From: Spirochaetota bacterium | GTDB taxonomy: Bacteria > Spirochaetota > Spirochaetia > SPDA01 > JAJSAL01 | Assembly (NCBI GenBank): GCA_024274705.1 | Contig: JAJSAL010000167.1 | Coordinates: forward strand, 1 to 61,684 | Reading direction: 5' to 3' | DNA length: 61,684 bases | Shown: piece after piece, positions 1 to 61,684 of the stretch | Layout of the letters: each line of letters opens with the position of its first letter | Numbering within the stretch: the first letter of the stretch is position 1 | Notes under the pieces: generated by a model | The model's database searches: none | What the model was told of the DNA's origin: nothing | What the model saw: only the letters and a program-made list of their open reading frames with translations | Made by a program: the position numbers and the translations under genes

Positions 1-5
1 AAATC

Positions 6-35
6 TTGACACATTATTCTTGACCGACTTATGCT
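6..35 (+). promoter_or_regulatory. possible sigma70-type promoter for the acylase gene
   Basis: TTGACA at 6-11 and TATGCT at 30-35 are separated by 18 bases. The predicted transcript start, about base 42, would fall on the AGGAGG ribosome-binding site of the next gene. The transcript would then have a leader of only about ten bases, so the call is weak. Confidence 0.3.
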
Positions 36-51
36 TCAGCAGGAGGAGAGC

Positions 52-2205
52 ATGAAATTTAAAGTGGATATCAAACGTGACGGGAACGGCATACCTCACA
101 TTACCGCTGTGACGGAGGAGGAGCTGTATTTCAGCTTCGGCTATGCTCACGCGATGGATCGTGGGATGGAAATGATTTTCATGAAGACCCTGGGACAGGG
201 ACGTCTTTCCGAACAGTTTCAGACCAGCGACGCCAATCTTGCAATCGACACCTTTTTCAGAAAGATGAACTGGATGGGGGAGAAAGAGTCGGACAAACAG
301 CTTACTTCCGGAACAGCAAACCTGCTGGAGATGTACACTGCTGGTATCAACGCTGCCTTCGAAAAGAAACTGCCCTGGGAACTGAAACTGTTGCCGTATA
401 CACATGAGCCCTGGCGGGTCCGTGACTCGCAGCTCCTGATTAGAATTCTCGGATATGTCTCTTTAAGCCAGGCCCAGGATGAACTGGAACGGTTTTTTAT
501 CGAGATGGTCCAGGCCGGGGTGCCCGACGGGAAACTGGAAGACTTGTTCCCAGGCCTTTTGGAAGGGTACGACAGGGATCTCATCGAAAAGGTCTCTTTA
601 AACGAGAGGATGGTTCCCAATGTGGATCTCTGGAACGTTGTTCCCAGGCTGATGGCATCGAACAGCTGGGTCCTCTCGGGAAAAAAGACACAATCCGGAA
701 AACCCATACTGTCCAACGATATCCATCTGGAGTGCAATCGAATTCCCGCTATCTGGTACGAAATAGTATTTGATCTTAACGGCAGGTCTGCAATGGGAGG
801 CACCATGCCCGGCATCCCGGGACTCCTGGTAGGCAGGACTTCGGACCTGGCCTGGGGGGTTACCTACTCTTTCATGGACACCGTGGATTCATGGGTGGAA
901 CAGTGCAAAGACGGCGCTTATTACAGGAAACATGAAGGATGGATCCACTTCAGAAAGAGGGAAGAGGTAATTAAGGGTAAAAAGGGCACAAGTGTGACCG
1001 TTACCTTTTATGAAAACGATCACGGTATACTGGACGGTGATCCAAACATCGAAGGGTATTACCTGTCTACCCGGTGGAGCGGAGCGGATTCCGGCGCCGT
1101 CTCTCTCAACATGATACCCGGACTACTGGAAGCGGAAACGGTGGACCAGGGTATGGATCTGCTGGGCCGCCTGGAGAGCACCTGGTCCTGGGTCCTGGCG
1201 GATAAAGGTGGAAATATCGGTTTCCAGATGTCCGGGTTGATGCCGAAGAGGCGGAAGGGAATTCGGGGGATCGTTCCCCTGGCCGGCTGGGACAAAAACA
1301 ACGACTGGGACGGCTTTATTGATTATAAGAAGCTCCCCAGGATCAAGAACCCGAAACAGGGGTTTTTCGTAACCGCAAATAATGATCTAAACGAATACGG
1401 TAAAGCAAAACCGATTCCGGAAGCCATGGGGCCCTACCGGGCGGAGCGGATACAGGAACTCCTGGAAGAGAAAGATGATTTCACCTGTGAAGACATGAAA
1501 CGGATCCAGTCCGACCTCTATTCGAACCAGGCATCACGTTTTATGGAAATACTTATCCCCCTCCTTCCGGAAACCAAACAGGGAAGAATCTTAAAGGAGT
1601 GGGATAAGACCTACTCCCTCGATTCAAAGGGTGCGTATCTTTTCGAACAGTTTTACCGGGAGCTCCTTCTGTATGTATTCGGCGATCTCGGGTTCGGGAG
1701 AAGAGCTGTCGAGTACCTGCACACCGAAACAGGGACGTTCATCAGTTTTTATCACTGTTTTGACCGGGTGCTTCTAAAACGACAGTCCCCCTGGTTCGGA
1801 GGCAGCACCAGGGACCAGGTGTTCAGGCAGGTTGCGGAAAAGGCCCTTAAGGTCGAACCGAAACCGTGGAAAGCGGGGCAGAAGTTTGTTATAAAGCACA
1901 TTCTGTTCGGCGATACCCCGCTGAAAATATTAGGCTTCAACCGGGGACCCTATTATCTCCCCGGCGGGCGGTCGACAGTCCGTCAGGGTCAGATCTATCG
2001 AAGCGGAAACCGGGACACCACATTCTCGCCTGCTTTCCGCATGATCATCGATTTCCAGGAGGAGAGCATCCACACCAACATGCCCGGGGGACCGTCGGAA
2101 CACCGCTTTTCCCGGTGGTACGACACGGATATCAGGAACTGGCTCAAGGGAATCTACAAAACAATTATTCCAAAACCGGAGGAAAAAACGCATCCGTTTC
2201 CATAA
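52..2205 (+). CDS. penicillin acylase family (Ntn) hydrolase, apparently cytoplasmic
   Basis: A 717-residue protein of the penicillin amidase/acyl-homoserine-lactone acylase family, N-terminal-nucleophile hydrolases that cleave amide bonds. The family mark is SNSW at residues 203-206. By analogy with penicillin G acylase, whose beta chain begins SNxW, Ser203 should become the nucleophile after autoproteolysis, giving a short alpha and a long beta chain. I choose the ATG at 52 because AGGAGGAG lies 4-11 bases upstream; an ATG at 31 has no such site. Classical members carry a Sec signal and work in the periplasm. This one starts MKFKVDIKRDGNG with no hydrophobic segment, so it is probably cytosolic. 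The substrate cannot be read from the sequence. It is a single gene upstream of the first redox-pump operon. Confidence 0.82.
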   Translation: MKFKVDIKRDGNGIPHITAVTEEELYFSFGYAHAMDRGMEMIFMKTLGQGRLSEQFQTSDANLAIDTFFRKMNWMGEKESDKQLTSGTANLLEMYTAGINAAFEKKLPWELKLLPYTHEPWRVRDSQLLIRILGYVSLSQAQDELERFFIEMVQAGVPDGKLEDLFPGLLEGYDRDLIEKVSLNERMVPNVDLWNVVPRLMASNSWVLSGKKTQSGKPILSNDIHLECNRIPAIWYEIVFDLNGRSAMGGTMPGIPGLLVGRTSDLAWGVTYSFMDTVDSWVEQCKDGAYYRKHEGWIHFRKREEVIKGKKGTSVTVTFYENDHGILDGDPNIEGYYLSTRWSGADSGAVSLNMIPGLLEAETVDQGMDLLGRLESTWSWVLADKGGNIGFQMSGLMPKRRKGIRGIVPLAGWDKNNDWDGFIDYKKLPRIKNPKQGFFVTANNDLNEYGKAKPIPEAMGPYRAERIQELLEEKDDFTCEDMKRIQSDLYSNQASRFMEILIPLLPETKQGRILKEWDKTYSLDSKGAYLFEQFYRELLLYVFGDLGFGRRAVEYLHTETGTFISFYHCFDRVLLKRQSPWFGGSTRDQVFRQVAEKALKVEPKPWKAGQKFVIKHILFGDTPLKILGFNRGPYYLPGGRSTVRQGQIYRSGNRDTTFSPAFRMIIDFQEESIHTNMPGGPSEHRFSRWYDTDIRNWLKGIYKTIIPKPEEKTHPFP

Positions 2206-2313
2206 TAAATATGGGTCCTCTCTTTTTCCACGGCGAATCTCCGGGATATATCCGAAGTAGAAACTATTATTAATTACCGGTTTGTACAGTAAAAAAAATT
2301 TGTCGAAAAAAAA

Positions 2314-2342
2314 TTGACGGATGTTCAATTCTATTCTATGAT
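2314..2342 (+). promoter_or_regulatory. promoter of the first Nqr/Rnf operon
   Basis: TTGACG (2314-2319) and TATGAT (2337-2342) are spaced by exactly 17 bases, a near-consensus housekeeping promoter. The predicted start near 2349 leaves a 26-base leader containing AAAAGGA (2362-2368) before the TTG start at 2375. Confidence 0.65.
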
Positions 2343-2374
2343 AAAACAACTCAAGAAATAAAAAGGACAATACT

Positions 2375-3763
2375 TTGAAACTACCGGGTCTTGGTTTCAC
2401 ACCCTGGGTATCAGGCAGGCCGTCGAGAGAAGTACAGGAAGTTCCTGTGCCCCCTCTTCTGAGGGTCCGGCTTCTACGAAAAGGCATACAGTACACCCCT
2501 CTCCTTAAGTCCGGCCAAAGCGTCGGCGTAGGAGAGCCGCTGGCACACGCCGTTGTCGACGGCGGCACCATTGCGTTGCCGTCACCGGTACCGGGTCGCG
2601 TTCTCGATGCAAATCCCGAAAATTCCTACCTATCTCTGGAAGCGGATTCCGACGGTTCTGCGGCTGGAGTATTCGAGCCGCTGAAATCTCAATATGCCAC
2701 TCCGGATCAGACCCGTAACATCCTGGCACGGGGCGGTATGTGGCCGGCATTCTGGAGCTCCGCTACACGGGGAATGCCGGTTATCGACGGTTCCGAGATA
2801 CCGAAAACGGTTATTGTGAATTTCGTCATTGCAGAACCTTTCCATGCACGCGGCAGGGTCGTCCTCACCCACTCCTGGGAAAACATGATCGAAGGCATCC
2901 GCTTCCTTCCCAGGCTCATGGATGATTACGGCAAAGTTGAGGTTATCGTGACAGCGGTGCGTGATCCAGTGGCACTGAAAATGTACCGTGAACTCTCGGG
3001 CTTCGCATGGGTACGAATTCACCCGGTCCCGTTGAGGTATCCGGTAGAAGACCCGCGGATACTGCTGAAAGCCCTCCGGAAAAACGGCAGTATTCCGGGA
3101 AGCGACACAGTCGTATGGGCGATCGACGCGCAGGGAATCGTACAGCTCGGGGATCTGCTGTCAAAGGGATCTCCTCCAGCCCGCCGCCTGGTTACCCTGG
3201 GCGGACCCGGCGCAAAGGACCCGAAGCACTACTCGGTCTGCATAGGAACCCCTCTGAAGGAGTTTGCCGTTACCGCCGCTCCCCCGGAAAAACAAGCCGT
3301 TCTGAACAGCGGTCTTCTTAAGGGGGAACCCGTCGATCTTACAGAGGCAGCCGTTCAGTACGATGACGACGGATATTTTTTCCTTCCCGAGGTCGTAAAC
3401 AGGCAAGTGATCAGCTTCCTGAGGCCCGGGTTCAACAGGACCTCTGCATTCCCGGCTTTTGCAGGTCCGGCAATCCATCATGCCGACAGCCACATCACTG
3501 TCTCATTGCGGGGAGAAGTGAGGCCCTGTATCTCCTGCGGAATGTGCGAGAAGGTGTGTCCTGTCCGTATCATGCCCCAGGTCATCCACAGGTACATTTA
3601 CAGGGACATGCCGGAAGAGGCGGTTAAAGCCGGGCTGGAAATCTGTATCGACTGCAACCTTTGTACCTTCGTGTGTCCATCCAAGATAGAGCTCCAGCGC
3701 CAGTTCGTCGAAGCCAGGGAGCAGATTATCACGGAAAGACTTGAAGCTGTGAGTGAGGCGTAA
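2375..3763 (+). CDS. NqrA/RnfC-type subunit with two [4Fe-4S] motifs (pump 1)
   Basis: First gene of a six-gene operon in Nqr order (A-B-C-D-E-F, equal to Rnf C-D-G-E-A plus NqrF). The N-terminal half resembles NqrA: RGGMWPAFWSS near residue 123 matches the NqrA SGLWTAFRTRPF region and lacks the FMN/NADH loop of RnfC. The C-terminus instead has two complete Cys clusters like RnfC, CISCGMCEKVCP near residue 385 and CIDCNLCTFVCP near 424. NqrA proteins usually keep only a remnant of the second. The subunit is cytoplasmic, on the inner face of the pump. The start is TTG, with AAAAGGA upstream and a good promoter at 2314. The next gene starts 2 bases after its stop. Confidence 0.85.
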   Translation: MKLPGLGFTPWVSGRPSREVQEVPVPPLLRVRLLRKGIQYTPLLKSGQSVGVGEPLAHAVVDGGTIALPSPVPGRVLDANPENSYLSLEADSDGSAAGVFEPLKSQYATPDQTRNILARGGMWPAFWSSATRGMPVIDGSEIPKTVIVNFVIAEPFHARGRVVLTHSWENMIEGIRFLPRLMDDYGKVEVIVTAVRDPVALKMYRELSGFAWVRIHPVPLRYPVEDPRILLKALRKNGSIPGSDTVVWAIDAQGIVQLGDLLSKGSPPARRLVTLGGPGAKDPKHYSVCIGTPLKEFAVTAAPPEKQAVLNSGLLKGEPVDLTEAAVQYDDDGYFFLPEVVNRQVISFLRPGFNRTSAFPAFAGPAIHHADSHITVSLRGEVRPCISCGMCEKVCPVRIMPQVIHRYIYRDMPEEAVKAGLEICIDCNLCTFVCPSKIELQRQFVEAREQIITERLEAVSEA

Positions 3764-3765
3764 AG

Positions 3766-4854
3766 ATGAAGATCATCGATAAATTTATAGACAAACTTGC
3801 GCCGATGTTTGCGCCCGGCGCAAAGCTCAGTCGTCTGTATCCCCTGTACCGTGCAATGGACACCTTCCTCCGGGAACCGGGCATACGGCCGGAAGCCTCC
3901 CCCCTGGGACGGGATCCGATGGACGTTAAGAGGTACATGTCCCTCGTTATTGTGGCCCTTGCACCTGCCTTTCTCGCATCGCTCTATTTCTTCGGATGGA
4001 GAATTCTCCTCATGCTCGCCGTATCGTACGTAGCCGGCGGCAGTGTGGAGGTGCTTTTCGCGGTTATCCGGAAGGAGGAAGTGAACGAAGGATTTCTCGT
4101 AACAGGATTTATCTTCCCGTTGATCCTCCCGCCGGGGCTCCCCCTGTGGACAGTCGCCATCGGTGTAGTGTTCGGCGTCCTCATCGGCAAAGAAATTTTC
4201 GGCGGAACAGGACGAAACCTGTTCAACCCGGCACTTGTCGGGAGAATATTTCTTGCACTCGGCTATCCCGCCCTGATGACGGCCTCATGGATAGAGCCCT
4301 TAGGCGGGCCCTGGGGCAGACTTGTCAGTGGAATCAGTCTTCGCGCCGTGGATGCTGTTTCTTCTGCAACCCCCCTTGTAGCGGCGAAAGGGGGCGTTCT
4401 AGCAGTACCCCTGGATCTCTTCCTCGGCAGGATAACCGGGAGCGCCGGTGAAACGAGTGCGGCGGCGATAATTCTCGGAGGGCTGTTTTTGATAATAGTG
4501 GGCGTGGCGAACTGGCGGACCGTCGTATCGATAGTAGGCTCCTTTGCACTCCTGAATGCACTCCTGCGCCTGGCCGTACCGGAAACAGTCGCCCCTGTCC
4601 TCTTCAACCTGCTGTCCGGGGGCTTACTGTTCGGGGCCTTTTTCATGGCTACCGATCCGGTTTCCGGACCGGTTACGAAGTCGGGAAAATGGACATACGG
4701 AATACTCATCGGTATCATGACCCTCCTCATCCGCAGTTTCTCAGGATTCGTGGAGGGCGTTATGTTTGCGATTCTCTTTGGAAATATCTGCGCTCCCCTG
4801 ATCGATGAAGTTGTTATACGTGTTAGTATGCGGAGGTACGTACGTGAGAGTTGA
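3766..4854 (+). CDS. NqrB/RnfD-type membrane subunit (pump 1)
   Basis: A 362-residue polytopic inner-membrane protein of the NqrB/RnfD family, the subunit of the ion-translocating complex that carries a covalent FMN. The FMN-attachment site is SSATPL, with Thr at about residue 202. The family-typical stretch GGTGRNLFNPALVG follows GKEIF near residue 145, and GGLLFGAFFMATDPVSGP lies near residue 285. It is closely similar to the second-operon copy at 28610. The start lies 2 bases after the NqrA/RnfC-like gene, and the 3' end overlaps the next gene by 11 bases. Confidence 0.92.
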   Translation: MKIIDKFIDKLAPMFAPGAKLSRLYPLYRAMDTFLREPGIRPEASPLGRDPMDVKRYMSLVIVALAPAFLASLYFFGWRILLMLAVSYVAGGSVEVLFAVIRKEEVNEGFLVTGFIFPLILPPGLPLWTVAIGVVFGVLIGKEIFGGTGRNLFNPALVGRIFLALGYPALMTASWIEPLGGPWGRLVSGISLRAVDAVSSATPLVAAKGGVLAVPLDLFLGRITGSAGETSAAAIILGGLFLIIVGVANWRTVVSIVGSFALLNALLRLAVPETVAPVLFNLLSGGLLFGAFFMATDPVSGPVTKSGKWTYGILIGIMTLLIRSFSGFVEGVMFAILFGNICAPLIDEVVIRVSMRRYVRES

Positions 4855-5476
4855 GGTCCGAACTATTGTTTTCGCAGCAATACTCGCCGTTGTGTGTTCG
4901 CTTTTGCTTTCCGGGGCCGAGTTTATACTCAAACCCTTCCGTGACGCCAACGAACAGGCGGAAGAAATCAGCAATTATCTGTCCGCCCTGGGCATACCTG
5001 TTCCTGAAGACGCGGCAGCCTCGGAGCTCATAGACATTTATGATGCCAACGTCACGGTACATGAGATGGGGGGGCTGGATATTTATACGTATGTTCCCGG
5101 TGACGGCTCAAGTGACACTCCCCTCGCCTATGCAGTACCCTTTTCCGGTGCCGGACTGTGGGGACCTGTGTCAGGGGTGCTGGCTATGGAGCCCGACCTG
5201 AAAACCATCCGGGGCGTCCGGTTCTACAAGCAGGAGGAGACACCGGGTCTGGGCGGAGAAATCGGCGCTCCCTGGTTTCAGAAACAATTCGAAGGAAAAA
5301 AGATCGTGTCGCCATCGGGAGAATACGGCTTCGAAGTAGTGAAACCCGGCAGCAGCACGAAAATGAACCAGGTTGACGGCATTACCGGTGCCACCATGAC
5401 TTCCGACCGCGTCGGTATCATGATCGATGCGGTGGTAAAGACCATCGGCAAGGAGATGAGCAGCAATGTCCAATAA
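4844..5476 (+). CDS. NqrC/RnfG-type FMN-binding subunit (pump 1)
   Basis: An FMN-binding domain protein of the NqrC/RnfG family, anchored by one N-terminal helix with its flavin domain outside the membrane. The covalent flavin motif is TGAT, with Thr184 in DGITGATMTS. I choose the GTG at 4844 because GGAGG sits 7 bases upstream (4832-4836), and the product then begins MRVEVRTIVFAAILAVVC, a clean membrane anchor. The open frame extends upstream to 4805, but that would add residues inside the previous gene. It overlaps the preceding gene by 11 bases and the next by 11 bases, so the operon is translationally coupled. Confidence 0.9.
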   Translation: MRVEVRTIVFAAILAVVCSLLLSGAEFILKPFRDANEQAEEISNYLSALGIPVPEDAAASELIDIYDANVTVHEMGGLDIYTYVPGDGSSDTPLAYAVPFSGAGLWGPVSGVLAMEPDLKTIRGVRFYKQEETPGLGGEIGAPWFQKQFEGKKIVSPSGEYGFEVVKPGSSTKMNQVDGITGATMTSDRVGIMIDAVVKTIGKEMSSNVQ

Positions 5477-6113
5477 TATGCCCGCCGGCGGAACCGGCCT
5501 TACCCGCAAGCGGTTCGCTGAAATCATGAAAGACGGGATCTACAAGACCAACCCGGTAACCCATCAGGTCCTCGGGATCTGCATTTTCCTGGCAGTCACG
5601 AACCGGGTGGACAACTCCCTCGTTATGGGAGCAGCGCTCATATTCGTGCTCACCATGTCGAATCTCTTTATTTCGGTATTACGAGCACATATCCCGAACA
5701 GGATCCGGATGATCGCCGAGGTCGCCATCATAGCCACCTTTGTCATCCTCCTCGATCAATTACTCAAAGCCTTCTACTGGGATATGTCACAGCGACTCGG
5801 CCCGTATGTAGCCTTGATCATAACCAACTGCATAGTAATGGGGAGGGCCGAAGCGTTTGCCACCCAAAATCCGCCGCTGCCGTCAATGGTCGACGGCATT
5901 GCAAACGGCATCGGGTATGCCCTTATTCTGCTGATTATCGGTTTCTTCCGGGAACTCATCGGGTCGGGGAGCGTTCTTGGTTTTACCATACTATCCGAGG
6001 CTTGGTACCCGCGAAATGTCCTTTTTCTCCTTGCTCCGGGGGCCTTTATCAGCGCGGGGTTCCTGATCTGGGTGTTCAACGCGATCAACCCTCGTGACGG
6101 GGAGGAAGACTGA
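5466..6113 (+). CDS. NqrD/RnfE-type membrane subunit (pump 1)
   Basis: A 215-residue integral membrane protein of the NqrD/RnfE family, with about six hydrophobic helices. Family features are NPVTHQVLGICIFLAVTNRV at residues 22-41 and the conserved GPYVALIITNCIVMGRAEAF stretch, which in this family lies close to the intramembrane iron site shared with NqrE/RnfA. It differs from canonical NqrD mainly by a short soluble N-terminus. AAGGAGATGAG precedes the start. It lies between the NqrC-like and NqrE-like genes, as in all Nqr and Rnf operons. Confidence 0.92.
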   Translation: MSNNMPAGGTGLTRKRFAEIMKDGIYKTNPVTHQVLGICIFLAVTNRVDNSLVMGAALIFVLTMSNLFISVLRAHIPNRIRMIAEVAIIATFVILLDQLLKAFYWDMSQRLGPYVALIITNCIVMGRAEAFATQNPPLPSMVDGIANGIGYALILLIIGFFRELIGSGSVLGFTILSEAWYPRNVLFLLAPGAFISAGFLIWVFNAINPRDGEED

Positions 6114-6115
6114 AC

Positions 6116-6703
6116 ATGAATGCAACACCCCTTTTGGCGATTCTCGTCGGATCAATCTTTACCAACAACATTTTATTTGCCAGCTTTCTAGGCATGTGTT
6201 CGTTCCTGGTCTGTTCGAACCGGATCAGCACAGCCCTCGGTCTCGGCAGCGCCGTTATATTCGTACTCTTCTTTACCACCATTATCAACTATCTGATCTA
6301 TTATTATATATTGGTTCCCCTGGGACTCGAGTTCATTTCGTTTCTCATCTTCATCGCAGTAATAGCGGCATTTGTACAGTTTGTGGAAATGTTCGTAGAA
6401 CGGTACAGCCCCACCCTCTACTACGCCCTGGGTATATTTCTGCCCCTCATTACCGTTAACTGTGCGATTCTTGGTGCATCGCTGTTTATGGTAATAAGGA
6501 GTTATAACCTTTCCCAAACCATTCTCTACAGCGCGGGAACCGGCATCGGGTGGTCACTTGCCATCGCCCTCATGGCGGGCTTAAGAGAAAAAATGGGATA
6601 CTCGAATGTTCCCACATCCCTCCGGGGTACCGGAGTGATCATGCTGATCGCCGGGGTAATCGCGATGACGTTTATGGGATTCGCGGGCATGCTCAGCATG
6701 TGA
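6116..6703 (+). CDS. NqrE/RnfA-type membrane subunit (pump 1)
   Basis: A 195-residue membrane protein of the NqrE/RnfA family, paired with the NqrD/RnfE subunit in an inverted-topology arrangement. FASFLGMCSFLVCSNRI near residue 21 and LPLITVNCAILGASLF near residue 101 are the family signatures. The Cys in each is expected to help bind the intramembrane Fe-S centre. GGGGAGGAAG precedes the start, 2 bases after the previous stop. A paralogue lies at 30837. Confidence 0.92.
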   Translation: MNATPLLAILVGSIFTNNILFASFLGMCSFLVCSNRISTALGLGSAVIFVLFFTTIINYLIYYYILVPLGLEFISFLIFIAVIAAFVQFVEMFVERYSPTLYYALGIFLPLITVNCAILGASLFMVIRSYNLSQTILYSAGTGIGWSLAIALMAGLREKMGYSNVPTSLRGTGVIMLIAGVIAMTFMGFAGMLSM

Positions 6704-6729
6704 AGTAAAGACAAGGAGATAATAGGTAG

Positions 6730-7821
6730 ATGATAACAGCCCTTACATCAATGGGAATTACCGTTGCTATTTTTGTCGGTTTGGCGGTGGTACTCGCCGT
6801 TGCCGAAAAAAAACTCGCCGACTACGGCGAGTGCACCGTGAGCATCAACGATGGGTCACAAGTATTCTCGAGAAAGGGAGGGGTAAGCCTGCTGTCGGCC
6901 CTTTATGATAAAAAGATCTTCATACCTTCGGCCTGCGGAGGGAAAGGATCCTGCGGCTATTGCAAGGTAACCGTGGAAAGCGGTGGCGGACCGATACTCC
7001 CCACAGAAACACCCTTTATGTCCAGAGCGGAGCTCCGGGGAGGAGTGCGCCTCGCGTGCCAGCTCAAGGTAAAGGAAGATCTCACCATCAAACTTCCGGA
7101 AGACCTCCTTGCCGTAAAGGAATACAAGGCAAGAGTATCCCTCGCAAGGGAGCTCACCTACGATATACGTGAAGTAAGCTTTAAGCTCGAGGACCCGGCG
7201 GAGATTAGCCATCGGCCGGGTCAGTACATTCAGATCATGGCGCCGGGTCCCGACGGTCCTGTGTTCAGAGCTTATTCGATCAGTTCTCCGTCGAGCCAGC
7301 ACGACCTGGTCCAGTTGATTGTTCGCCTGGTCCCTGGAGGCATTGCGTCGACGTATATCCACAGTCTCAAAGAGGGAGACGAGGTCACCTTCACCGGTCC
7401 ATACGGAGAGTTCAGGCTCTCCGAAAATCCCGATGTGGAAATCATCTGCGCCGGCGGCGGGGCGGGAATGGCCCCTATCTCGTGCATCATCCACTCCATC
7501 TATGAAAAGTGGCCCGAACGCAAGTGTCAGCTCTATTTCGGGTGCCGTTCTACCCGCGATGTATTCTATCTGGAGCAATTCAAAGAACTGGAGAAAAAAC
7601 ATCCCAACTTCAAAGTACATTATGCGCTTTCGGAACCCCGCGAGGATGATCAGTGGGAAGGAGACACAGGTTTTATCCATCTCTCCGTAGACAAATGGAT
7701 GGATGATAAAGCGCACAAACAGGCGTTTCTCTGCGGACCGCCGCCTATGATAGAGGCGGTAACCGAAGTGCTCAAAACCAAGAATTTACCGGATGAATCT
7801 ATCTTTTACGATAAATTTTAG
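6730..7821 (+). CDS. nqrF: NqrF, complete NADH-oxidising subunit (pump 1)
   Basis: A 363-residue protein of the NqrF family, the NADH entry point of Na+-translocating NADH:quinone reductase. In order it shows an N-terminal membrane helix (residues 7-26), a plant-type [2Fe-2S] domain with Cys69, Cys75, Cys78 and Cys110, an FAD-binding domain with RAYSISS, an NAD-binding domain with GGGAGMAPIS, and the terminal CGPPPMI. It is slightly shorter than proteobacterial NqrF (about 407 residues). AAGGAG lies upstream of the ATG. The operon therefore ends in NqrF and has no RnfB, so electrons enter from NADH and not from ferredoxin through RnfB. The second operon carries a halved version of this gene (31421). 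Confidence 0.93.
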   Translation: MITALTSMGITVAIFVGLAVVLAVAEKKLADYGECTVSINDGSQVFSRKGGVSLLSALYDKKIFIPSACGGKGSCGYCKVTVESGGGPILPTETPFMSRAELRGGVRLACQLKVKEDLTIKLPEDLLAVKEYKARVSLARELTYDIREVSFKLEDPAEISHRPGQYIQIMAPGPDGPVFRAYSISSPSSQHDLVQLIVRLVPGGIASTYIHSLKEGDEVTFTGPYGEFRLSENPDVEIICAGGGAGMAPISCIIHSIYEKWPERKCQLYFGCRSTRDVFYLEQFKELEKKHPNFKVHYALSEPREDDQWEGDTGFIHLSVDKWMDDKAHKQAFLCGPPPMIEAVTEVLKTKNLPDESIFYDKF

Positions 7822-7882
7822 CGATTCGGGCAGAAAACCGGTGCAGACCAGGCGTTCGACAATCGCAGGAGGCACATGACCA

Positions 7883-8338
7883 ATGGCAATAGTTACTATA
7901 GGTGATCTTTTTCAACGGGCAAAGAACTTCGAACACCGGATCGAGGAGTATTATGCCAAAATCCGGGACGAAACCGGGAACAACGGGGTAAAGCTTTTAA
8001 CCTACTATCTTGCCAGGCACCGCCGCCACCTGGAACAGGTACTGAAGGACATCGACCCTTCCGTAGTGGCAAAGGTAAAAAAAGTTAAGTTGAAATATGA
8101 TATCGACTTCTCACCGGAGGACGAATTCCAGTTGTTCGAAGCCGATCCTAAGTCGATGGAATCTCAGAAACTCCTGGACACTGCGGCGTCGTACGACGCC
8201 GCCCTGATAAACCTCTATAAAAAAATACTCTCCCAGCCGGTCGGCGAGGATGCATCCTCTATCTTTGAAAATCTCATAAAGGTGGAAGAGCGTGATATAG
8301 TAATGATCAAAAAGATGATTGCTATGAACTATTTCTAA
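7883..8338 (+). CDS. ferritin-like four-helix protein (sensor-trio copy 1)
   Basis: A 151-residue helical protein with the pattern of the ferritin/rubrerythrin-like superfamily: FEHRIEEYYAKI near residue 16, a run with HRRHLEQ near residue 44, and a final EERDIVMIKKM helix. The residue pattern suggests a metal- or hemerythrin-like bundle, but I cannot confirm a full di-iron ligand set. It is the first gene of a trio with a membrane histidine kinase and a single-domain response regulator. The same order recurs on the minus strand at 19203-17024 with a protein of equal length. That linkage suggests a sensory or signal-modulating role, which is inference. AGGAGG lies 10 bases before the ATG. Confidence 0.6.
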   Translation: MAIVTIGDLFQRAKNFEHRIEEYYAKIRDETGNNGVKLLTYYLARHRRHLEQVLKDIDPSVVAKVKKVKLKYDIDFSPEDEFQLFEADPKSMESQKLLDTAASYDAALINLYKKILSQPVGEDASSIFENLIKVEERDIVMIKKMIAMNYF

Positions 8339-8359
8339 TCGACGGGACTCGATTATCTG

Positions 8360-9772
8360 ATGAATGAATACGAGCTTCCGGTTCAGGAAACATCGACACT
8401 GTTCGAATCTCTCGCCAAGAAAGGCCTCGCGGATGCGGCGATTATGCAAAACGCGAACTGGTACGTTACCCTCAGATGGTTTGTGGTATCTGTTTTTCTC
8501 ATATTCGGAGTAGCCGGGTGGGTATTCAAGACAGGCCTCGAACGTTTCAATGTAGCAATTCCGTACTGGTGGCTATGGGCCCTTGCGGCTGTTCTCTTTA
8601 CCGTCAATATTCCACTGCATTTGATCACCAGAAGGTTCAGCGAAAACTCCACCCGCAAGGCGGTTATCAGAAATCTGTGGACTCAAATCACCCTTGATCT
8701 GACGGTAGTAACCCTCCTGGTGTACAACATCGGCACCGTGGAAACCTTTGCAGCATTTACTTTTCTGTTTCACATCGTCTTAGCATGCATATTTTTCCCT
8801 CTGCGCGAAAGCCTGCTGGTCACCTGCATCGCTGCGGTGCTGTACATGACCCTGGTGGTCCTGGAAACAATGCACGTTATCCCTCCACGGGGAATTCTCC
8901 TTCATCCGACGGGGTTCTTCGGGCTAACCCCGGTTGTGAGAGTTACCCTTGCGTTATTCGGCGTTATCATCTGGTTCATCGTCTGGTTCATCACTTCGAC
9001 CCTGTCGAAAACAGTACGGCAGCGTGATCAGATGCTCAGTATCGCGAACAATCGATTGATATTGGCGGATGAGGAAAAAAACCGTCAGATGCTCATCACG
9101 ACCCACGATTTGAAGGCTCCTTTCGCCGGAATCGAGAGCAATATTGAGGTTCTGAAATACCAGTACTGGAACGAGATACCCGGGTCGGTACAGGGCATTA
9201 TCGAGCGGATCGATATCCGGGCGCATATGCTCCGGGACCGTATCAACGCCATACTCGTACTGGTAAACCTGAAGTCCGAACCGGTGAACCAGCTCAACAT
9301 CGAACCGGTTGAAATATCCCAACTCATCAGAGATATTACGGAGACCCTTCAGGAAAAGGCGGAGAGCCGCGGAGTGTCGCTTCATATCGATATTACCCCG
9401 GTGTCCGTCGATTCGGACAGGGAGCAACTCTCCGTGCTTTTCTCCAACCTGATAGCCAATGCAATTTCATATTCCCGTGACAACGGGAGGGTGTACATTT
9501 CGTCGGCGGGCACGGAAGTGGAAACATCCATTTCCATAAAAGACGAAGGAATCGGAATACGCGACGACGCCCTACCCAGGATATTCGACGAATACTTCCG
9601 GACAAAAGAGGCAAACAGGTTCAACAAGCAGTCCACCGGATTGGGCCTTGCGATTGTAAAAGTGATCGCCCAGAAATTAAAGCTCCGGGTGAAAGTTCAG
9701 AGTGAGATAGATAAAGGTACGATATTTACCGTAATAATTCCGCGAAAGGCGGTTACCAATACTGGAGGATAA
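8360..9772 (+). CDS. membrane histidine kinase (sensor-trio copy 1)
   Basis: A 470-residue sensor kinase. The N-terminal half (residues 40-220) has about six membrane helices and no large periplasmic domain. The phosphoacceptor box is THDLKAP (Asp replaces the usual Glu after His). The ATPase has the N box NLIANAIS, DEGIGI and GLGLAIVK. The segment IGTVETFAAFTFLFHIVL (residues 124-141) aligns with the SGFLDNPF segment of the paralogue at 17414, but the NPF motif is lost. The gene follows the ferritin-like gene by 21 bases, and the receiver-only regulator follows 1 base after its stop. Confidence 0.88.
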   Translation: MNEYELPVQETSTLFESLAKKGLADAAIMQNANWYVTLRWFVVSVFLIFGVAGWVFKTGLERFNVAIPYWWLWALAAVLFTVNIPLHLITRRFSENSTRKAVIRNLWTQITLDLTVVTLLVYNIGTVETFAAFTFLFHIVLACIFFPLRESLLVTCIAAVLYMTLVVLETMHVIPPRGILLHPTGFFGLTPVVRVTLALFGVIIWFIVWFITSTLSKTVRQRDQMLSIANNRLILADEEKNRQMLITTHDLKAPFAGIESNIEVLKYQYWNEIPGSVQGIIERIDIRAHMLRDRINAILVLVNLKSEPVNQLNIEPVEISQLIRDITETLQEKAESRGVSLHIDITPVSVDSDREQLSVLFSNLIANAISYSRDNGRVYISSAGTEVETSISIKDEGIGIRDDALPRIFDEYFRTKEANRFNKQSTGLGLAIVKVIAQKLKLRVKVQSEIDKGTIFTVIIPRKAVTNTGG

Positions 9773-9773
9773 T

Positions 9774-10166
9774 ATGGCGAAAATACTCATTATCGACGAT
9801 GACAATGATCTTGCTGCAATGCTGGTGGAAGTACTCACATCCGAAGGCTACCAGGTCGAAGCGATAGACAATCTGAGTGACGGGAGGGATGCTCTCAAAT
9901 CCTCTCCCCCGGACCTTTTATTACTCGACATCATGTTTCCCGAAAATCCCGCCGGGGGCTTTGAACTGGCCAGGGAAATCCGTGCCTCCGAAAGTACGAA
10001 AAATCTCCCTGTAATCCTCTTGACTGCGGTGAACCAGGAGCTGCCGATGGATTTTTCGGCCGATGACATAGATGACGAATGGATGCCGGTCCAGGACTTC
10101 ATGGAGAAGCCCCCGGGCATACCTGAGCTCCTCGAAAAGGTCCGTTCCCTGCTGAACAAGGTATGA
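9774..10166 (+). CDS. single-domain response regulator (sensor-trio copy 1)
   Basis: A 130-residue receiver domain with no output domain. Acidic pocket IIDDDND, phosphoacceptor Asp in LLLDIMFPE, the switch Thr in LLTAVN and Lys in FMEKPP are visible. Regulators of this kind act through protein partners or phosphorelays and do not bind DNA themselves. GGAGG precedes the ATG, and the gene is coupled to the kinase. The paralogue at 17024 shares the unusual LLDIMFPE sequence. Confidence 0.88.
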   Translation: MAKILIIDDDNDLAAMLVEVLTSEGYQVEAIDNLSDGRDALKSSPPDLLLLDIMFPENPAGGFELAREIRASESTKNLPVILLTAVNQELPMDFSADDIDDEWMPVQDFMEKPPGIPELLEKVRSLLNKV

Positions 10167-10218
10167 CGGCATGATGGGCGGGCATCCATAGATACAGGGG
10201 GTCACTTTTTTCCGTCTA

Positions 10219-10290
10219 TGGGCGATAGCAGATTCGAACTGCTGACTTCTACCGTGTGAAGGTAGCACTCTCCCGCTGAGTTAATCGCCC
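10219..10290 (-). tRNA. tRNA-Val (CAC anticodon)
   Basis: The reverse strand folds as a cloverleaf. The acceptor GGGCGAT pairs with ATCGCCC, the D stem is ACTC/GAGT, the anticodon stem CTACC/GGTAG encloses the loop TTCACAC, and the T stem AGCAG/CTGCT encloses TTCGAAT. The anticodon CAC reads GTG valine codons. The 3' discriminator is A, and CCA is not encoded. A good promoter lies just upstream (10301-10329). Confidence 0.93.
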
Positions 10291-10300
10291 GGTTGCATCA

Positions 10301-10329
10301 AGGATAACATGGGTCAGCCCATTTATCAA
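10301..10329 (-). promoter_or_regulatory. promoter of tRNA-Val
   Basis: On the minus strand TTGATA (10329-10324) and TATCCT (10306-10301) are separated by 17 bases, placing the transcript start about 5 bases before the mature tRNA 5' end. Confidence 0.55.
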
Positions 10330-10462
10330 TAAAAAATGAGCCTTTAAGGGGAGGGCTTGTACCCTGTGCCCCGGCCTTGCACATTATTGTTTTTCTTCAT
10401 AAATTCTTCATACATTTCTTTTATAGTACGTTTTCCCGGTACATATAAAAAGGAGATTCCTG

Positions 10463-12346
10463 GTGGACGATAAAAGCTGCAAAACCATCCGTTTTTCCAT
10501 CAGCGGCATGTCATGTGCGAACTGCTCATCCAAAATCGAAAAGGCCCTTGCCGGTACACAGGGAGTTAAAAAAGCCTTTGTATCTTATGGAGACAGTAAA
10601 GCTGTTGTTGTTTTTTCGCAGGAACAGGTAAGTGAACAGGAAATCCTCGGTATCGTTCAGAATCTGGGATACCAGCCTGTTTCAGGAGGGGAACATGTAA
10701 AACCTTCCAGATTTAAGAGTACAGGCGGTTTTATCGGTGTAGCCGTCATTATACTCGCAATTATGCTTCTCCTCCGGAAAACCGGTATTTTTAATGCTAT
10801 ACCGGAAGTAGAAGCATCTATGAGCTACGGCCTCCTTTTTATCGTTGGTATTGTAACATCCCTCCACTGTATCGCCATGTGCGGCGGTATAAACTTAAGT
10901 CAGTCGGTCCGGACCACGACGGAACCGGTCCCGGATCAGCCGGAACGAAAAAGGCTGAAACAGGTACAGCCTGCGCTCCTGTACAACATTGGAAGGATTA
11001 TATCCTACACGGCAGTCGGTGGTGCAGCAGGCGCCCTGGGGTCTGTAGTGAGTATTTCCGGGAAAACCCAGGGCATAGTCGTCGGAATCGCCGGCTTCTT
11101 CATGATCGTCCTGGGCCTCAATATGATAGGCTGGTTTCCGGTGCTGAAAAAGCTAACCCCCCGGCTTCCTTCAGGTTTTACACGGAAAATGGATTCCCTG
11201 AAATCCGGAAAAGGACCGCTTATCGTGGGTCTCTTAAACGGTTTTATGCCCTGCGGACCCCTTCAGTCCATGCAGATCTATGCTCTGGGAACAGGATCCT
11301 TCTTGGCTGGGGCTGCGTCCATGTTTTTCTTCGGTATCGGCACGGTACCTCTCATATTCGGATTCGGTGCACTTGCTTCTCTTCTTTCCGGAAAATTCGC
11401 TTCCAGGATGTTGAAAGTAAGCGCCCTTATCGTGCTCTTCCTCGGTATCGGTATGATAGGCCGGGGTTTAAACCTCTCGGGTGTAAATTTTCAGTTATAT
11501 AAAGCGAATGTTGACAATGTCGCAGTTGTACAGGGCGGGAAACAGACCATTACCACAGCAATTACCGCCAGCGCATATGAGTCTTTAGTAGTGCAGAAAG
11601 GGATCCCCCTGACCTGGACCATCACCGTGGAAGAAGATCAGCTGAACGGATGCAATAATCCCCTTACCGTCCCCGGGCTTAACATCACCAGAGAACTGGT
11701 TCCCGGGGAAAACATCATACAGTTCACCCCTGAAGAGGCAGGCAACATGATCTACACCTGCTGGATGGGCATGATTGCCGCTGCGATCAAAGTCGTTGAC
11801 GATATTACCCAGGTTACAGCTGAGGATATCGAAGAGGCAAACCAGATTGCCGCTGCCTCTACCGGGAGCTGCAGCACCGGAGAAGACGGTGCATCCTGCT
11901 GTGACACCGGCGGCGGTCAGGACCCTTGGAACACCGAGGCAATTCTCGACTCCCTTTCAACTGTATCGGAAGACCGGATTCTATTGGCAGCCATAGAAGA
12001 TGAACTGCAGTCAGCACAAACCATGGTAACCCGGGAAGGATATTCACCGGCCGTAATGGTGATGCAGCGTGAAGTGGCTACCACCTGGATGTTCGTCCTT
12101 GAAGAAGAAGATCCCCGGATCTCCGTTGCACTTTTCCCGGCGTACAGCGCACAGCTCAACATGAGTACAGGTGAAAACACGATCGAGTTCGTTCCCAGTG
12201 AAGACTTCATCTACTTCAATCCGGAGGGTGATGTCGCGGGGATGGTCATCACGGTGGATAACCTTAAAGAAGTCGATATGGAAGAAATAATCGCATTCCT
12301 CCGGCAATTGGGACCTGCTCCGGTAGAAACAACTTTCGCAGAGTAA
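10463..12346 (+). CDS. HMA - TauE/SafE-like membrane - cupredoxin-like fusion protein, probable copper handling
   Basis: A 627-residue modular protein. Residues 7-70 form a heavy-metal-associated domain with the metal-binding motif GMSCANC. Residues 85-345 form a polytopic membrane domain of the sulfite-exporter/UreH-DsbD-like type, with LHCIAMCGGINLSQS and LLNGFMPCGPLQSMQIYALG. Two cupredoxin-like beta domains follow. The first has NGCNNP and TCWMGM as likely Cu ligands, and the second has no Cys. A Cys-rich linker (GSCSTGEDGASCCD) lies between. Related fusions are annotated as heavy-metal transport or oxidase-assembly factors, and I infer copper transfer across the inner membrane. The start is GTG with AGGAG 7 bases upstream. 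A two-component system and CsoR/CopZ genes lie downstream. Confidence 0.8.
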   Translation: MDDKSCKTIRFSISGMSCANCSSKIEKALAGTQGVKKAFVSYGDSKAVVVFSQEQVSEQEILGIVQNLGYQPVSGGEHVKPSRFKSTGGFIGVAVIILAIMLLLRKTGIFNAIPEVEASMSYGLLFIVGIVTSLHCIAMCGGINLSQSVRTTTEPVPDQPERKRLKQVQPALLYNIGRIISYTAVGGAAGALGSVVSISGKTQGIVVGIAGFFMIVLGLNMIGWFPVLKKLTPRLPSGFTRKMDSLKSGKGPLIVGLLNGFMPCGPLQSMQIYALGTGSFLAGAASMFFFGIGTVPLIFGFGALASLLSGKFASRMLKVSALIVLFLGIGMIGRGLNLSGVNFQLYKANVDNVAVVQGGKQTITTAITASAYESLVVQKGIPLTWTITVEEDQLNGCNNPLTVPGLNITRELVPGENIIQFTPEEAGNMIYTCWMGMIAAAIKVVDDITQVTAEDIEEANQIAAASTGSCSTGEDGASCCDTGGGQDPWNTEAILDSLSTVSEDRILLAAIEDELQSAQTMVTREGYSPAVMVMQREVATTWMFVLEEEDPRISVALFPAYSAQLNMSTGENTIEFVPSEDFIYFNPEGDVAGMVITVDNLKEVDMEEIIAFLRQLGPAPVETTFAE

Positions 12347-12407
12347 GCCGGAGGAGTCATGTTGAAAAACTCTTCATTTTTTTCCGTACACCTGTTATCA
12401 TTGATGT

Positions 12408-13121
12408 ATGCCTGAAGAAACCATTCTCGTAATAGACGATGAAGAGAAGATACTTGAAGTCATTTGCTCCTACCTGGAAAAAGCCGGGTACGCGGTGATT
12501 TCAGCATTAAACGGTACCGACGCACTTAAGCTTTTTAAGAAAGAATCTCCTTCCCTGGTAATCCTGGACCTGATGTTGCCGGATATTTCCGGAGAGGATA
12601 TCTGCAGACAGATCCGGACAACCTCGGGTGTACCGGTTATCATGCTCACGGCAAAGGTTGACGAAGAAGAGAAACTCACCGGCTTCGACGCCGGGGCGGA
12701 TGATTATGTTACGAAACCCTTCAGCCCCAGGGAACTCATGGCCCGGGTAGAAGCGGTCCTTCGCAGATCAAAAGCACTGTTGGAAAACGAGGGGGAATGG
12801 AAATATGTAAGCAACGGAGAGATCATGATTTGTGACGAGGAACACCGGGTTATTGTCCGGAATACGGAAATCAAACTGACTCCCAATGAATACAACCTGC
12901 TGCTTACCCTTGCGGACCATCCTGTAAGAGTTTTCACCCGGGAAGAACTGGTTACCCTTATACTGGGGCATGATTATGAAGGATACAACAGGACAATAGA
13001 CACCCATATTAAAACATTAAGGAAAAAGATCGAAAAGACCCCTGAAAAACCGGTGTATATCATTACAGTTCACGGTATCGGGTACAAGTTCTCCAGAAAT
13101 TCTTATGCTGCTCTCCCTTAG
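12408..13121 (+). CDS. OmpR/PhoB-family response regulator
   Basis: A 237-residue regulator with an N-terminal receiver (VIDDEEK, phosphoacceptor in LVILDLMLPD, Lys in VTKPFSPRELMARV) and a C-terminal winged-helix DNA-binding domain (LTPNEYNLLLTL, RTIDTHIKTLRKKIE). No ribosome-binding site precedes the ATG. TATCAT at 12396-12401 ends 6 bases before it, so the mRNA may be leaderless. The kinase gene overlaps its end by 17 bases. Its place between the copper fusion gene and csoR/copZ suggests metal or envelope-stress control. Confidence 0.93.
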   Translation: MPEETILVIDDEEKILEVICSYLEKAGYAVISALNGTDALKLFKKESPSLVILDLMLPDISGEDICRQIRTTSGVPVIMLTAKVDEEEKLTGFDAGADDYVTKPFSPRELMARVEAVLRRSKALLENEGEWKYVSNGEIMICDEEHRVIVRNTEIKLTPNEYNLLLTLADHPVRVFTREELVTLILGHDYEGYNRTIDTHIKTLRKKIEKTPEKPVYIITVHGIGYKFSRNSYAALP

Positions 13122-14490
13122 GTCCTGGCTCTCCCTGACTTTCGCCTTCATAGGGCTCACTTCCATTCTATCCGTCTCTTTTCTCGCCAACTTTCAGTTG
13201 GAGTGGCAGTTTATCCAGTACACAATCCGTACCCGGGAGCAGGAAAACCTGGATATACTGGAACAGATCGAAAATCACTATTTGGGAAATAACCTCTGGA
13301 TGATCGATGAAATTGAGAACATCGGTGTCCGTGCCCTGGAAGAAGGAAAGATCATTCAACTTACGGGAACCAGCGGGACCACGGTGTGGGATGCCAGGGA
13401 GCGCCATAGCGGGTTGTGCCAGGAAACGATTCAACGGATGACCGGACAGATGGCGGACCGGTATGCAACGGAGGAGCATGGGTTCATAACCAAGGAATAC
13501 GAGGTACTGTCGGATGGAGACATCGTTGGCTACCTGAATATCGAGTATTTCGGACCCTTCTACTTCAGCGATACCGAGCTTTTCTTTATCGATACAATCA
13601 ACAGGATACTCCTCTTCGTAAGTATCGCCATCATCATCGCATCAATCATACTCGGGACTATCTTCGCCAGAAAAATAAGCAAACCGATTTCTGAAGTCGT
13701 CACCGCTGCCGAAGGCATTGCCCGGGGCAGCTACACCGTACCGGCCACCGAGAAACCGAACACGCTTGAAGTTGAACACCTTCGGGTCACCATGAATGAA
13801 GTGTCCCGGGTCTTGAAAAGCAAAGAAACATTACGGAAACGTCTTACGTTGGATGTAGCCCATGAACTGCGCACCCCTCTGGCAACCCTTCAGAGCCACC
13901 TGGAAGCCATGATCGACGGTGTGTGGGATGCGTCCAAAGAGCGTCTTACCAGCATTCATGAAGAGATTATCAGGCTAAGCGGACTGGTTAACGATCTGGA
14001 AACACTATCCCGGTATGACTCGGAGAGTATTGTTTTAAACAAAACCCGGTTTGATGTATTTGAACTGGTCCGGCATGTGATACACCTGCATCACGACCGG
14101 TTCAGGAAAAAAGGAATCGAACTTAACGCGGCGGGTGAGTCCGTCGAGATAGAAGGAGACCGGGACAAACTGATGCAGGTACTGGTAAACATGATCTCCA
14201 ATGCATACAAATACACATCTTCCGGAGGGACGGTTACCATCGAAGTGTCCTTACGGAATTCCGCATGTATCGTTCAGATAAAGGACACCGGCGTCGGTAT
14301 CCCAGGTGAAGATCTTCCTTTTATATTCGAACGGTTTTACCGGGTGGATCAGTCCCGCACCAGGATCACCGGAGGGTCCGGCATCGGCCTTACCATAGCC
14401 AGGGAAATCGTCCTTGCCCACAATGGAGAGATTACTGCGGAAAGTGATCCCGGCAGGGAAACCGTGTTCACCATCTCCCTGCCTCTGTAA
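13105..14490 (+). CDS. membrane sensor histidine kinase, partner of the preceding regulator
   Basis: A 461-residue kinase. One helix at residues 8-28, a periplasmic sensor region of about 135 residues (29-165), a second helix at 170-190, a HAMP segment starting ARKISKPISEVV, the H box DVAHELRTPLATLQSHLEAM, and an ATPase with NMISNAYKYT, DTGVGIP and GSGIGLTIA. The architecture matches CusS/BaeS-type kinases. The 17-base overlap with the regulator gene indicates a cognate pair. It converges with the copZ-like gene, 3 bases apart. Confidence 0.93.
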   Translation: MLLSLRSWLSLTFAFIGLTSILSVSFLANFQLEWQFIQYTIRTREQENLDILEQIENHYLGNNLWMIDEIENIGVRALEEGKIIQLTGTSGTTVWDARERHSGLCQETIQRMTGQMADRYATEEHGFITKEYEVLSDGDIVGYLNIEYFGPFYFSDTELFFIDTINRILLFVSIAIIIASIILGTIFARKISKPISEVVTAAEGIARGSYTVPATEKPNTLEVEHLRVTMNEVSRVLKSKETLRKRLTLDVAHELRTPLATLQSHLEAMIDGVWDASKERLTSIHEEIIRLSGLVNDLETLSRYDSESIVLNKTRFDVFELVRHVIHLHHDRFRKKGIELNAAGESVEIEGDRDKLMQVLVNMISNAYKYTSSGGTVTIEVSLRNSACIVQIKDTGVGIPGEDLPFIFERFYRVDQSRTRITGGSGIGLTIAREIVLAHNGEITAESDPGRETVFTISLPL

Positions 14491-14493
14491 CGA

Positions 14494-14700
14494 TCAGTCT
14501 ACCTGATACCCCGCTTCTGAAACGGCATTTTTTATCGTCTCCAGAGAGGCCTTGCCTTCGTCGAATTTGACTGTCAGAGCTTTCTTTTTCAGATCGACTT
14601 TCGCTTTGACAACACCATCGAGTTTGCCTGCCGCCTGTTCTACTGTCATTTTGCAGTGATTACAGGTCATACCGTCTACGCTTAATGTTTCTTTTGTCAT
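14494..14700 (-). CDS. copZ: HMA-domain copper chaperone, CopZ-like
   Basis: A 68-residue single heavy-metal-associated domain with the metal-binding motif GMTCNHC and the usual beta-alpha-beta length. It should carry Cu(I) in the cytoplasm. It lies 9 bases downstream of the CsoR-type repressor in the same direction, the common CsoR-CopZ arrangement. No copper P-type ATPase gene is in the window; the fusion protein at 10463 may be the transport partner. Confidence 0.82.
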   Translation of the reverse strand: MTKETLSVDGMTCNHCKMTVEQAAGKLDGVVKAKVDLKKKALTVKFDEGKASLETIKNAVSEAGYQVD

Positions 14701-14709
14701 ATGTTACTC

Positions 14710-14994
14710 CTATCCCACCATTTTACCGATGGTTTTCATCAATTCATCTACTACGGCAACCTTCCCTTCCTTGAGCTGCTCCACAACACAGCTTTTGATA
14801 TGAGCTTCTAACAGCATTTTCCTCACCCCGTTCAACGCCGCCTGCACGGAAGAGATCTGGTTGAGAACATCATCACAGTACTCATCCCGTTCGATCATGC
14901 CTGCGATTCCCCGGATCTGTCCTTCAATCTTTTTAAGGCGCATTCCTAAGTTTGCTTTTATCTCTGGGCTGTGATGCGCCCTCCTCTCTTTCAT
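14710..14994 (-). CDS. csoR: CsoR/FrmR-family metal-sensing repressor
   Basis: A 94-residue all-helical DUF156 protein. The Cu(I) ligand triad of CsoR appears to be conserved: Cys in EYCDD, then His and Cys in AHIKSCVVE. RLKKIEGQIRGI is the family N-terminal helix. Loss of DNA binding on Cu(I) is expected to derepress copZ and itself. The promoter at 15015-15043 overlaps an inverted repeat, and the leader contains GGGGGGTAGGGT, which serves as ribosome-binding site and resembles the G-rich half of CsoR operators. Confidence 0.87.
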   Translation of the reverse strand: MKERRAHHSPEIKANLGMRLKKIEGQIRGIAGMIERDEYCDDVLNQISSVQAALNGVRKMLLEAHIKSCVVEQLKEGKVAVVDELMKTIGKMVG

Positions 14995-15000
14995 ACCCTA

Positions 15001-15043
15001 CCCCCCTATACTATAAAATAGTGTATAGAATAAGACCTGTCAA
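15001..15043 (-). promoter_or_regulatory. csoR promoter with overlapping inverted-repeat operator
   Basis: On the minus strand TTGACA (15043-15038) and TATTTT (15020-15015) have 17-base spacing. An imperfect palindrome, CTATACTAT/ATAGTGTATAG around AAA (15006-15028), covers the -10 element and is followed by six G residues. The position is right for an autorepressed CsoR operon. Operator identity is inferred. Confidence 0.55.
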
Positions 15044-15149
15044 GAAAATCAGGGGGAAATCCAACGGAACCGGTTTAAAAAAAGGCGCCCCCTACACCGG
15101 CCTGGATGATTCGAACATGAAGATTGTACTGTTTCGTTCTCTCCCTGTA

Positions 15150-15180
15150 TTGACTTTTATTATATAGCAATTATTATATA
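15150..15180 (+). promoter_or_regulatory. possible promoter of the DUF6132-type gene
   Basis: TTGACT at 15150-15155, with an AT-rich -10 region (TTATAT or TATATA, 15174-15180) at 18-19 spacing. The -10 ends 5-6 bases before the ATG at 15186, so a leaderless mRNA is possible. Confidence 0.35.
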
Positions 15181-15185
15181 TTGAT

Positions 15186-15383
15186 ATGAGAATACACTTT
15201 ACGCGGAAAAAGGTGATTATCTATGCCGTTGGAACAGGGACAGGATTAGTCCTTGGGGCACTTTACTACAACCTTATCGGGTGCAGAACCGGCACATGTC
15301 CTATCCTCTCCACGGCGTTCAGAAGCACGATCTACGGGGGAGTACTGGGATTCCTCGTTTCCGGTCTGTTTACGGGAAAATAG
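15186..15383 (+). CDS. small membrane protein, DUF6132-type
   Basis: A 65-residue protein with two membrane helices (residues 9-29 and 45-62) linked by a short loop GCRTGTCP. The CxTGxCP pattern recalls DUF6132 family proteins of unknown function. The pair of Cys at the membrane edge could bind a metal or form a disulfide. No ribosome-binding site is visible before the ATG. It converges with the MetF-like gene, 1 base apart. Confidence 0.6.
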   Translation: MRIHFTRKKVIIYAVGTGTGLVLGALYYNLIGCRTGTCPILSTAFRSTIYGGVLGFLVSGLFTGK

Positions 15384-15384
15384 T

Positions 15385-16962
15385 TCAGCACGTTCTATTT
15401 GCATCCAGGTTATGCCGCCCCTCGGGGACCTCCAGTTTGTTTGCAGAGTGATCCCTGCCAAGAAAATAATTGATCCAGGACGATGTTTCGTATAATGCCC
15501 AGTTTCGTGGAGGAATGATAACCCTGAGCTTTTCGCATTCGCTCCGGTTTTTTGCCCTCCGGTATATCCGTTCCCAGACACAGAAATTCTCCTCGAACAC
15601 TTCGCACCTGCCTTCAACATTCGCGCCTCCGCAGGGACCCACCCGCATACCCTTGGGGCACTGGGATTCGGGACATAGATAATAGAGTTCGAAAAGAGCG
15701 CAGTCATCGCATCCCCGGCAGTCGAAGAGGGCCCGTTTGGCGATCTTCTCGAAAAAGGAAAAAAAGGTGCCCACCCATTTTCGCTTGTCTGCAAATTTGG
15801 ACAAACCGACCATAAACTTATAGCCCATGGTCCCCTGAATAAACAGCATTTTATGGACCAACCGCATCGTCCAGAAGGTAAAGGACGGAACGGATTTTCG
15901 TTTTGGTATATTCCTCTCCGGGAGCGTTTTTCTATCCAGGATGTCGAACTCTTCACCCCCTTTGAAAAAATAGAACGGATGTTCCGGTGCAAACCTGAAC
16001 TCAGGGAGATGGTCCCTCCAGTTGTCACCGATATCATCGGCCCGGCTTAAGATCTCTGTTACATCGGGTATTTTCAGGCTGAGACCCTCAATGTGCACAC
16101 CGTTATACCCAAGCCCTTTTAGAATCGCTATCTGCCGTGCCGCCCTGGTAAGGCGTGCGTCCTTTCCTTTATCTTCCGATTTTGCCTCTTTCCGGATAAG
16201 GGCAAGCTGTTCATCGCCGACATAACAACCCGGTACTTCTCCGGCGTTCATCACTCGTGCCGCTCCGGATGAAAGGATATACACACTTCCCATGACCGGG
16301 ATATCCGATTTCAGGTACTCTCTTAAATATCGAATCATTTCTATATGTTTCCGGGCATCGAACCCCAGCTGAATAATGATGTACTGTGCACCGGCCCGGA
16401 TCTTTTTTTCCAGTTTCACATACTGGGAGACACAGGATCCTTCGGTCCACTTAAAGGGAGAAACAGAAGCGCCCAGAAAGAAATCAGTTTTCTCCAGGGT
16501 AATGGTTTTATTAAACCTTTGTATTTCCAGCCCTTCGTTCATCTTGTTCAGGTAGAAGAGGGCTCCTACGGAATCCATATCGAATACCGGCTTGGCGATC
16601 CCCAGATAGCCGGAAGCCGGATAGTCTCCGGTTATCACCAGGAGACTGGACACGCCACTCCTCCAGAGAGCGTATGCCCGCCTCTCTATGGTGTTTCTAT
16701 TCATATCCTTACAGGTAAAATGAACAATGCAGTCGACACCCATGTTGTTAATTTCCTGCCCCAGAACATCTGCACTCAGAGCAGGGTTTCCGCCTGCATT
16801 ATCGGTAAGGCTCAATGCATGAATCTGCGGAGTGTTTTTGGCTCCATCGGCAAATTTGAGGATGCTGTCGATCTCTTTGCTTTTATAGCCCCTGCCTGGA
16901 ACGAGTTCACAGGTAACGGTAAATGTATCCATCGAGGTCAAGACGTTCCTGAACCCGCCCAT
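15385..16962 (-). CDS. methylenetetrahydrofolate reductase fused to a MetV-like zinc/Fe-S domain
   Basis: A 525-residue protein. Residues about 10-310 form the MTHFR TIM barrel (VTCELVPGRGYKSKEID at the start, LLVITGDYPASG, GASVSPF, GAQYIIIQLGFD, IPVMGSVYIL). The C-terminal 130 residues carry a Cys-rich MetV/MTHFR-C-type domain (CRGCDDCALFELYYLCPES, then MRVGPCGG and GRCEVFEE). In acetogens MetF and MetV are separate subunits, and here they are one chain. It should interconvert methylene- and methyl-tetrahydrofolate, serving methionine synthesis or one-carbon energy metabolism. The start follows AAAGGGG by 6 bases. No methionine synthase or Wood-Ljungdahl gene is adjacent. Confidence 0.85.
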   Translation of the reverse strand: MGGFRNVLTSMDTFTVTCELVPGRGYKSKEIDSILKFADGAKNTPQIHALSLTDNAGGNPALSADVLGQEINNMGVDCIVHFTCKDMNRNTIERRAYALWRSGVSSLLVITGDYPASGYLGIAKPVFDMDSVGALFYLNKMNEGLEIQRFNKTITLEKTDFFLGASVSPFKWTEGSCVSQYVKLEKKIRAGAQYIIIQLGFDARKHIEMIRYLREYLKSDIPVMGSVYILSSGAARVMNAGEVPGCYVGDEQLALIRKEAKSEDKGKDARLTRAARQIAILKGLGYNGVHIEGLSLKIPDVTEILSRADDIGDNWRDHLPEFRFAPEHPFYFFKGGEEFDILDRKTLPERNIPKRKSVPSFTFWTMRLVHKMLFIQGTMGYKFMVGLSKFADKRKWVGTFFSFFEKIAKRALFDCRGCDDCALFELYYLCPESQCPKGMRVGPCGGANVEGRCEVFEENFCVWERIYRRAKNRSECEKLRVIIPPRNWALYETSSWINYFLGRDHSANKLEVPEGRHNLDANRTC

Positions 16963-17023
16963 CAGTACCCCTTTATATATCTTTTTGAGAAAGTCAAAAG
17001 TTTAGTTTTCTTGTTGTATTTGA

Positions 17024-17392
17024 TCAAGTATACTTGTTGATAAGTTCAACAAGTTTATCTGTTTCCACCGGTTTATTGATAAATTCTTCGGCTTTAATAT
17101 CTTCTTTCGCAAAACCAAAGGCATATTCCCGGTTGATTGCACTGAACGCCAGGATGGGAAGGTTAGGATGCTTCTCCTTGATCGATTCCGCAGCTTCGAA
17201 CCCCTTTGTTTTCTTTTCCGGGAACATAATATCCAGAAGGATGATATCCGGATGTACCGTTTCGATCATCCGGATACCTTCTTCAACTGTTTCCGCCGAA
17301 TGGATGACGAACCCTTCGTATTCAAGAAGAGCACCCGTTGTTTCGATGATATCCCTGTCATCATCGATGATGAGAATGGTTTTATTACCCAT
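17024..17392 (-). CDS. single-domain response regulator (sensor-trio copy 2)
   Basis: A 122-residue receiver-only protein with IIDDDRD, phosphoacceptor in ILLDIMFPEKK, and Lys in FINKPVE. It shares LLDIMFPE with the regulator at 9774. It is the last gene of the minus-strand trio, 21 bases after the kinase. There is no DNA-binding domain, so output must go through another protein. Confidence 0.88.
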   Translation of the reverse strand: MGNKTILIIDDDRDIIETTGALLEYEGFVIHSAETVEEGIRMIETVHPDIILLDIMFPEKKTKGFEAAESIKEKHPNLPILAFSAINREYAFGFAKEDIKAEEFINKPVETDKLVELINKYT

Positions 17393-17413
17393 GGTCAGCC
17401 TCCCAAGCTTCTA

Positions 17414-18748
17414 CTATTTCGGCAGATGGATGTGAAACGTCGTTCCTTTATCCACCTCTGAATATACAACAATCCTTCCATGAAGGAAATCCACCGCTTT
17501 CTTTATGATCGATAATCCCAGTCCCGTCCCGTCCCGTTCCATTTCCCGGGCTTTCCGGGTCCGGTAAAACTCTTCAAAAATACTCTCCAGTTCATCTTCT
17601 CCGATACCGATACCTTCATCTATCACCATCAGGTGGACCTCGCTTCCGGATTCCTCCGCCATGATGGTAACCGTTCCTCCGGGTTTTGAATACCGTACGG
17701 CATTCGACAGCAGGTTCCCTAAGATTATATTCAACAGGTCCCGGTCAACGCACACCGTAAGCCCTCTGGAGGAAGATGTTGAAATATGGATACCCTTCTG
17801 CTCCGCTTCGGTACATACCAATTCCACATTCGTCTGGATAAATTCTTTAATGTCCACGTCAACACGGTGATTCTGGATTTCCTCGTCCGACTTCATATAT
17901 GCATAATCGATCATTTCATCTATGATGGTCAGCAGGTTTTTCGTCCTCCTGGTTGCCTTTTCCAGGGTATCCCTCGTTTGTCCCTTCACCTCTCCTCTAA
18001 TCCCTTTAAGGATCATTTCGTGGTACCCCATTACAGCAGCCAGAGGTCCCCGGAGCTCATGGGTCACCTGGAGGATGAAATTCGATTTAGCTGCATCGAG
18101 ACTCTTGTACTTGCTCAGTTCTATCTCGATCTTCTTTCCCCTCTCTACGATCCGGAGCTTTATCCTGGTAATCAGGTAAGCCGTGATAATCAATGTGGAT
18201 AAAAAAGCAAACCCGTTCAGTACCCGCCGGCTGTCCCGGGAACCGATATCCAGCCTGGACAGACCGGTAATGAGATCGGAAAAAGACATTTCATACCTGA
18301 GGACCATCATCACCAGAAACACCACCGTCAAGGCGATTACATAAAACAGCACCGTTCGGGATGGAAAGATGAAAGCGGTAAGCATAACATGAAAAACAAA
18401 GTAGTAGATAAACGGATTGTCCAGGAAACCGGAAAAATAGATAAGAAGAAAGAGCAGCCCGTAATCGATACAGATCTGAATGTGAAAGAATGCCCCCATT
18501 TCACTGCGGGAAAGGCTCTGGTGCTTGATCCTCCAGTAATACACGGCAAAAGCGAAATTGGCTATTAACAGGGCTGCCAGGATTGAAAAAAGACCGGTGA
18601 AATCAAAGAAAAAATCCAGGAACACTTCACTTATGATAAGAGTTATAAATACACCGACCACTGCTGTCCAGCGCAGCCGGATAAACCAGCGGATAACCCT
18701 GGCAAGATCAGCGTATTCCGAAGACTCTATTTTTGATTCATCGAACAT
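17414..18748 (-). CDS. membrane histidine kinase with an NPF motif (sensor-trio copy 2)
   Basis: A 444-residue kinase with about six N-terminal membrane helices (residues 27-205), H box THELRGPLAAVMGY, N box NLLSNAVRYS, DEGIGIG and GLGLSIIK. The segment SGFLDNPF (residues 106-113), followed by a membrane FxFH motif, resembles the GGxxNPF quinone-sensing motif of RegB/PrrB kinases. I infer quinone-pool sensing. The start is the ATG at 18748, whose A is the last base of the upstream gene's TGA stop. It is paralogous to 8360. Confidence 0.88.
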   Translation of the reverse strand: MFDESKIESSEYADLARVIRWFIRLRWTAVVGVFITLIISEVFLDFFFDFTGLFSILAALLIANFAFAVYYWRIKHQSLSRSEMGAFFHIQICIDYGLLFLLIYFSGFLDNPFIYYFVFHVMLTAFIFPSRTVLFYVIALTVVFLVMMVLRYEMSFSDLITGLSRLDIGSRDSRRVLNGFAFLSTLIITAYLITRIKLRIVERGKKIEIELSKYKSLDAAKSNFILQVTHELRGPLAAVMGYHEMILKGIRGEVKGQTRDTLEKATRRTKNLLTIIDEMIDYAYMKSDEEIQNHRVDVDIKEFIQTNVELVCTEAEQKGIHISTSSSRGLTVCVDRDLLNIILGNLLSNAVRYSKPGGTVTIMAEESGSEVHLMVIDEGIGIGEDELESIFEEFYRTRKAREMERDGTGLGLSIIKKAVDFLHGRIVVYSEVDKGTTFHIHLPK

Positions 18749-19203
18749 CAACCCGCCCACAGATTCTTGTTTTTACAACTCATTATCCTCTGTATCTGGT
18801 TTTCTTTGAAAAGTCCAAGAGATTCGAACAAGTCTTTCTGTTTTTCCGAATTCAGATGATCCGCAACATCCCGGTAGAAAGTTTTAAGCTTTTCCTCATA
18901 ATTCAGGATGAGGGTACAGATCTCTTCTGCGGAAGAGTCCCGGTTGATCGCCTTTTTCGGAATCAGGTCGTCTATACGGTAATCACGGGAATATCTCACC
19001 CACACGGTGGGTCCGAAATTTTTTACATCGATATGTTTAAGAACATTCAGATGTGAAACATGATTATCCTTGAGAAACGCTAAAGCGCTTTTTGCGTCCT
19101 CATCTTTTATTCCGATTTCAGCGACTTCGTAGAGATCGAGTATGTTCCGCTCCCATTCAAGTGTCGCATCGATGATATCCTGCAGTTCTTTATAAGCCAG
19201 CAT
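18748..19203 (-). CDS. ferritin-like four-helix protein (sensor-trio copy 2)
   Basis: A 151-residue helical protein, equal in length to the one at 7883. The pattern WERNILDLYEVAE near residue 17, NHVSHLNVLKHI near 47, NYEEKLKTFYRDVADHL near 101 and KENQIQRIM near the end fits a ferritin/rubrerythrin-like bundle with possible Glu/His ligands. GGGAGG precedes the ATG by 5 bases. It is the first gene of the minus-strand trio and is coupled to the kinase by a one-base stop/start overlap. It diverges from the prenyltransferase gene. Confidence 0.6.
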   Translation of the reverse strand: MLAYKELQDIIDATLEWERNILDLYEVAEIGIKDEDAKSALAFLKDNHVSHLNVLKHIDVKNFGPTVWVRYSRDYRIDDLIPKKAINRDSSAEEICTLILNYEEKLKTFYRDVADHLNSEKQKDLFESLGLFKENQIQRIMSCKNKNLWAG

Positions 19204-19326
19204 GAATCCTCCCTTCTCCTTTACAGGTGTTGCATTGACGCTTATGGAAAATATTCCTATAACTGATTATAGAACAAAATCCTGAAAATGGGTAGAAAAA
19301 TATTTTCAAGGGGACGTAAAATCAAC

Positions 19327-20232
19327 ATGCATTCAAAGGTAAAAACATATATTCTCGAAACCAGACCATGGTCCTTTTCCATGACCATTATTTCCGTAAC
19401 CCTCGGCGCAGTGCCCGCGGTATATTCAAACCGGTTCGACTGGTTACTGTATGTTCTTGTTCTCATCGGTATGCTGGGTGCTCACGGAGCGTCGAATGTC
19501 ATCAACGACTATTTCGATGTGAAAAACAAGGTGGACCTCCCTGAATCTCCCACAGCACGGTACCGTGAGCATTACCTTCTGAAAGGCGTGCTCACCCCGG
19601 GAAAAGTTCTCACATTGAGCATCGTGTTATACGCTGTTGCCGGCGCAATAGCTGTCTACCTGATCATCCTCCGGGGCCTGCCCATCCTTTATATCACGGC
19701 GGCCGGCGCTTTTTTAAGCTTTTTCTATACCGGCGGCCCTGTAAAATACAAGTACCGCGCCCTGGGTGAAATAGCCGTCTTCTTTGCCTGGGGTCCTCTT
19801 ATGCTTCTCGGGACTTACTATGCTGTTACAGGCTCATGGGAAGGGTTTCTGCTGCCTCTCTGGATCTCCGTCCCTCAGGGGTTGTGGGTAACCCTGGTAA
19901 TCCTGGCAAACAACATGAAGGATACAGACTTCGACGGCAGCGTGGGTATTAAAACTGCGGGCACCCTCCTTTCAAGAAAAAGGGCTGGCATCCTTTTTGC
20001 TTCTATTACGTTTTTCATTTACGGTATTATCGTACTGGAAGCAGGGTTGGGTATCATTCCGTTCTACAGCCTGGTTACCTTTGCCGTTTTACCTATGTCC
20101 CTGCGGCTCATCTCGGTACTGAAAAACAGTGAAGAAATCCCTGCGGATGCAGATCCCCGGACCGCGCAGCTGGGTACGATATTCGGCGTACTTTTCATTA
20201 TTTCCCTGGTGATTCCCCTGGTGTTCGGGTAG
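19327..20232 (+). CDS. UbiA/MenA-family prenyltransferase
   Basis: A 301-residue membrane protein with about eight helices. The first aspartate motif is NVINDYFDVKNKVD and the second is NNMKDTDFDGSVGIKTAG, as in 1,4-dihydroxy-2-naphthoate prenyltransferases that make menaquinone. It should attach a polyprenyl chain to a quinone precursor at the inner membrane. I choose the ATG at 19327 (MHSKVKTYILETRPWSF), with AAGGGGA about 12 bases upstream; the frame is open back to 19288. The neighbours are respiratory genes, and a polyprenyl synthase lies at 37968. Confidence 0.82.
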   Translation: MHSKVKTYILETRPWSFSMTIISVTLGAVPAVYSNRFDWLLYVLVLIGMLGAHGASNVINDYFDVKNKVDLPESPTARYREHYLLKGVLTPGKVLTLSIVLYAVAGAIAVYLIILRGLPILYITAAGAFLSFFYTGGPVKYKYRALGEIAVFFAWGPLMLLGTYYAVTGSWEGFLLPLWISVPQGLWVTLVILANNMKDTDFDGSVGIKTAGTLLSRKRAGILFASITFFIYGIIVLEAGLGIIPFYSLVTFAVLPMSLRLISVLKNSEEIPADADPRTAQLGTIFGVLFIISLVIPLVFG

Positions 20233-20236
20233 TGCC

Positions 20237-20863
20237 GTGAAAAACCGGCTACCCATGCTCTATCTGGCAGGGTTTCTCGGTCTCGCCTTATTTTTATGGT
20301 ATGTCTCTTTTGCCTTGTCTTCGGGTACTTTTTGGTTCAAACTTGCCTTCTCTGCGGCCGGATTGGCGGTTCTTTCATTCCTTGTGCAGGAAAAGGAAAA
20401 CCGCCCGAAATTCATAGCGGGATTTCCGGATATTCTTATCGGTGCGGCTTCTGCTGCAGTTCTCTACGGTATGTTCCGGTTGGGAAGCATTGTCCTGGCG
20501 GTAATTCTCCCGGCATCTTCAGGCCAGATAGAGTGGATCTATGCAAGGGGAGATGGAGTTTCTCTTACTACCGTTTCCCTCCTCCTGTTGTTTATCACCA
20601 GTCCGGCGGAAGAAATCTTCTGGCGGGGGTATGTGCAGAAACAACTCACCCGTAAGCTTCCCCCGGTTACCGGTGTCGTACTCTGTGCATGCTTTTACTC
20701 GGTAGTACACATCTGGACCTTCAATCCTACTCTCCTCCTGGCTGCGTTTATTGCCGGCCTGTTCTGGGGTTTTCTTTACCTGTGGAGAAAGAACCTTACT
20801 CCTGTTATCATTTCCCATGCCCTCTGGACCTGGTCGATTTTCATCCTGTTCCCGGTAACATAG
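20237..20863 (+). CDS. CPBP-family intramembrane metalloprotease
   Basis: A 208-residue protein with about seven hydrophobic segments and the CPBP/Abi signature: EEIFWRGYVQ (EExxxR), then the His motifs YSVVHIW and ISHALWTW. Members are related to CaaX prenyl proteases and cleave or bind membrane peptides. The start is GTG, 4 bases after the prenyltransferase stop, which implies co-transcription. The substrate is unknown. Confidence 0.85.
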   Translation: MKNRLPMLYLAGFLGLALFLWYVSFALSSGTFWFKLAFSAAGLAVLSFLVQEKENRPKFIAGFPDILIGAASAAVLYGMFRLGSIVLAVILPASSGQIEWIYARGDGVSLTTVSLLLLFITSPAEEIFWRGYVQKQLTRKLPPVTGVVLCACFYSVVHIWTFNPTLLLAAFIAGLFWGFLYLWRKNLTPVIISHALWTWSIFILFPVT

Positions 20864-20922
20864 AGGGCAACCCTGGATACTGAAGAAAAAACCGAATCTG
20901 ATTGTAACCCAAGGGGACGATA

Positions 20923-22239
20923 GTGTTTACAGGAACCTTTTCCCTGGTATTACTTTTCTTTATAGTGCTGTTACACCTTGGGGGGATGGATAACATGATC
21001 GGCTGGATTCTTACACGGTACGGTAGAAAAAAGACAACCCGGTATCTCGAATTCGACGGATCAGAGCCGGTTGTGGTTCCTGAGCCTGATTCCGACTCAC
21101 CCAATCTCCTCTATATTCACATTCCCTTCTGTGAAGTACTCTGTCCCTACTGTTCTTTCAACCGGATCCCCTTTAATAAAAATCTGTCGGAACGGTATTT
21201 CGACGCACTCATGAAAGAAATGGAGATCTACTATAATAAGGGGTACTCCTTCGAGTCGGTATACGTAGGAGGAGGAACACCTACGGTTCTCCCGGATCGT
21301 CTTGCCCAGGTGCTCCGAAGGACCGCACAACTCTGGCCTGTAAAAAGCATTTCCGTGGAAACCAACCCGAATCATCTGACAGATCCGGTCCTGGAATCCC
21401 TTAAGGAGGCAAAGGTCAACCGCCTTTCCGTGGGAGTTCAAACTTTTAACGACCCCCTGCTGAAGAAACTGAAGCGGTATGAAAAATACGGATCAGGAAG
21501 GGACATACAGGAGCGGCTTTCCAGGATTCAGGGAACCTTCGACACCCTCAATATCGACATGATCTATAACCTTCCTACCCAGACAGACCAGATGGTGAGA
21601 AACGACCTTGAAGTAATCGATGCACTTAAGCCGGACCAGGTCGCTTTCTATCCTCTTATTGCTTCGAAGCTGAAAAAACACGAGATTGCCGAAGCCCTGG
21701 GGACAGTGGATTACCGGAAGGAAAAACGGCTGTATCATATTATCCGGAAGGACCTTTCCCGGGAATATCATCAGGCTTCATCATGGTGTTTTTCCCGAAC
21801 ACCGGGCCTTATCGATGAATACATCGTAGACTACCGGGATTACGCGGGGCTTGGTTCAGGCTCATTCGGCTATATAGGCGGCGCACTTTACTCGAACACA
21901 TTTTCAGTTCCCGGCTATATTCAGCGCCTTGAGATGGGAACTCTTCCCCTGGCAGGGAAGAGAGTGTTCTCCCTTAAGGAAAAGCTCCAGTACGATCTCC
22001 TCATGTCACTCTTCATCGGCTCCATCTCTCTGGACCGGCTGGAAAAGACCTACGGTTCTCCCGGAATCCGGGCTATCCGTCCCGCCCTGCTGGCACTCAG
22101 CCTGTCCGGTGCTGTCAGAAAAGAAGGGAACAACCTGGTTACAACGGAAAAAGGGAACTATTATTTTGTCATACTTATGAGGGAGTTTTTTAACGGGGTG
22201 AACACGTTGAGGGAACAGATGCTTTCCAGAACTGCTTGA
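20923..22239 (+). CDS. radical SAM coproporphyrinogen-oxidase-like (HemN/HemW/HutW-type) protein
   Basis: Radical SAM motif HIPFCEVLCPYC near residue 67, followed by YVGGGTPT, ETNP, NRLSVGVQTF and NIDMIYNLPTQT, the signature of the HemN/HemW/HutW group. Its role is heme-related oxidation, heme handling or a radical methylation-type reaction; the exact function cannot be set. The frame opens at a GTG (20923) with AAGGGGA 7 bases upstream, which would add the hydrophobic segment FSLVLLFFIVLL. An ATG at 20995 preceded by GGGGGG would give a 414-residue soluble protein. Its place between quinone and cytochrome c maturation genes supports a heme role. Confidence 0.8.
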   Translation: MFTGTFSLVLLFFIVLLHLGGMDNMIGWILTRYGRKKTTRYLEFDGSEPVVVPEPDSDSPNLLYIHIPFCEVLCPYCSFNRIPFNKNLSERYFDALMKEMEIYYNKGYSFESVYVGGGTPTVLPDRLAQVLRRTAQLWPVKSISVETNPNHLTDPVLESLKEAKVNRLSVGVQTFNDPLLKKLKRYEKYGSGRDIQERLSRIQGTFDTLNIDMIYNLPTQTDQMVRNDLEVIDALKPDQVAFYPLIASKLKKHEIAEALGTVDYRKEKRLYHIIRKDLSREYHQASSWCFSRTPGLIDEYIVDYRDYAGLGSGSFGYIGGALYSNTFSVPGYIQRLEMGTLPLAGKRVFSLKEKLQYDLLMSLFIGSISLDRLEKTYGSPGIRAIRPALLALSLSGAVRKEGNNLVTTEKGNYYFVILMREFFNGVNTLREQMLSRTA

Positions 22240-22263
22240 AATTCTTTGTAATATACTTATAAT
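22236..22263 (+). promoter_or_regulatory. promoter of the resB-ccsA operon
   Basis: TTGAAA (22236-22241) and TATAAT (22258-22263) with 16-base spacing. The leader then carries AGAGGTCAGAG before the ATG at 22302. Confidence 0.6.
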
Positions 22264-22301
22264 TACGAATAATCCAACATGCAAAGAGGTCAGAGTAACG
22301 A

Positions 22302-23249
22302 ATGAACCGAGTATATTCCTTTCTCAAGTCAATTAAACTTGCGGTGGTGCTAATCCTGGTGATTACCGGCATGTCCCTTTTATCAACCCTCATACCCCAG
22401 GGAAAGGATCTGTCATTCTACTATCATAGTTATCCTCCTTTTATCACTTGGCTTATCCTGACCACCAGGTTCAATAATTTCTTTCGATCGTTTCTTTTTA
22501 TCGCTCCGTCGGCCTTTTTTTTCGTCAACCTTGTTACCTGTACGATAGACCGCTTCTCCCGGGAGATACGGAAAAAGAAAAAGCGGCAGTTCGGCCCCGA
22601 TATACTCCACGTGGGCCTCCTGCTCCTGATCGTAGGGGGCGTGGTAACCTTTACCGGCCGTAAAGAAGGCTATATGAATCTCGGAGAGGGGGACCAGATC
22701 AACCTGCCCGGCGACTACCTCCTTACTTTGAAATCCTTCGAATTCATCACGTATGAAAACGGCTCACCGAAAGACTGGATATCCACGGTGGATATCGAAA
22801 AAGACGGTTCCCTCATGGTTGATTCATTTCCCATCGAGGTAAACAACCCCCTAAAGGTGGGTAACATGGATATTTATCAGAACTCGTATTCCGTGGAGTA
22901 TTCGGCTCAGATCTTATCGGATTCCGGCGAAGAAAAAAGTCTCGCCGTAGGAGATATCCTGGAACTGGACGACTCGGTTCTCGTGTTCGCAGGGAACGAG
23001 GAATCCGCCGACGGAAATCTTATAGCAGTATTTGAGCACTGGCAAAACAGAAACCTCATCGATGTGGTCCGCATCCGGAAAGGCGGATCCATAGCCGGGA
23101 ATACCCTCACATCCACGAGTCTCCGAAGCATGACCGGCCTTCATGCGGTGGTCGATCCCGGGTATACCCCTGTATTCATCGGACTTATTTTCCTGGCAAT
23201 AGGCCTTTTTCTAACATACTACCAGAAATTAGGAGAGAAAACATCATGA
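22302..23249 (+). CDS. resB: ResB-like cytochrome c biogenesis protein
   Basis: A 315-residue System II (Ccs) component. Membrane helices lie at residues 10-30, about 40-75 and 98-118, then a large periplasmic domain and a last helix near 292-310. SIKLAVVLILVITGMSLLST at the N-terminus and FNNFFRSFLF are typical of ResB/Ccs1. With CcsA it delivers heme and holds apocytochrome for ligation to CxxCH. Its stop overlaps the ccsA start (ATGA). At 315 residues it is short for ResB, and it matches the split ResB/CcsA type of delta-proteobacteria and spirochaetes. Confidence 0.87.
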   Translation: MNRVYSFLKSIKLAVVLILVITGMSLLSTLIPQGKDLSFYYHSYPPFITWLILTTRFNNFFRSFLFIAPSAFFFVNLVTCTIDRFSREIRKKKKRQFGPDILHVGLLLLIVGGVVTFTGRKEGYMNLGEGDQINLPGDYLLTLKSFEFITYENGSPKDWISTVDIEKDGSLMVDSFPIEVNNPLKVGNMDIYQNSYSVEYSAQILSDSGEEKSLAVGDILELDDSVLVFAGNEESADGNLIAVFEHWQNRNLIDVVRIRKGGSIAGNTLTSTSLRSMTGLHAVVDPGYTPVFIGLIFLAIGLFLTYYQKLGEKTS

Positions 23250-24031
23250 TACCAACGATTGCGTTTATCCTTCTTGTTGTAGCCGCGGTCATCCAGATCT
23301 TCTTCATTATCAGGAAAAAGGGGAACGAAGATTTCGTTAGCCTGTATCCCATTCTGGGTGCCGCCGTCCTGCTGATCCTTACCATCATCATACGGAGTGT
23401 TCAGATCAAGTTTGCAGCGGTAACCAATATGTTTGAATCCCTGGTGTTTTTTTCAGGGGTTATCGCTGTTGTATTGTTCGTGTACCAGTTCCAGAAAAAA
23501 TTCAAGGTGCACCAGGGAATCCTCTTCGGCGGAACAGTTACTGCCATAGTGCTCCTGGCAATTGCGTCTTCACCCCTTGCACCCCAGGAATTGCGCCCAC
23601 CCATTCCGGCCCTGCAGTCCGGGTGGCTGGTCCTCCACGTTACCATGTCCTTCATCGGTGAAGCGTTTTTCGTTGTAGCCTTTATTTCATCCATCGCATA
23701 TTTTCTGACAAAGGACGAAGAGAAGAAAAAGAGCGCCGACAGGATAACGTACCGTGCCATAGCGATCGGGTATCCCATATTTACCGCGGGAGCCCTGATT
23801 TTCGGCGCAATCTGGGCCAAGTCCGCCTGGGGAGGCTACTGGAGCTGGGATCCGAAAGAAACCTGGGCCCTGATTACCTGGCTGGTGTACACTGCGTATC
23901 TCCACTCCCGGTTCATCAAACGGATGCGTGGTAAAGGGTCCGCCATTCTTTCCATCGTGGGCTTCCTGTTCACCCTTTTCACGTTTTTCGGCGTAAACTT
24001 TCTTCTGGCAGGACTGCACAGCTACGGTTAG
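23246..24031 (+). CDS. ccsA: CcsA/CcmC-family heme-handling cytochrome c synthase subunit
   Basis: A 261-residue membrane protein with about eight helices and the WWD heme-binding signature in WGGYWSWDPKETWALITW (near residue 195). Conserved His residues sit in LVLHVTMSF and AYLHSRF. It is the heme exporter/ligase half of System II. It forms an operon with resB (4-base overlap). The cytochromes it would mature are encoded immediately downstream, with at least eleven CxxCH motifs in three genes. Confidence 0.92.
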   Translation: MIPTIAFILLVVAAVIQIFFIIRKKGNEDFVSLYPILGAAVLLILTIIIRSVQIKFAAVTNMFESLVFFSGVIAVVLFVYQFQKKFKVHQGILFGGTVTAIVLLAIASSPLAPQELRPPIPALQSGWLVLHVTMSFIGEAFFVVAFISSIAYFLTKDEEKKKSADRITYRAIAIGYPIFTAGALIFGAIWAKSAWGGYWSWDPKETWALITWLVYTAYLHSRFIKRMRGKGSAILSIVGFLFTLFTFFGVNFLLAGLHSYG

Positions 24032-24046
24032 AATAGTTTAATCTCC

Positions 24047-24094
24047 AGGCCAGGCAGCTGTAGCTCCTGTACTCTTGGCCGGTACACCTGGCCT
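24047..24094. repeat. inverted repeat between ccsA and the octaheme cytochrome gene
   Basis: AGGCCAGG (24047-24054) and CCTGGCCT (24087-24094) are perfect 8-base arms around 32 bases that include GGCC and CAGCTG sub-motifs. The 264-base interval 24032-24295 otherwise has no convincing gene; a 70-codon minus-strand frame here has no recognisable features. No T-run follows the arms on either side, so this is not a simple terminator. Confidence 0.4.
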
Positions 24095-24237
24095 CATCGT
24101 CAAAGCAAAAGGGTATCTTTAGCTTTTGGCGCACTGCCTTCAGCATATCCCCGCTTCGAATGCGGTTCCGGTCCGGTGCTTCGGGTCCCACACCCCCCTA
24201 GCCTGAGCAGATAAATTTCTAACAGGGGCGGGGTACG

Positions 24238-24272
24238 AAAAAAGGCAGCAGAACTGAATTCAGCCCGCTGCC
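24238..24272 (-). terminator. intrinsic terminator of the octaheme cytochrome gene
   Basis: On the minus strand GGCAGC...GCTGCC closes a stem that also contains the inner palindrome CTGAATTCAG, followed by TTTTTT. It sits 24 bases past the stop codon. Confidence 0.82.
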
Positions 24273-24295
24273 TATTAAAATTACCTTCTGAGTTA

Positions 24296-25486
24296 CTACT
24301 GTGCGTGATAGCCGGAAGCTTCCTGTTTCAGCTGTGCATCTGTGAGAATCGATGCACTTCCGCCTTCGACATGGCAGCTTCGACATGCAAAATCAAGCCC
24401 CAGTTGGGAAAGAGCATATTTCCCGTCTTCGGTAAACTGACCGGCCTGGTCCGGATCGATGGCCATCAGATGTGTCCTGATATCGCCGGTGAACTTTGCG
24501 GCATTCCCGACTGCGCTCTTCGTTACCCTCGGCATATGACACTCGATACAGTCAACCATCGCCTTCATGGCATCCGAAGCCTGGTATTTTGCCTGTTCAA
24601 AATGACAGTTTGCACACTCTACACGGGTTGTCTTCTTCCCTTCCTTCCGGAGTTGAATCACACCTGCATGTGGATCGTGACACACCGTACAGTCTAACGT
24701 GATGTGTTTCGACTGGAACAGTTCCTCGTACTGCTCATGATGCTTGATAAACCCGCCGGATGCATCAACGGCTTCGGGAGCCCCGCGATAATGGCACCCG
24801 CCGCATTGCTCGGAGTCCCTGTCTACGACCATGCGCACCCCACGGGGATTCTCCGCGTGCAGGCTCCCCGGTCCGTGACACGCCTCACACTGAACGCCCG
24901 GTTCCGCCCAGGTTCCGATAATACCGGGAAGACCATCCTGATGGGAATCTTTCGGCCAGTCTGAATACCCGGTGGTGTGACAAGGTCCGCAATTGTAGGG
25001 TTTTTTTTCCCCGGCGTGGTATTTTACCCAGGAAGCATCGTTTCCAACAACAGGATTCGCGAAATTGTACTGCCCCAGGAAGGAATCATCGCCCTCTTTT
25101 CCGGTAATGATAAACCCGTCTTTACCGATAAACCGGGCTTTCCAGTTGTACCCGCCGATCACGTAGGTAACGTCATCCCAGGTATATCCCTCCGGCGGAT
25201 CCGGAACTTCCGTGTACGGATAATCCGGGGGGCGGCCGTTTACGACCTTGTTGAGTTTGTACGGGTGTCCCGATTTCATGAACACATCGTAAATTCCTTC
25301 GTGACACTGGCCGCAGGTTTCGGTTCCCACATAGTCCGAACCGAACACCATGTCCGGAATATCCTCATCCACTTCAGCGGTCACGGCAGGAGCATCTTCC
25401 GCACCTTCTTCCTTTGCGCCCCCTGCAAAGACAAGCACTCCTGCCGCCAGAAAAAATACCAAAAACAGCGATACTTTCTTTTTCAT
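24296..25486 (-). CDS. secreted octaheme c-type cytochrome
   Basis: A 396-residue exported protein with eight CxxCH heme sites, in order CGQCH, CGPCH, CEACH, CGGCH, CTVCH, CANCH, CIECH and CRSCH. The Sec signal is KKKVSLFLVFFLAAGVLVFAG, with likely cleavage before AKEE. The frame is open upstream to 25642, but the ATG at 25486 has GAGGAGG 4-10 bases before it and starts the signal peptide. The spacing recalls cytochrome c-554-like multiheme proteins; none of the sites has the CxxCK of nitrite or tetrathionate reductases. It probably moves electrons in the periplasm or reduces a small oxyanion. It has its own promoter and terminator. Confidence 0.9.
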   Translation of the reverse strand: MKKKVSLFLVFFLAAGVLVFAGGAKEEGAEDAPAVTAEVDEDIPDMVFGSDYVGTETCGQCHEGIYDVFMKSGHPYKLNKVVNGRPPDYPYTEVPDPPEGYTWDDVTYVIGGYNWKARFIGKDGFIITGKEGDDSFLGQYNFANPVVGNDASWVKYHAGEKKPYNCGPCHTTGYSDWPKDSHQDGLPGIIGTWAEPGVQCEACHGPGSLHAENPRGVRMVVDRDSEQCGGCHYRGAPEAVDASGGFIKHHEQYEELFQSKHITLDCTVCHDPHAGVIQLRKEGKKTTRVECANCHFEQAKYQASDAMKAMVDCIECHMPRVTKSAVGNAAKFTGDIRTHLMAIDPDQAGQFTEDGKYALSQLGLDFACRSCHVEGGSASILTDAQLKQEASGYHAQ

Positions 25487-25526
25487 GGAGCCTCCTCGAC
25501 CGGAATTATCTGATAGTTTTACTAGG

Positions 25527-25554
25527 ATTATAGCACCGGGGTATTCTTTGTCAA
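25527..25554 (-). promoter_or_regulatory. strong promoter of the octaheme cytochrome gene
   Basis: On the minus strand, perfect TTGACA (25554-25549) and perfect TATAAT (25532-25527) with 16-base spacing. It is the closest match to consensus I noticed in the window. Confidence 0.8.
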
Positions 25555-25599
25555 GAAAAATGTGAAATTTCTGTGAAGATATGAAAGACTGCAGCGGCA

Positions 25600-25639
25600 A
25601 TAAAAACGGGTAGAAAAGGCTGTACACCTTTTCTACCCG
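25600..25639 (-). terminator. intrinsic terminator of the membrane cytochrome gene
   Basis: A perfect 13-base stem, CGGGTAGAAAAGG/CCTTTTCTACCCG, with a 7-base loop, followed on the minus strand by TTTTTAT. It lies 24 bases past the stop at 25664. Confidence 0.88.
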
Positions 25640-25663
25640 CATTCCGGTCTGTTATATTGCCGG

Positions 25664-26386
25664 TCAGGTTCTCTTTACATACATATCGTAGAGAGACCCG
25701 AGAATGAGGACGGCAAAGGCCACAGCCAGGGACGAGCCGCCTATGATTACCATAGTCGCAGCTGCCGGTGAGATTTTTGCCAGCCACCAGGAACCGACAT
25801 CCAGGAGAATGGTAAGGAAGGCTAACGCCATGACCACAGTTTTCACTTTCTCTTTGAATGCGGTAAAAGAGAAAATGAACACCAGGAGAAATATGAGCGG
25901 CAGAATAGCCAGTACGTGTGTGTGGCTTATAGAGACAAGCCGGCTGATGGATTTACCCGTATCCTGGGCAAGAAGCGGTTCCACATCCGCATAGGTCTCG
26001 GTCACGACCCCTGCAACCTGGGCATCGGCGGAATGGCAGGTGTTGCAGGAACTTTCAAAAATCGGTTCAAGCGCTGCTAAACCCTCCTCAGACGCACCCC
26101 CGGCAAGCCAGTCTTTTGTTGCCCGGTATTCTGCATCGCTTTGAAAATGCTCTTTCATCGTACCGTCGATGGATGCTTCCAGGATCGTGGTCTCCCTTGC
26201 ACCGTAAAACGAAATCTGAATGTCCCTGAGGGACAATCCGGGTTCCTGGTCCACAGGACTGTAGGACAGAAGAATATTGAAAAACCCGAGAAGATACCCG
26301 ATTCCCGCAATAAGGAGAAACAGGGTGATGGCTATTTTCGAACTCGGATTCAGTTCTTTCAGCCCCTTAGTTTCTTTCCAAAACAT
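25664..26386 (-). CDS. membrane-anchored monoheme c-type cytochrome
   Basis: A 240-residue protein. One helix (residues 18-42), an exported domain with a single heme site CNTCH (Cys114, Cys117, His118), then three C-terminal helices (about 150-172, 180-200 and 213-233). The sequence SISHTHVLAILPL at the start of the second helix holds two His residues that could bind heme or interact with quinone. I choose the ATG at 26386 because GAGAGGG precedes it; a TTG at 26404 is less likely. Its function is unknown. A quinol-to-cytochrome link is inferred from topology and the neighbouring genes. Confidence 0.72.
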   Translation of the reverse strand: MFWKETKGLKELNPSSKIAITLFLLIAGIGYLLGFFNILLSYSPVDQEPGLSLRDIQISFYGARETTILEASIDGTMKEHFQSDAEYRATKDWLAGGASEEGLAALEPIFESSCNTCHSADAQVAGVVTETYADVEPLLAQDTGKSISRLVSISHTHVLAILPLIFLLVFIFSFTAFKEKVKTVVMALAFLTILLDVGSWWLAKISPAAATMVIIGGSSLAVAFAVLILGSLYDMYVKRT

Positions 26387-26419
26387 ATTTAACCCTCTCT
26401 TCAATTTAGAATAACAACA

Positions 26420-26447
26420 ATTGTACTCTATCTCTATCTTCCGTCAA
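26420..26447 (-). promoter_or_regulatory. promoter of the membrane cytochrome gene
   Basis: On the minus strand TTGACG (26447-26442) and TACAAT (26425-26420) with 16-base spacing. The palindrome at 26484-26508 is centred about 83 bases upstream of the predicted start. Confidence 0.6.
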
Positions 26448-26483
26448 CTAGAAAACCTTACTTTTTTGTCCGACTTTTTTAAG

Positions 26484-26508
26484 TTAATGTACTTTACAAG
26501 TACATTAA
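26484..26508. promoter_or_regulatory. perfect 25-base palindrome, probable operator
   Basis: TTAATGTACTT, then TAC, then AAGTACATTAA: perfect 11-base arms around a 3-base centre. It lies in the 252-269-base AT-rich gap between two divergent cytochrome genes. No T-tail follows it, so a dimeric regulator site is more likely than a terminator. Partial echoes (GTACAT at 26618, GTCGTACG at 26540) occur nearby. The regulator is not identified. No consensus promoter is visible for the triheme gene side, apart from a TATGAT near 26637. Confidence 0.6.
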
Positions 26509-26656
26509 TAATAGTCTATGATCCATTAAACTAAGTCAATGTCGTACGTTTAGTATTCAAAATTTCACAAAACTTAAAAACAATTGCTATTTTAGAGTAA
26601 ATATGTAAAAATAATGGTACATAAACAATTCATTTCTATGATAGTAGGAGGAAAGC

Positions 26657-27088
26657 ATGAAACACAGTAAAAGTCTCATTCTCATTATCGCCGTACTGGT
26701 ACTCTTCTTAGGTGCAGTAATGTCGGCATCCGCACAGGACACCCTTAAACTTTCGGGTATTACCACAACGGACGATCATCCCAACGGATGTGTCGACTGT
26801 CATAAACAGTCCGGCGGCAATGACTACCGCCTCAATACGGCACTGAAAGAGATCAGCGGCCACCCGGACGTAACGAAAATCGTCAAGACCGTGCCCAAGG
26901 ATTGCGGGATGTGTCACAAACCCAATTCTTCCGCAGGATCTCTCACTCTTCAGGTACATAAGATTCACTTCGAAAACCCGGATGAAAACCATTTCATCTC
27001 CAATTACCAGGGAGAATGTCTGGCATGCCACAGCCTTGATCTTGCCACAGGAGAGATGAGCGTTAAAAGCGGTCCGAAAAACTGGTAA
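26657..27088 (+). CDS. periplasmic triheme c-type cytochrome heading the pump-2 operon
   Basis: A 143-residue exported protein. Signal peptide SKSLILIIAVLVLFLGAVMS with a likely ASA/QD cleavage site, then three heme motifs CVDCH, CGMCH and CLACH with additional His residues (HPNG, SGHPDV, VHKIHFE) that may serve as distal ligands. This resembles small class III-like cytochromes. GTAGGAGGAAAG precedes the ATG. The NqrA/RnfC-type gene of the second pump starts 34 bases later, which suggests it is the pump's external electron partner. The arrangement recalls the multiheme cytochrome MmcA that heads the rnf operon of Methanosarcina acetivorans (established), but here it is a different, smaller protein. 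Confidence 0.85.
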   Translation: MKHSKSLILIIAVLVLFLGAVMSASAQDTLKLSGITTTDDHPNGCVDCHKQSGGNDYRLNTALKEISGHPDVTKIVKTVPKDCGMCHKPNSSAGSLTLQVHKIHFENPDENHFISNYQGECLACHSLDLATGEMSVKSGPKNW

Positions 27089-27122
27089 CGCCTGCAAAAC
27101 CTTTGTATAACGGGTTTAGGAA

Positions 27123-28610
27123 ATGACAACAAGAAAGAAATCGTTCAAAGGCGGATATCGATTCAGGAATTTCAAAGGAGAGCCTGTCGACACAATCGAC
27201 AGGCTCCCTTCTCCTAAACAGGTCTTGATTCCGCTTAAAAGAAGCACAGGGGCTGAAGTCCAGCCCCTCGTACAAGCCGGAGATACCGTACAGGCCGGAC
27301 AGATTATCGGACGCAGCGACGATGCAGTTTCCTCCCCTGTCCACGCAACTGTTTACGGTACGGTAACGGCGCTCAAAAAAAGGGACCTCCTGGGAGAACC
27401 GGTAACTGTAGCAGTCATCGACACCGGTGAGAAAAAAGAAGGTGGGGGTTTTCTGCCTCTGAAAGGAGCCTCTCCGGAATGGCAGAACCTTTCCCGGGAA
27501 ACAATCGAAGAACTCTTCTACCTATCCGGCGTTTCCGGTCTGGGCTCCGGTATGCCTACACGGTGGAACAGTTCGGTTATATCCGCCGGTGACGTGACCC
27601 ACATCATCATCCATTCCGGAGAAAACGACCTGTTTCAGCCTTCTCCGTCTGTTTTTCTCAAGGGCGCCGGTTCCGGTTCCTTTTCCGCAGGCATCCGGAT
27701 ACTGAAGAAGCTCTACACGGAAGCGGATGTTTCCATAGTTGTCCGCGAAGACAACAAAGGGCTTATCTCCAAATTGAATACAATGCCGGAGATACAGAAC
27801 AGCACCCTGGTCCTGACAAAACCGAAATATCCCCAGGATAAAGAGGAAGTTCTGGTTTCGACTGTTCTCGGAAAAGAGTATCCCTATGGTTTTTCCGCTA
27901 TACACATGGGGGTACTGGTTGTTCCTTTCCAGTCGATCCTTCATATCGCGGAAGCGGTGATCCTGGGAAAGCCGGTAATAGAACGGACCATCGCCTTAGG
28001 CGGTGAGTCCTTCGAACAAAACCGCCACGTAACCGTTCCCATCGGAACACCGCTGGAAGACGTCCTTCATTCCCGGCTGTCTTCCGGCAATCACAGAATC
28101 GTGATGGACAGTCTTAACTCAGGGCTTGGAGTCGAGGACCTATCGACACCGGTACTCTGGGACACCCGTGGAGTCATCGCTATTCCAGAAGGAACCGAAG
28201 GAGAGATGCTGGGATTCGCCATGCCGGGATTCATGAAAGACTCATACTCCGTCACCTTTGCTTCCCGGTTTCTCCCGATAAAAAAACGGGTAACCACAAA
28301 TATCCATGGAGAACATCGTGCATGTCTGCAGTGCGGCTTCTGTATCAACGTGTGTCCGGTGCAGATCCTTCCGAACCTCTTATTCCGCTACGTAGAGAGA
28401 GGTATCATTGAAGACAGCCTGGCTGCTTTCAATATTTTCAACTGCATCGACTGTAATCTCTGTACCTACGTTTGTACATCAAAACTTCCCGTGGCCGGTA
28501 TGATTAAAACCGGAAAAGAGAAGATGAGGAAAGAAGGCATAGATCCGGCAGCAGAAACTGCACGCCGTCACGAATTGAAAGGTCTTAAGATCCAGGAAGG
28601 ACAGGATTGA
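27123..28610 (+). CDS. NqrA/RnfC-type subunit with two [4Fe-4S] motifs (pump 2)
   Basis: A 495-residue cytoplasmic subunit, longer than the pump-1 copy. The N-terminal RnfC/NqrA barrel is followed by VSGLGSGMPTRWNSS near residue 140, a degenerate form of the GxGGAGFPT flavin/NADH loop of RnfC, so direct NADH binding here is doubtful. The C-terminal Fe-S sites are CLQCGFCINVCP (near residue 400) and CIDCNLCTYVC (near 440); the second is followed by Thr instead of Pro. TTTAGGAA precedes the ATG. It overlaps the next gene by one base. The clear divergence from pump 1 argues for an old duplication or separate acquisition. Confidence 0.88.
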   Translation: MTTRKKSFKGGYRFRNFKGEPVDTIDRLPSPKQVLIPLKRSTGAEVQPLVQAGDTVQAGQIIGRSDDAVSSPVHATVYGTVTALKKRDLLGEPVTVAVIDTGEKKEGGGFLPLKGASPEWQNLSRETIEELFYLSGVSGLGSGMPTRWNSSVISAGDVTHIIIHSGENDLFQPSPSVFLKGAGSGSFSAGIRILKKLYTEADVSIVVREDNKGLISKLNTMPEIQNSTLVLTKPKYPQDKEEVLVSTVLGKEYPYGFSAIHMGVLVVPFQSILHIAEAVILGKPVIERTIALGGESFEQNRHVTVPIGTPLEDVLHSRLSSGNHRIVMDSLNSGLGVEDLSTPVLWDTRGVIAIPEGTEGEMLGFAMPGFMKDSYSVTFASRFLPIKKRVTTNIHGEHRACLQCGFCINVCPVQILPNLLFRYVERGIIEDSLAAFNIFNCIDCNLCTYVCTSKLPVAGMIKTGKEKMRKEGIDPAAETARRHELKGLKIQEGQD

Positions 28611-29638
28611 TGAAACCCCTGAAATCGATACTCACTAAACTATCTCACGCAAAACGGCTAAGCCGGTTCAAGACTATTTTCGAGACCATGGAAGGGATCA
28701 TTTTCGGTATTACCGAAACCACCCCCGGAGCGCCTCACATCGTTGATAACATCGAGATCAAGCGATATATGTCGTTCGCTATTATCGCGCTGCTCCCAAC
28801 GACCGTGGCGTCCATCGTGTTTTACGGGTGGCATGCCGTATTAGTTATCCTGGCGTGCTACATTGCAGGCGGTATCGTGGAAGTCGCTTTCGCCGTTATT
28901 CGAAAGCGGCATATAGAAGAAGGATTTCTCGTTACCGGTCTGATTTTTCCACTGGTGCTTCCTCCCACGGTGCCCATCTGGGTGGCCGTGGTCGGTATCG
29001 CATTCGGTGTACTATTCGGAAAGGAAATCTTCGGAGGAACCGGAAGAAATATCTTCAATCCCGCACTGGTGGGAAGGCTGTTCATCACCATAGCGTTTCC
29101 CCAGATCATGTCCGCCTCCTGGCAGATACCCTTTACCGATGCAATTACCGCTGCAACCCCCCTGGGGATGATGAAGGCTGCCGGTGAAGCCGTACCGTAC
29201 AGGGACCTCCTTCTCGGGCTTACCGCAGGGAGTATGGGAGAACTATTCCGGATAGGCATCATTGCCGGAGGGATCTTTCTTATGGCTTCGAAAGTCGCCA
29301 ACTGGAGAGTTCCTATCTTTTATCTGGGTACGGTTGTCCTCTTTTCCTTTATCGGGAACATCGCGGTACCGGCGAAGATCGCTCCACCTTTGTTCCAGTT
29401 CCTCTCCGGAGGCCTTCTCTTCGGGGCATTCTTTATGGCCACAGACCCGGTCACCTCTCCTTTTACCGGCACAGGTAAGATCTTCTTCGGAATCCTCCTG
29501 GGTATCCTTACGGTACTGATACGGAGTTTTTCAGGGTATACCGAAGGGGTCATGTTCAGCATCATCTTTATGAATGCCCTGGCTCCATTGCTCGATCATT
29601 TCGTACTCACTGCCAGGTACAAGGTGGCAAAGACATGA
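28610..29638 (+). CDS. NqrB/RnfD-type membrane subunit (pump 2)
   Basis: A 342-residue polytopic protein with GGTGRNIFNPALVG, the FMN-attachment segment TAATPL (Thr at about residue 183) and GGLLFGAFFMATDPVTSP. It is highly similar to 3766 in all these blocks. It carries covalent FMN and contributes to quinone-side electron transfer in Nqr/Rnf pumps. I use the ATG at 28610, which overlaps the previous TGA; a TTG lies one codon before. The next gene overlaps by 4 bases (ATGA). Confidence 0.92.
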   Translation: MKPLKSILTKLSHAKRLSRFKTIFETMEGIIFGITETTPGAPHIVDNIEIKRYMSFAIIALLPTTVASIVFYGWHAVLVILACYIAGGIVEVAFAVIRKRHIEEGFLVTGLIFPLVLPPTVPIWVAVVGIAFGVLFGKEIFGGTGRNIFNPALVGRLFITIAFPQIMSASWQIPFTDAITAATPLGMMKAAGEAVPYRDLLLGLTAGSMGELFRIGIIAGGIFLMASKVANWRVPIFYLGTVVLFSFIGNIAVPAKIAPPLFQFLSGGLLFGAFFMATDPVTSPFTGTGKIFFGILLGILTVLIRSFSGYTEGVMFSIIFMNALAPLLDHFVLTARYKVAKT

Positions 29639-30210
29639 AAGACAAGATCCTGATGATTGTATTCGTTCTCGTTCTTGGAACGATACTTACCACTGCCCTG
29701 GTTGCGGTCAACGGATATACAAAACCGATTATCGACCGGCACGCGGAAATCAAGCTCAAATCAAATATCCTTTCCGCACTGCAAATTCCGTTTACCCTGG
29801 ATACCATCGATGATGTATTCGACCAGTCGATAACGGAAAAAAGTGCCGGGGAAAGGACATACTACGAAGCAACAGACGGAACCCTTGCTCTCCCTTACGA
29901 GGGTTCCGGGCTCTGGGGACCGATTATCGGCATTATTGCCATGAACTCCGACCTCTCTCAGATTACGGGAATTACCATCATGCAGCAGGAAGAAACGCCC
30001 GGCCTGGGGAGCAGGATTGCTGAGCGGGAGTACCTGGACACGTATATCGGAAAAGAGTTTGCTCCGGAGCTGGAAATGCTCCCCCCGGGTAAAGGGAAGG
30101 GGAGCAACCAGGTTGATGGTATTTCCGGAGCCACCATGTCCAGCAAGGCGTTCGTAAAGATCCTGAACGACGAATTCAACGTTTACGATTCGCTCATTGG
30201 AGGAAAGTAA
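29635..30210 (+). CDS. NqrC/RnfG-type FMN-binding subunit (pump 2)
   Basis: A 191-residue protein, with an N-terminal membrane anchor (residues 4-24) and an exported FMN domain with the covalent-flavin motif SGAT, Thr167 in DGISGATMSS. Other family blocks are GSGLWGPIIGIIAM and QQEETPGLGSRI. This flavin faces the periplasm in known pumps, a natural place to meet the triheme cytochrome encoded at the head of the operon (inference). The ATGA start is coupled to the upstream gene. Confidence 0.92.
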   Translation: MKDKILMIVFVLVLGTILTTALVAVNGYTKPIIDRHAEIKLKSNILSALQIPFTLDTIDDVFDQSITEKSAGERTYYEATDGTLALPYEGSGLWGPIIGIIAMNSDLSQITGITIMQQEETPGLGSRIAEREYLDTYIGKEFAPELEMLPPGKGKGSNQVDGISGATMSSKAFVKILNDEFNVYDSLIGGK

Positions 30211-30211
30211 C

Positions 30212-30826
30212 ATGGCTGTAGCTGTAAAAAATAAAACCATGCAGACGATCCTGAACGGATTGTGGAGGGACCACCCGATATTCTCCATGCTTTTAGGGAT
30301 ATGTTCCGCCCTGGCTGTGTCAAACAAGTTGGAAAATGCCATTGCTATGGGAGCCGGGGTTACCTTTGTACTCGTTGCCACGGGAATCATCATTTCCCTC
30401 CTCCGAAAGATGATTCCCCGGAGGGTGAGGATGATTACCTATATGCTCATCATAGCGTCCTTCGTCATCATTGTAGACCGTTTCCTTAAAGCCTTTTATC
30501 CGGCGATCAGTGATTCCATCGGCCCTTATGTGGGCCTCATCATTACAAACTGTATTATCATGGGACGGGCAGAGGCATTCTATATCCAGAACAACACCTT
30601 CCAGTCTTTACTGGATGCCCTGACAAACGGTATAAGCTATACCTACACTCTGGGTATTATCGCAGTTATCCGGGAAGTGCTAGGGTTCGGTACAATCCTG
30701 GGATTCCAGGTCATGCCTGATGGATGGACAAACTGGGTCGTCATGGCCATGGCTCCAGGAGCATTTTTCGTTCTCGGCGTGTTCATCTGGGTGACCAGGA
30801 CCATGGCAAAGATGGATTCGGAGTAG
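30212..30826 (+). CDS. NqrD/RnfE-type membrane subunit (pump 2)
   Basis: A 204-residue membrane protein with HPIFSMLLGICSALAVSNKL and GPYVGLIITNCIIMGRAEAF, the NqrD/RnfE signatures that flank the intramembrane iron site. I choose the ATG at 30212, since TTGGAGGAAAG lies just before it; a TTG at 30197 overlaps the previous gene and is less likely. Paralogue at 5466. Confidence 0.92.
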   Translation: MAVAVKNKTMQTILNGLWRDHPIFSMLLGICSALAVSNKLENAIAMGAGVTFVLVATGIIISLLRKMIPRRVRMITYMLIIASFVIIVDRFLKAFYPAISDSIGPYVGLIITNCIIMGRAEAFYIQNNTFQSLLDALTNGISYTYTLGIIAVIREVLGFGTILGFQVMPDGWTNWVVMAMAPGAFFVLGVFIWVTRTMAKMDSE

Positions 30827-30836
30827 GGGGAGAGAG

Positions 30837-31424
30837 ATGGCATTACAGCTGATTACCATATTTATTGCTGCGATTCTTACGCACAATATCGCCCTCACCT
30901 ATCTGCTGGGCATGTGTCCTTTTATTTCCCTGTCCCGGAGTCTTAAGACGGCCTCAGGGATGGGATTTGCCGTCATCTTTGTAGTGGTACTTACAGTGCT
31001 TATCAACTGGCCGATCTATAACCTCATCCTGGTACCTACCGGAAGCGAACTTATCTACTACATCGTATTAATCATTGTAATTGCGGCCAGTGTACAGCTG
31101 GTGGAAATGATCATGGAGCGGTTCTTCCCGGCCCTTCAGGCGGCCTTCGGTATCTTTCTTCCCCTTATCACGGTAAACTGTACGATCCTTGCTGTTTCCC
31201 TGTTTACCGTTATCAGGAATTATGACTACATCACATCGATTGTTTTCGGCCTCGGATCAGCCATCGGGTGGATCCTCGCCATTGTGATCGTAGCGGCAAT
31301 AAACGAGAAACTGAAACTGATCGGGGACATCCCTAAGGGATTGCGGGGTTCCGGGATCATCATGATCACCTCCGGGATCATCGCTTTAGCTTTTCTCGGA
31401 TTCGCAGGGATGGTGAACTTATGA
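30837..31424 (+). CDS. NqrE/RnfA-type membrane subunit (pump 2)
   Basis: A 195-residue membrane protein of the same length as the pump-1 copy, with LTYLLGMCPFISLSRSL and FLPLITVNCTILAVSLF. GGGGGAGAGAG precedes the ATG. Its stop overlaps the start of the shortened NqrF gene (ATGA), which ties that small protein firmly to the pump. Confidence 0.92.
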   Translation: MALQLITIFIAAILTHNIALTYLLGMCPFISLSRSLKTASGMGFAVIFVVVLTVLINWPIYNLILVPTGSELIYYIVLIIVIAASVQLVEMIMERFFPALQAAFGIFLPLITVNCTILAVSLFTVIRNYDYITSIVFGLGSAIGWILAIVIVAAINEKLKLIGDIPKGLRGSGIIMITSGIIALAFLGFAGMVNL

Positions 31425-31873
31425 GTTTTATGGCAGTTATCATCATGAATGTTATTCTTGTGGTCATTACGGTAATCCTGGCGATTGCGGACAAGCTTCT
31501 CGTAAGCTATGGCACCTGCAAGATCACCGTCGACCGGGAAGGAGAAGATAAAGAGGATTTCGATGTGGAAGGTGGGGATAACCTCCTTACCTACCTTACC
31601 GATAAAGGCATCGAGATCAACTCCTCCTGCGGGGGCAAGGGAAGCTGCGGATACTGTAAGTGCATCATCACATCCGGTGGAGGCATGATCCTTCCCACGG
31701 AAGAGATATACATGAGCCGGCAGGAAAAGGCTGAAGGGATGAGGCTTGCCTGCCAGGTGAAAGTGAAACAAGACATGGAAATTCTTATCCCGAACTTTCT
31801 TACCATTATCCGTCAGATGGTGGTGAACAAGAAATTCGATCCTAACAAGAGATGGCTGGTGAAGATAAAATGA
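31421..31873 (+). CDS. shortened NqrF: membrane anchor plus [2Fe-2S] domain only (pump 2)
   Basis: A 150-residue protein equal to the first third of NqrF. Membrane helix at residues 6-24, [2Fe-2S] ligands Cys70, Cys76, Cys79 and Cys111 in the same context as the full NqrF at 6730 (SCGGKGSCGYCK, RLACQVKVK). It then stops after IIRQMVVNKKFDPNKRWLVK. The FAD and NAD domains are absent, and the next codons in the same frame do not continue them. Its stop TGA overlaps the ATG of a HydC/NuoE homologue. I infer that this subunit receives electrons from the HydBC-like diaphorase encoded downstream. It is clean, conserved and operon-embedded, so decay is unlikely. Confidence 0.88.
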   Translation: MSFMAVIIMNVILVVITVILAIADKLLVSYGTCKITVDREGEDKEDFDVEGGDNLLTYLTDKGIEINSSCGGKGSCGYCKCIITSGGGMILPTEEIYMSRQEKAEGMRLACQVKVKQDMEILIPNFLTIIRQMVVNKKFDPNKRWLVKIK

Positions 31874-32349
31874 ATGCCCTTGAACCGACTATAGATGCAA
31901 TCCGACCGATTCTGGACAGTTTTATCGAAAAGAGAGGCTCCCTGATCGGACTACTACAAGATATTCATGAAACGTACGGCTACCTCCCGGAAGAAATACT
32001 TAAGCAGGTCTCTCAAGAGCTGGATGTTCCACTGGGTAAGTTTTACAGTCTCGCAACGTTCTACACTTCCTTCAGACTGGAGCCCATGGGTAAACATCAC
32101 ATTTGCACCTGTGTAGGCACCGCTTGTCATGTGAAAGGGGCACCGGCTATTGTCGATACCTTCAAGAGGGAGCTGAACATACAGGAGGGCGAGACCACGG
32201 CAGACGGCACCTTTACACTGGACACGGTGAACTGCCTCGGCGCCTGCGCCCTGGCTCCCCTGATTGTCGTAGATGGCGAATATTACGGGAAGTCAAAACC
32301 GAACAAAGTATCCAAGCTGATTGAACAATATAAGAATGAAACGGAGTGA
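31870..32349 (+). CDS. HydC/NuoE-type [2Fe-2S] subunit
   Basis: A 159-residue thioredoxin-like [2Fe-2S] protein of the NuoE/HydC family. Ligands are Cys81, Cys86, Cys122 and Cys126 (CTCVGTAC and CLGAC). LPEEILKQVSQELDVPLGKFYSLATFY is the family N-terminal helix region. I choose the ATG at 31870: it overlaps the NqrF-like stop (ATGA) and has GGTGA upstream. An ATG at 31852 would add six residues. It is the small partner of the NuoF-like protein at 35489 and is separated from it by a regulatory gene set. Confidence 0.92.
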   Translation: MNALEPTIDAIRPILDSFIEKRGSLIGLLQDIHETYGYLPEEILKQVSQELDVPLGKFYSLATFYTSFRLEPMGKHHICTCVGTACHVKGAPAIVDTFKRELNIQEGETTADGTFTLDTVNCLGACALAPLIVVDGEYYGKSKPNKVSKLIEQYKNETE

Positions 32350-32713
32350 CCGGGACAGTACAACCTTTAAAACAGTGATACGAACCCTGGAGGCGAAGGT
32401 CCTCACAGGGAATGTTGATGAGGATGAACGTATACAGTCCGTGTGTGCATCAGACCTTATGAGCGATGTTCTGTCTTTCAGCAGTTCCCAGGCCCTCCTG
32501 GTCACGGGACTGACCAATCCACAGGTTGTTCGGACAGCTGATGTTACAGATATTGCCGCGATCTGCTTTGTATTCGGCAAGATTCCACGGAAGGAAACTA
32601 TTGAACTTGCGGAGAACAGCGGGATAATCCTGCTCAGTACAGACCTTTCGCTGTACTGTACATGCGGGAAGTTATACGATTTGAATATTCCCGGCTGTTC
32701 AGTAAAAACATGA
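32336..32713 (+). CDS. DRTGG-domain-like protein, first copy
   Basis: A 125-residue protein, start inside the end of the preceding gene. It matches the small DRTGG-type proteins that accompany HydABC-type [FeFe] hydrogenase operons: an N-terminal segment ending VCASDLMSDVLSFSSSQALL, then ICFVFGKIPRKETIELAENSGIILLSTD. The role in those operons is not established; a nucleotide-sensing or regulatory role is usually proposed. It overlaps the CBS/ATPase gene by 4 bases (ATGA). Confidence 0.72.
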   Translation: MKRSDRDSTTFKTVIRTLEAKVLTGNVDEDERIQSVCASDLMSDVLSFSSSQALLVTGLTNPQVVRTADVTDIAAICFVFGKIPRKETIELAENSGIILLSTDLSLYCTCGKLYDLNIPGCSVKT

Positions 32714-33636
32714 GAGAAGGGAAAGAGGTCACCAAGATCCAGGAACTCGTGTATGAACTCAAGACGGAGGATGCGATGACGGATCATCTCATCTCCATCT
32801 GTCCGGAGACCCAGATGGCTGAACTCAGGACCATTCTCCGGGAAAACAAGATCTCCGGTACCCCGGTAGTGCAGGACGGCAGGCTGGTGGGTATTATCAG
32901 TATCGAAGATTTCATCAACTGGCTTGCAGATGACGGTAAAACCTGCCCGGTTAAAGACAGGATGACTTCCCGGGTGGAGACGGTCTATACCGACGACCCC
33001 CTGATCAAGGTGGTGGGAAAACTCGACCGCTTCGGCTTTGGAAGGCTGCCTGTTGTAGACCGAAGTTCCGGGCTCCTTAAAGGGATCATTACCAAGGGAG
33101 ACATCATCGAGCGGCTGCTGCACAAACTGCAGATCGAGTACCAGGAAGAGGAGATCCACCGGTACAGGGCGAGTCATCTCTTCGAGGACATCATCGCTGA
33201 TTCCGTTTCCCTGCACTTAGACTATGAGATCGGGGAACGGAAGATCGAGAAGGGGGGCACTGTTGCAAGCAGTTTGAAAAAAACGCTGCGCCGGCTCGGT
33301 ATCCATCCGGACATCATTCGCAGGGCGTCGATTTTAACCTACGAAGCGGAGATGAATGTGATTATCTATGCGTATTACGGGGAAGTCAATGTTACGGTTT
33401 CTCCTAACTGCCTTCATATGACGATCCGGGACAAGGGACCGGGTATTCCCGATATCGAAAAAGCGATACAACCCGGTTACTCCACCGCCCCCTCGTGGGT
33501 GCAGGAACTGGGTTTCGGTGCGGGTATGGGACTGCATAATATCAAATCCTGCGCTGATGAACTGGAAGTTACCTCCACAGTAGGAGAGGGAACAACCCTG
33601 AAGGTTCAGGTAGAAGTAGGCGATACATGTATTTGA
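32710..33636 (+). CDS. CBS-pair protein with an RsbW-like ATPase domain
   Basis: A 308-residue protein. Two CBS domains (about residues 15-135; MTDHLISICPETQMAELRTI and MTSRVETVYTDDPLIKVVGK) are followed by a GHKL ATPase of the anti-sigma/RsbW type with EAEMNVIIYAYYG, DKGPGIPD and GAGMGLHNIKSCADEL. There is no phosphoacceptor His, so it is not a classical sensor kinase. CBS pairs sense adenylates or NAD(P)-type ligands. The same gene type is standard in hydrogenase HydABC clusters. The start overlaps the previous gene (ATGA). Confidence 0.85.
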   Translation: MREGKEVTKIQELVYELKTEDAMTDHLISICPETQMAELRTILRENKISGTPVVQDGRLVGIISIEDFINWLADDGKTCPVKDRMTSRVETVYTDDPLIKVVGKLDRFGFGRLPVVDRSSGLLKGIITKGDIIERLLHKLQIEYQEEEIHRYRASHLFEDIIADSVSLHLDYEIGERKIEKGGTVASSLKKTLRRLGIHPDIIRRASILTYEAEMNVIIYAYYGEVNVTVSPNCLHMTIRDKGPGIPDIEKAIQPGYSTAPSWVQELGFGAGMGLHNIKSCADELEVTSTVGEGTTLKVQVEVGDTCI

Positions 33637-33968
33637 AAGATTTAGCGGAACAGTTTGAGATGACGGCTCACGATCCTGATTTAGACTTAGAGAAGGAGAT
33701 AGCCAGGGGTTATGCCGGCGATCTATTGAGTGATGTCATAGCCCATGCAGAAGAGGGAGATGTGTGGATTACCCTGCAGGTGCATATGAATATCGTTGCC
33801 GTTGCAAGCATGAAAGATCTGGCAGGGATCATCCTTATCGGCGGGAGAAAACCGAATCAGGATACCGCGGAGAAGGCTTCGGAAGAAGGGATACCGATAC
33901 TGACATCCGATCTGCCGGCTTTCGAACTGATCGGCAGGCTGTATGCTGCAGGTATACCCGGGGTGTGA
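33627..33968 (+). CDS. DRTGG-domain-like protein, second copy
   Basis: A 113-residue homologue of the protein at 32336 (YAGDLLSDVIAHAEEGDVWIT, IILIGGRKPNQDTAEKASEEGIPILTSD). It overlaps the CBS/ATPase gene by 10 bases and is followed directly by the PHP gene. The repeated order DRTGG, CBS-ATPase, DRTGG, PHP, ATPase is the usual regulatory set of NAD-linked [FeFe] hydrogenase operons. Confidence 0.75.
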   Translation: MYLKDLAEQFEMTAHDPDLDLEKEIARGYAGDLLSDVIAHAEEGDVWITLQVHMNIVAVASMKDLAGIILIGGRKPNQDTAEKASEEGIPILTSDLPAFELIGRLYAAGIPGV

Positions 33969-34682
33969 GTGAAGGAATACCCACTGGACCTTCATGTGCA
34001 CACCTGCCTGTCTCCATGCGGAGACGCACGGATGGTTCCTACAGCGATTGTGGAATATGCAGTTAAGGCCGGGCTTGCAGGCATCGCCATATGCGACCAC
34101 AATTCAGCGGAGAATATTCCTCCCGTACGGGATGCCGCTCGAAAGAGGGGCATATTCGTCATCGGTGGGATGGAGATAACCACCCGGGAAGAAATCCACG
34201 TGCTTGGACTCTTCCCCGGGGATAACGAGCTCTTTGACGTACAGAATGAAGTGTACAGGAACCTGCCTGGAAACAACGACGAAAAAGCCTTCGGAAGACA
34301 ATGGGTAATCGATTCCGGGGATTTCGTTACGGGAGAGAACTCCCGCCTCCTGGCAGGGGCATGTGCTCTCTCCCTGGAACAGGTGGTGGATTTGATACAC
34401 CGAAACCGCGGGATTGCCGTTGCATCCCACGTGGACCGACCGGTTTTCAGCGTTATCAGTCAGCTGGGATTTATACCGGAGGGAGCCCACTTCGATGCAC
34501 TGGAGCTGACCGGAGCCGGAGAAGACACCAGCCTGCCTGATATTTCCAGGATCCGAAGCTCCGATGCTCACTTTCCGGAAGAAATCGGTAAAAGGCGGAG
34601 TGTTCTTCTGATGGATCATCTCGGTTTTGAAGAGGTAAGAAGGGCCCTCGCATCGGGAAGGGTGAGAGGGGAGCAAGGATAA
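33969..34682 (+). CDS. PHP-domain phosphoesterase-like protein
   Basis: A 237-residue PHP (polymerase and histidinol phosphatase) metal-binding domain: HVHTCLSPCGDARM near residue 8, AICDHNSAENI near 41, IGGMEITTREEIHVLGLF near 62, ASHVDRP near 157 and IRSSDAHF near 194. It would hydrolyse a phosphoester with divalent metals. The substrate is unknown. The start is GTG directly after the previous stop. PHP proteins of this kind are found in hydrogenase operons. Confidence 0.82.
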   Translation: MKEYPLDLHVHTCLSPCGDARMVPTAIVEYAVKAGLAGIAICDHNSAENIPPVRDAARKRGIFVIGGMEITTREEIHVLGLFPGDNELFDVQNEVYRNLPGNNDEKAFGRQWVIDSGDFVTGENSRLLAGACALSLEQVVDLIHRNRGIAVASHVDRPVFSVISQLGFIPEGAHFDALELTGAGEDTSLPDISRIRSSDAHFPEEIGKRRSVLLMDHLGFEEVRRALASGRVRGEQG

Positions 34683-34684
34683 CC

Positions 34685-35104
34685 GTGCAGGATTTGTCCC
34701 TCCACGTAATGGATATCCTGGAAAACTCTATTACAGCCAGGGCAACGAAAGTAATTGTCAAGGTGGTGATGAGGACCGGAAAAGAGGAGATGCTCCTGGA
34801 GATCATCGACAACGGGATGGGTATGGATGCGGAAACAGCAGCCCGTGCGCTGGACCCGTTTTTTACCACGAAGACGGGTAAGAAGACCGGGTTAGGTCTT
34901 TCGCTCCTGAAACAGGCGGCGGAACAGTGCGGGGGAGAGATGGTCCTTACTTCCGGCAAAGGGAGGGGAACCAGGATCCGGGCTTTATTCTGTACCGGCC
35001 ACCCGGATATGAAACCTGTAGGAGATATGGCAGGAACCATCGATCTTTTAAGGATGACTCATCCTGAAATCACCTTTGAATATACATGTGAAATGGAGGA
35101 TTGA
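34685..35104 (+). CDS. stand-alone GHKL ATPase (histidine-kinase-like/anti-sigma type)
   Basis: A 139-residue ATPase domain with DILENSITARA (N box), DNGMGMDAETAARALDPFFTTK and GLGLSLLKQAAEQCGG. There is no dimerisation/His domain. The C-terminus DLLRMTHPEITFEYTC is typical of the version encoded in hydrogenase operons. The start is GTG. Together with the CBS/ATPase protein it may form a partner-switch that responds to nucleotide or redox state, which is inference. Confidence 0.83.
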   Translation: MQDLSLHVMDILENSITARATKVIVKVVMRTGKEEMLLEIIDNGMGMDAETAARALDPFFTTKTGKKTGLGLSLLKQAAEQCGGEMVLTSGKGRGTRIRALFCTGHPDMKPVGDMAGTIDLLRMTHPEITFEYTCEMED

Positions 35105-35107
35105 CCT

Positions 35108-35488
35108 ATGAAATTGAAACCGGAAGATCTTGAAAAGATAAGTGATAACATGCGCTCTACCACCAGCTTAAGGGATGGTGCAGGCCGTGCAAAAATCACC
35201 GTGCATATGGGCACTTGCGGCATCGCTTCCGGTGCCCGGGAAATCATGAAAGCATTCCTGGACAAGATCCAGAAAACAAACATTACCGACGTCATTTTTA
35301 CGACTTCCGGGTGCGCAGGACTGTGCAGTCACGAACCCATGGCCACGGTGGAACTCAAGGACCAGGCACCGGTAAAATACATTAACCTGACGGAAGAGAA
35401 GGTGAACACCATATTTCAAAAGCATGTAATGGATGGAAATGTCGTAGAAGAATATGCATTAGCCAAAGGGAGCGAGAGGTTAGGATAG
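35108..35488 (+). CDS. thioredoxin-like [2Fe-2S] ferredoxin
   Basis: A 126-residue (2Fe-2S) ferredoxin-domain protein as found between the ATPase and HydB genes of hydrogenase operons. Cys residues are Cys37 (MGTCGIASGAREIM), Cys69 and Cys73 (SGCAGLCSHEP). Only three are present, as seems usual for this family, so the fourth ligand or true cluster status is uncertain. The next gene starts at the base following its stop. Confidence 0.82.
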   Translation: MKLKPEDLEKISDNMRSTTSLRDGAGRAKITVHMGTCGIASGAREIMKAFLDKIQKTNITDVIFTTSGCAGLCSHEPMATVELKDQAPVKYINLTEEKVNTIFQKHVMDGNVVEEYALAKGSERLG

Positions 35489-37282
35489 ATGCCAAACTAC
35501 AGAACCAATCTGATGTTATGCGCCGGAACAGGATGTGTTTCGAACAAATCCTTCCAGGTAAAAACGGCCCTGGAAGAAGAACTTAAAAAGCAGGGCCTCC
35601 AGGACGAAGTACAGGTCGTTGCTACAGGCTGCCAGGGTTTCTGCGCCCAGGGGCCCATTGTGGTTGTACAGCCCGAAGGTATTTTTTATCAGCTTCTGCA
35701 AACGGAAGATGTACCCCACCTAGTGGAAGAACACTTCCTGAAAGGACGCCCTGTTGAGAAGCTGATGTACACCCCGAGGAAAGACGAAGCGCCGGTTCCC
35801 AGGATACAGGATATTGATTTTTTCGGAAAGCAGAAACTCGTTGCCCTGGCAAACAGGGGGATCATCGATCCTGAAGATATTGATGAGTACATCGGCAGGG
35901 AGGGTTACAAGGCCCTGGCAAAAGCACTTACTTCCATGACCCCGAAAGAGGTCATCGATGAAGTAAAAAAGGCCGGCCTCCGGGGACGGGGCGGTGCAGG
36001 CTTCCCCACCGGGACAAAATGGGAGTTCTGCCGGAATTCCAAGGGTGATGAAAAGTACATTATCTGTAATGCCGACGAAGGCGACCCGGGTGCCTTTATG
36101 GACCGGAGTATCGTGGAATCCGACCCCCATGCTCTTCTGGAAGGTATGCTTATCGGCGCGTACGCAATCGGCGCAACCGAAGGATTTATCTATATCAGGG
36201 ATGAGTATCCCCTGGCCTTAAAAAGGATCCTGAAAGCTATTGACGATGCAAAAGAGTACGGCTTGATCGGTGAAAACATCCTGGGCACCGAATTCTCTTT
36301 CACCCTCGGTGTTAACAGAGGGGCCGGAGCTTTCATATGCGGAGAAGAGACCTCACTCATCAATTCTCTGGAAGGAATCGTACCGGAACCCAGGGTGCGT
36401 CCGCCCTATCCCGCCGTATCGGGATTTATGGGAAAACCTACGAACATCAACAACGTGGAAACCTGGGCAAATGTCCGGCACATCATCAACCGCGGTGCAG
36501 ACTGGTTCCAGGGGATAGGTACGGACACGAGTAAAGGGACCAAGGTATTTTCCCTGGTAGGAAAAGTGCGGAACACCGGCCTTGTGGAAGTTCCCATGGG
36601 TATTACCCTGAAGGAAATGATATTTGACATGGGCGGCGGTATAGCCGACGATAAAAAGTTCAAAGCCGTTCAGATCGGCGGGCCCTCCGGCGGATGTATC
36701 CCGGATTCTCTCCTCGATCTGCCGGTGGATTACGAATCCCTCAAGAAAGTGGGGTCTATCGTAGGTTCCGGTGGTATGATCGTCATGGACGAGAACAACT
36801 GCATGGTAGAAGTAGCCAGGTACTTTCTCCAGTTCACCCAGGGAGAGTCCTGCGGAAAGTGCCCTCCCTGCAGAGAGGGAACCCGGCACATGCTCAACAT
36901 CCTTACGGCTATCACCGAAGGAAGGGGGGAGCCGGGAGATATAGAACTCCTTGAAAAATTCGGCGGCCTCATCAAAGAAACCGCCCTCTGCGCCCTGGGC
37001 AACACTGCTCCGAACCCGGTCCTGACCACCATAAGGTACTTCCGGCACGAATATGAGGCCCATATAAACGAGAAGAAATGCCCTTCCCATGAATGCAAGA
37101 CTCTTATCACTTTTACCATCAATCCGGAAAACTGTACCGGGTGTACGGTATGTGCCCGGAACTGTCCGGTGTCGTGTATTGCGGGAGAGCGGAAAGAGGT
37201 CCATGTTATCGACCAGGAACGGTGTATCAAATGCGGTATGTGCCACACCGTCTGTAAGTTCGACGCAGTGAGGGTAGACTGA
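35489..37282 (+). CDS. HydB/NuoF-type NADH- and FMN-binding subunit
   Basis: A 597-residue flavoprotein. An N-terminal thioredoxin-like [2Fe-2S] domain (Cys11, Cys16, Cys48, Cys52), the FMN/NADH site with GLRGRGGAGFPTGTKW (near residue 160) and NADEGDPGAFMDR, an SLBB region, the NuoF [4Fe-4S] site CGKCPPCREGT (near 454), and a C-terminal double ferredoxin CTGCTVCARNCP/CIKCGMCHTVCK (549-590). This domain order is that of HydB of NAD-dependent and electron-bifurcating [FeFe] hydrogenases. It should oxidise NADH or reduce NAD+. Its stop and the next ATG overlap. No H-cluster hydrogenase follows. Confidence 0.94.
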   Translation: MPNYRTNLMLCAGTGCVSNKSFQVKTALEEELKKQGLQDEVQVVATGCQGFCAQGPIVVVQPEGIFYQLLQTEDVPHLVEEHFLKGRPVEKLMYTPRKDEAPVPRIQDIDFFGKQKLVALANRGIIDPEDIDEYIGREGYKALAKALTSMTPKEVIDEVKKAGLRGRGGAGFPTGTKWEFCRNSKGDEKYIICNADEGDPGAFMDRSIVESDPHALLEGMLIGAYAIGATEGFIYIRDEYPLALKRILKAIDDAKEYGLIGENILGTEFSFTLGVNRGAGAFICGEETSLINSLEGIVPEPRVRPPYPAVSGFMGKPTNINNVETWANVRHIINRGADWFQGIGTDTSKGTKVFSLVGKVRNTGLVEVPMGITLKEMIFDMGGGIADDKKFKAVQIGGPSGGCIPDSLLDLPVDYESLKKVGSIVGSGGMIVMDENNCMVEVARYFLQFTQGESCGKCPPCREGTRHMLNILTAITEGRGEPGDIELLEKFGGLIKETALCALGNTAPNPVLTTIRYFRHEYEAHINEKKCPSHECKTLITFTINPENCTGCTVCARNCPVSCIAGERKEVHVIDQERCIKCGMCHTVCKFDAVRVD

Positions 37283-37875
37283 TGATCAACATAAGCATAA
37301 ACGGAAAGCCATACAGCTACGAAGAGGAACTGACCATTTACCATGCAGCGAAAGAAGCAGGCATCTGGATACCCACCCTCTGCTACAACGAAAAACTGAA
37401 GCCCTATGGCGGCTGCAGGGTTTGTCTTGTCGAAGTTACCGGGAAACCGGTACTCGTTCCTTCCTGTGCGACTAATATCACGGAAGGAATGGAGATTGTC
37501 ACTGATTCGGACAGGGTAAAAGGGGGAAGGCAATTCATCATCGAGCTTCTCCTGGCCCGAACTCCCGGGGCAAAGGAAATACAGGAACTCGCAAAGAAAT
37601 TTGGTGTTGATCCCACCGGTGACAGCGCCCAGGGCTCCGTATCCACTTATCTCCTGAAACGGGCAGAACCTCCGTTCGAGACAACGTGTATCCTCTGCGG
37701 ACTGTGTGTCCGGGTATGTGCGGAGGTTACAGAGCGGCATGCATTGAGTTACGAGGACAGGGGTATGAAGCGGAGGATAACACCGCCGTTCTCGAAGGTT
37801 GCAGATACATGTATCGGCTGCGGCTCCTGTGCCTATGTATGCCCAACAAATTGCATCACCATCGAAGAAGCATAA
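37282..37875 (+). CDS. HydA/NuoG-like Fe-S protein lacking the H-cluster domain
   Basis: A 197-residue protein equal to the N-terminal relay of HydA. [2Fe-2S] domain with Cys34, Cys45, Cys48 and Cys62, then a double [4Fe-4S] ferredoxin with Cys136, 139, 142 and 146 and Cys177, 180, 183 and 187. The His-ligated [4Fe-4S] segment that normally lies between them is missing, and so is the whole catalytic H-cluster domain. No H-cluster motif (TSCCP, MPC, CxxGC) appears in the following bases before the polyprenyl synthase. It must therefore pass electrons to another acceptor, and I infer the shortened NqrF. Confidence 0.9.
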   Translation: MINISINGKPYSYEEELTIYHAAKEAGIWIPTLCYNEKLKPYGGCRVCLVEVTGKPVLVPSCATNITEGMEIVTDSDRVKGGRQFIIELLLARTPGAKEIQELAKKFGVDPTGDSAQGSVSTYLLKRAEPPFETTCILCGLCVRVCAEVTERHALSYEDRGMKRRITPPFSKVADTCIGCGSCAYVCPTNCITIEEA

Positions 37876-37967
37876 AGAGCCTCGGAGGGTGGCATAAATA
37901 AAGATTTCCCATGGGAATTGAATTGCGTATACTGAATGAGAAGAATAAAACAGGAGCTTCAAGAAGG

Positions 37968-38852
37968 ATGTCCCGGACTTTGGAACAGGTGTACAAACCG
38001 ATCCGTAAAGAACTTGAAAAAGTTGAAGATGTGATCAAAGAACAGCTGAAAACCGTCTTGAGTGACCGGAGAAGCCAAGGCATAAACGACAAGTTCATCG
38101 AAGAAGTCACAAACCACCTCTTCCGCAAGCCTGGAAAAAAACTGAGACCCGCACTGGTACTCATGTCTGCCGGCATCTTCGGTGCATACGGCAGGAACCG
38201 GCGTAAAGCCCTGGTAGAGCTCGCAGCAGCCGTAGAACTGATCCACTCTGCGTCCCTCATCCATGACGACATCATCGATGACGCGGATCAGCGCCGCCAT
38301 GAAGTATCTATGAACAAACAGTTCGATAATACCATCGCGGTCCTTACCGGGGACATCCTGTATGCCCAGTTTTTCTCTCTCCTTACCCACCTGCCGGATA
38401 TCGACGATTCACTGAAACTCGGCCTGTTCGGCTTGTTTTCCCGGCTCACCCGGAATATGTGTATCGGTGAAATATTTCAGCACGAAATACTTAACAGACG
38501 GTTCCTGCCGGATGAAAAGGAGTATCTGAAGGTCCTGGAAAACAAGACCGCCCTCCTTATGTCCGCCTGCTGTGAATGCGGCGCCCGGGTGAATGAAGCT
38601 GAAGAAGAATCCGCCAGACATCTTAAGAATTTCGGACTCAATTTCGGGCTTGCATTTCAGCTCGTGGACGATTACATTGACAGGGACAGTCCTTTAAAGG
38701 CAGAGGTGGATCTTCTCCACAAAGCCGAATCGTATATTGATAAAGCCAGAAAAGAGCTCGGTGCAGTTTCGACCAATGGCAGAAAAATTCATCTGGAAAA
38801 TCTCTGCGATTTCGTACTGTCCAGAGCGAAGGTCAAACAACCTGTCGGATAA
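37968..38852 (+). CDS. polyprenyl diphosphate synthase
   Basis: A trans-isoprenyl diphosphate synthase of about 294 residues with the first aspartate-rich motif HDDIIDDADQRR and the second LVDDYIDRD. FRKPGKKLRPALVLMSAG is the family N-terminal block. It builds the polyprenyl chain, probably for menaquinone made with the UbiA-like enzyme at 19327. I prefer the ATG at 37968 (MSRTLEQVYKPI), with GGAGC upstream; the frame is open to an ATG at 37911 that would add 19 residues. It follows the HydA-like gene and precedes the kinase fusion, probably as one operon. Confidence 0.87.
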   Translation: MSRTLEQVYKPIRKELEKVEDVIKEQLKTVLSDRRSQGINDKFIEEVTNHLFRKPGKKLRPALVLMSAGIFGAYGRNRRKALVELAAAVELIHSASLIHDDIIDDADQRRHEVSMNKQFDNTIAVLTGDILYAQFFSLLTHLPDIDDSLKLGLFGLFSRLTRNMCIGEIFQHEILNRRFLPDEKEYLKVLENKTALLMSACCECGARVNEAEEESARHLKNFGLNFGLAFQLVDDYIDRDSPLKAEVDLLHKAESYIDKARKELGAVSTNGRKIHLENLCDFVLSRAKVKQPVG

Positions 38853-38863
38853 GGCGGCTCCGA

Positions 38864-41269
38864 ATGGACTCAGACGATAAAGATCGCGACAGCAGGATCG
38901 ATCCTGAATTCCTGAAAGTATTGTCTCATCAGATAAAATCACCCATCCATGCTATTCAGACGCTCTTAGGAACGGTAGCAGAAGGATACGCAGGGGACGT
39001 TGATGAAAAGGTCCTTCCTTTCATCGAAAAAGCCCTTAAACGTTCAAAAGAGGCCCAGGAAGTGGTGTCGGACCTGCTGGACTACCAGTTTTTTACCGAG
39101 CACCAGAATGAACAGGAAGAGTTTAACCTGGTGGCTCTGCTGGAAGAGCTTCTGGAATCGTACATTCCCCAGGCATCGGAAAAAAACATCTCTCTTACCG
39201 GAGACATACCTTCCCAGACAGTGATCAACCTGGCGGGGAACAGCACCGGCATGAGTCATGCTCTCCGCAACCTGATCGAGAACGCCATTAAATACACTCC
39301 CCCGCCTGGCTCCGTGTACGTGCGGATGTCTTTCAATGCTGCGGATAAAGAGTGCTCCATCGAAATCGCTGACACCGGTTACGGTATCCCGGAAGAGGAA
39401 CAGCAGAGCATCTTCAAACCCTTTTTCAGGGCATTGAAGACGAAGTCTGTCATCGCCGGAACAGGACTTGGACTCTCCATCGTTAAAAAGGTGATCGATA
39501 ACCACGGAGGCACCGTTACATTAAAATCCCGGGAAAACGAAGGAACAACCTTTTATATCACCCTGCCTTTTGTAAATTTCGAGGAGAACAACGAAGAAGC
39601 TGTAAACAGGGAACAGGTGGTGATCATCGGCGGTGTTACCGCCGGTCCTAAGACGGCAGCCCGCTTAAGGCGGCTCAATGAGAATCTGGGAATTACCATC
39701 GTAGAACAGCGCCACTTCCTCTCCTACGCCGGATGTGGTCTGCCGTCATACATAAGCGGAGCGGTTTCTTCCCCAAAAGCACTCATGTCAATCGGTGACG
39801 GTACAATAAGGGATGTTAATTTTTTCGAATCCATTCAGAACATCACTATCGCAAAAAGCAGCAGGGCTGAAAAGATCGACCGGGAACATCAGACGGTTTA
39901 CATAAAAAACCTGGAAACCGGCGCGGAGTCCACCCTCCGTTATGACTATCTGGTTTTAGCCACAGGGGGAAGCCCCATCGTTCCGGACATACCTGGAATC
40001 CACAACCCGGGGATCTACACACTGAGGTCCTTAGAGGATGCGGAGAAAATCAAACAGGAACTCTCGGTACGCCGGGCCAGGGAGGTGTTCATCCTGGGAG
40101 GAGGGCTTATCGGTGCGTCTGCAGTCGAGGCCCTTATAGAAACAGGGGCCCGGATTACCATGCTGGAAAGAAAAGCGTACATCCTCTTAGGCCAGCTCGA
40201 TGTGGATATGGCCCATCTGATACAAACTGCTCTCAATTCGAAAGGGATAAAAATCCATACCGGTATCAACATCGAAAAGATCACCCCTTCAGGAAACGGC
40301 CTGGCTATTCAGACGGCTGAGGAAACATTCTCTGCGGACTTCATCATTCTTTCAACAGGGATCAAACCCAATACCAGGCTGGCTCAGGACGCTGAACTGG
40401 AAATCGGCCCTTCCGGCGGCATCAAAGTGGACACCCGGCTCCGTACTTCCGACGAACACATCTATGCCGTGGGCGACTGCGCGGAAAGCATCAACCTCAT
40501 TACCGGAAAACACGAATACTGGCCTTTAGGATCCATCTCCACTAAAATGGGGAGAATCGCCGCAGACAACATCTGCAACCGCAACGAGGAATTCTCCGGC
40601 TCCATCGGTACGGCCTTTCTTAAAATCTTCGACATCAATGTTGCACGTACCGGTCTCACATCGAGATCAGCCATGAAAAACGGATTTGATCCTGTTTCTG
40701 TTGTGGTTACCGGGGAAGACCGGGCACACTACATGAAGGGATCGGAAATTATCATCCTGAAAATCATCGCGGACCGAAACACCCGGAAGATCATCGGGGC
40801 CCAGGGATGCGGAATCGGGGAAGTAACAAAACGGATAGAGGTCCTTGCTTTTGCGATTTCCCAGTCACTTACCTTAAGCGAATTTTTTAAAATCGACTTA
40901 GGCTATGCCCCTGCATACAACAGGCCCATCGACTTAAGCCAGACAGCCTGTCTTTTTCTGAACAACAAACTCGACGGCCTGGTACGAACGATTACCGTGG
41001 CGGATTTCGAGTCGGACATGAGTTCCTACAAGCTCATTGACCTTTCACCTCCGGAACAGCACTCTTCAGGGTCCATACCGGGAAGCCTGAATATTCCCCT
41101 GGAACGCATCCGTCACGAGAAACTTCCCTACAATAAAAAAACTAAAATAGTGCTCTACTCATGGACATCCGCAGGAGCCTTTACAGCATACCGTTACCTG
41201 GTTACCCGTGGGTATACAGGTCTCTACGTCCTGGAAGGCGGGTATATCCTGTGGGAAAAAGCCCACTAA
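38864..41269 (+). CDS. histidine kinase - CoA-disulfide-reductase-like flavoprotein - rhodanese fusion
   Basis: An 801-residue soluble three-part protein. Residues 12-240 form a histidine kinase: phosphoacceptor His22 in LSHQIKSPIHAIQTLL, N box NLIENAIKYT, DTGYGIPEEEQ and GTGLGLSIVKK. Residues 245-690 form a pyridine-nucleotide disulfide oxidoreductase of the CoA-disulfide reductase/NADH oxidase group: VVIIGGVTAGPKTAARL, the redox Cys291 in SYAGCGLPSYISG, FILGGGLIGASAVEAL, and the FAD motif YAVGDCAES. Residues 705-801 are rhodanese-like, but the catalytic Cys position is Ser766 (VLYSWTSAGAF). There is no membrane segment. AAGGCGG precedes the ATG. I infer a cytosolic redox sensor kinase. The response regulator could be one of the two receiver-only proteins. 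Confidence 0.92.
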   Translation: MDSDDKDRDSRIDPEFLKVLSHQIKSPIHAIQTLLGTVAEGYAGDVDEKVLPFIEKALKRSKEAQEVVSDLLDYQFFTEHQNEQEEFNLVALLEELLESYIPQASEKNISLTGDIPSQTVINLAGNSTGMSHALRNLIENAIKYTPPPGSVYVRMSFNAADKECSIEIADTGYGIPEEEQQSIFKPFFRALKTKSVIAGTGLGLSIVKKVIDNHGGTVTLKSRENEGTTFYITLPFVNFEENNEEAVNREQVVIIGGVTAGPKTAARLRRLNENLGITIVEQRHFLSYAGCGLPSYISGAVSSPKALMSIGDGTIRDVNFFESIQNITIAKSSRAEKIDREHQTVYIKNLETGAESTLRYDYLVLATGGSPIVPDIPGIHNPGIYTLRSLEDAEKIKQELSVRRAREVFILGGGLIGASAVEALIETGARITMLERKAYILLGQLDVDMAHLIQTALNSKGIKIHTGINIEKITPSGNGLAIQTAEETFSADFIILSTGIKPNTRLAQDAELEIGPSGGIKVDTRLRTSDEHIYAVGDCAESINLITGKHEYWPLGSISTKMGRIAADNICNRNEEFSGSIGTAFLKIFDINVARTGLTSRSAMKNGFDPVSVVVTGEDRAHYMKGSEIIILKIIADRNTRKIIGAQGCGIGEVTKRIEVLAFAISQSLTLSEFFKIDLGYAPAYNRPIDLSQTACLFLNNKLDGLVRTITVADFESDMSSYKLIDLSPPEQHSSGSIPGSLNIPLERIRHEKLPYNKKTKIVLYSWTSAGAFTAYRYLVTRGYTGLYVLEGGYILWEKAH

Positions 41270-41566
41270 AAGTACCTTCCAGGACAACGTAACCTGAGCG
41301 TAAACACCATAGCCTCATACCGGGACGCTTTCAAGCTGTTCTTGATCTTTTGTGAGGCAGAGAAGGAGAAAAAAGTGGACAGACTTAAGCTGGCCGATAT
41401 CTCCAGGGAACTTGTGGTGGAATACCTTATTTGGATCGAATAGCAGCGACACTGCAGCATTTCAACGCGCAATCAGAGGCTGGCTGCCTTCCGTTCCTTT
41501 TTCCGTTATGTCAGCTCGTATGCTCCTGAAACACTGCGTCACTGGATTTTCCGGTTTTCATGAACA
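41270..41566 (+). pseudogene. tyrosine recombinase/integrase remnant (N-terminal part)
   Basis: Reading in the same frame directly after the TAA of the fusion gene gives KYLPGQRNLSVNTIASYRD, then FKLFLIFCEAEKEKK, ending WIE before an in-frame TAG at 41441-41443. The same frame continues QRHCSISTRNQRLAAFRSFF and RYVSSYAPETL, up to a TGA at 41564-41566. This is the SAM-like core-binding domain of a phage-type integrase. It has no start codon, has a nonsense codon and lacks the catalytic domain with its R-H-R-Y residues. It marks past mobile-element activity next to the AT-rich gene. Confidence 0.75.
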
Positions 41567-42002
41567 TTCAGCATCTCAAACTTACCCGGGCCGGGATAGT
41601 GAAGATCAACCCGTTGTTGCCTCATATTCGGAACACCTTGATCTCATAGCCATTGTTTGGTCAAGGCGCGCTGGACGATACTGTTTCTACCCATAGGTTA
41701 TCCGTTTCGATCTTAAGCTTCCTTCCCACGGTTGGTCGCCCTTCCGCAGTTGCCTTCATATAGTATTTGCCCTACTCTCTATGGTCGTAGGGAAGTTAAC
41801 ATACAGGGAACCTCAACCCCTGGTAGTTCGCGGCCCAAGCTGGGCGTACAGAAATCAATACAGCGAACTGGATCCGCCGCCTATTGCACCGCTCCTTCTC
41901 GTCGCTCTGTTTTTGCTGCTGGTAATGCGAAGTGTTATAGTGTTGACTTTTTATCCATCAAGACATATTATTGCAATTCAGGTTGCTGTAATCGAGGTTG
42001 CA
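41567..42002. other. non-coding mosaic between the integrase remnant and the AT-rich ATPase gene
   Basis: No intact gene is visible in these 436 bases. Both strands show only short broken frames. The hairpin GCCCAAGCTGGGC lies at about 41840-41855. Near the right edge CCTTCTCGTCG (41894-41904) and GTTATAG (41934-41940) resemble parts of an integron attC site. The frame of the ATPase gene stays open back to 41781, but that stretch reads as low-quality coding and has no start with a ribosome-binding site. Confidence 0.5.
41894..41940. other. possible decayed attC-like site, left edge of the AT-rich gene
   Basis: GTTATAG (41934-41940) looks like the R' core (GTTRRRY-like, as the GTTATA of VCR sites) where a cassette would begin. 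CCTTCTCGTCG at 41894-41904 recurs to the right of the gene at 43358-43368. The matching R'' arm and a complementary stem are not recognisable, so the site would be truncated. Confidence 0.3.
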
Positions 42003-43337
42003 ATGAAATTCTATGATAGAAATATTGAAATTGAGACTCTTGAAAAGATATACAAACAATGCCAGAGCACATATGGCAAGATTACAGTATTAACAGGTAG
42101 AAGACGGGTTGGAAAAACACTTCTGGCAAAGGAATATGCTAAAGATAAGAAGAATATATATCTTTTTACAAGCAAGAAAGCAGAAAAACTGCTTTGTGAT
42201 GAATTTTTAACTGAATATGAGGAATTTACTGGAAGTAAGCATATCGGGGAGATTAATAAATTTGTTGAAATTTTTGAACTGCTTTTACAATATGGAAAAG
42301 ATAATCCTTATGTTCTTATTATTGATGAATTTCAAGAGTTTAATAATATTAATAAAAGTGTTTACTCTGAAATCCAAAAACTTTGGGATAAGTATAAATT
42401 CGAAACGAAAGTACATATGGTTTTTATTGGATCAATTTACTCCTTAATGATTAGAATTTTCCAAGATGAAAAAGAACCATTATATGGTAGAGCGGATAGG
42501 ATTATATATATTAAGCCGTTTCAGGCAAAAGTGATAAAAGAAATACTGCAAGATTATAATAGTTATTCAGGGTTTAATCTATTTTATAATTATCTAATAA
42601 CAGGTGGAGTTCCACGTTACCAGGAGCTTTTAATCGAATCGGGATGTTTTAATAAAGAGTCCATAATCAACTTTATATTGGAGAAGGATTCGTTTTTTAT
42701 TAACGAAGGAAAAAATCTTCTTATTCAGGAATTCGGAAAAGAATATGGAATATATTTTTCAATACTTGAGTTAATATCTGTAGGCAGAACTTCCAGAAAT
42801 GAAATTGAATCAATCCTGGAAAGAAGTATTGGCGGATATTTGGAACGGCTTGAAATCGAATATGATATAATTGAGAGGAACAAACCTATTGGCTCCAAGA
42901 AGGAAAGTAGAAATCAGAAATACGCAATAAAAGATAATTTTATACGATTTTGGTTTAGATTTATTTATAAGAATATGACAATAATTGAAAGCGAAAGATT
43001 TGGATATATTAAAAAAATAATAGAAAGAGATTTGAGCACATATTCCGGCCCTATATTGGAGAAACTATTTAAAGAGATTATTGGTTATTCATCTGAATAT
43101 GGTTTAATAGGAACCTACTGGGAAAAAGGCAATCAGAATGAAATCGATGTAATTGCAATAAATGATATAGATAAGAAAATATTATTGTGTGAAGTCAAAA
43201 TGAATAGGCAGAAAATAAAGATCACCAAGCTACAGGAAAAGAGTACTGCATTATTAAAAAACTATCATGCTTACGAATTTCAATACAAAGCTTTATCTAT
43301 AGATGATATTGAAATATTATTAGAGAATACAATATAA
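42003..43337 (+). CDS. AAA-type ATP-binding protein (archaeal ATPase/DUF234 family), horizontally acquired
   Basis: A 444-residue protein. Walker A GRRRVGKT lies near residue 33, Walker B is VLIIDEFQEF near 102, and a sensor-like MVFIGSIYSLM is near 139. The middle is winged-helix-like, and the C-terminus is the DUF234/PD-(D/E)XK-like half: NEIDVIAINDIDKKILLCEVKM has the D-x(n)-E-x-K nuclease pattern. The function is unknown; such genes are common in mobile regions of archaea and bacteria. The gene is strongly AT-rich (AAT, ATA and TTA codons dominate), unlike every neighbour. I choose the ATG at 42003 because GAGG lies 6 bases upstream. It sits between an integrase remnant and integron-like edges. 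Confidence 0.85.
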   Translation: MKFYDRNIEIETLEKIYKQCQSTYGKITVLTGRRRVGKTLLAKEYAKDKKNIYLFTSKKAEKLLCDEFLTEYEEFTGSKHIGEINKFVEIFELLLQYGKDNPYVLIIDEFQEFNNINKSVYSEIQKLWDKYKFETKVHMVFIGSIYSLMIRIFQDEKEPLYGRADRIIYIKPFQAKVIKEILQDYNSYSGFNLFYNYLITGGVPRYQELLIESGCFNKESIINFILEKDSFFINEGKNLLIQEFGKEYGIYFSILELISVGRTSRNEIESILERSIGGYLERLEIEYDIIERNKPIGSKKESRNQKYAIKDNFIRFWFRFIYKNMTIIESERFGYIKKIIERDLSTYSGPILEKLFKEIIGYSSEYGLIGTYWEKGNQNEIDVIAINDIDKKILLCEVKMNRQKIKITKLQEKSTALLKNYHAYEFQYKALSIDDIEILLENTI

Positions 43338-43368
43338 CAAACAAATGGACAGAGACGCCTTCTCGTCG
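43333..43368. other. possible attC-like site, right edge of the AT-rich gene
   Basis: TATAACAAAC (43333-43342) overlaps the ATPase stop codon and equals the start of Vibrio-type VCR/attC sites (TATAACAAACG). CCTTCTCGTCG at 43358-43368 repeats the left-edge 11-mer. The rest of a foldable site up to a GTTRRRY box is not evident. Bases 43369-43493 hold no intact gene, although a minus-strand frame reading GRQRAFTVIDQLPEPVKLKR looks like a fragment of something once coding. Confidence 0.3.
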
Positions 43369-43493
43369 ATGTGCTCCCACCGCGGTGATTGTCAGGGTAG
43401 TTGTCGCCTCTACTAACCACATCAGTCGCTTCAGTTTTACCGGCTCCGGCAGCTGATCGATAACCGTAAATGCCCTCTGCCTTCCGCACAACT

Positions 43494-45614
43494 CTACTTT
43501 TCCGTCATAACCCAGACGCCCTGCCATTCTGCAGGTGGATGTTCCAGGAGACGGGTGCATTTTTCCGCGTACCTTCCTGCCGGCGGATCCTGCCGGGAAA
43601 TCGCTGAGAATATACTCCGGGCTTCTTCAAATGCCCCCCTATAGAAGAGCCGGAGCGCCCGGTCGAACTCTTTAAGAACTTCTTTTTTACCTTCAAAGTC
43701 CTTTTCCAGCATTGGTTCGAATACGATCACCGGCTCTTTCCTTCCCACAACCGCGACCCTGGAGAGCTCCCGCGTGGGATACACCCCTTTGATGATATCC
43801 CGGGTATCACCGGATATCATGGTATAGGTGTCGAACTGCTTGTTCACCCCTTCCAACCGGGCCGCCAGGTTAACCGCATCGCCGAGCATGGTATAGTCGA
43901 ACCTGGTCCGGGACCCCATGTTTCCCACAACGGCATACCCTGTATTCAGGCCTATCCTCATAAGGAGTTCCTTGCCTGTTCGTTCTTTCAAAACAGGCCG
44001 CATTGCCTTAAGGGTATCCTGACACAGAAGAGCTGCACGTACCCCCCGTACCGCATGATCATCCATATCCAGAGGTGCGTTCCAGAAGGCGATGATTGCA
44101 TCTCCCTCGAACTTGTCTATGGTTCCCCCCTGTTCCTGGATGATGTCCGTCATGGCAGAGAGGTATTCGTTTAAGAGTGCCGTCAGATCTTCCGGGGAAA
44201 GGGTTTCGGATATGGCAGTGAACCCCTGGAGATCAGAAAAAAACATGGTGAGCTCTCTTCGTTCCCCCCCCAGGGTGAGACTTTCCGGATCGGAAATCAG
44301 TTCTTCGATAACGTCAGGACTTAAGTACTGGCGGAAGGCATTCTTGATAAACCGCTTCTGCTGTCCTTCTGTTGCGAATTTAAGGAATCCCGAACCCACA
44401 AGGGCTACCACAGCGGTGAGCTCCAGGGCCGCCAGAGGCACCCAGATCCCCGGACGGTAGAGGAGAGCCGCAAGGACAACGGGAAGAAGCATCAGTAGGA
44501 TGTACAGGGCGACATCGATGTACGTTTTATTGCCGGACAGAATTCCTGCACCGGCGCCGATCCCCAGGACCAGGGCACACAAAATGAAAAAATAATCCGG
44601 CATGGGACGGATCGCATCGCGGGTAAGGATGTTGTCCAGCATGGTTGCGTGGACTTCCACACCGGGATACACCTCTGCGGTGGGAACCGGACGCAGGTCC
44701 ATAAGTCCGGGAGCGGAAAAACCGAAGAAAATGTAGGAATCCCTGAACATCTCCGGGTCGATATCCGGAGTTTCTCCGGAAAGGAGAGCAATCTCGCTCA
44801 GGATAATCTCCGCCGCATTGAACGTTGTATGTGTTGCAGAAGGACCCCTGTACCGGAGAATCATGTTTCCCTTTCGGTCTACAGGAACCGGAGTATCTCC
44901 AATAGCTATCCTGTTCGTGTCAACAGTCAGATCCTGTTCTCCCGCGCCCCGGCCCAGTAGATACGCAGCAAGAGCCATGGAAGGAACAACTGTCTCCCCC
45001 TGCAGATAGAAGAGCTTACTACGGCGGAAGATGCCGTCCTGATCAGGAATTAAATGAACATTCGCCAGGGTTCTTACGGCACCGGCGATCTCAGGGATAG
45101 GGAATACCCCGCGGGAATAATGCAAATCCTTAAGCCAGGCAGGGTTCCGTCCTTTCAGAGAGAGGGGGAGAACAGAATAACCTTCCGGCCAGGACTCAGC
45201 ACCGGAACCCTGGGAAGATAGAAATACCGTACCGACAAAATTACCGGTACTTGCAATCGCACCGGCAAAGACCTCGTCATCATACACGCCGTAGCTGGAG
45301 GGTTCGGTATAGAGCACATCGAACACCACCGCCGCCGGCTCACCACGGTGGAGAAAATTCAGAATATACGTATACACTTCCCTGGGCCACGGCCAGGAAA
45401 GACCGTTTTCCTCTTTCCCCCAGTCCAGGCTTTTCTGATCCAGAAGGATAACGAAGACCTTGTCCGAAGCTTGCTCAGGTTCTGCCAGCTCCCGGACCCG
45501 GATATCCCAGGTCCTTCCTTCAAAAGTGTCCAGTGCCCCGGTATACCAAAGCACCAGGCTCAGGAACGCTGCAGCCGCTCCCAGAAGAATTCCCTGGACC
45601 AGTTTTTTCGGCAT
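43494..45614 (-). CDS. CHASE2-domain adenylate/guanylate cyclase
   Basis: A 706-residue membrane protein. Helix at residues 8-25, extracytoplasmic CHASE2 sensor domain (about 30-330, VFDVLYTEPSSYGVYDDEVFA), three helices (340-420), then a class III nucleotide cyclase (about 460-640) with MFFSDLQGFTAISE, KFEGDAIIAFWNAP and NTGYAVVGNMGS. The metal Asp pair (FSDLQG and GDAI) is present. It makes cAMP or cGMP; I cannot decide the base from sequence alone. Last gene of a minus-strand operon, 2 bases after the M48 peptidase gene. CHASE2 cyclases are abundant in spirochaetes, cyanobacteria and some proteobacteria. Confidence 0.9.
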   Translation of the reverse strand: MPKKLVQGILLGAAAAFLSLVLWYTGALDTFEGRTWDIRVRELAEPEQASDKVFVILLDQKSLDWGKEENGLSWPWPREVYTYILNFLHRGEPAAVVFDVLYTEPSSYGVYDDEVFAGAIASTGNFVGTVFLSSQGSGAESWPEGYSVLPLSLKGRNPAWLKDLHYSRGVFPIPEIAGAVRTLANVHLIPDQDGIFRRSKLFYLQGETVVPSMALAAYLLGRGAGEQDLTVDTNRIAIGDTPVPVDRKGNMILRYRGPSATHTTFNAAEIILSEIALLSGETPDIDPEMFRDSYIFFGFSAPGLMDLRPVPTAEVYPGVEVHATMLDNILTRDAIRPMPDYFFILCALVLGIGAGAGILSGNKTYIDVALYILLMLLPVVLAALLYRPGIWVPLAALELTAVVALVGSGFLKFATEGQQKRFIKNAFRQYLSPDVIEELISDPESLTLGGERRELTMFFSDLQGFTAISETLSPEDLTALLNEYLSAMTDIIQEQGGTIDKFEGDAIIAFWNAPLDMDDHAVRGVRAALLCQDTLKAMRPVLKERTGKELLMRIGLNTGYAVVGNMGSRTRFDYTMLGDAVNLAARLEGVNKQFDTYTMISGDTRDIIKGVYPTRELSRVAVVGRKEPVIVFEPMLEKDFEGKKEVLKEFDRALRLFYRGAFEEARSIFSAISRQDPPAGRYAEKCTRLLEHPPAEWQGVWVMTEK

Positions 45615-45616
45615 GG

Positions 45617-46525
45617 TCAGATACCGTTTAATGCCGTTTCATACCGCTTCTGCCGGGCTTCCGTGTTCGGACCGGCGTACTGGCGTTCCACGTACCGGGA
45701 AACCGCATTGATGCGTTTTTGAGGTTCCGGATGGGTTTTCGCAAAGTCCTGGCCTCCGGGTACGAGCTGTTTATCCATCTCCTCCAGAAGATCGATCAAT
45801 CCCCCGGGATCGTATCCGAGCCGGGAAAGGATTTTAACGGCCTGCCTGTCCGCATCGTACTCATTGACCCGGGAATAACCGCTGGTGATGAGGGTCCCGG
45901 TTATATCCCCGATGGAATCCTTGAAATCCATGGTCAGACTGGCAAGCTCCTGGCCCCCCAGGGTTTCCCCGGCGGTAACGGCGATTTTTCCCAGGGCTGA
46001 AGTAATCCGGCTCTGCTTGATCGCTTTAAGACCGTGTTTATTGACAACATGACCTATTTCATGTGCCAGGACCGCGGCAACCATACCCTCGTTCCGGGTT
46101 AACCTGAGCATTCCCCTGGTTACAAAGATGAGCCCGCTGGGCGTTGCGAAAGCGTTTATCTCGCCTGAATCGAGAACGAGAAAGTGATACCCGGAAAAAA
46201 GCTCCGGCCTGTCGGATGCCATGGCCAGGGTCTGGCCCAGGAGATTGAGGTAGTCATTTACCCGGTCCACATCGTAAGGCTCGTACTGGTTAAGGATCAC
46301 CGCTCCCACGGCACGGCCTATGTAATACTCCTGCTCCGGAGTGATGTCCTGAAAACTCTTTTTTACTTCCCGTGCTGTTTCCGCTATATTCTCCACGTCC
46401 TGAGTATCGATGTCGGATACATCAAACCCGTCTTTCAGATTGTCCAGTGTCGCGCTTAATGACGCGCAGGAAGCCAGGATCAGGACGAGACCCGGTAATA
46501 AAAGAATCAATGGTGCTTTTTTCAT
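45617..46525 (-). CDS. M48-family metallopeptidase lipoprotein
   Basis: A 302-residue zinc peptidase of the BepA/LoiP type. Signal peptide with lipobox LASC (Cys20), then LILNQYEPYDVDRVNDYLN, NAFATPSGLIFVTRGMLRL and the zinc motif HEIGH in AAVLAHEIGHVVNKH, and the third-ligand region NEYDADRQAVKIL. It likely acts in outer-membrane protein quality control in the periplasm. It lies 3 bases downstream of the SH3 gene and 2 bases upstream of the cyclase gene. Confidence 0.9.
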   Translation of the reverse strand: MKKAPLILLLPGLVLILASCASLSATLDNLKDGFDVSDIDTQDVENIAETAREVKKSFQDITPEQEYYIGRAVGAVILNQYEPYDVDRVNDYLNLLGQTLAMASDRPELFSGYHFLVLDSGEINAFATPSGLIFVTRGMLRLTRNEGMVAAVLAHEIGHVVNKHGLKAIKQSRITSALGKIAVTAGETLGGQELASLTMDFKDSIGDITGTLITSGYSRVNEYDADRQAVKILSRLGYDPGGLIDLLEEMDKQLVPGGQDFAKTHPEPQKRINAVSRYVERQYAGPNTEARQKRYETALNGI

Positions 46526-46528
46526 ACT

Positions 46529-47008
46529 CTATAACCCCAGTTCCAGCCTCAGCGTGCCCTTATCGAGGAATTCCACCGCCTGTTCCGGGGTAATGACGAA
46601 CTCCTCCATTCTGTCCACCCAGGTATAGTCGAGATGCTGCTCCGACTGGTATTGGTTTTCAACCTGCTCGTTGAATCCTTTTCCCGCCAGGGCGATCTCT
46701 TCCCCGGATGCCCCTGTTTCCACTCCCCCTTCACCCGCGGAGAGTACGATCTTCTTCCGGGAAAGGGCGGAAGAGTGGATCCATCCGTAACCCGAGGGAA
46801 GCTCCATTTTTACCCAGTCTCCTGCCCGTTCCTGAACCTCTATCTGTGCTCCATAAGGAAGCACTGCTACGATTTTGCCGAGAAAAGAGGGGCTGCTCCG
46901 AACCTGTGCCTCTTTAATCGTAATGCTCATGGTGTTGATCTGTCCGAATAATGTCACCGGAACGAGGAGAACAATGACGACAAAACAATAAAACACAATC
47001 GTTTTCAT
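46529..47008 (-). CDS. secreted bacterial SH3-domain protein
   Basis: A 159-residue exported protein. Signal peptide KTIVFYCFVVIVLLVPVTLF, then an SH3b domain (about residues 24-85: KEAQVRSSPSFLGKIVAVLPYG, DWVKMELPSGYGWIHSSAL), and a C-terminal acidic tail. SH3b domains bind peptidoglycan or peptides. I choose the ATG at 47008: TATGAT ends 7 bases upstream and no ribosome-binding site exists, so a leaderless mRNA fits. The frame is open to 47044. It is the first gene of the SH3-M48-cyclase operon. Confidence 0.72.
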   Translation of the reverse strand: MKTIVFYCFVVIVLLVPVTLFGQINTMSITIKEAQVRSSPSFLGKIVAVLPYGAQIEVQERAGDWVKMELPSGYGWIHSSALSRKKIVLSAGEGGVETGASGEEIALAGKGFNEQVENQYQSEQHLDYTWVDRMEEFVITPEQAVEFLDKGTLRLELGL

Positions 47009-47015
47009 ATCTGAA

Positions 47016-47044
47016 ATCATAGCACAGGGCCGATGGCATAACAA
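47016..47044 (-). promoter_or_regulatory. promoter of the SH3-M48-cyclase operon
   Basis: On the minus strand TTGTTA (47044-47039) and TATGAT (47021-47016) with 17-base spacing. The -10 ends 7 bases before the ATG at 47008. Confidence 0.6.
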
Positions 47045-47068
47045 GCGAGGAATTTAACCATATCCCGA

Positions 47069-47116
47069 TTGACAACATCGTTTTAACATATTAAAATCTT
47101 TTAATATGTTAAAACG
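47069..47116 (+). promoter_or_regulatory. ArsR-type promoter with overlapping perfect palindrome
   Basis: TTGACA (47069-47074) and TAAAAT (47092-47097) with 17-base spacing. A perfect palindrome with 18-base arms, CGTTTTAACATATTAAAA and its complement around TC, spans 47079-47116, covering the -10, the transcript start and the ATG. It is the expected autorepression operator of the ArsR-type protein. Confidence 0.82.
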
Positions 47117-47537
47117 AGAAGCAGTACAGCGCAAAGCAGCATTTTTCGGTGGCAGCAGGAACTGTGAAAAGCTACTGGGTATGTTCTCATTTTTCGCAAA
47201 TGAACACAGGTTCAAAATCCTCTGTTCCTTGAACGAACAGGATTTCTGTGTCAACGACTTGGTGGATATCACCGGTGGAAAACCGTCGAACATATCACAG
47301 CAGCTGAAAATTCTCACCCTTGCCGGGTATCTCGGAAAAAAGCGGGAGGGAAAACTCATCATCTATCACTTAAAAGATAAGAAAATAAAAAACCTCCTTA
47401 CCTATCTCTACGAGCAGTACGGCGAAGGAACCGAACACCTTAAAACGAAAGGAGAAAGAGATGGCAACATTAAACCAGGCACAAAGGCTCCATCTGGAGG
47501 AAACATTCGGCGACCGTGTAACATTCGACAGGATTGA
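47106..47537 (+). CDS. ArsR-family winged-helix repressor
   Basis: A 143-residue regulator with the ArsR winged helix: FFANEHRFKILCSL, FCVNDLVDITGGKPSNISQQLKILT (recognition helix) and the wing LGKKREGKLIIYHL. Cys residues at about 20, 40 and 48 (RNCEKL, ILCSL, DFCVND) could sense metal, sulfide or redox state. The ATG lies inside its own operator palindrome, about 8 bases after the -10, so the mRNA is probably leaderless. The C-terminal 26 codons overlap the next gene by 77 bases in another frame, which is unusually long. It likely controls the downstream oxidoreductase. Confidence 0.83.
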   Translation: MLKREAVQRKAAFFGGSRNCEKLLGMFSFFANEHRFKILCSLNEQDFCVNDLVDITGGKPSNISQQLKILTLAGYLGKKREGKLIIYHLKDKKIKNLLTYLYEQYGEGTEHLKTKGERDGNIKPGTKAPSGGNIRRPCNIRQD

Positions 47538-50500
47538 ACGGAAGATTTACAGTCACGACATCGGTGACCTGCCCCGCCTTATCAAACCGCTCATCGGGAA
47601 AACCCTGGCTGATGCAGTAGTTCAACCCTCATCGGAACAGGAACTGGTCGACCTGGTCAAATGGGCCAGGAACCACTCGATACCCATAACACCCAGGGGA
47701 AAAGCCACCTCCGGCTACGGCGGGGTTCTCCCGGTAAAACAGGGGATGATCGTTGATTTTTACCGGATGAACAAGGTTCTTTCCATTGATAAGACGGGGA
47801 GTACCGTAACCGTGGAATCCGGTATCGTGTGGGAAACCCTGGATGAAGCTCTTCATAAAGAAGGGTTTACGTTACGGCTCTATCCGACCAGTTATATGGC
47901 TTCTACTGCAGGAGGATGGCTGGCCCAGGGCGGCGCAGGAATCGGTTCCTTCGAGGCCGGCTGGTTCCGGAAAAATGTCGTCAGCGCAAGGGTAGTACTC
48001 CCTTCCGGCGAAGTAAAAGAGTTTACAGGAAATGATCTGGATTACATTTCCGAAACCGAAGGTATAACCGGCCTGATCAGCCAGGTGACCCTTAAGATCA
48101 TGCCCGGTGAAGAAATGTCTGTCATGTCAATCGCTTTCGATACGGCGGAAGACCTTAAAGATTTTACCGCTGCCGTCTCAGGGCAGGACCTGCCCATCTG
48201 GTCCATCCTTTTCATCAACCCCAAAATGGCGGAGATGAAGAACCAGGCTCCCTTAAAGGAACATCTCGGTCACGAAGTGGAAGAGAGGGTTATCCTTCCG
48301 GTGGCGTTTATCGCCACCCTGACCTTCAGAAACGGAGATGCCGACGCGGCACGGCAGGGCGTCGGGAAAATTATAGCTTCGGGAAAAGGCACCATCCTGG
48401 ACGCTCACATTGCAGAACACGAGTGGGAAAAACGGTTCAAGGTGATGCTCGTCAAGAGGCTCGGACCGAGCCTCGTCCCGGCTGAAGTTGTAGTCCCCCT
48501 GGAAACACTTCCCGGGTTCCTTGCTGAAATCCAGGATAAAATCGCCCAGCCAATCGTAAAGGAAGGGATTGTCATTAAAAACGGTCAGAGTGGAAAACCA
48601 GAGGTTGTCATTCTCGGTTTTATTCCTGCAGACCAGAGAAAATTCAATTACCACTTTGTCTTCTCCCTCTCTCTATCCATCATGAAAATAGCGGAAAACA
48701 ACGGAGGCAGGGCGTACTCCACAGGACTCTATTTCACGAAAAAAGCACCGGTCATCTTCGGGAAAGAAAGGCTGGCGAAACTCAAGAGCTTTAAAAACGA
48801 AGTGGACCCCAAGGGATTTATGAATCCCGGCAAGGTCTATGGAAAAAACATGGTAAGCCGGCTTATCGGTATGGCAGGAAAATTTGAAGGTATTACCCGG
48901 GTATTCGGAAACAATGCAGACTTGGGCCCCGGGACCTATTTTGACAAGCCGGTTAAAGGGATTCCTGCGGATGTGGCATGGCACGCGTACTCCTGTTCCC
49001 AGTGCGGATACTGTGTGGACACCTGCGACCAGTTCTACGGCAGGGGATGGGAAAGTCATTCTCCCCGGGGGAAATGGTTCTGGCTTCGTGAATACATGGA
49101 AGGAAAGGAAGTGTGGAGCCGGAGGATGGTAGAGACCATCCTGGCCTGTACCACCTGCGAAATGTGTAACGACCGTTGTTCCGAATCCCTTCCGATCGAA
49201 CAGTCATGGATGCAGCTCCGGGGCAGGCTGGTAAACGAACAGAAAATGTTGACCATCCCACCCCTGGAAATGATGGCGGAATCTCTTAAGGCGAACGGTA
49301 ATATCTGGGCCGGGTACAGGGATAATAGAACAGACTGGTTTCCGGAAGACATGATGGAGAAACATGGTCCCGGTACAAAATCCAAAACCATCTATTTCGC
49401 CGGGTGTACCGCAAGTTACGTGGAACAGGACATCGGTATAGCCAGCGTCAAACTGCTGGATGCGGCAGGCGTCGATTTTACCTATCTCGGGGAAATGGAA
49501 AATTGCTGCGGTACCCCCATGCTCGTCGGGGGGAAATGGGAAATTTTCGCGGAAAATATGAAGCACAATCTCAACCTTATACAAGAAGCCGGTGCAGATA
49601 CGGTAATCTCCTCATGCCCGGCGTGCGATATGATGTGGCGCCATGTATATCCTTCCTGGGCTAAGAAACTGGGTATCGAATACAATGTCACAGCAAAACA
49701 CTACAGCGAGGTCGTGTCGGAAAAAATTAAAAGCGGGGAGTTCTCCTTTCCGGACAACGGGAAGTCCAGAGAAAAGGTCACCTGGCACGATTCATGTCAT
49801 GCCGGACGGGTATCCCACATCTACGATCCGCCGAGGGACCTTATCAAGGCAAACCCTCACGCCGAGTTCGTAGAGATGAAGAATAACCGGGAAAACGGGC
49901 TATGCTGCGGATCGGTCCTTACCCTGCTCAAAGATCCTCCGGTTGCGGCAAAAATCGGCGCCCACAGGCTGGGAGAGGCTGTTGCAATAGAAGCTCAAAA
50001 AGTCCTGGCCATGTGTCCCTGCTGCCAGTTCCAGCTCCGGGTTGCTGCAGATAAAAAAAACGTACCCATTGAAGTGGTGGACCTTGCCCGGTATTCTGCG
50101 GAGGCCCTCGGTGTGGAACTTCCGGACCCTAACCCGGAAGTGAAAAAACAATGGGCAACCTTTGAAGCTATGATAAACCTGATGACCCCTCAAGGGTTTG
50201 CCGTCATCATGCAGACCATGTGGCTTGAACTTATCGATGCCATGCCCATGGGTATGGGCGGAATGATGCGGTTTATGGCAAAGATCCCGGGCATGATGGG
50301 TATGATGAAGCCCCTGTTCCCGGTTCTCTTCCCCATACTGCTGCCGAAAATGATGCCCAAAGTAATGGACACCATGCTCGACAGGATTACAGACAGGATA
50401 CCCATGCCGGATTACATGAAAGAACAGATGCCCGACATGATGCCCAGGGTAATGGATAATCTGATGCCTCATATGATCGATGACGTGGTTCCCCTTATAA

Positions 50501-50538
50501 CCGGTCCCATGATCGATTACCTTAAGGGAAAAGTGTAA
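47461..50538 (+). CDS. FAD-linked oxidase fused to Fe-S/CCG domains (GlcD-GlcF type), with Met-rich tail
   Basis: A 1025-residue fusion. PCMH-type FAD-binding domain (about residues 45-215, GYGGVLPVKQGMIVDF, GGWLAQGGAGIGSFEAG), FAD-oxidase C domain (220-460), two [4Fe-4S] motifs CSQCGYCVDTC (near 512) and CTTCEMCNDRC (near 561), then two CCG (heterodisulfide-reductase-like) domains with ENCCGTPM and GLCCGSVL. This is the architecture of D-lactate/glycolate-type dehydrogenases that feed electrons to quinone. The last 122 residues hold about 27 Met in repeating MMPKVMD/MMPRVMD segments. AAAGGAGAAAG precedes the ATG. The ArsR gene overlaps its start by 77 bases. Confidence 0.9.
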   Translation: MATLNQAQRLHLEETFGDRVTFDRIERKIYSHDIGDLPRLIKPLIGKTLADAVVQPSSEQELVDLVKWARNHSIPITPRGKATSGYGGVLPVKQGMIVDFYRMNKVLSIDKTGSTVTVESGIVWETLDEALHKEGFTLRLYPTSYMASTAGGWLAQGGAGIGSFEAGWFRKNVVSARVVLPSGEVKEFTGNDLDYISETEGITGLISQVTLKIMPGEEMSVMSIAFDTAEDLKDFTAAVSGQDLPIWSILFINPKMAEMKNQAPLKEHLGHEVEERVILPVAFIATLTFRNGDADAARQGVGKIIASGKGTILDAHIAEHEWEKRFKVMLVKRLGPSLVPAEVVVPLETLPGFLAEIQDKIAQPIVKEGIVIKNGQSGKPEVVILGFIPADQRKFNYHFVFSLSLSIMKIAENNGGRAYSTGLYFTKKAPVIFGKERLAKLKSFKNEVDPKGFMNPGKVYGKNMVSRLIGMAGKFEGITRVFGNNADLGPGTYFDKPVKGIPADVAWHAYSCSQCGYCVDTCDQFYGRGWESHSPRGKWFWLREYMEGKEVWSRRMVETILACTTCEMCNDRCSESLPIEQSWMQLRGRLVNEQKMLTIPPLEMMAESLKANGNIWAGYRDNRTDWFPEDMMEKHGPGTKSKTIYFAGCTASYVEQDIGIASVKLLDAAGVDFTYLGEMENCCGTPMLVGGKWEIFAENMKHNLNLIQEAGADTVISSCPACDMMWRHVYPSWAKKLGIEYNVTAKHYSEVVSEKIKSGEFSFPDNGKSREKVTWHDSCHAGRVSHIYDPPRDLIKANPHAEFVEMKNNRENGLCCGSVLTLLKDPPVAAKIGAHRLGEAVAIEAQKVLAMCPCCQFQLRVAADKKNVPIEVVDLARYSAEALGVELPDPNPEVKKQWATFEAMINLMTPQGFAVIMQTMWLELIDAMPMGMGGMMRFMAKIPGMMGMMKPLFPVLFPILLPKMMPKVMDTMLDRITDRIPMPDYMKEQMPDMMPRVMDNLMPHMIDDVVPLITGPMIDYLKGKV

Positions 50539-50735
50539 GTTACCACGGTACGAATTCCCGGCCTCCGTTCGAAAGCGGAGACATTTTGTACGGGTACAGC
50601 CACCGGCAGAAGTTCGCCTGCTACATGCCGGATAATACTCTTGTGCTGTCCACGCCGAAGGTATATAATGAGTGGTTAAAGGGGCTGGAGAAGAAACGCA
50701 CAAGTCCGGTTTATAATAAAGTAAACATTTTTTAG
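50526..50735 (+). pseudogene. possible gene remnant without a start codon
   Basis: After a TAA at 50523 one frame stays open to TAG at 50733 and reads as coherent protein: SYHGTNSRPPFESGDILYGY, followed by SHRQKFACYMPDNTLVLSTP and KVYNEWLKGLEKK. There is no ATG or GTG start, and the first TTG is 20 codons in. It looks like the C-terminal end of a once longer gene, but I do not recognise the family. A weak CTCCG/CGGAG stem lies inside it. Confidence 0.35.
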
Positions 50736-50760
50736 CTCCCCGGTAATCCTTAACGTATTA

Positions 50761-51252
50761 ATGAGATCGAAAATGAATAAGGTAATTTTTAGTCTTTTCG
50801 TTTGTCTTTCTTTACCGTTGCTTCTGTTAAACTGTTCTCTCAGGAGAGAAAACACCACGGCCGGTAATACTCAAAGGTTCGTCATCACCGACGGCGCTAC
50901 CGGAAAAGTCGCCGCAACCTACGATTACGATACGGAATCGCGCCGGCTTAAGGAAACCGTTGTATACGATTCACAGGAACAGGCGAAACGGTCCATCGAA
51001 TACTCTTTTGACGAGGACGGAGAACTGGATCAGCAGATCGTGCAGCGTCCCGTCGGCTCCGGGATGAATACGGATATCATCACCTATCACATGGAAAAAG
51101 AATATAACCCCCAGGGCCGCCTGGTAAAAACGGTTCAGACTGCCAGCACCGGAGAGATTATCGAAACATTCTACGGGTACGACAGTCAAGGTTCTCTGCG
51201 AGGCGTTGTCCAGCGTAACGGGAGCGGTGCTCTCATGATGATGGACTACTGA
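50761..51252 (+). CDS. lipoprotein with YD/RHS-like strand repeats (secreted cluster 1/6)
   Basis: A 163-residue lipoprotein with lipobox LLLNC. The mature part has alternating short strands such as YDYDTESRRLKETVVYD, EYNPQGRLVKTV and YGYDSQGSLRGVV, reminiscent of YD/RHS-type repeats. The function is unknown. A second ATG at 50773 would shorten the signal peptide by four residues. It opens a block of six co-directional exported proteins whose starts abut or overlap their predecessors. Confidence 0.72.
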   Translation: MRSKMNKVIFSLFVCLSLPLLLLNCSLRRENTTAGNTQRFVITDGATGKVAATYDYDTESRRLKETVVYDSQEQAKRSIEYSFDEDGELDQQIVQRPVGSGMNTDIITYHMEKEYNPQGRLVKTVQTASTGEIIETFYGYDSQGSLRGVVQRNGSGALMMMDY

Positions 51253-52664
51253 TGGGTAATAAAGGCTCACATCCGGTTATATCAAAGGGCCTTTTACTCG
51301 GGTTTCTCGGAATTATACTCCTGCCATCCACTCTCTTATCCGCCCAGACCATGATAACCGGAACGGAAGTAGTACTTGCCGAAGGGGTTATCGACCTCCG
51401 GGAAAATCCCCAAATGAGAAAAAGGGGTGCCGACGGTCCCGGATCGTACTATTCCATGGAGGACCTCCAAATCGGATCGGTGTTTATCGGTGCAGACAAC
51501 ATTGCACGAAAGGTTATCACCATATACGAAGATCACGGGCAGACGGTGATCGAAACAGCCGAACCCCGCATCGAAGAAGTGCTTCATTCCTACACCATTC
51601 CGGACCAGGAAATACGGTTTACCCGGCAGAACATTGATCCCCAGTCCCTGTATCCCGGGGTCTCTCTCTTAAGCGATACATACATGGCAAGGAGCGAAAT
51701 GCCCTCCAACGGTGACTGGCTGGAGACCGATCCTGACTGGATGGGCAACGATGTCATCACCATGGACATAGATATCCCCCTCTGGTCCGGGGGAAGCAGC
51801 GGGGAAGGAGAAGCGGACTGGGGCGGCCAGGAGGTAACCGGCACCCTTGGCGATGGAATCGAAACCGGTACTGCAAATGCAGGGTTCAACGCGGGTATTT
51901 CCGGTGAGCTCAGAATCGAAGGCATCCTCAGAATTGCGGAGCCCGTCTTAAGGGCAGGCTCCAAGATGCCGTCCATTTCGGTTACCTGGGTCCAGGTGTG
52001 GTGGTATTTCGGCTATCCTGAAGTAACCTTCGAAGACGGATATCTTCACGCTTCCTTTGATGCGGCCCAGCAGTTCGACTTCAAGCTGATCGGTTCCGTG
52101 AGCCTGGAAACGGAAATCGAGATCCCCCTCCTGGTGCTTATCGTTACCGATCCGTATAACGTAGCGAAATTCGAAGTGGGAGTGTACCTGAAAATACCGA
52201 TAGAAGGGGAAATTAAGGTCGTCTTCGAGATCAGCGAATACACCGACTTCAATATCTGGAGTACCGTCGATCTGTTCTGGCCGTTTATTCCATATAACCT
52301 AAGGGCCGGCGGGGACCATTACACCCATTTCAGCCTCCGGCCCTCCATAGAAGCGGAAGTGGAAGAGCGTCTCGGGCTCTACCTCGGTATGAGCGGTTCG
52401 ATCCTCGGGTTCGATCTCCTGGAAGCTGAAGTCGGTGGCGGCATCTATCACAACACCCGGGGCTACATGGAATCGAGAAACGTCATCGGTTACAGCAGTG
52501 ATGCAGGCAGCTACGGCAGCCTCTTCGACTCCTGGAACTATGAGATTACAATGGAGGTCGGGGGATACGTGGAGGCAAGTATCACGATTGCATCGATTCT
52601 CCCGATAGATATATTCGAATACAAGTGGCCTTTCTGGACCTGGGAAACTTCAGGGACGTTTTAG
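51252..52664 (+). CDS. secreted beta-rich protein of unknown function (secreted cluster 2/6)
   Basis: A 470-residue exported protein. Signal peptide GLLLGFLGIILLPSTLLSA, then about 180 residues with a Gly-rich linker (SGGSSGEGEADWGGQE), then a long region rich in Trp, Tyr and alternating strands (VWWYFGYPEVTFEDGYLHAS, EIEIPLLVLIVTD) suggesting a beta sandwich or barrel. I recognise no family. The start overlaps the previous stop by one base, and the next gene begins 6 bases after its end. Confidence 0.65.
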   Translation: MGNKGSHPVISKGLLLGFLGIILLPSTLLSAQTMITGTEVVLAEGVIDLRENPQMRKRGADGPGSYYSMEDLQIGSVFIGADNIARKVITIYEDHGQTVIETAEPRIEEVLHSYTIPDQEIRFTRQNIDPQSLYPGVSLLSDTYMARSEMPSNGDWLETDPDWMGNDVITMDIDIPLWSGGSSGEGEADWGGQEVTGTLGDGIETGTANAGFNAGISGELRIEGILRIAEPVLRAGSKMPSISVTWVQVWWYFGYPEVTFEDGYLHASFDAAQQFDFKLIGSVSLETEIEIPLLVLIVTDPYNVAKFEVGVYLKIPIEGEIKVVFEISEYTDFNIWSTVDLFWPFIPYNLRAGGDHYTHFSLRPSIEAEVEERLGLYLGMSGSILGFDLLEAEVGGGIYHNTRGYMESRNVIGYSSDAGSYGSLFDSWNYEITMEVGGYVEASITIASILPIDIFEYKWPFWTWETSGTF

Positions 52665-52670
52665 CTGGAG

Positions 52671-53852
52671 ATGATGAAATACAGCATCGTCAGGATATCG
52701 ATAATTCTCATCCTCTGTGTACTTTTCCTGTTCCTCCCGGGGTGCAGACTGCAGGAGACCGAAGAGATCGAGGTCATCGATTATGATACCCGGACAATAG
52801 AATACTGGACGGATATCGATTCCGGTGATGCTGAGGAACTCCAGCCGGTCCGGATAAAAATCTATGACAGTACAGGGTACCAGATCGGCGAGTTCGTGGA
52901 CACCTACGGTGACAATCAACTGAAAACCAGGACCGACGTGTACGATGTCAGCCGGGACGGGGTAAAAACCTTAAAGGAATACTTTGTATTTACCTACGAC
53001 ACGGTAAACTATAACGGCGAAGATATTTTCAGACTGATTAAAGGGGAGACCTTCGATCCCGATGATGTTCGCAGGCTTTATTATGATCAGACCTACGATG
53101 CAAATATTCTGGATTCCTACGCAGAGCGGGTAACCTGGGCCTACGAGGACGGATCCGATGTAAAAAAATCGATCCGGATCCGTACATATATCAAGGACGT
53201 GGATCCTGACCTTAACGGAAAGTACCGGACCGAGCAGTTCTACGATTACGACACGGACCAGTCTACCCTGATATTGAGAAAGGAATACGCTGCCTGGCAC
53301 AACGGGGACGGGGAAATCACGAAGGAACTGTACCATGTAAAGCGGGGAAGCCAGACTGAGCAGGTTCTGCCGGATGTGACCGGCGACGAATCGTATTTCT
53401 ATGTCACCTACTCAAGGGATACCGGGGGGAATGTGTATCTCCAGAATAATTTTATCTACACCGATACCGGGACAGATACGGACCTCGATTCCGGCGGGGA
53501 CGGCTCATTCAACATCCCCGACAGAAATTTAGACGATCCCTTCGCATTCAATCCCGACCCTGCAGGTGTGGAGGACCAGGTGGACATGCTCCTTACCGAA
53601 CGGGACGCCGAGGGAAACATCGAATCGGAAACACTGTATTCATTCGGCGCGGTCCAGGAGAAAACGATCTATACGTACGATTCCGAAAACCGGATGACCA
53701 AAAAAGCGAGATATACCCAGGGCGGTCAGGTACTGGACGAATCTACAGAGATACGGTACCGGGATGAATACATCGATGGTACATATTACCTTGTACGGGA
53801 AGTATTTACCTATCAATTCAACGAATCGTATCCGGTGAACAGGGAGAACTGA
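52671..53852 (+). CDS. lipoprotein with YD-like repeats (secreted cluster 3/6)
   Basis: A 393-residue lipoprotein with lipobox LPGC (FLFLPGCRLQ). It is rich in Asp, Tyr and Thr, with repeating strand units such as YTYDSENRMTKKARYTQGGQV and YDYDTDQSTLILRKEYA that resemble RHS/YD repeats, and with the Asp-rich loop DTGTDTDLDSGGDGS, which could bind calcium. The function is unknown. The start may be the second ATG (52674). It ends at the base before the next gene's ATG. Confidence 0.68.
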   Translation: MMKYSIVRISIILILCVLFLFLPGCRLQETEEIEVIDYDTRTIEYWTDIDSGDAEELQPVRIKIYDSTGYQIGEFVDTYGDNQLKTRTDVYDVSRDGVKTLKEYFVFTYDTVNYNGEDIFRLIKGETFDPDDVRRLYYDQTYDANILDSYAERVTWAYEDGSDVKKSIRIRTYIKDVDPDLNGKYRTEQFYDYDTDQSTLILRKEYAAWHNGDGEITKELYHVKRGSQTEQVLPDVTGDESYFYVTYSRDTGGNVYLQNNFIYTDTGTDTDLDSGGDGSFNIPDRNLDDPFAFNPDPAGVEDQVDMLLTERDAEGNIESETLYSFGAVQEKTIYTYDSENRMTKKARYTQGGQVLDESTEIRYRDEYIDGTYYLVREVFTYQFNESYPVNREN

Positions 53853-55585
53853 TGTTTAGAAAACGTAGTTTCATTAAAGCCGTACTCATCATTACCATAA
53901 CCCTTTTCTGTATAGCCACCCCGCTGTTCGGCAAAGGGAAGAGGGAACGATCAGGTTCAGTTTCACTCCGGAAAATCAGCCAAACCGAATTCATCTTTGT
54001 TTCCCTCCACGACCCCCTCCTCTACCCGGAGACCTCATATAACGTCAACCCGGCGGTACTGAATACGATGAATAAAAAGGTGCTGATTACTGATGCGGGT
54101 TTTTTCTTTGACAAGGCGGAAGATACCGTAACCCGGATTGACGATTCCGTCGGTGTAAAAGGGGGAACCTACACGAATATCGACAGATCAATACAGCCGG
54201 ACCTGTACGTTCTCGGTATGGGCCCTTCGAAAAAGAAAGGGAAAAGCGCATACAGGGGCCTGGCCCTGCAGGCTGGAACGGCCCTCACCCGGGATCAGGA
54301 CAGGTATACCGATTACAATTCATATTCGGAACAGTTCACCAGGTCAGTCGATGATTTTTCCCTGGGTACCGGTCTTAATTACTTCTACAGCAGGAAACGG
54401 AAGCGTATGACCCTAGGTCTGAACCTGGGATACGGTTTCGGTTATGCCCCGGAAATGTTCAGGTGGGTTTCCGATGAATCTCTTGCCCCGGCTTCAGTGT
54501 ATATCCAGGATACGGTACGGGCGAACCGGGAGTACACCCACAGTGCGGATGTGGTACTGGGATCAATTTTCCCCCTTTCCAGGGCCGCAGAACTGGGCCT
54601 GAGTCTTGTATACCAGGGCAGTCTGACTGATGCATCGCAGATGTTTACCGGTATTGACTCCGATGGTGACGGCCACGACGATACGGTGATGGCGTATAAA
54701 GATTACGTTGTCTACACCGGGGAAGGCGGTCCCGACATTCTGGCTAACAGTTACGACGCCCGGGACCTTACCCTTTCCTCCCGGGTTACCCTTCACCCGG
54801 CTTTGCGCATGTTTTTAACAAGCCGGGTCGAACTCTTCATTTCGGGAAGCTACTCCCTCTTTGACCTGGATTACCGGCGTTACTACTCCCACCTGGTCCT
54901 GACAAACGATATCGTTGACGATGCGAGCGTGGACATCCGGATGTACAATGCCGGTTTTACCTCCTTTGAGGTGATGCCGGGCCTGGCAGTCAGGACCGGA
55001 AAAAAGGGTCTCCTGAAAATCGGTGCCGGTTTCATTCAGCAAAACTCCCGGTTTTCCCAGGAGGGTATTTCTCCGGAGGGCATAAGCAGGTACAGCAGGC
55101 TGAATCCGGATAATTTAACGGAGTTGGAGTTGGGCCTGGAACCGGTAAACAACGCCCTCGTTGACGAAGGGATACCCCCCTCTAAGCAACTCGACCGGAC
55201 CCTCAGGCTCTCCCTGGCGTGGGAGTTCATCGACACCGGGGGAGTGAGTGTGTTTCTGGAAGGCGATGTAACAGGGTCCCGGAATAGAACTGTGTACAAA
55301 GCATACAACCTGGATACCCGGAGTGTATGGTTCGAAGAAGAAAATTCCGATTCCATTACATGGCGAATCAATCCTGTTGCAGGGATAGCCTTTCAATTCG
55401 GGAAAAACGGTGTGTGCACCCTAAAAACTGAAGGTACAGGCACTCTGGGATCGGTACAGAGCAATACCGAAACGGCTCCCTTTGATGAAAGCATAGAACG
55501 CACTTCGCTGAATGGATCCATGGATGTGGTATCATCATCACCGGCTGTATTTAATGTACAGGCGGGGTTCATGTTTTCTTATTAA
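53852..55585 (+). CDS. probable outer-membrane beta-barrel protein (secreted cluster 4/6)
   Basis: A 577-residue exported protein. Signal peptide FIKAVLIITITLFCIATPLFG, then strands with alternating hydrophobic residues and many Tyr/Arg (GLNLGYGFGYAPEMFRWV, RVELFISGSYSLFDLDYRRY, LAVRTGKKGLLKIGAGFI), ending VQAGFMFSY, an aromatic C-terminus typical of outer-membrane barrels. GIDSDGDGHDD is an EF-hand-like Asp loop. It is the likely membrane partner or exporter for the neighbouring lipoproteins, by inference. Confidence 0.65.
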   Translation: MFRKRSFIKAVLIITITLFCIATPLFGKGKRERSGSVSLRKISQTEFIFVSLHDPLLYPETSYNVNPAVLNTMNKKVLITDAGFFFDKAEDTVTRIDDSVGVKGGTYTNIDRSIQPDLYVLGMGPSKKKGKSAYRGLALQAGTALTRDQDRYTDYNSYSEQFTRSVDDFSLGTGLNYFYSRKRKRMTLGLNLGYGFGYAPEMFRWVSDESLAPASVYIQDTVRANREYTHSADVVLGSIFPLSRAAELGLSLVYQGSLTDASQMFTGIDSDGDGHDDTVMAYKDYVVYTGEGGPDILANSYDARDLTLSSRVTLHPALRMFLTSRVELFISGSYSLFDLDYRRYYSHLVLTNDIVDDASVDIRMYNAGFTSFEVMPGLAVRTGKKGLLKIGAGFIQQNSRFSQEGISPEGISRYSRLNPDNLTELELGLEPVNNALVDEGIPPSKQLDRTLRLSLAWEFIDTGGVSVFLEGDVTGSRNRTVYKAYNLDTRSVWFEEENSDSITWRINPVAGIAFQFGKNGVCTLKTEGTGTLGSVQSNTETAPFDESIERTSLNGSMDVVSSSPAVFNVQAGFMFSY

Positions 55586-55603
55586 AAGGAGAAGCAGGAA
55601 ACA

Positions 55604-57358
55604 GTGGCAGAGAAGCAAGGATACGGTGCACACGGAACACTCCAATCCTCTGTAGTGTTTTATTTTGCTGCGGTGATTCTTTCGTGGGTCCTCTTAAGCT
55701 GCCAGCCGAACCTGGCGGTTCCGCTCCTCTCTTTCCAAGGGATCGAGCAGTCGAGGGACGACATGATAGGAGGGTTTACCGGCACCGCATCACTGGATAC
55801 GGATCCGGAAGGATCCACTCTCGTGGGGGACCGAAGCAAAACCAATATCGTGCTGCAGAATATCGGAACTGAAGACATTGTCATCACCGATATCGCCCTG
55901 TACCGTCATGTATACTCAGGAGGTGAAATTTCCGGAACCGAAGATTTCCAGACAATCTTTGGATTTCCCCCGGGGCTGAAGCCTGACCTGCCCGTCTCCA
56001 TTCCCTCAGGAGGAGAGTTTGACGGTCTCTTTCTCTATTTCGAGCCTGTTATAGCCGGGTACGAATCAGGCGTACTGGTTCTGGACACGAACAGCGGACA
56101 GGTATCTTTAAGGATAGCAGGATACGGGGCCTGGGAACTCACCCTTATCGTGGCAGGCGGTGCAAACGGAAAGATTGTGGAACCGATAGAAGTTCTTGCC
56201 GGAGAGACAATCGTGTACCGGGCAACAAGTACGGAGGTAGCTCTGAAAGCGACGGGAGATCATCCCCTCGGCCTGTATGAGCTACAGCAATGGACCCCGG
56301 GAGGTTCCGTTTCGATCGCCGATGTCAATGCCGAAGAAACTGTGGCTACATTAACCGGCCCCGGGAGCGTACAGGCGGTGTATAGCTCTCCTTACGTTTT
56401 TGTTCTCGACGGCGCAGCCGGTGACGGCCTGACCGATTCAACACCCTGTGGTTCCATAGAAACGGCGATTCCTATTCTTATCGCCAATTCGAGGAAGGGG
56501 ATTGTCGTTGCCGCCGGGACGTATACCGCGTCAGCGGATATTTCCATGGCGGCAGGCTCCCTTAAGGGTGGTTACAGCTCTGATTTCACTGCCCGTGATA
56601 TTACAGCCAACCTGACAATAATCGACCTGGGAGCCTACACCCTCATTTTCGACGAGACCACCGGTGAGGCAGGATTCCTGGAAGGCTTTACCTTAAACGG
56701 CGGGGATAACGCCGGTGAATCGACCACGGCACTCCGGATCTACGGCTCTTCCCCGGTAATAACAGACAACATCATCAACGCCGGAAACGATTCGCTCCGC
56801 TCCACGGCTATCCACATCATCAATGAACCTGAGAACGATCTGCTGGACGATGCCATCACTCCGGATATCGGGAACAACACCATCACCGCCGGCAATACAA
56901 CCGCAGCCGGGGGTACAAGCTACGGCATCTATATCGACTGGTATGCCAACCCGGCTATCTCGGATAATGTAATTACTGCCGGGAGTTCCTCGGGAAGCAG
57001 TGGAAAATCCTACGGTATCTACAGTGTCAATCAAAGCAGCCCGGTTGTCCGGAATAATTTCATAAACGGGGGCGGCGGTACAGCTGAAGCGAGTGCGCTC
57101 TATTTCGGCTACGGCGGATATCCGGAAATCGAAGACAACACACTGTTCAACGGCAATGCGTCGAACACATACGGACTCATCCTGTGGACCTTTGCACGAA
57201 TCGAAACGCTCTCCGGAAATAACCTCTACGACTGTGATACCGCTTTCGTCTACAATTACTTCGACAACACGTATCTCACCACGATCGATGAAGTAAACGA
57301 CGAGTACCTTCCCGGCGAAACTGATCCAGCGGTTCTCAACAGGAGCGCCCCTCCATGA
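55604..57358 (+). CDS. lipoprotein with right-handed parallel beta-helix (secreted cluster 5/6)
   Basis: A 584-residue lipoprotein with lipobox LLSC (VLLSCQPNL). Residues about 60-180 look like an ASPM-SPD-2-Hydin/choice-of-anchor module (KTNIVLQNIGTEDIVITDIAL), then an Inl-type bacterial repeat (ANGKIVEPIEVLAGETIVYR), then a DUF1565/NosD-like parallel beta-helix with repeats of the type ITDNIINAGND, ISDNVITAGSS and VRNNFINGGGG. The start is GTG with AAAAGGAG upstream. It is a surface or periplasmic adhesin or carbohydrate-binding candidate. Confidence 0.78.
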   Translation: MAEKQGYGAHGTLQSSVVFYFAAVILSWVLLSCQPNLAVPLLSFQGIEQSRDDMIGGFTGTASLDTDPEGSTLVGDRSKTNIVLQNIGTEDIVITDIALYRHVYSGGEISGTEDFQTIFGFPPGLKPDLPVSIPSGGEFDGLFLYFEPVIAGYESGVLVLDTNSGQVSLRIAGYGAWELTLIVAGGANGKIVEPIEVLAGETIVYRATSTEVALKATGDHPLGLYELQQWTPGGSVSIADVNAEETVATLTGPGSVQAVYSSPYVFVLDGAAGDGLTDSTPCGSIETAIPILIANSRKGIVVAAGTYTASADISMAAGSLKGGYSSDFTARDITANLTIIDLGAYTLIFDETTGEAGFLEGFTLNGGDNAGESTTALRIYGSSPVITDNIINAGNDSLRSTAIHIINEPENDLLDDAITPDIGNNTITAGNTTAAGGTSYGIYIDWYANPAISDNVITAGSSSGSSGKSYGIYSVNQSSPVVRNNFINGGGGTAEASALYFGYGGYPEIEDNTLFNGNASNTYGLILWTFARIETLSGNNLYDCDTAFVYNYFDNTYLTTIDEVNDEYLPGETDPAVLNRSAPP

Positions 57359-58341
57359 TGCGCCTCAAATCACTGATCATCCTGGCGCTGCTCCCGGCCC
57401 TGTTCGGATGTTCCTGGTTCAGGAAGCAGGACGTCGTCACCGAACCACGGGATTTTATCGTCAATGTGAAAAACACCCTTTTCAACCAGCCCACAGAGTC
57501 CGACCCTTCCATGGCAGGGTTGGGAACACCCTCGGTGACAATCACGATTATCACCGAAGACAGTTCCAGGAATGAAATTGAAAATGAAGCTGTCCTGACA
57601 CAGGAGGGAATCGATACGGCGGCAGATTACACCCGGGTCAGCATTACCATCGAAGGTGAGTTTATAAGGGTTGAAGCTGAAAGCGGTACCTTGTTCGTGG
57701 AGCTTAACGAAGACAACTACAACCTTACCCCGGATATCGAATGGCCCTATTATGGATGGACCGCCTTTGCCAACGTTGAAAAGGTGAAGCTCGGCTTTTC
57801 CCTGAATCGTTCGGACCCGGCTGCAAGCACCCTTCGTCTTCTTATCTGCCCCAGGGGCGGAAGTACACCGGAGGTGCTGGTGGATTCAGGACCCCAGACA
57901 GGATCCGGTCTTACCGACAGGGGAGCAGCCCTTGTATCGAAACAGATCTCCTTCACACTGACACCGGCGGAAAACCCTGCCGGGCTGTCTTACGATGTCT
58001 ACACCCTGGTAGTGGAAAAAAATCTCGCTGTCACCTACAACCCGGCTATCACTTTCGAGGCAACCTATGAAACGAATCCATGGTCAGACCGGTGGACCTA
58101 CGAAGAGATTACCTCCACCGGCAAAAACATCGGAGGCGAAACATATGTCCTGCAGCGGCTTACCACCGGGGGCCCATGGAATATTACCGACCCCATGGGT
58201 GACGGATTCGATTCCGGGCTTATCGACCTGACAACTTCAGCGGACGAAACGATAACGGACAAATACCTCCTACTGGCATATATCCTCCATTACGGCACCC
58301 TCTCTGTTCCGGTTGATGTGTACTGCATAGATATCGAATAG
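57355..58341 (+). CDS. lipoprotein of unknown function (secreted cluster 6/6)
   Basis: A 328-residue lipoprotein with lipobox LFGC (ALLPALFGCSWF). The mature protein is beta-rich with no motif that I can name. VYTLVVEKNLAVTYNPAITF and SADETITDKYLLLAYILHYG occur in the C-terminal half. The ATG overlaps the previous stop (4 bases). It converges with the sugar-kinase gene, 24 bases apart, with no clear terminator between. Confidence 0.68.
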   Translation: MMRLKSLIILALLPALFGCSWFRKQDVVTEPRDFIVNVKNTLFNQPTESDPSMAGLGTPSVTITIITEDSSRNEIENEAVLTQEGIDTAADYTRVSITIEGEFIRVEAESGTLFVELNEDNYNLTPDIEWPYYGWTAFANVEKVKLGFSLNRSDPAASTLRLLICPRGGSTPEVLVDSGPQTGSGLTDRGAALVSKQISFTLTPAENPAGLSYDVYTLVVEKNLAVTYNPAITFEATYETNPWSDRWTYEEITSTGKNIGGETYVLQRLTTGGPWNITDPMGDGFDSGLIDLTTSADETITDKYLLLAYILHYGTLSVPVDVYCIDIE

Positions 58342-58365
58342 TTGTCCCGTGGAGCACTGCCCCGG

Positions 58366-59865
58366 TCAGCTCCCCAGCATCTCGAAAATGCTTTCCAGCT
58401 GTCTGTAGGCTTCCCTGAAAATACGGTACTGCCGGGAGTATACCGGGGAATGCTCTTTTTCCGGTGATGTTTCCTCCACGACACGTATAGCGGTGCAGGC
58501 ATCACTGAACGAAGAAAACACACCTGTACCTACACCGCCGGCAACGGCAGCTCCCATGGAAGTAGCTTCGTCCACCACGTTGAGGCGGACAACATCTTTC
58601 CCCAAAACATCAGCTATAATAGAACACCAGAGGGGGCTGCGTGCTCCTCCGCCGATTATGCGGATTTTTTCAGGCCGGATATTGTTTTCTTCGAACACAT
58701 CATAAATGGATTTAATATGAAAAACCACACCTTCGAGAATGGCCCTGACCATCTCTTCTTTTGTATGCTTCATGGAAAGACCGATAAAACTGCCCCGGGC
58801 ATTGTGGTTCCACAAGGGGCTCCGTTCCCCCATCAGGTACGGCAGGAACAGCAGCCCATGGACGCCTGGATCCACGTTCCCCGCCCACTTAAGGAGTTCC
58901 TCAAAGGAATAGCGTTCTTTCCCGGCAAGTACAGAATCAAGAAACCATTTCAGAGACCCTCCTCCGGCGTTCATACTGCCGGTAGGCATAAATGCGTTCT
59001 CCTCGAACAGGGCGTAGCTGCAGATCCTCATCTCTTTATCCAATACCGGCTCTTTGACTGCCGTCGCTATCCAGGAGGAAGTGCCGAGACAGAGATACGC
59101 TTCCTCCGCATCCAGGATACCGGAACCGTAGGTGGCACAAGCCCCGTCGCCTCCACCGATAACTACCGGGGTCCCTTCCGCAAGCCCGCATAAGGCTGCG
59201 GCTTTACCGGTAATACCCCCCACTACCGTTGTCGCCGGAACAGCTTCCGGCAGCTTGTCTTTGAGAATTCCCGCGGCCTTAAGAAGCTCCTCCGACCAGG
59301 ACATGGTGTGGACATCGAAGAGATTGGTACCTGTTGCATCGGAATAATCGGTCCTGTATTCTCCGGTAAGACGGAAAACCACGTAATCCTTAACCTGCAG
59401 AAACATTTCCGCCTGTTCGTACATTTCAGGCTCAAAGTCCCGGATCCACATGATCTTGGAAGCCGAGTAGGCGGGACTCAGGCGGTGTCCGGTAATCCGG
59501 TACACCTCCCGGCTCCCGACAGCCCTGTCTATACGGGCCGTCTGCTCCGATGCCCGCATATCCGACCAGATGATCGCCTTTCGGAGGGGTCTGCCGTTCT
59601 GCCCCACGGGAAGGGCCGCCATCATCTGTGCTGAAAAAGACACCGCTGCAATAGAGCGGATATTCACACCGGAGGTTTCGACCATTTCCCGTGTGGTACG
59701 GCAAAAAGCCTTCCAGTATCCTTCCGGATCCTGTTCCGCCCACCCGGGTCTCGGATAGTACGTGGGATATCCACAGAAAGCCGATGCCGCTATGTCTCCC
59801 CTTTCTGAAACGAGGACGGCCTTGTCTCCGGTGGTTCCCAGGTCGTGGGAGAGCAGGTAATTCAT
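58366..59865 (-). CDS. xylB: FGGY-family sugar kinase, xylulokinase-like
   Basis: A 499-residue carbohydrate kinase. N-terminal ATPase loop HDLGTTGDKAVLV, substrate-side block YYPRPGWAEQDPEGYW, MMAALPVGQNGRPLRKAIIWSDMR with the sugar-contact motif, GGGDGACATYGSG near residue 240, and the FGGY C-terminal GGGARSPLWCSIIADVLG near 410. The overall layout best fits xylulokinase, which phosphorylates D-xylulose for the pentose phosphate pathway; other FGGY substrates are possible. Last gene of a three-gene minus-strand operon; its ATG overlaps the methyltransferase stop. Confidence 0.85.
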   Translation of the reverse strand: MNYLLSHDLGTTGDKAVLVSERGDIAASAFCGYPTYYPRPGWAEQDPEGYWKAFCRTTREMVETSGVNIRSIAAVSFSAQMMAALPVGQNGRPLRKAIIWSDMRASEQTARIDRAVGSREVYRITGHRLSPAYSASKIMWIRDFEPEMYEQAEMFLQVKDYVVFRLTGEYRTDYSDATGTNLFDVHTMSWSEELLKAAGILKDKLPEAVPATTVVGGITGKAAALCGLAEGTPVVIGGGDGACATYGSGILDAEEAYLCLGTSSWIATAVKEPVLDKEMRICSYALFEENAFMPTGSMNAGGGSLKWFLDSVLAGKERYSFEELLKWAGNVDPGVHGLLFLPYLMGERSPLWNHNARGSFIGLSMKHTKEEMVRAILEGVVFHIKSIYDVFEENNIRPEKIRIIGGGARSPLWCSIIADVLGKDVVRLNVVDEATSMGAAVAGGVGTGVFSSFSDACTAIRVVEETSPEKEHSPVYSRQYRIFREAYRQLESIFEMLGS

Positions 59866-60401
59866 TCCATTCCCCGGTACACATAAATTTTGTCGTGAAA
59901 AACTTCATCTACCAGAACTTCATCGAGAGGCTCCCTGCCGGAAAAAGCGAATACCATGGAAATGATAACAAACCCGGGATGGAGCTTTTCTGAAAGACGT
60001 TCCTGAAGCGTCTCCATGAGGGCGGTTGAAAGATAGCACACATAACTGCGTCCCGGGGAGAGGCTGGTTTTCAGGAAATTCGCACGGATATACGAAAGGT
60101 TTCCCGGTCCCGACAGGAAAGCAGACAGTTTCGAAAAGAGACAGGGCAGGAAAGACGCTTCCACGCCCAGGACATCCTGATCGGGAAATTTCATAGCGAT
60201 TTTCCTGGTAAGGCCTCCCCATCCGGACCCGAGTTCCTGGATCACCTTCCCCTGGTGATACCTGCCTAAAAACACCAGCACCTGTTCCCTGGCGGCCCGG
60301 GAAGAAGGCATGGGTGGTATTCCGAGATGTTTCGTGGTGATAATAACGGAAACACCTGCAACTGCAGTACAGCATAGAAGAACCAACAGGAGTATCATCA
60401 T
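59862..60401 (-). CDS. membrane-anchored class I SAM-methyltransferase-like protein
   Basis: A 179-residue protein with an N-terminal membrane helix (MILLLVLLCCTAVAGVSVI) followed by a Rossmann-type methyltransferase fold: motif I ELGSGWGGLTRKIA, motif II GVEASFLPCLF and the SYVCYLSTALMETLQERL strand. The anchor is unusual for this fold. The substrate is unknown. I prefer the ATG at 60401; an ATG at 60419 would add six residues and overlap the aldo-keto reductase gene. Confidence 0.72.
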   Translation of the reverse strand: MMILLLVLLCCTAVAGVSVIITTKHLGIPPMPSSRAAREQVLVFLGRYHQGKVIQELGSGWGGLTRKIAMKFPDQDVLGVEASFLPCLFSKLSAFLSGPGNLSYIRANFLKTSLSPGRSYVCYLSTALMETLQERLSEKLHPGFVIISMVFAFSGREPLDEVLVDEVFHDKIYVYRGME

Positions 60402-60406
60402 GCACT

Positions 60407-61444
60407 TTATTCCGGCCATACTCCGGTTTTTTGGAACTCTTTAGCCTTGCGGACGAGCTCTTTTAAAAGATCCGGAATCTTGAGCTCGTAGGGGCACCGC
60501 TCCATGCACACCCCGCATTCAGTACAACCTTCAGCCTTTTCAACGGCAGGCATCATCAGCTCCAGGGCTTGCTCCCGGGGAAACCGTTTGGGTATCGTTT
60601 CAAGGATGAGCATCCTGGAAATGGGAATATCCTCGGGGCATGGCTGACAGTACTCACACCGGTGACACCAGGAGTCGCCCATCTTCAGCTTGATGGTTTC
60701 AATCCGTTTCCTATCCTCTCCGGTCAGAACCGGGCTCCTCTCAATGATGCCTATGATCTCCCTCATCTCTTCGGCCTGCTGGATGCCCGGATCGGGAATA
60801 ATGCCTTCGATGGACTTCATAAACTTGAAACAGAGTTCCGCATCATCCAGGAGCCCGCCGCCTAACGGTTTCATGGCAATAATCCCCAGCTTCATGGAAA
60901 GGGCTTTGGGGATTACTTCCTTCAAAGCCTGGTCGTCCACGAAGTTAAGGGGTATCTGCATCACTTCGAACTTTTCCGTTTCCAGGCAGAGCAGGGCGGC
61001 GTCCAGGTTGTGTGAGCTGAAGGCACTATGCCGGACCAGCCCTTTTTCCTTAGCTTCCAGCAGGCCCTGCCAGGCTCCTTCCTGTCCTAATACTGCGTCG
61101 AGTTTTTCTTTGTCATTGATAAAATGATGGTGATAGATATCGATATAGGAAGTCTTGAGACGCTCAAGACTGGTTTCCAGGTGTTCCAGGAACGTTTTTT
61201 TATCCGGCGCGGGAGACTTGCTTGCAATAACAAGTTCTTCCCTGGGAAAGGCGCTGATCGCCTCCCCGATTTTTTCTTCGCTGTCCGTATAAGCCCAGGC
61301 AGTATCGATGAAATTCACCCCCATGGAGATGACGTCCCTCACCAGCCGGACTGCGTCTTTTTTTGCACGCCTCTGGATGGGTATCCCCCCTAAGGCTACT
61401 TCACTTACCTTAAGACCTGTTTTACCCAATGGTACATACTTCAT
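60407..61444 (-). CDS. aldo/keto reductase with C-terminal 4Fe-4S ferredoxin domain
   Basis: A 345-residue protein. Residues 1-260 are an AKR TIM barrel with FIDTAWAYTDSEEKIG (Asp and Tyr of the tetrad), VIASKSP (Lys) and DIYHHHF (His). The C-terminus carries CHRCEYCQPCPEDIP and CTECGVCMERCPYELK, two [4Fe-4S]-type motifs. The same fusion is common in anaerobes, where the Fe-S part may exchange electrons with ferredoxin. The substrate is unknown. It is the first gene of the operon with the methyltransferase and sugar kinase; GGGGGG lies about 9 bases before the ATG. Confidence 0.9.
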   Translation of the reverse strand: MKYVPLGKTGLKVSEVALGGIPIQRRAKKDAVRLVRDVISMGVNFIDTAWAYTDSEEKIGEAISAFPREELVIASKSPAPDKKTFLEHLETSLERLKTSYIDIYHHHFINDKEKLDAVLGQEGAWQGLLEAKEKGLVRHSAFSSHNLDAALLCLETEKFEVMQIPLNFVDDQALKEVIPKALSMKLGIIAMKPLGGGLLDDAELCFKFMKSIEGIIPDPGIQQAEEMREIIGIIERSPVLTGEDRKRIETIKLKMGDSWCHRCEYCQPCPEDIPISRMLILETIPKRFPREQALELMMPAVEKAEGCTECGVCMERCPYELKIPDLLKELVRKAKEFQKTGVWPE

Positions 61445-61499
61445 GCTGTTCAGCCCCCCTGGGCAGTGTAGCGGGATGAGCCGGAAAACTCAACCAATA

Positions 61500-61528
61500 T
61501 TGTACAATCGCCGTTTTTGTGGTATATA
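61500..61528 (+). promoter_or_regulatory. promoter of the partial gene at the window end
   Basis: TTGTAC (61500-61505) and TATATA (61523-61528) with 17-base spacing. The -10 ends 6 bases before the ATG at 61535, so a leaderless mRNA is expected. Confidence 0.5.
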
Positions 61529-61534
61529 TCCGGC

Positions 61535-61684
61535 ATGGCCGACACAGGTATTTCTATACGGAACATATCTCCCTATTCCTTTCTGAGCGCCGGAATAGTC
61601 CTTGTATTCCTGGTGCCCATCAATATCGCCATGGACACAAAAATGCTCCTTTTGGAGCGTTTTTTCCCGGGAGGGGGCTGGGTG
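61535..61684 (+). CDS. partial membrane protein gene, cut by the window end
   Basis: Fifty codons are visible and the frame is still open at the last base. The N-terminus ISPYSFLSAGIVLVFLVPIN is a membrane helix, followed by a loop ending RFFPGGGWV. The PGGGW loop recalls the N-terminal part of NapH/MauM-type membrane ferredoxins, but Fe-S motifs would lie beyond the window, so this is only a hint. No ribosome-binding site is present. Confidence 0.55.
   Translation, partial: MADTGISIRNISPYSFLSAGIVLVFLVPINIAMDTKMLLLERFFPGGGWV

What the first reader, a model, noticed from the sequence alone, without database searches (positions are those of the whole stretch)
31421..37875. Nqr-like pump whose NADH module appears to be replaced by a hydrogenase-type diaphorase
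Seen: the last pump-2 gene encodes only the anchor and [2Fe-2S] domain of NqrF (150 residues, four Cys kept), while pump 1 in the same window has the full FAD/NADH version. The shortened gene overlaps (ATGA) the start of a HydC/NuoE homologue, and the set continues to HydB/NuoF and a HydA-like protein without an H-cluster. Known: NqrF accepts NADH electrons through FAD; HydBC does so through FMN. Inferred: NADH, perhaps with ferredoxin, enters through HydBC plus the small HydA-like relay and reaches the membrane complex through the small NqrF. I know of no described complex of this composition.
Basis: partly seen in the sequence, partly recalled or inferred. Interest (0 to 1): 0.95.

Follow-up and report, generated by a model that had tools for sequence, protein, structure and literature searches.

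The report
Ion pump with electron-bifurcating input module
In this bacterium a membrane ion pump of the Nqr/Rnf family lacks its own NADH-reading part and is encoded in one row of genes with a hydrogenase-type module that is predicted to feed it electrons from NADH and ferredoxin; in other phyla the same small pump subunit is fused in one protein to a piece of that module, so the two likely act as one respiratory enzyme of a kind that our literature searches did not find described.

Summary
Pump 2 (window 26657-37875) has a 150-aa NqrF with membrane anchor and four [2Fe-2S] cysteines but no FAD/NADH domain; it overlaps (ATGA) BfuC/HydC, and the run continues to BfuB/HydB and a BfuA/HydA without H-cluster. 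Of 43 public loci found through the pump's RnfA subunit, 36 have a NqrF without FAD/NADH part, 6 a full NqrF and no Bfu genes, 1 ends too early. In 35 of the 36, BfuC is next door (19) or fused to NqrF in one ORF of 316-325 aa (16; Planctomycetota, Desulfobulbaceae/Desulfofustis, Fibrobacterota, Lentisphaerota and others). The 120 best-listed database relatives of a fused protein all carry both domains. The RnfC/NqrA-like subunit keeps two [4Fe-4S] sites but not the RnfC FMN/NAD motifs, so BfuB holds the one well-preserved NAD site. Best reading: one 'Nqr-Bfu' complex, an Rnf/Nqr-type membrane Bfu enzyme beside the proposed Nuo-Bfu and Mbh-Bfu. Acceptor, direction and bifurcation are inferred, not shown; 17 of 24 carrier genomes tested lack MqnA and MenD over cut-off.

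The parts
26657..27088 (+). small secreted-looking c-type cytochrome, three CxxCH; first gene of the run; accessory, present upstream in only some relatives
   Evidence: upstream of the pump also in L064, L069, L078 and divergently in L084
27123..28610 (+). RnfC/NqrA-like subunit, two [4Fe-4S] motifs kept, RnfC FMN/NAD motifs degenerate
   Evidence: fold nearest RnfC 9eri_C, TMt 0.84
28607..29638 (+). RnfD/NqrB membrane subunit (covalent-FMN motif T-A-A-T)
   Evidence: Thr at the site in 29 of 30 rows
29635..30210 (+). RnfG/NqrC, FMN_bind, SGAT motif
   Evidence: G-A-T in 33 of 33 rows
30197..30826 (+). RnfE/NqrD membrane subunit; first in-frame start is used, the true start may lie a few codons in
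   Evidence: both Cys in 32 of 32 rows
30837..31424 (+). RnfA/NqrE membrane subunit
   Evidence: Cys27 in 36 of 36 rows with a letter, Cys115 in 37 of 37
31421..31873 (+). short NqrF: anchor plus [2Fe-2S] domain, no FAD/NADH domain, conserved C-terminal tail
31870..32349 (+). BfuC/HydC/NuoE, thioredoxin-like [2Fe-2S]; ATGA overlap with short NqrF
32321..35104 (+). five regulatory-type genes: DRTGG-like, CBS-HATPase, DRTGG-like, PHP, HATPase; start of the first one uncertain
   Evidence: both DRTGG matches under Pfam's cut-off; same block in many relatives
35108..35488 (+). thioredoxin-like [2Fe-2S] protein
   Evidence: kept beside BfuB in many relatives
35489..37282 (+). BfuB/HydB, 597 aa, FMN/NAD(H) domain and ligands for B1-B5
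37282..37875 (+). BfuA/HydA-like, 197 aa, [2Fe-2S] plus two [4Fe-4S], no HC3 cluster, no H-cluster
37911..38852 (+). polyprenyl diphosphate synthase, next in the row; possible link to a prenylated redox lipid

Best explanation
Window 26657-37875 encodes an Nqr/Rnf-type membrane pump whose NqrF lacks the FAD/NADH domain, followed in the same row by a BfuCBA (HydCBA-type) module without a hydrogenase domain, and the two are predicted to form one complex in which NADH and reduced ferredoxin would enter at BfuBC, electrons would likely pass over BfuA to the [2Fe-2S] cluster of the short NqrF, and the pump would export Na+ (or H+). Shown: the gene content, the motif inventory, NqrF-BfuC adjacency or fusion in 35 of 36 loci, and the fusion in 16 of them. 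Inferred: (i) NADH and Fdred are confurcated at FMN/B1/B2/C1 as in other Bfu enzymes; (ii) BfuA (clusters A1, A2, A4, no A3) hands electrons to NqrF, which is held against BfuC by fusion or by contact; (iii) from there the usual Nqr/Rnf route is used: intramembrane [2Fe-2S] of RnfA/RnfE, FMN of RnfG, FMN/riboflavin of RnfD; (iv) the acceptor is most likely a membrane prenylquinone-like lipid, with the RnfC-like [4Fe-4S] pair as a relay whose partner is unknown. Feeding at about -400 mV in place of about -280 mV (potentials as given in PMC9304861) would give such a pump more drive per electron toward a low-potential acceptor. The reaction may be reversible.
For: Linkage: 36 of 43 loci have NqrF without the FAD/NADH part (0 of 36 match it by BLAST, 6 of 6 full NqrFs do); 35 of 36 have BfuC next (19) or fused (16); 26 of 43 show BfuC, BfuB and BfuA. 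Five of the 43 are the same contigs as the relatives. Fusion: in 16 of 16 the BfuC match lies in frame inside the NqrF ORF with its Cys pattern and no stop; one fused protein scanned gives nqrF (TIGR01941) N-terminally and NuoE/HoxE C-terminally. 1789 database proteins match it, 120 listed, 120 of 120 with PF00111+PF01257 and both cysteine patterns. A model of the fused protein has BfuC/NuoE chains as its top PDB matches (9mqx_C, 8a6t_C). Other NAD sites: FAD/NADH domain gone from NqrF; RnfC flavin/NAD motifs GLGGAAFP and NGAECEP in 0 of 32 RnfC/NqrA-like rows set against a true RnfC, 25 of them from short-NqrF operons. Bfu ligands: C438, H525, C531, C536 (B2) and the four B1 Cys in 29 of 29 BfuB and in L087 read separately; BfuA 12 cluster Cys in 25 of 25. 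Pump sites intact. Own-genome bookkeeping 5 pumps: 5 inputs. Tree: two full-NqrF, Bfu-less pumps (L098, L076) branch before the 39-row clade that holds all 37 short/fused rows, which fits a swap of the input module.
Against: No biochemistry. Acceptor: this genome has no MqnA and no MenD over cut-off; of 24 genomes tested (own and those of 23 of the 43 loci) 5 have MqnA over cut-off (2 by little) and 2 MenD, 17 neither, which speaks against ordinary menaquinone in most. L068 has short NqrF, BfuB and BfuA but no BfuC between; L096 has the fused protein but no BfuB next to it. L090, nested in the clade, has a full NqrF and no Bfu genes. BfuB is not of one stock: Desulfobulbaceae/Fibrobacterota BfuB form a separate clade, so the module was replaced or recruited more than once. 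The loss of the RnfC flavin site is by motif only: a loose pattern still matched the window's RnfC-like subunit (GLGSGMPT), Pfam's Nuo51 FMN domain matches it weakly, under cut-off, and its best NCBIfam model is rnfC, 218 bits against a cut-off of 246. Its kept [4Fe-4S] sites have no explained partner. The tree tool warned of long branches (L098 among them) and roots at the midpoint. The fused model is loose between domains (pTM 0.36, linker under 50 pLDDT), so it gives no cluster distance.
Confidence: 0.74

Rival explanations
1. The BfuABC-like proteins are a separate soluble NADH:ferredoxin enzyme that is only co-transcribed; the short NqrF takes electrons straight from ferredoxin or another small carrier.
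For: Carrier genomes hold several BfuB, 5 in this genome and 1 to 7 in the 12 searched, so a soluble pool is likely; a bare [2Fe-2S] domain could meet ferredoxin. In 20 of 36 loci NqrF and BfuC are separate genes (19) or BfuC is missing (1).
Against: 16 of 36 loci fuse NqrF to BfuC in one ORF and 120 of 120 listed database relatives do; 35 of 36 loci keep them adjacent or fused.
Confidence: 0.12
2. Same complex, opposite sense: the ion gradient pushes electrons from a membrane or periplasmic donor back to BfuBC, which bifurcates them to NAD+ and ferredoxin, as Rnf can run in reverse.
For: Bfu and Rnf reactions are described as reversible (PMC9304861 abstract and sections, PMC12174285 abstract); 21 of 24 genomes tested also have an RnfB over cut-off, so another pump may do the forward job.
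Against: Nothing in the sequence sets the direction.
Confidence: 0.25
3. The module is a plain NADH dehydrogenase input (no ferredoxin, no bifurcation), a mere replacement of the FAD domain by an FMN domain.
For: NuoEF-type input is common (general knowledge); three planctomycete BfuB lack the C-terminal 2x4Fe-4S part and have a GltD/Nfn-like domain there (the domain named by eye).
Against: B2 ligands including the His are in 29 of 29 and the C-terminal 4Fe-4S Cys in 25 to 29 of 29; the non-bifurcating homologues are said to lack B2-B5 (PMC9304861, section 5).
Confidence: 0.15
4. BfuA docks on the RnfC-like subunit, not on NqrF, so that the module is the output and not the input of the pump.
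For: The RnfC-like subunit keeps eight cluster Cys with no clear FMN site, so it needs a partner.
Against: The fusion and the constant neighbour are NqrF-BfuC; RnfC-like subunits with the same clusters occur in pumps with full NqrF and no Bfu genes (L076, L090, L098).
Confidence: 0.12
5. In the window's lineage electrons leave on the outside, from RnfG to the tri-haem cytochrome and on to extracellular acceptors, like the Rnf-MmcA pair of Methanosarcina.
For: Tri-haem cytochrome heads the run; c-type cytochrome assembly and other multihaem genes lie beside it; MmcA papers seen in the search listing only.
Against: Such a gene lies upstream in 3 of 21 short-NqrF loci with at least 1.5 kb of upstream sequence (L069, L078, L084), and in L064, which has less.
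Confidence: 0.25

Closest known systems
Nuo-Bfu (predicted 14-subunit Complex I-like Bfu enzyme, PMC9304861)
   Same: BfuABC in place of the NADH module of a membrane ion pump; NADH plus ferredoxin confurcation proposed
   Different: pump part is Nuo, proton-type; BfuA has A3; here the pump is Nqr/Rnf and NqrF is fused to BfuC in 16 of 36 loci
Mbh-Bfu (predicted, PMC9304861)
   Same: membrane pump plus BfuABC in one operon; BfuA with A1, A2, A4 only
   Different: NiFe membrane hydrogenase pump
Electron-bifurcating tungsten aldehyde oxidoreductase (PDB 9mqx; Wor-Bfu, organism A. mobile recalled)
   Same: BfuA that, like ours, lacks the HC3 Cys in the aligned linker; its BfuC is the top fold match
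   Different: tungsten enzyme partner, no Nqr/Rnf pump
Na+-NQR
   Same: NqrF anchor and [2Fe-2S], NqrB-E core
   Different: FAD/NADH domain of NqrF missing; NqrA-like subunit has two [4Fe-4S]
RNF
   Same: RnfC-like first subunit with two [4Fe-4S], RnfD-G-E-A core
   Different: no RnfB in the operon; FMN/NAD motifs of RnfC degenerate
HydABC [FeFe] and NiFe-HydABCSL hydrogenases (7t2r, 7q4v, 7p5h)
   Same: BfuB aligns over 592 residues with NiFe-HydB without gaps
   Different: no H-cluster, no NiFe subunits

Membership tests
Bfu family (PMC9304861) | BfuB with FMN, SLBB, NADH_4Fe-4S and Fer4 domains (InterPro-Pfam correspondence recalled) | tested here: met
   PF01512, PF10589, PF00037 over cut-off; PF10531 SLBB 24.7 bits, under its cut-off of 27
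Bfu family (PMC9304861) | conserved ligands of B1-B5, incl. the His of B2 | tested here: met
   window has C438, T476, H525, C531, C536 (Cys476 is described as Cys or Thr, PMC8880783 passage); B1 29/29, B2 four ligands 29/29, B5 24-29/29, B3/B4 25-29/29 (2 of 30 loci with BfuB dropped: L081 cut by contig end, L087 wrongly extracted by my script; L087 read has B1-B4 but H and G at two B5 places)
Bfu family (PMC9304861) | BfuC thioredoxin-[2Fe-2S] and BfuA with [2Fe-2S] and 4Fe-4S domains | tested here: met
Bfu family (PMC9304861) | reversible bifurcation with NAD(H) and ferredoxin | not testable with these tools
   needs enzyme assays
Bfu Type 2 (BfuA lacks A3 and A5, extra subunits present) | no HC3 (A3) cluster in BfuA | tested here: met
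   absent in 25 of 25 BfuA (3 of 27 loci with BfuA dropped as partial); that A3 is the HC3 site is my reading and of PMC11406978 passages
Na+-NQR | NqrF with FAD/NADH domain | tested here: not met
   (TIGR01941 118.6 bits against cut-off 295); 0 of 36 loci
Na+-NQR | NqrA without redox centres | tested here: not met
   two C..C..C...C motifs
RNF | RnfB in the operon | tested here: not met
   no RnfB at C141 over cut-off; both RnfB lie at C100 and C110
RNF | RnfC with FMN/NAD site | tested here: not met
   motifs GLGGAAFP and NGAECEP in 0 of 32 rows; remnant GLGSGMPT in the window
HydABC hydrogenase | H-cluster domain in HydA | tested here: not met
   197 aa, no hydrogenase domain
Nuo-Bfu / Mbh-Bfu | Nuo or Mbh membrane subunits in the operon | tested here: not met
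   membrane genes are PF03116, PF02508 x2

The most novel reading that the evidence does not exclude
An 'Nqr-Bfu' respiratory complex: one enzyme that joins flavin-based electron bifurcation to a Na+-pumping Nqr/Rnf core through a fused or abutting NqrF-BfuC subunit. It has discarded both NAD sites of its ancestors (NqrF and RnfC) and draws NADH and ferredoxin through BfuBC, so NADH and ferredoxin oxidation are coupled to ion export in a single step in uncultured Spirochaetota, Planctomycetota, Desulfobulbaceae and Fibrobacterota.
Probability: 0.62. Interest if true: 0.9.

Novelty: new variant of a known kind. Interest (0 to 1): 0.82.

Why it matters
Rnf/Nqr pumps and bifurcating enzymes are two main ways in which anaerobes balance ferredoxin and NADH. 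A pump that takes both at once would be a separate energy-coupling device, would help explain how one organism can run several Rnf/Nqr-type pumps side by side (five in this genome), and gives a natural gene fusion that points to where a Bfu module meets its membrane partner. It also supplies an evolutionary step: relatives with full NqrF and no Bfu genes branch just outside the clade.

Tried and rejected
Quinone acceptor test: MqnA and MenD searches did not support ordinary menaquinone in most genomes tested (23 of 24 have some MenD match, 2 over cut-off), so the acceptor is left open. Cytochrome as general acceptor: rejected as a rule. Structure of the fused NqrF-BfuC (30 rows): the linker is disordered, so no cluster distance was taken; the fold listing gives no ranges, and its top 50 hold no NqrF. 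RnfC-like model (26 rows; 3 of 28 available rows, L093, L103, L104, left out): RnfC fold, says nothing on cofactors. Literature: paper searches listed no paper that I could recognise as an Rnf/Nqr pump with BfuABC/NuoEF; of those listed I opened seven; the library holds open-licence PMC papers only. PMC8238504 (passages) mentions NuoF-like genes with MsrQ-like systems, not with Nqr. PMC4014512 (passages) derives NqrA from RnfC by loss of sites; PMC4814513 and PMC11406978 (passages) keep Rnf and HydABC/BfuABC apart. Weakness of counts: one search used two peptide patterns, so 43 loci are a lower bound; an even sample of the phylum gave 3 of 392 genomes (0 of 326 good-quality ones), nearest relatives 6 of 60, own included, so the system is uncommon. 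BfuB rows were cut at 640 or 560 residues for the tree, and its row L137_other is really the Nqr-linked BfuB of the L087 genome, labelled wrongly, so the printed change counts of that tree are not used. A first RnfA tree script failed on a wrong sequence; a corrected script ran. The control for neighbour genes used six stretches (100 kb) of one genome only, and the neighbour queries came from the window and from L067 and L085 themselves.


Full report
What is there. The pump-2 run lies on the + strand: tri-haem cytochrome (26657), RnfC/NqrA-like, RnfD/NqrB, RnfG/NqrC, RnfE/NqrD, RnfA/NqrE, short NqrF (31421-31873), BfuC (31870-32349), DRTGG-like, CBS-HATPase, DRTGG-like, PHP, HATPase, thioredoxin-[2Fe-2S], BfuB (35489-37282), BfuA (37282-37875), polyprenyl synthase (37911) and a histidine kinase/disulfide-reductase/rhodanese fusion (38864-41269), with overlaps or gaps of a few tens of bases. 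The ATGA overlap at 31870 was read directly. NCBIfam scores leave the pump between Nqr and Rnf: NqrB model 290 bits against RnfD 263, NqrE 192 against RnfA 189, the first subunit 218 for rnfC against 157 for the best nqrA model; all pump subunits are under their cut-offs except RnfD.

The rest of the genome. The assembly has five NqrB/RnfD genes. C100 and C110 are Rnf-type with RnfB; C141 pump 1 and C143 have full NqrF; pump 2 has the short one. So no full input subunit is left over for pump 2. It also has five BfuB at E 1e-120 or better.

Conservation. In the 60 genomes six (own included) hold a short NqrF, the other five at 63-81% identity, all six followed by BfuC, in one case cut by the contig end. 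Full-length NqrFs match it at up to 49%, one short contig-end piece at 52% over 63 residues. A scan of the species-genome collection through RnfA gave 43 loci; five are the same contigs as those relatives. By gene order: 36 short NqrF, 6 full NqrF (L076, L090, L098, L103, L104, L105; none with Bfu genes in the locus), 1 undecided (L093, contig end). The FAD/NADH part of pump-1 NqrF matches 0 of the 36 and 6 of the 6. Of the 36, 20 have a separate gene of 149-152 aa, all in Spirochaetota records, and 16 a fusion of 316-325 aa. BfuC is missing only in L068. An even sample of the phylum found the short form in 3 of 392 genomes. The record titles of the 43 loci point to metagenome or uncultured assemblies.

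The fusion. In 16 of 16 long ORFs the BfuC match lies inside, in frame, with its Cys pattern and no stop. One (L071) was scanned against NCBIfam: nqrF N-terminally, NuoE/HoxE C-terminally. The search with it matched 1789 proteins at E 1e-3; only the best 120 were listed and looked at, and 120 of 120 have PF00111 and PF01257 and both cysteine patterns. The alignment of 30 keeps the eight cluster Cys invariant. The model's top PDB matches are BfuC chains of the bifurcating aldehyde oxidoreductase, hydrogenases and transhydrogenases. This is the strongest sign that BfuBC sits on NqrF.

Cofactor inventory. BfuB: B1 Cys 29/29; B2 C438, H525, C531, C536 29/29, with Thr at 476 in the window; N-terminal B5 Cys 26, 26, 24 and 29 of 29; C-terminal 4Fe-4S Cys 25 to 29 of 29, three planctomycete proteins having a GltD/Nfn-like domain (by eye) there instead. 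BfuA: 12 cluster Cys in 25/25, HC3 motif in 0/25. BfuA of PDB 9mqx, the tungsten aldehyde enzyme, shows the same shortened linker. RnfA and RnfE membrane Cys, RnfG and RnfD flavin Thr are kept. The RnfC-like subunit keeps eight cluster Cys (seven invariant, the first nearly so, in 26 rows; L067 lacks the first motif, and the canonical NqrA of L103 and L104 have none). The RnfC flavin/NAD motifs are in 0 of 32 rows, pump 1 included, 25 of the rows being from short-NqrF operons. Against a full loss stand a remnant GLGSGMPT in the window and a weak Nuo51 match under cut-off. Hence the one well-preserved NAD site of this complex is in BfuB.

History. In the RnfA tree (71 rows) the Bfu-linked pumps form a 39-row clade (96/91) with 21 split rows (window included), 16 fused, the undecided L093, and one nested full-NqrF row (L090). 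L076 and L098, with full NqrF, branch just outside; the tool flags L098 as a long branch. BfuB tells a second story: most Nqr-linked BfuB form one clade (100/99) that also holds two BfuB (L113, L122) which, by my reading of ORF starts and without a profile search, sit among heterodisulfide-reductase-like genes (L139, L138), while those of Desulfobulbaceae and Fibrobacterota form another (100/100). Either the pump kept its fused NqrF-BfuC while BfuB was exchanged, or the module was recruited twice.

Mechanism. The Bfu paper (PMC9304861; abstract, section 4 part 1 and section 5 parts 1-2 read, other passages by search) proposes that BfuBC couples NADH and ferredoxin to a third partner, mostly through BfuA, and predicts Nuo-Bfu and Mbh-Bfu as membrane forms; Rnf is named once, in a reference title. 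The RNF/NQR review (PMC12174285; abstract, outline, one passage) has no occurrence of NuoE, HydB or Bfu. Applying the Bfu scheme, NADH and ferredoxin would confurcate at BfuBC and the electrons would enter the pump at the short NqrF. All of this is inference from anatomy.

Acceptor. For a prenylated lipid: genes for UbiA, UbiE, polyprenyl synthase or one radical-SAM family lie near 18 of 43 loci (15 of the 36 with short NqrF) and near 0 of 6 control stretches, 100 kb, of this genome; the UbiE hit is the query locus itself. Against: MqnA over cut-off in 5 of 24 and MenD in 2 of 24 genomes tested, neither in 17, this genome among them. A lipid made from a scavenged head group would reconcile the two, which is a guess. 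A tri-haem cytochrome heads the run in the window and lies upstream in four relatives. I leave the acceptor open and put the quinone-like lipid first.

Verdict. It is a new variant of the Bfu-plus-membrane-pump kind, with a pump type that I did not find proposed in the papers I could search.

Noticed in passing
L139 (ORFs 5481-13413) and L138 (ORFs 6758-14201): Two BfuB at 67-68% to the window's, outside Nqr operons, sit among genes that look by eye like heterodisulfide-reductase subunits; in L139 a 1088-aa ORF starts as BfuA and continues, with NiFe-hydrogenase-like ORFs nearby. Possibly an Hdr-Bfu enzyme (no profile search).
   Followed up: partly
G000 C143, locus L060 4732-8648: A NqrB-F type pump with full NqrF and no NqrA/RnfC gene found directly upstream.
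   Followed up: no
window 2375-7821: Pump 1 also has an NqrA-like subunit with two [4Fe-4S] motifs and no FMN motif beside a full NqrF; the partner of those clusters is unexplained.
   Followed up: partly
L088, L091, L094 (BfuB ORFs of 1027-1039 aa): Planctomycete Nqr-linked BfuB has its C-terminal 4Fe-4S part replaced by what looks like a GltD/Nfn-like FAD domain, as reported for Hydrogenedentota sub-type I BfuB (PMC11406978, passages).
   Followed up: partly
window 20923-22239: Radical-SAM protein (PRK08629 family, over cut-off) whose relatives lie near 9 of the 43 loci; recalled lead: HemN-like methyltransferases act on menaquinone.
   Followed up: partly
window 7883-8338 and 18748-19203: Two small proteins of 151 aa, each beside a membrane histidine kinase; the second has no Pfam match, the first was not scanned. 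A similar-looking pair (by eye) lies upstream of the pump in L079, 4153-6024.
   Followed up: no
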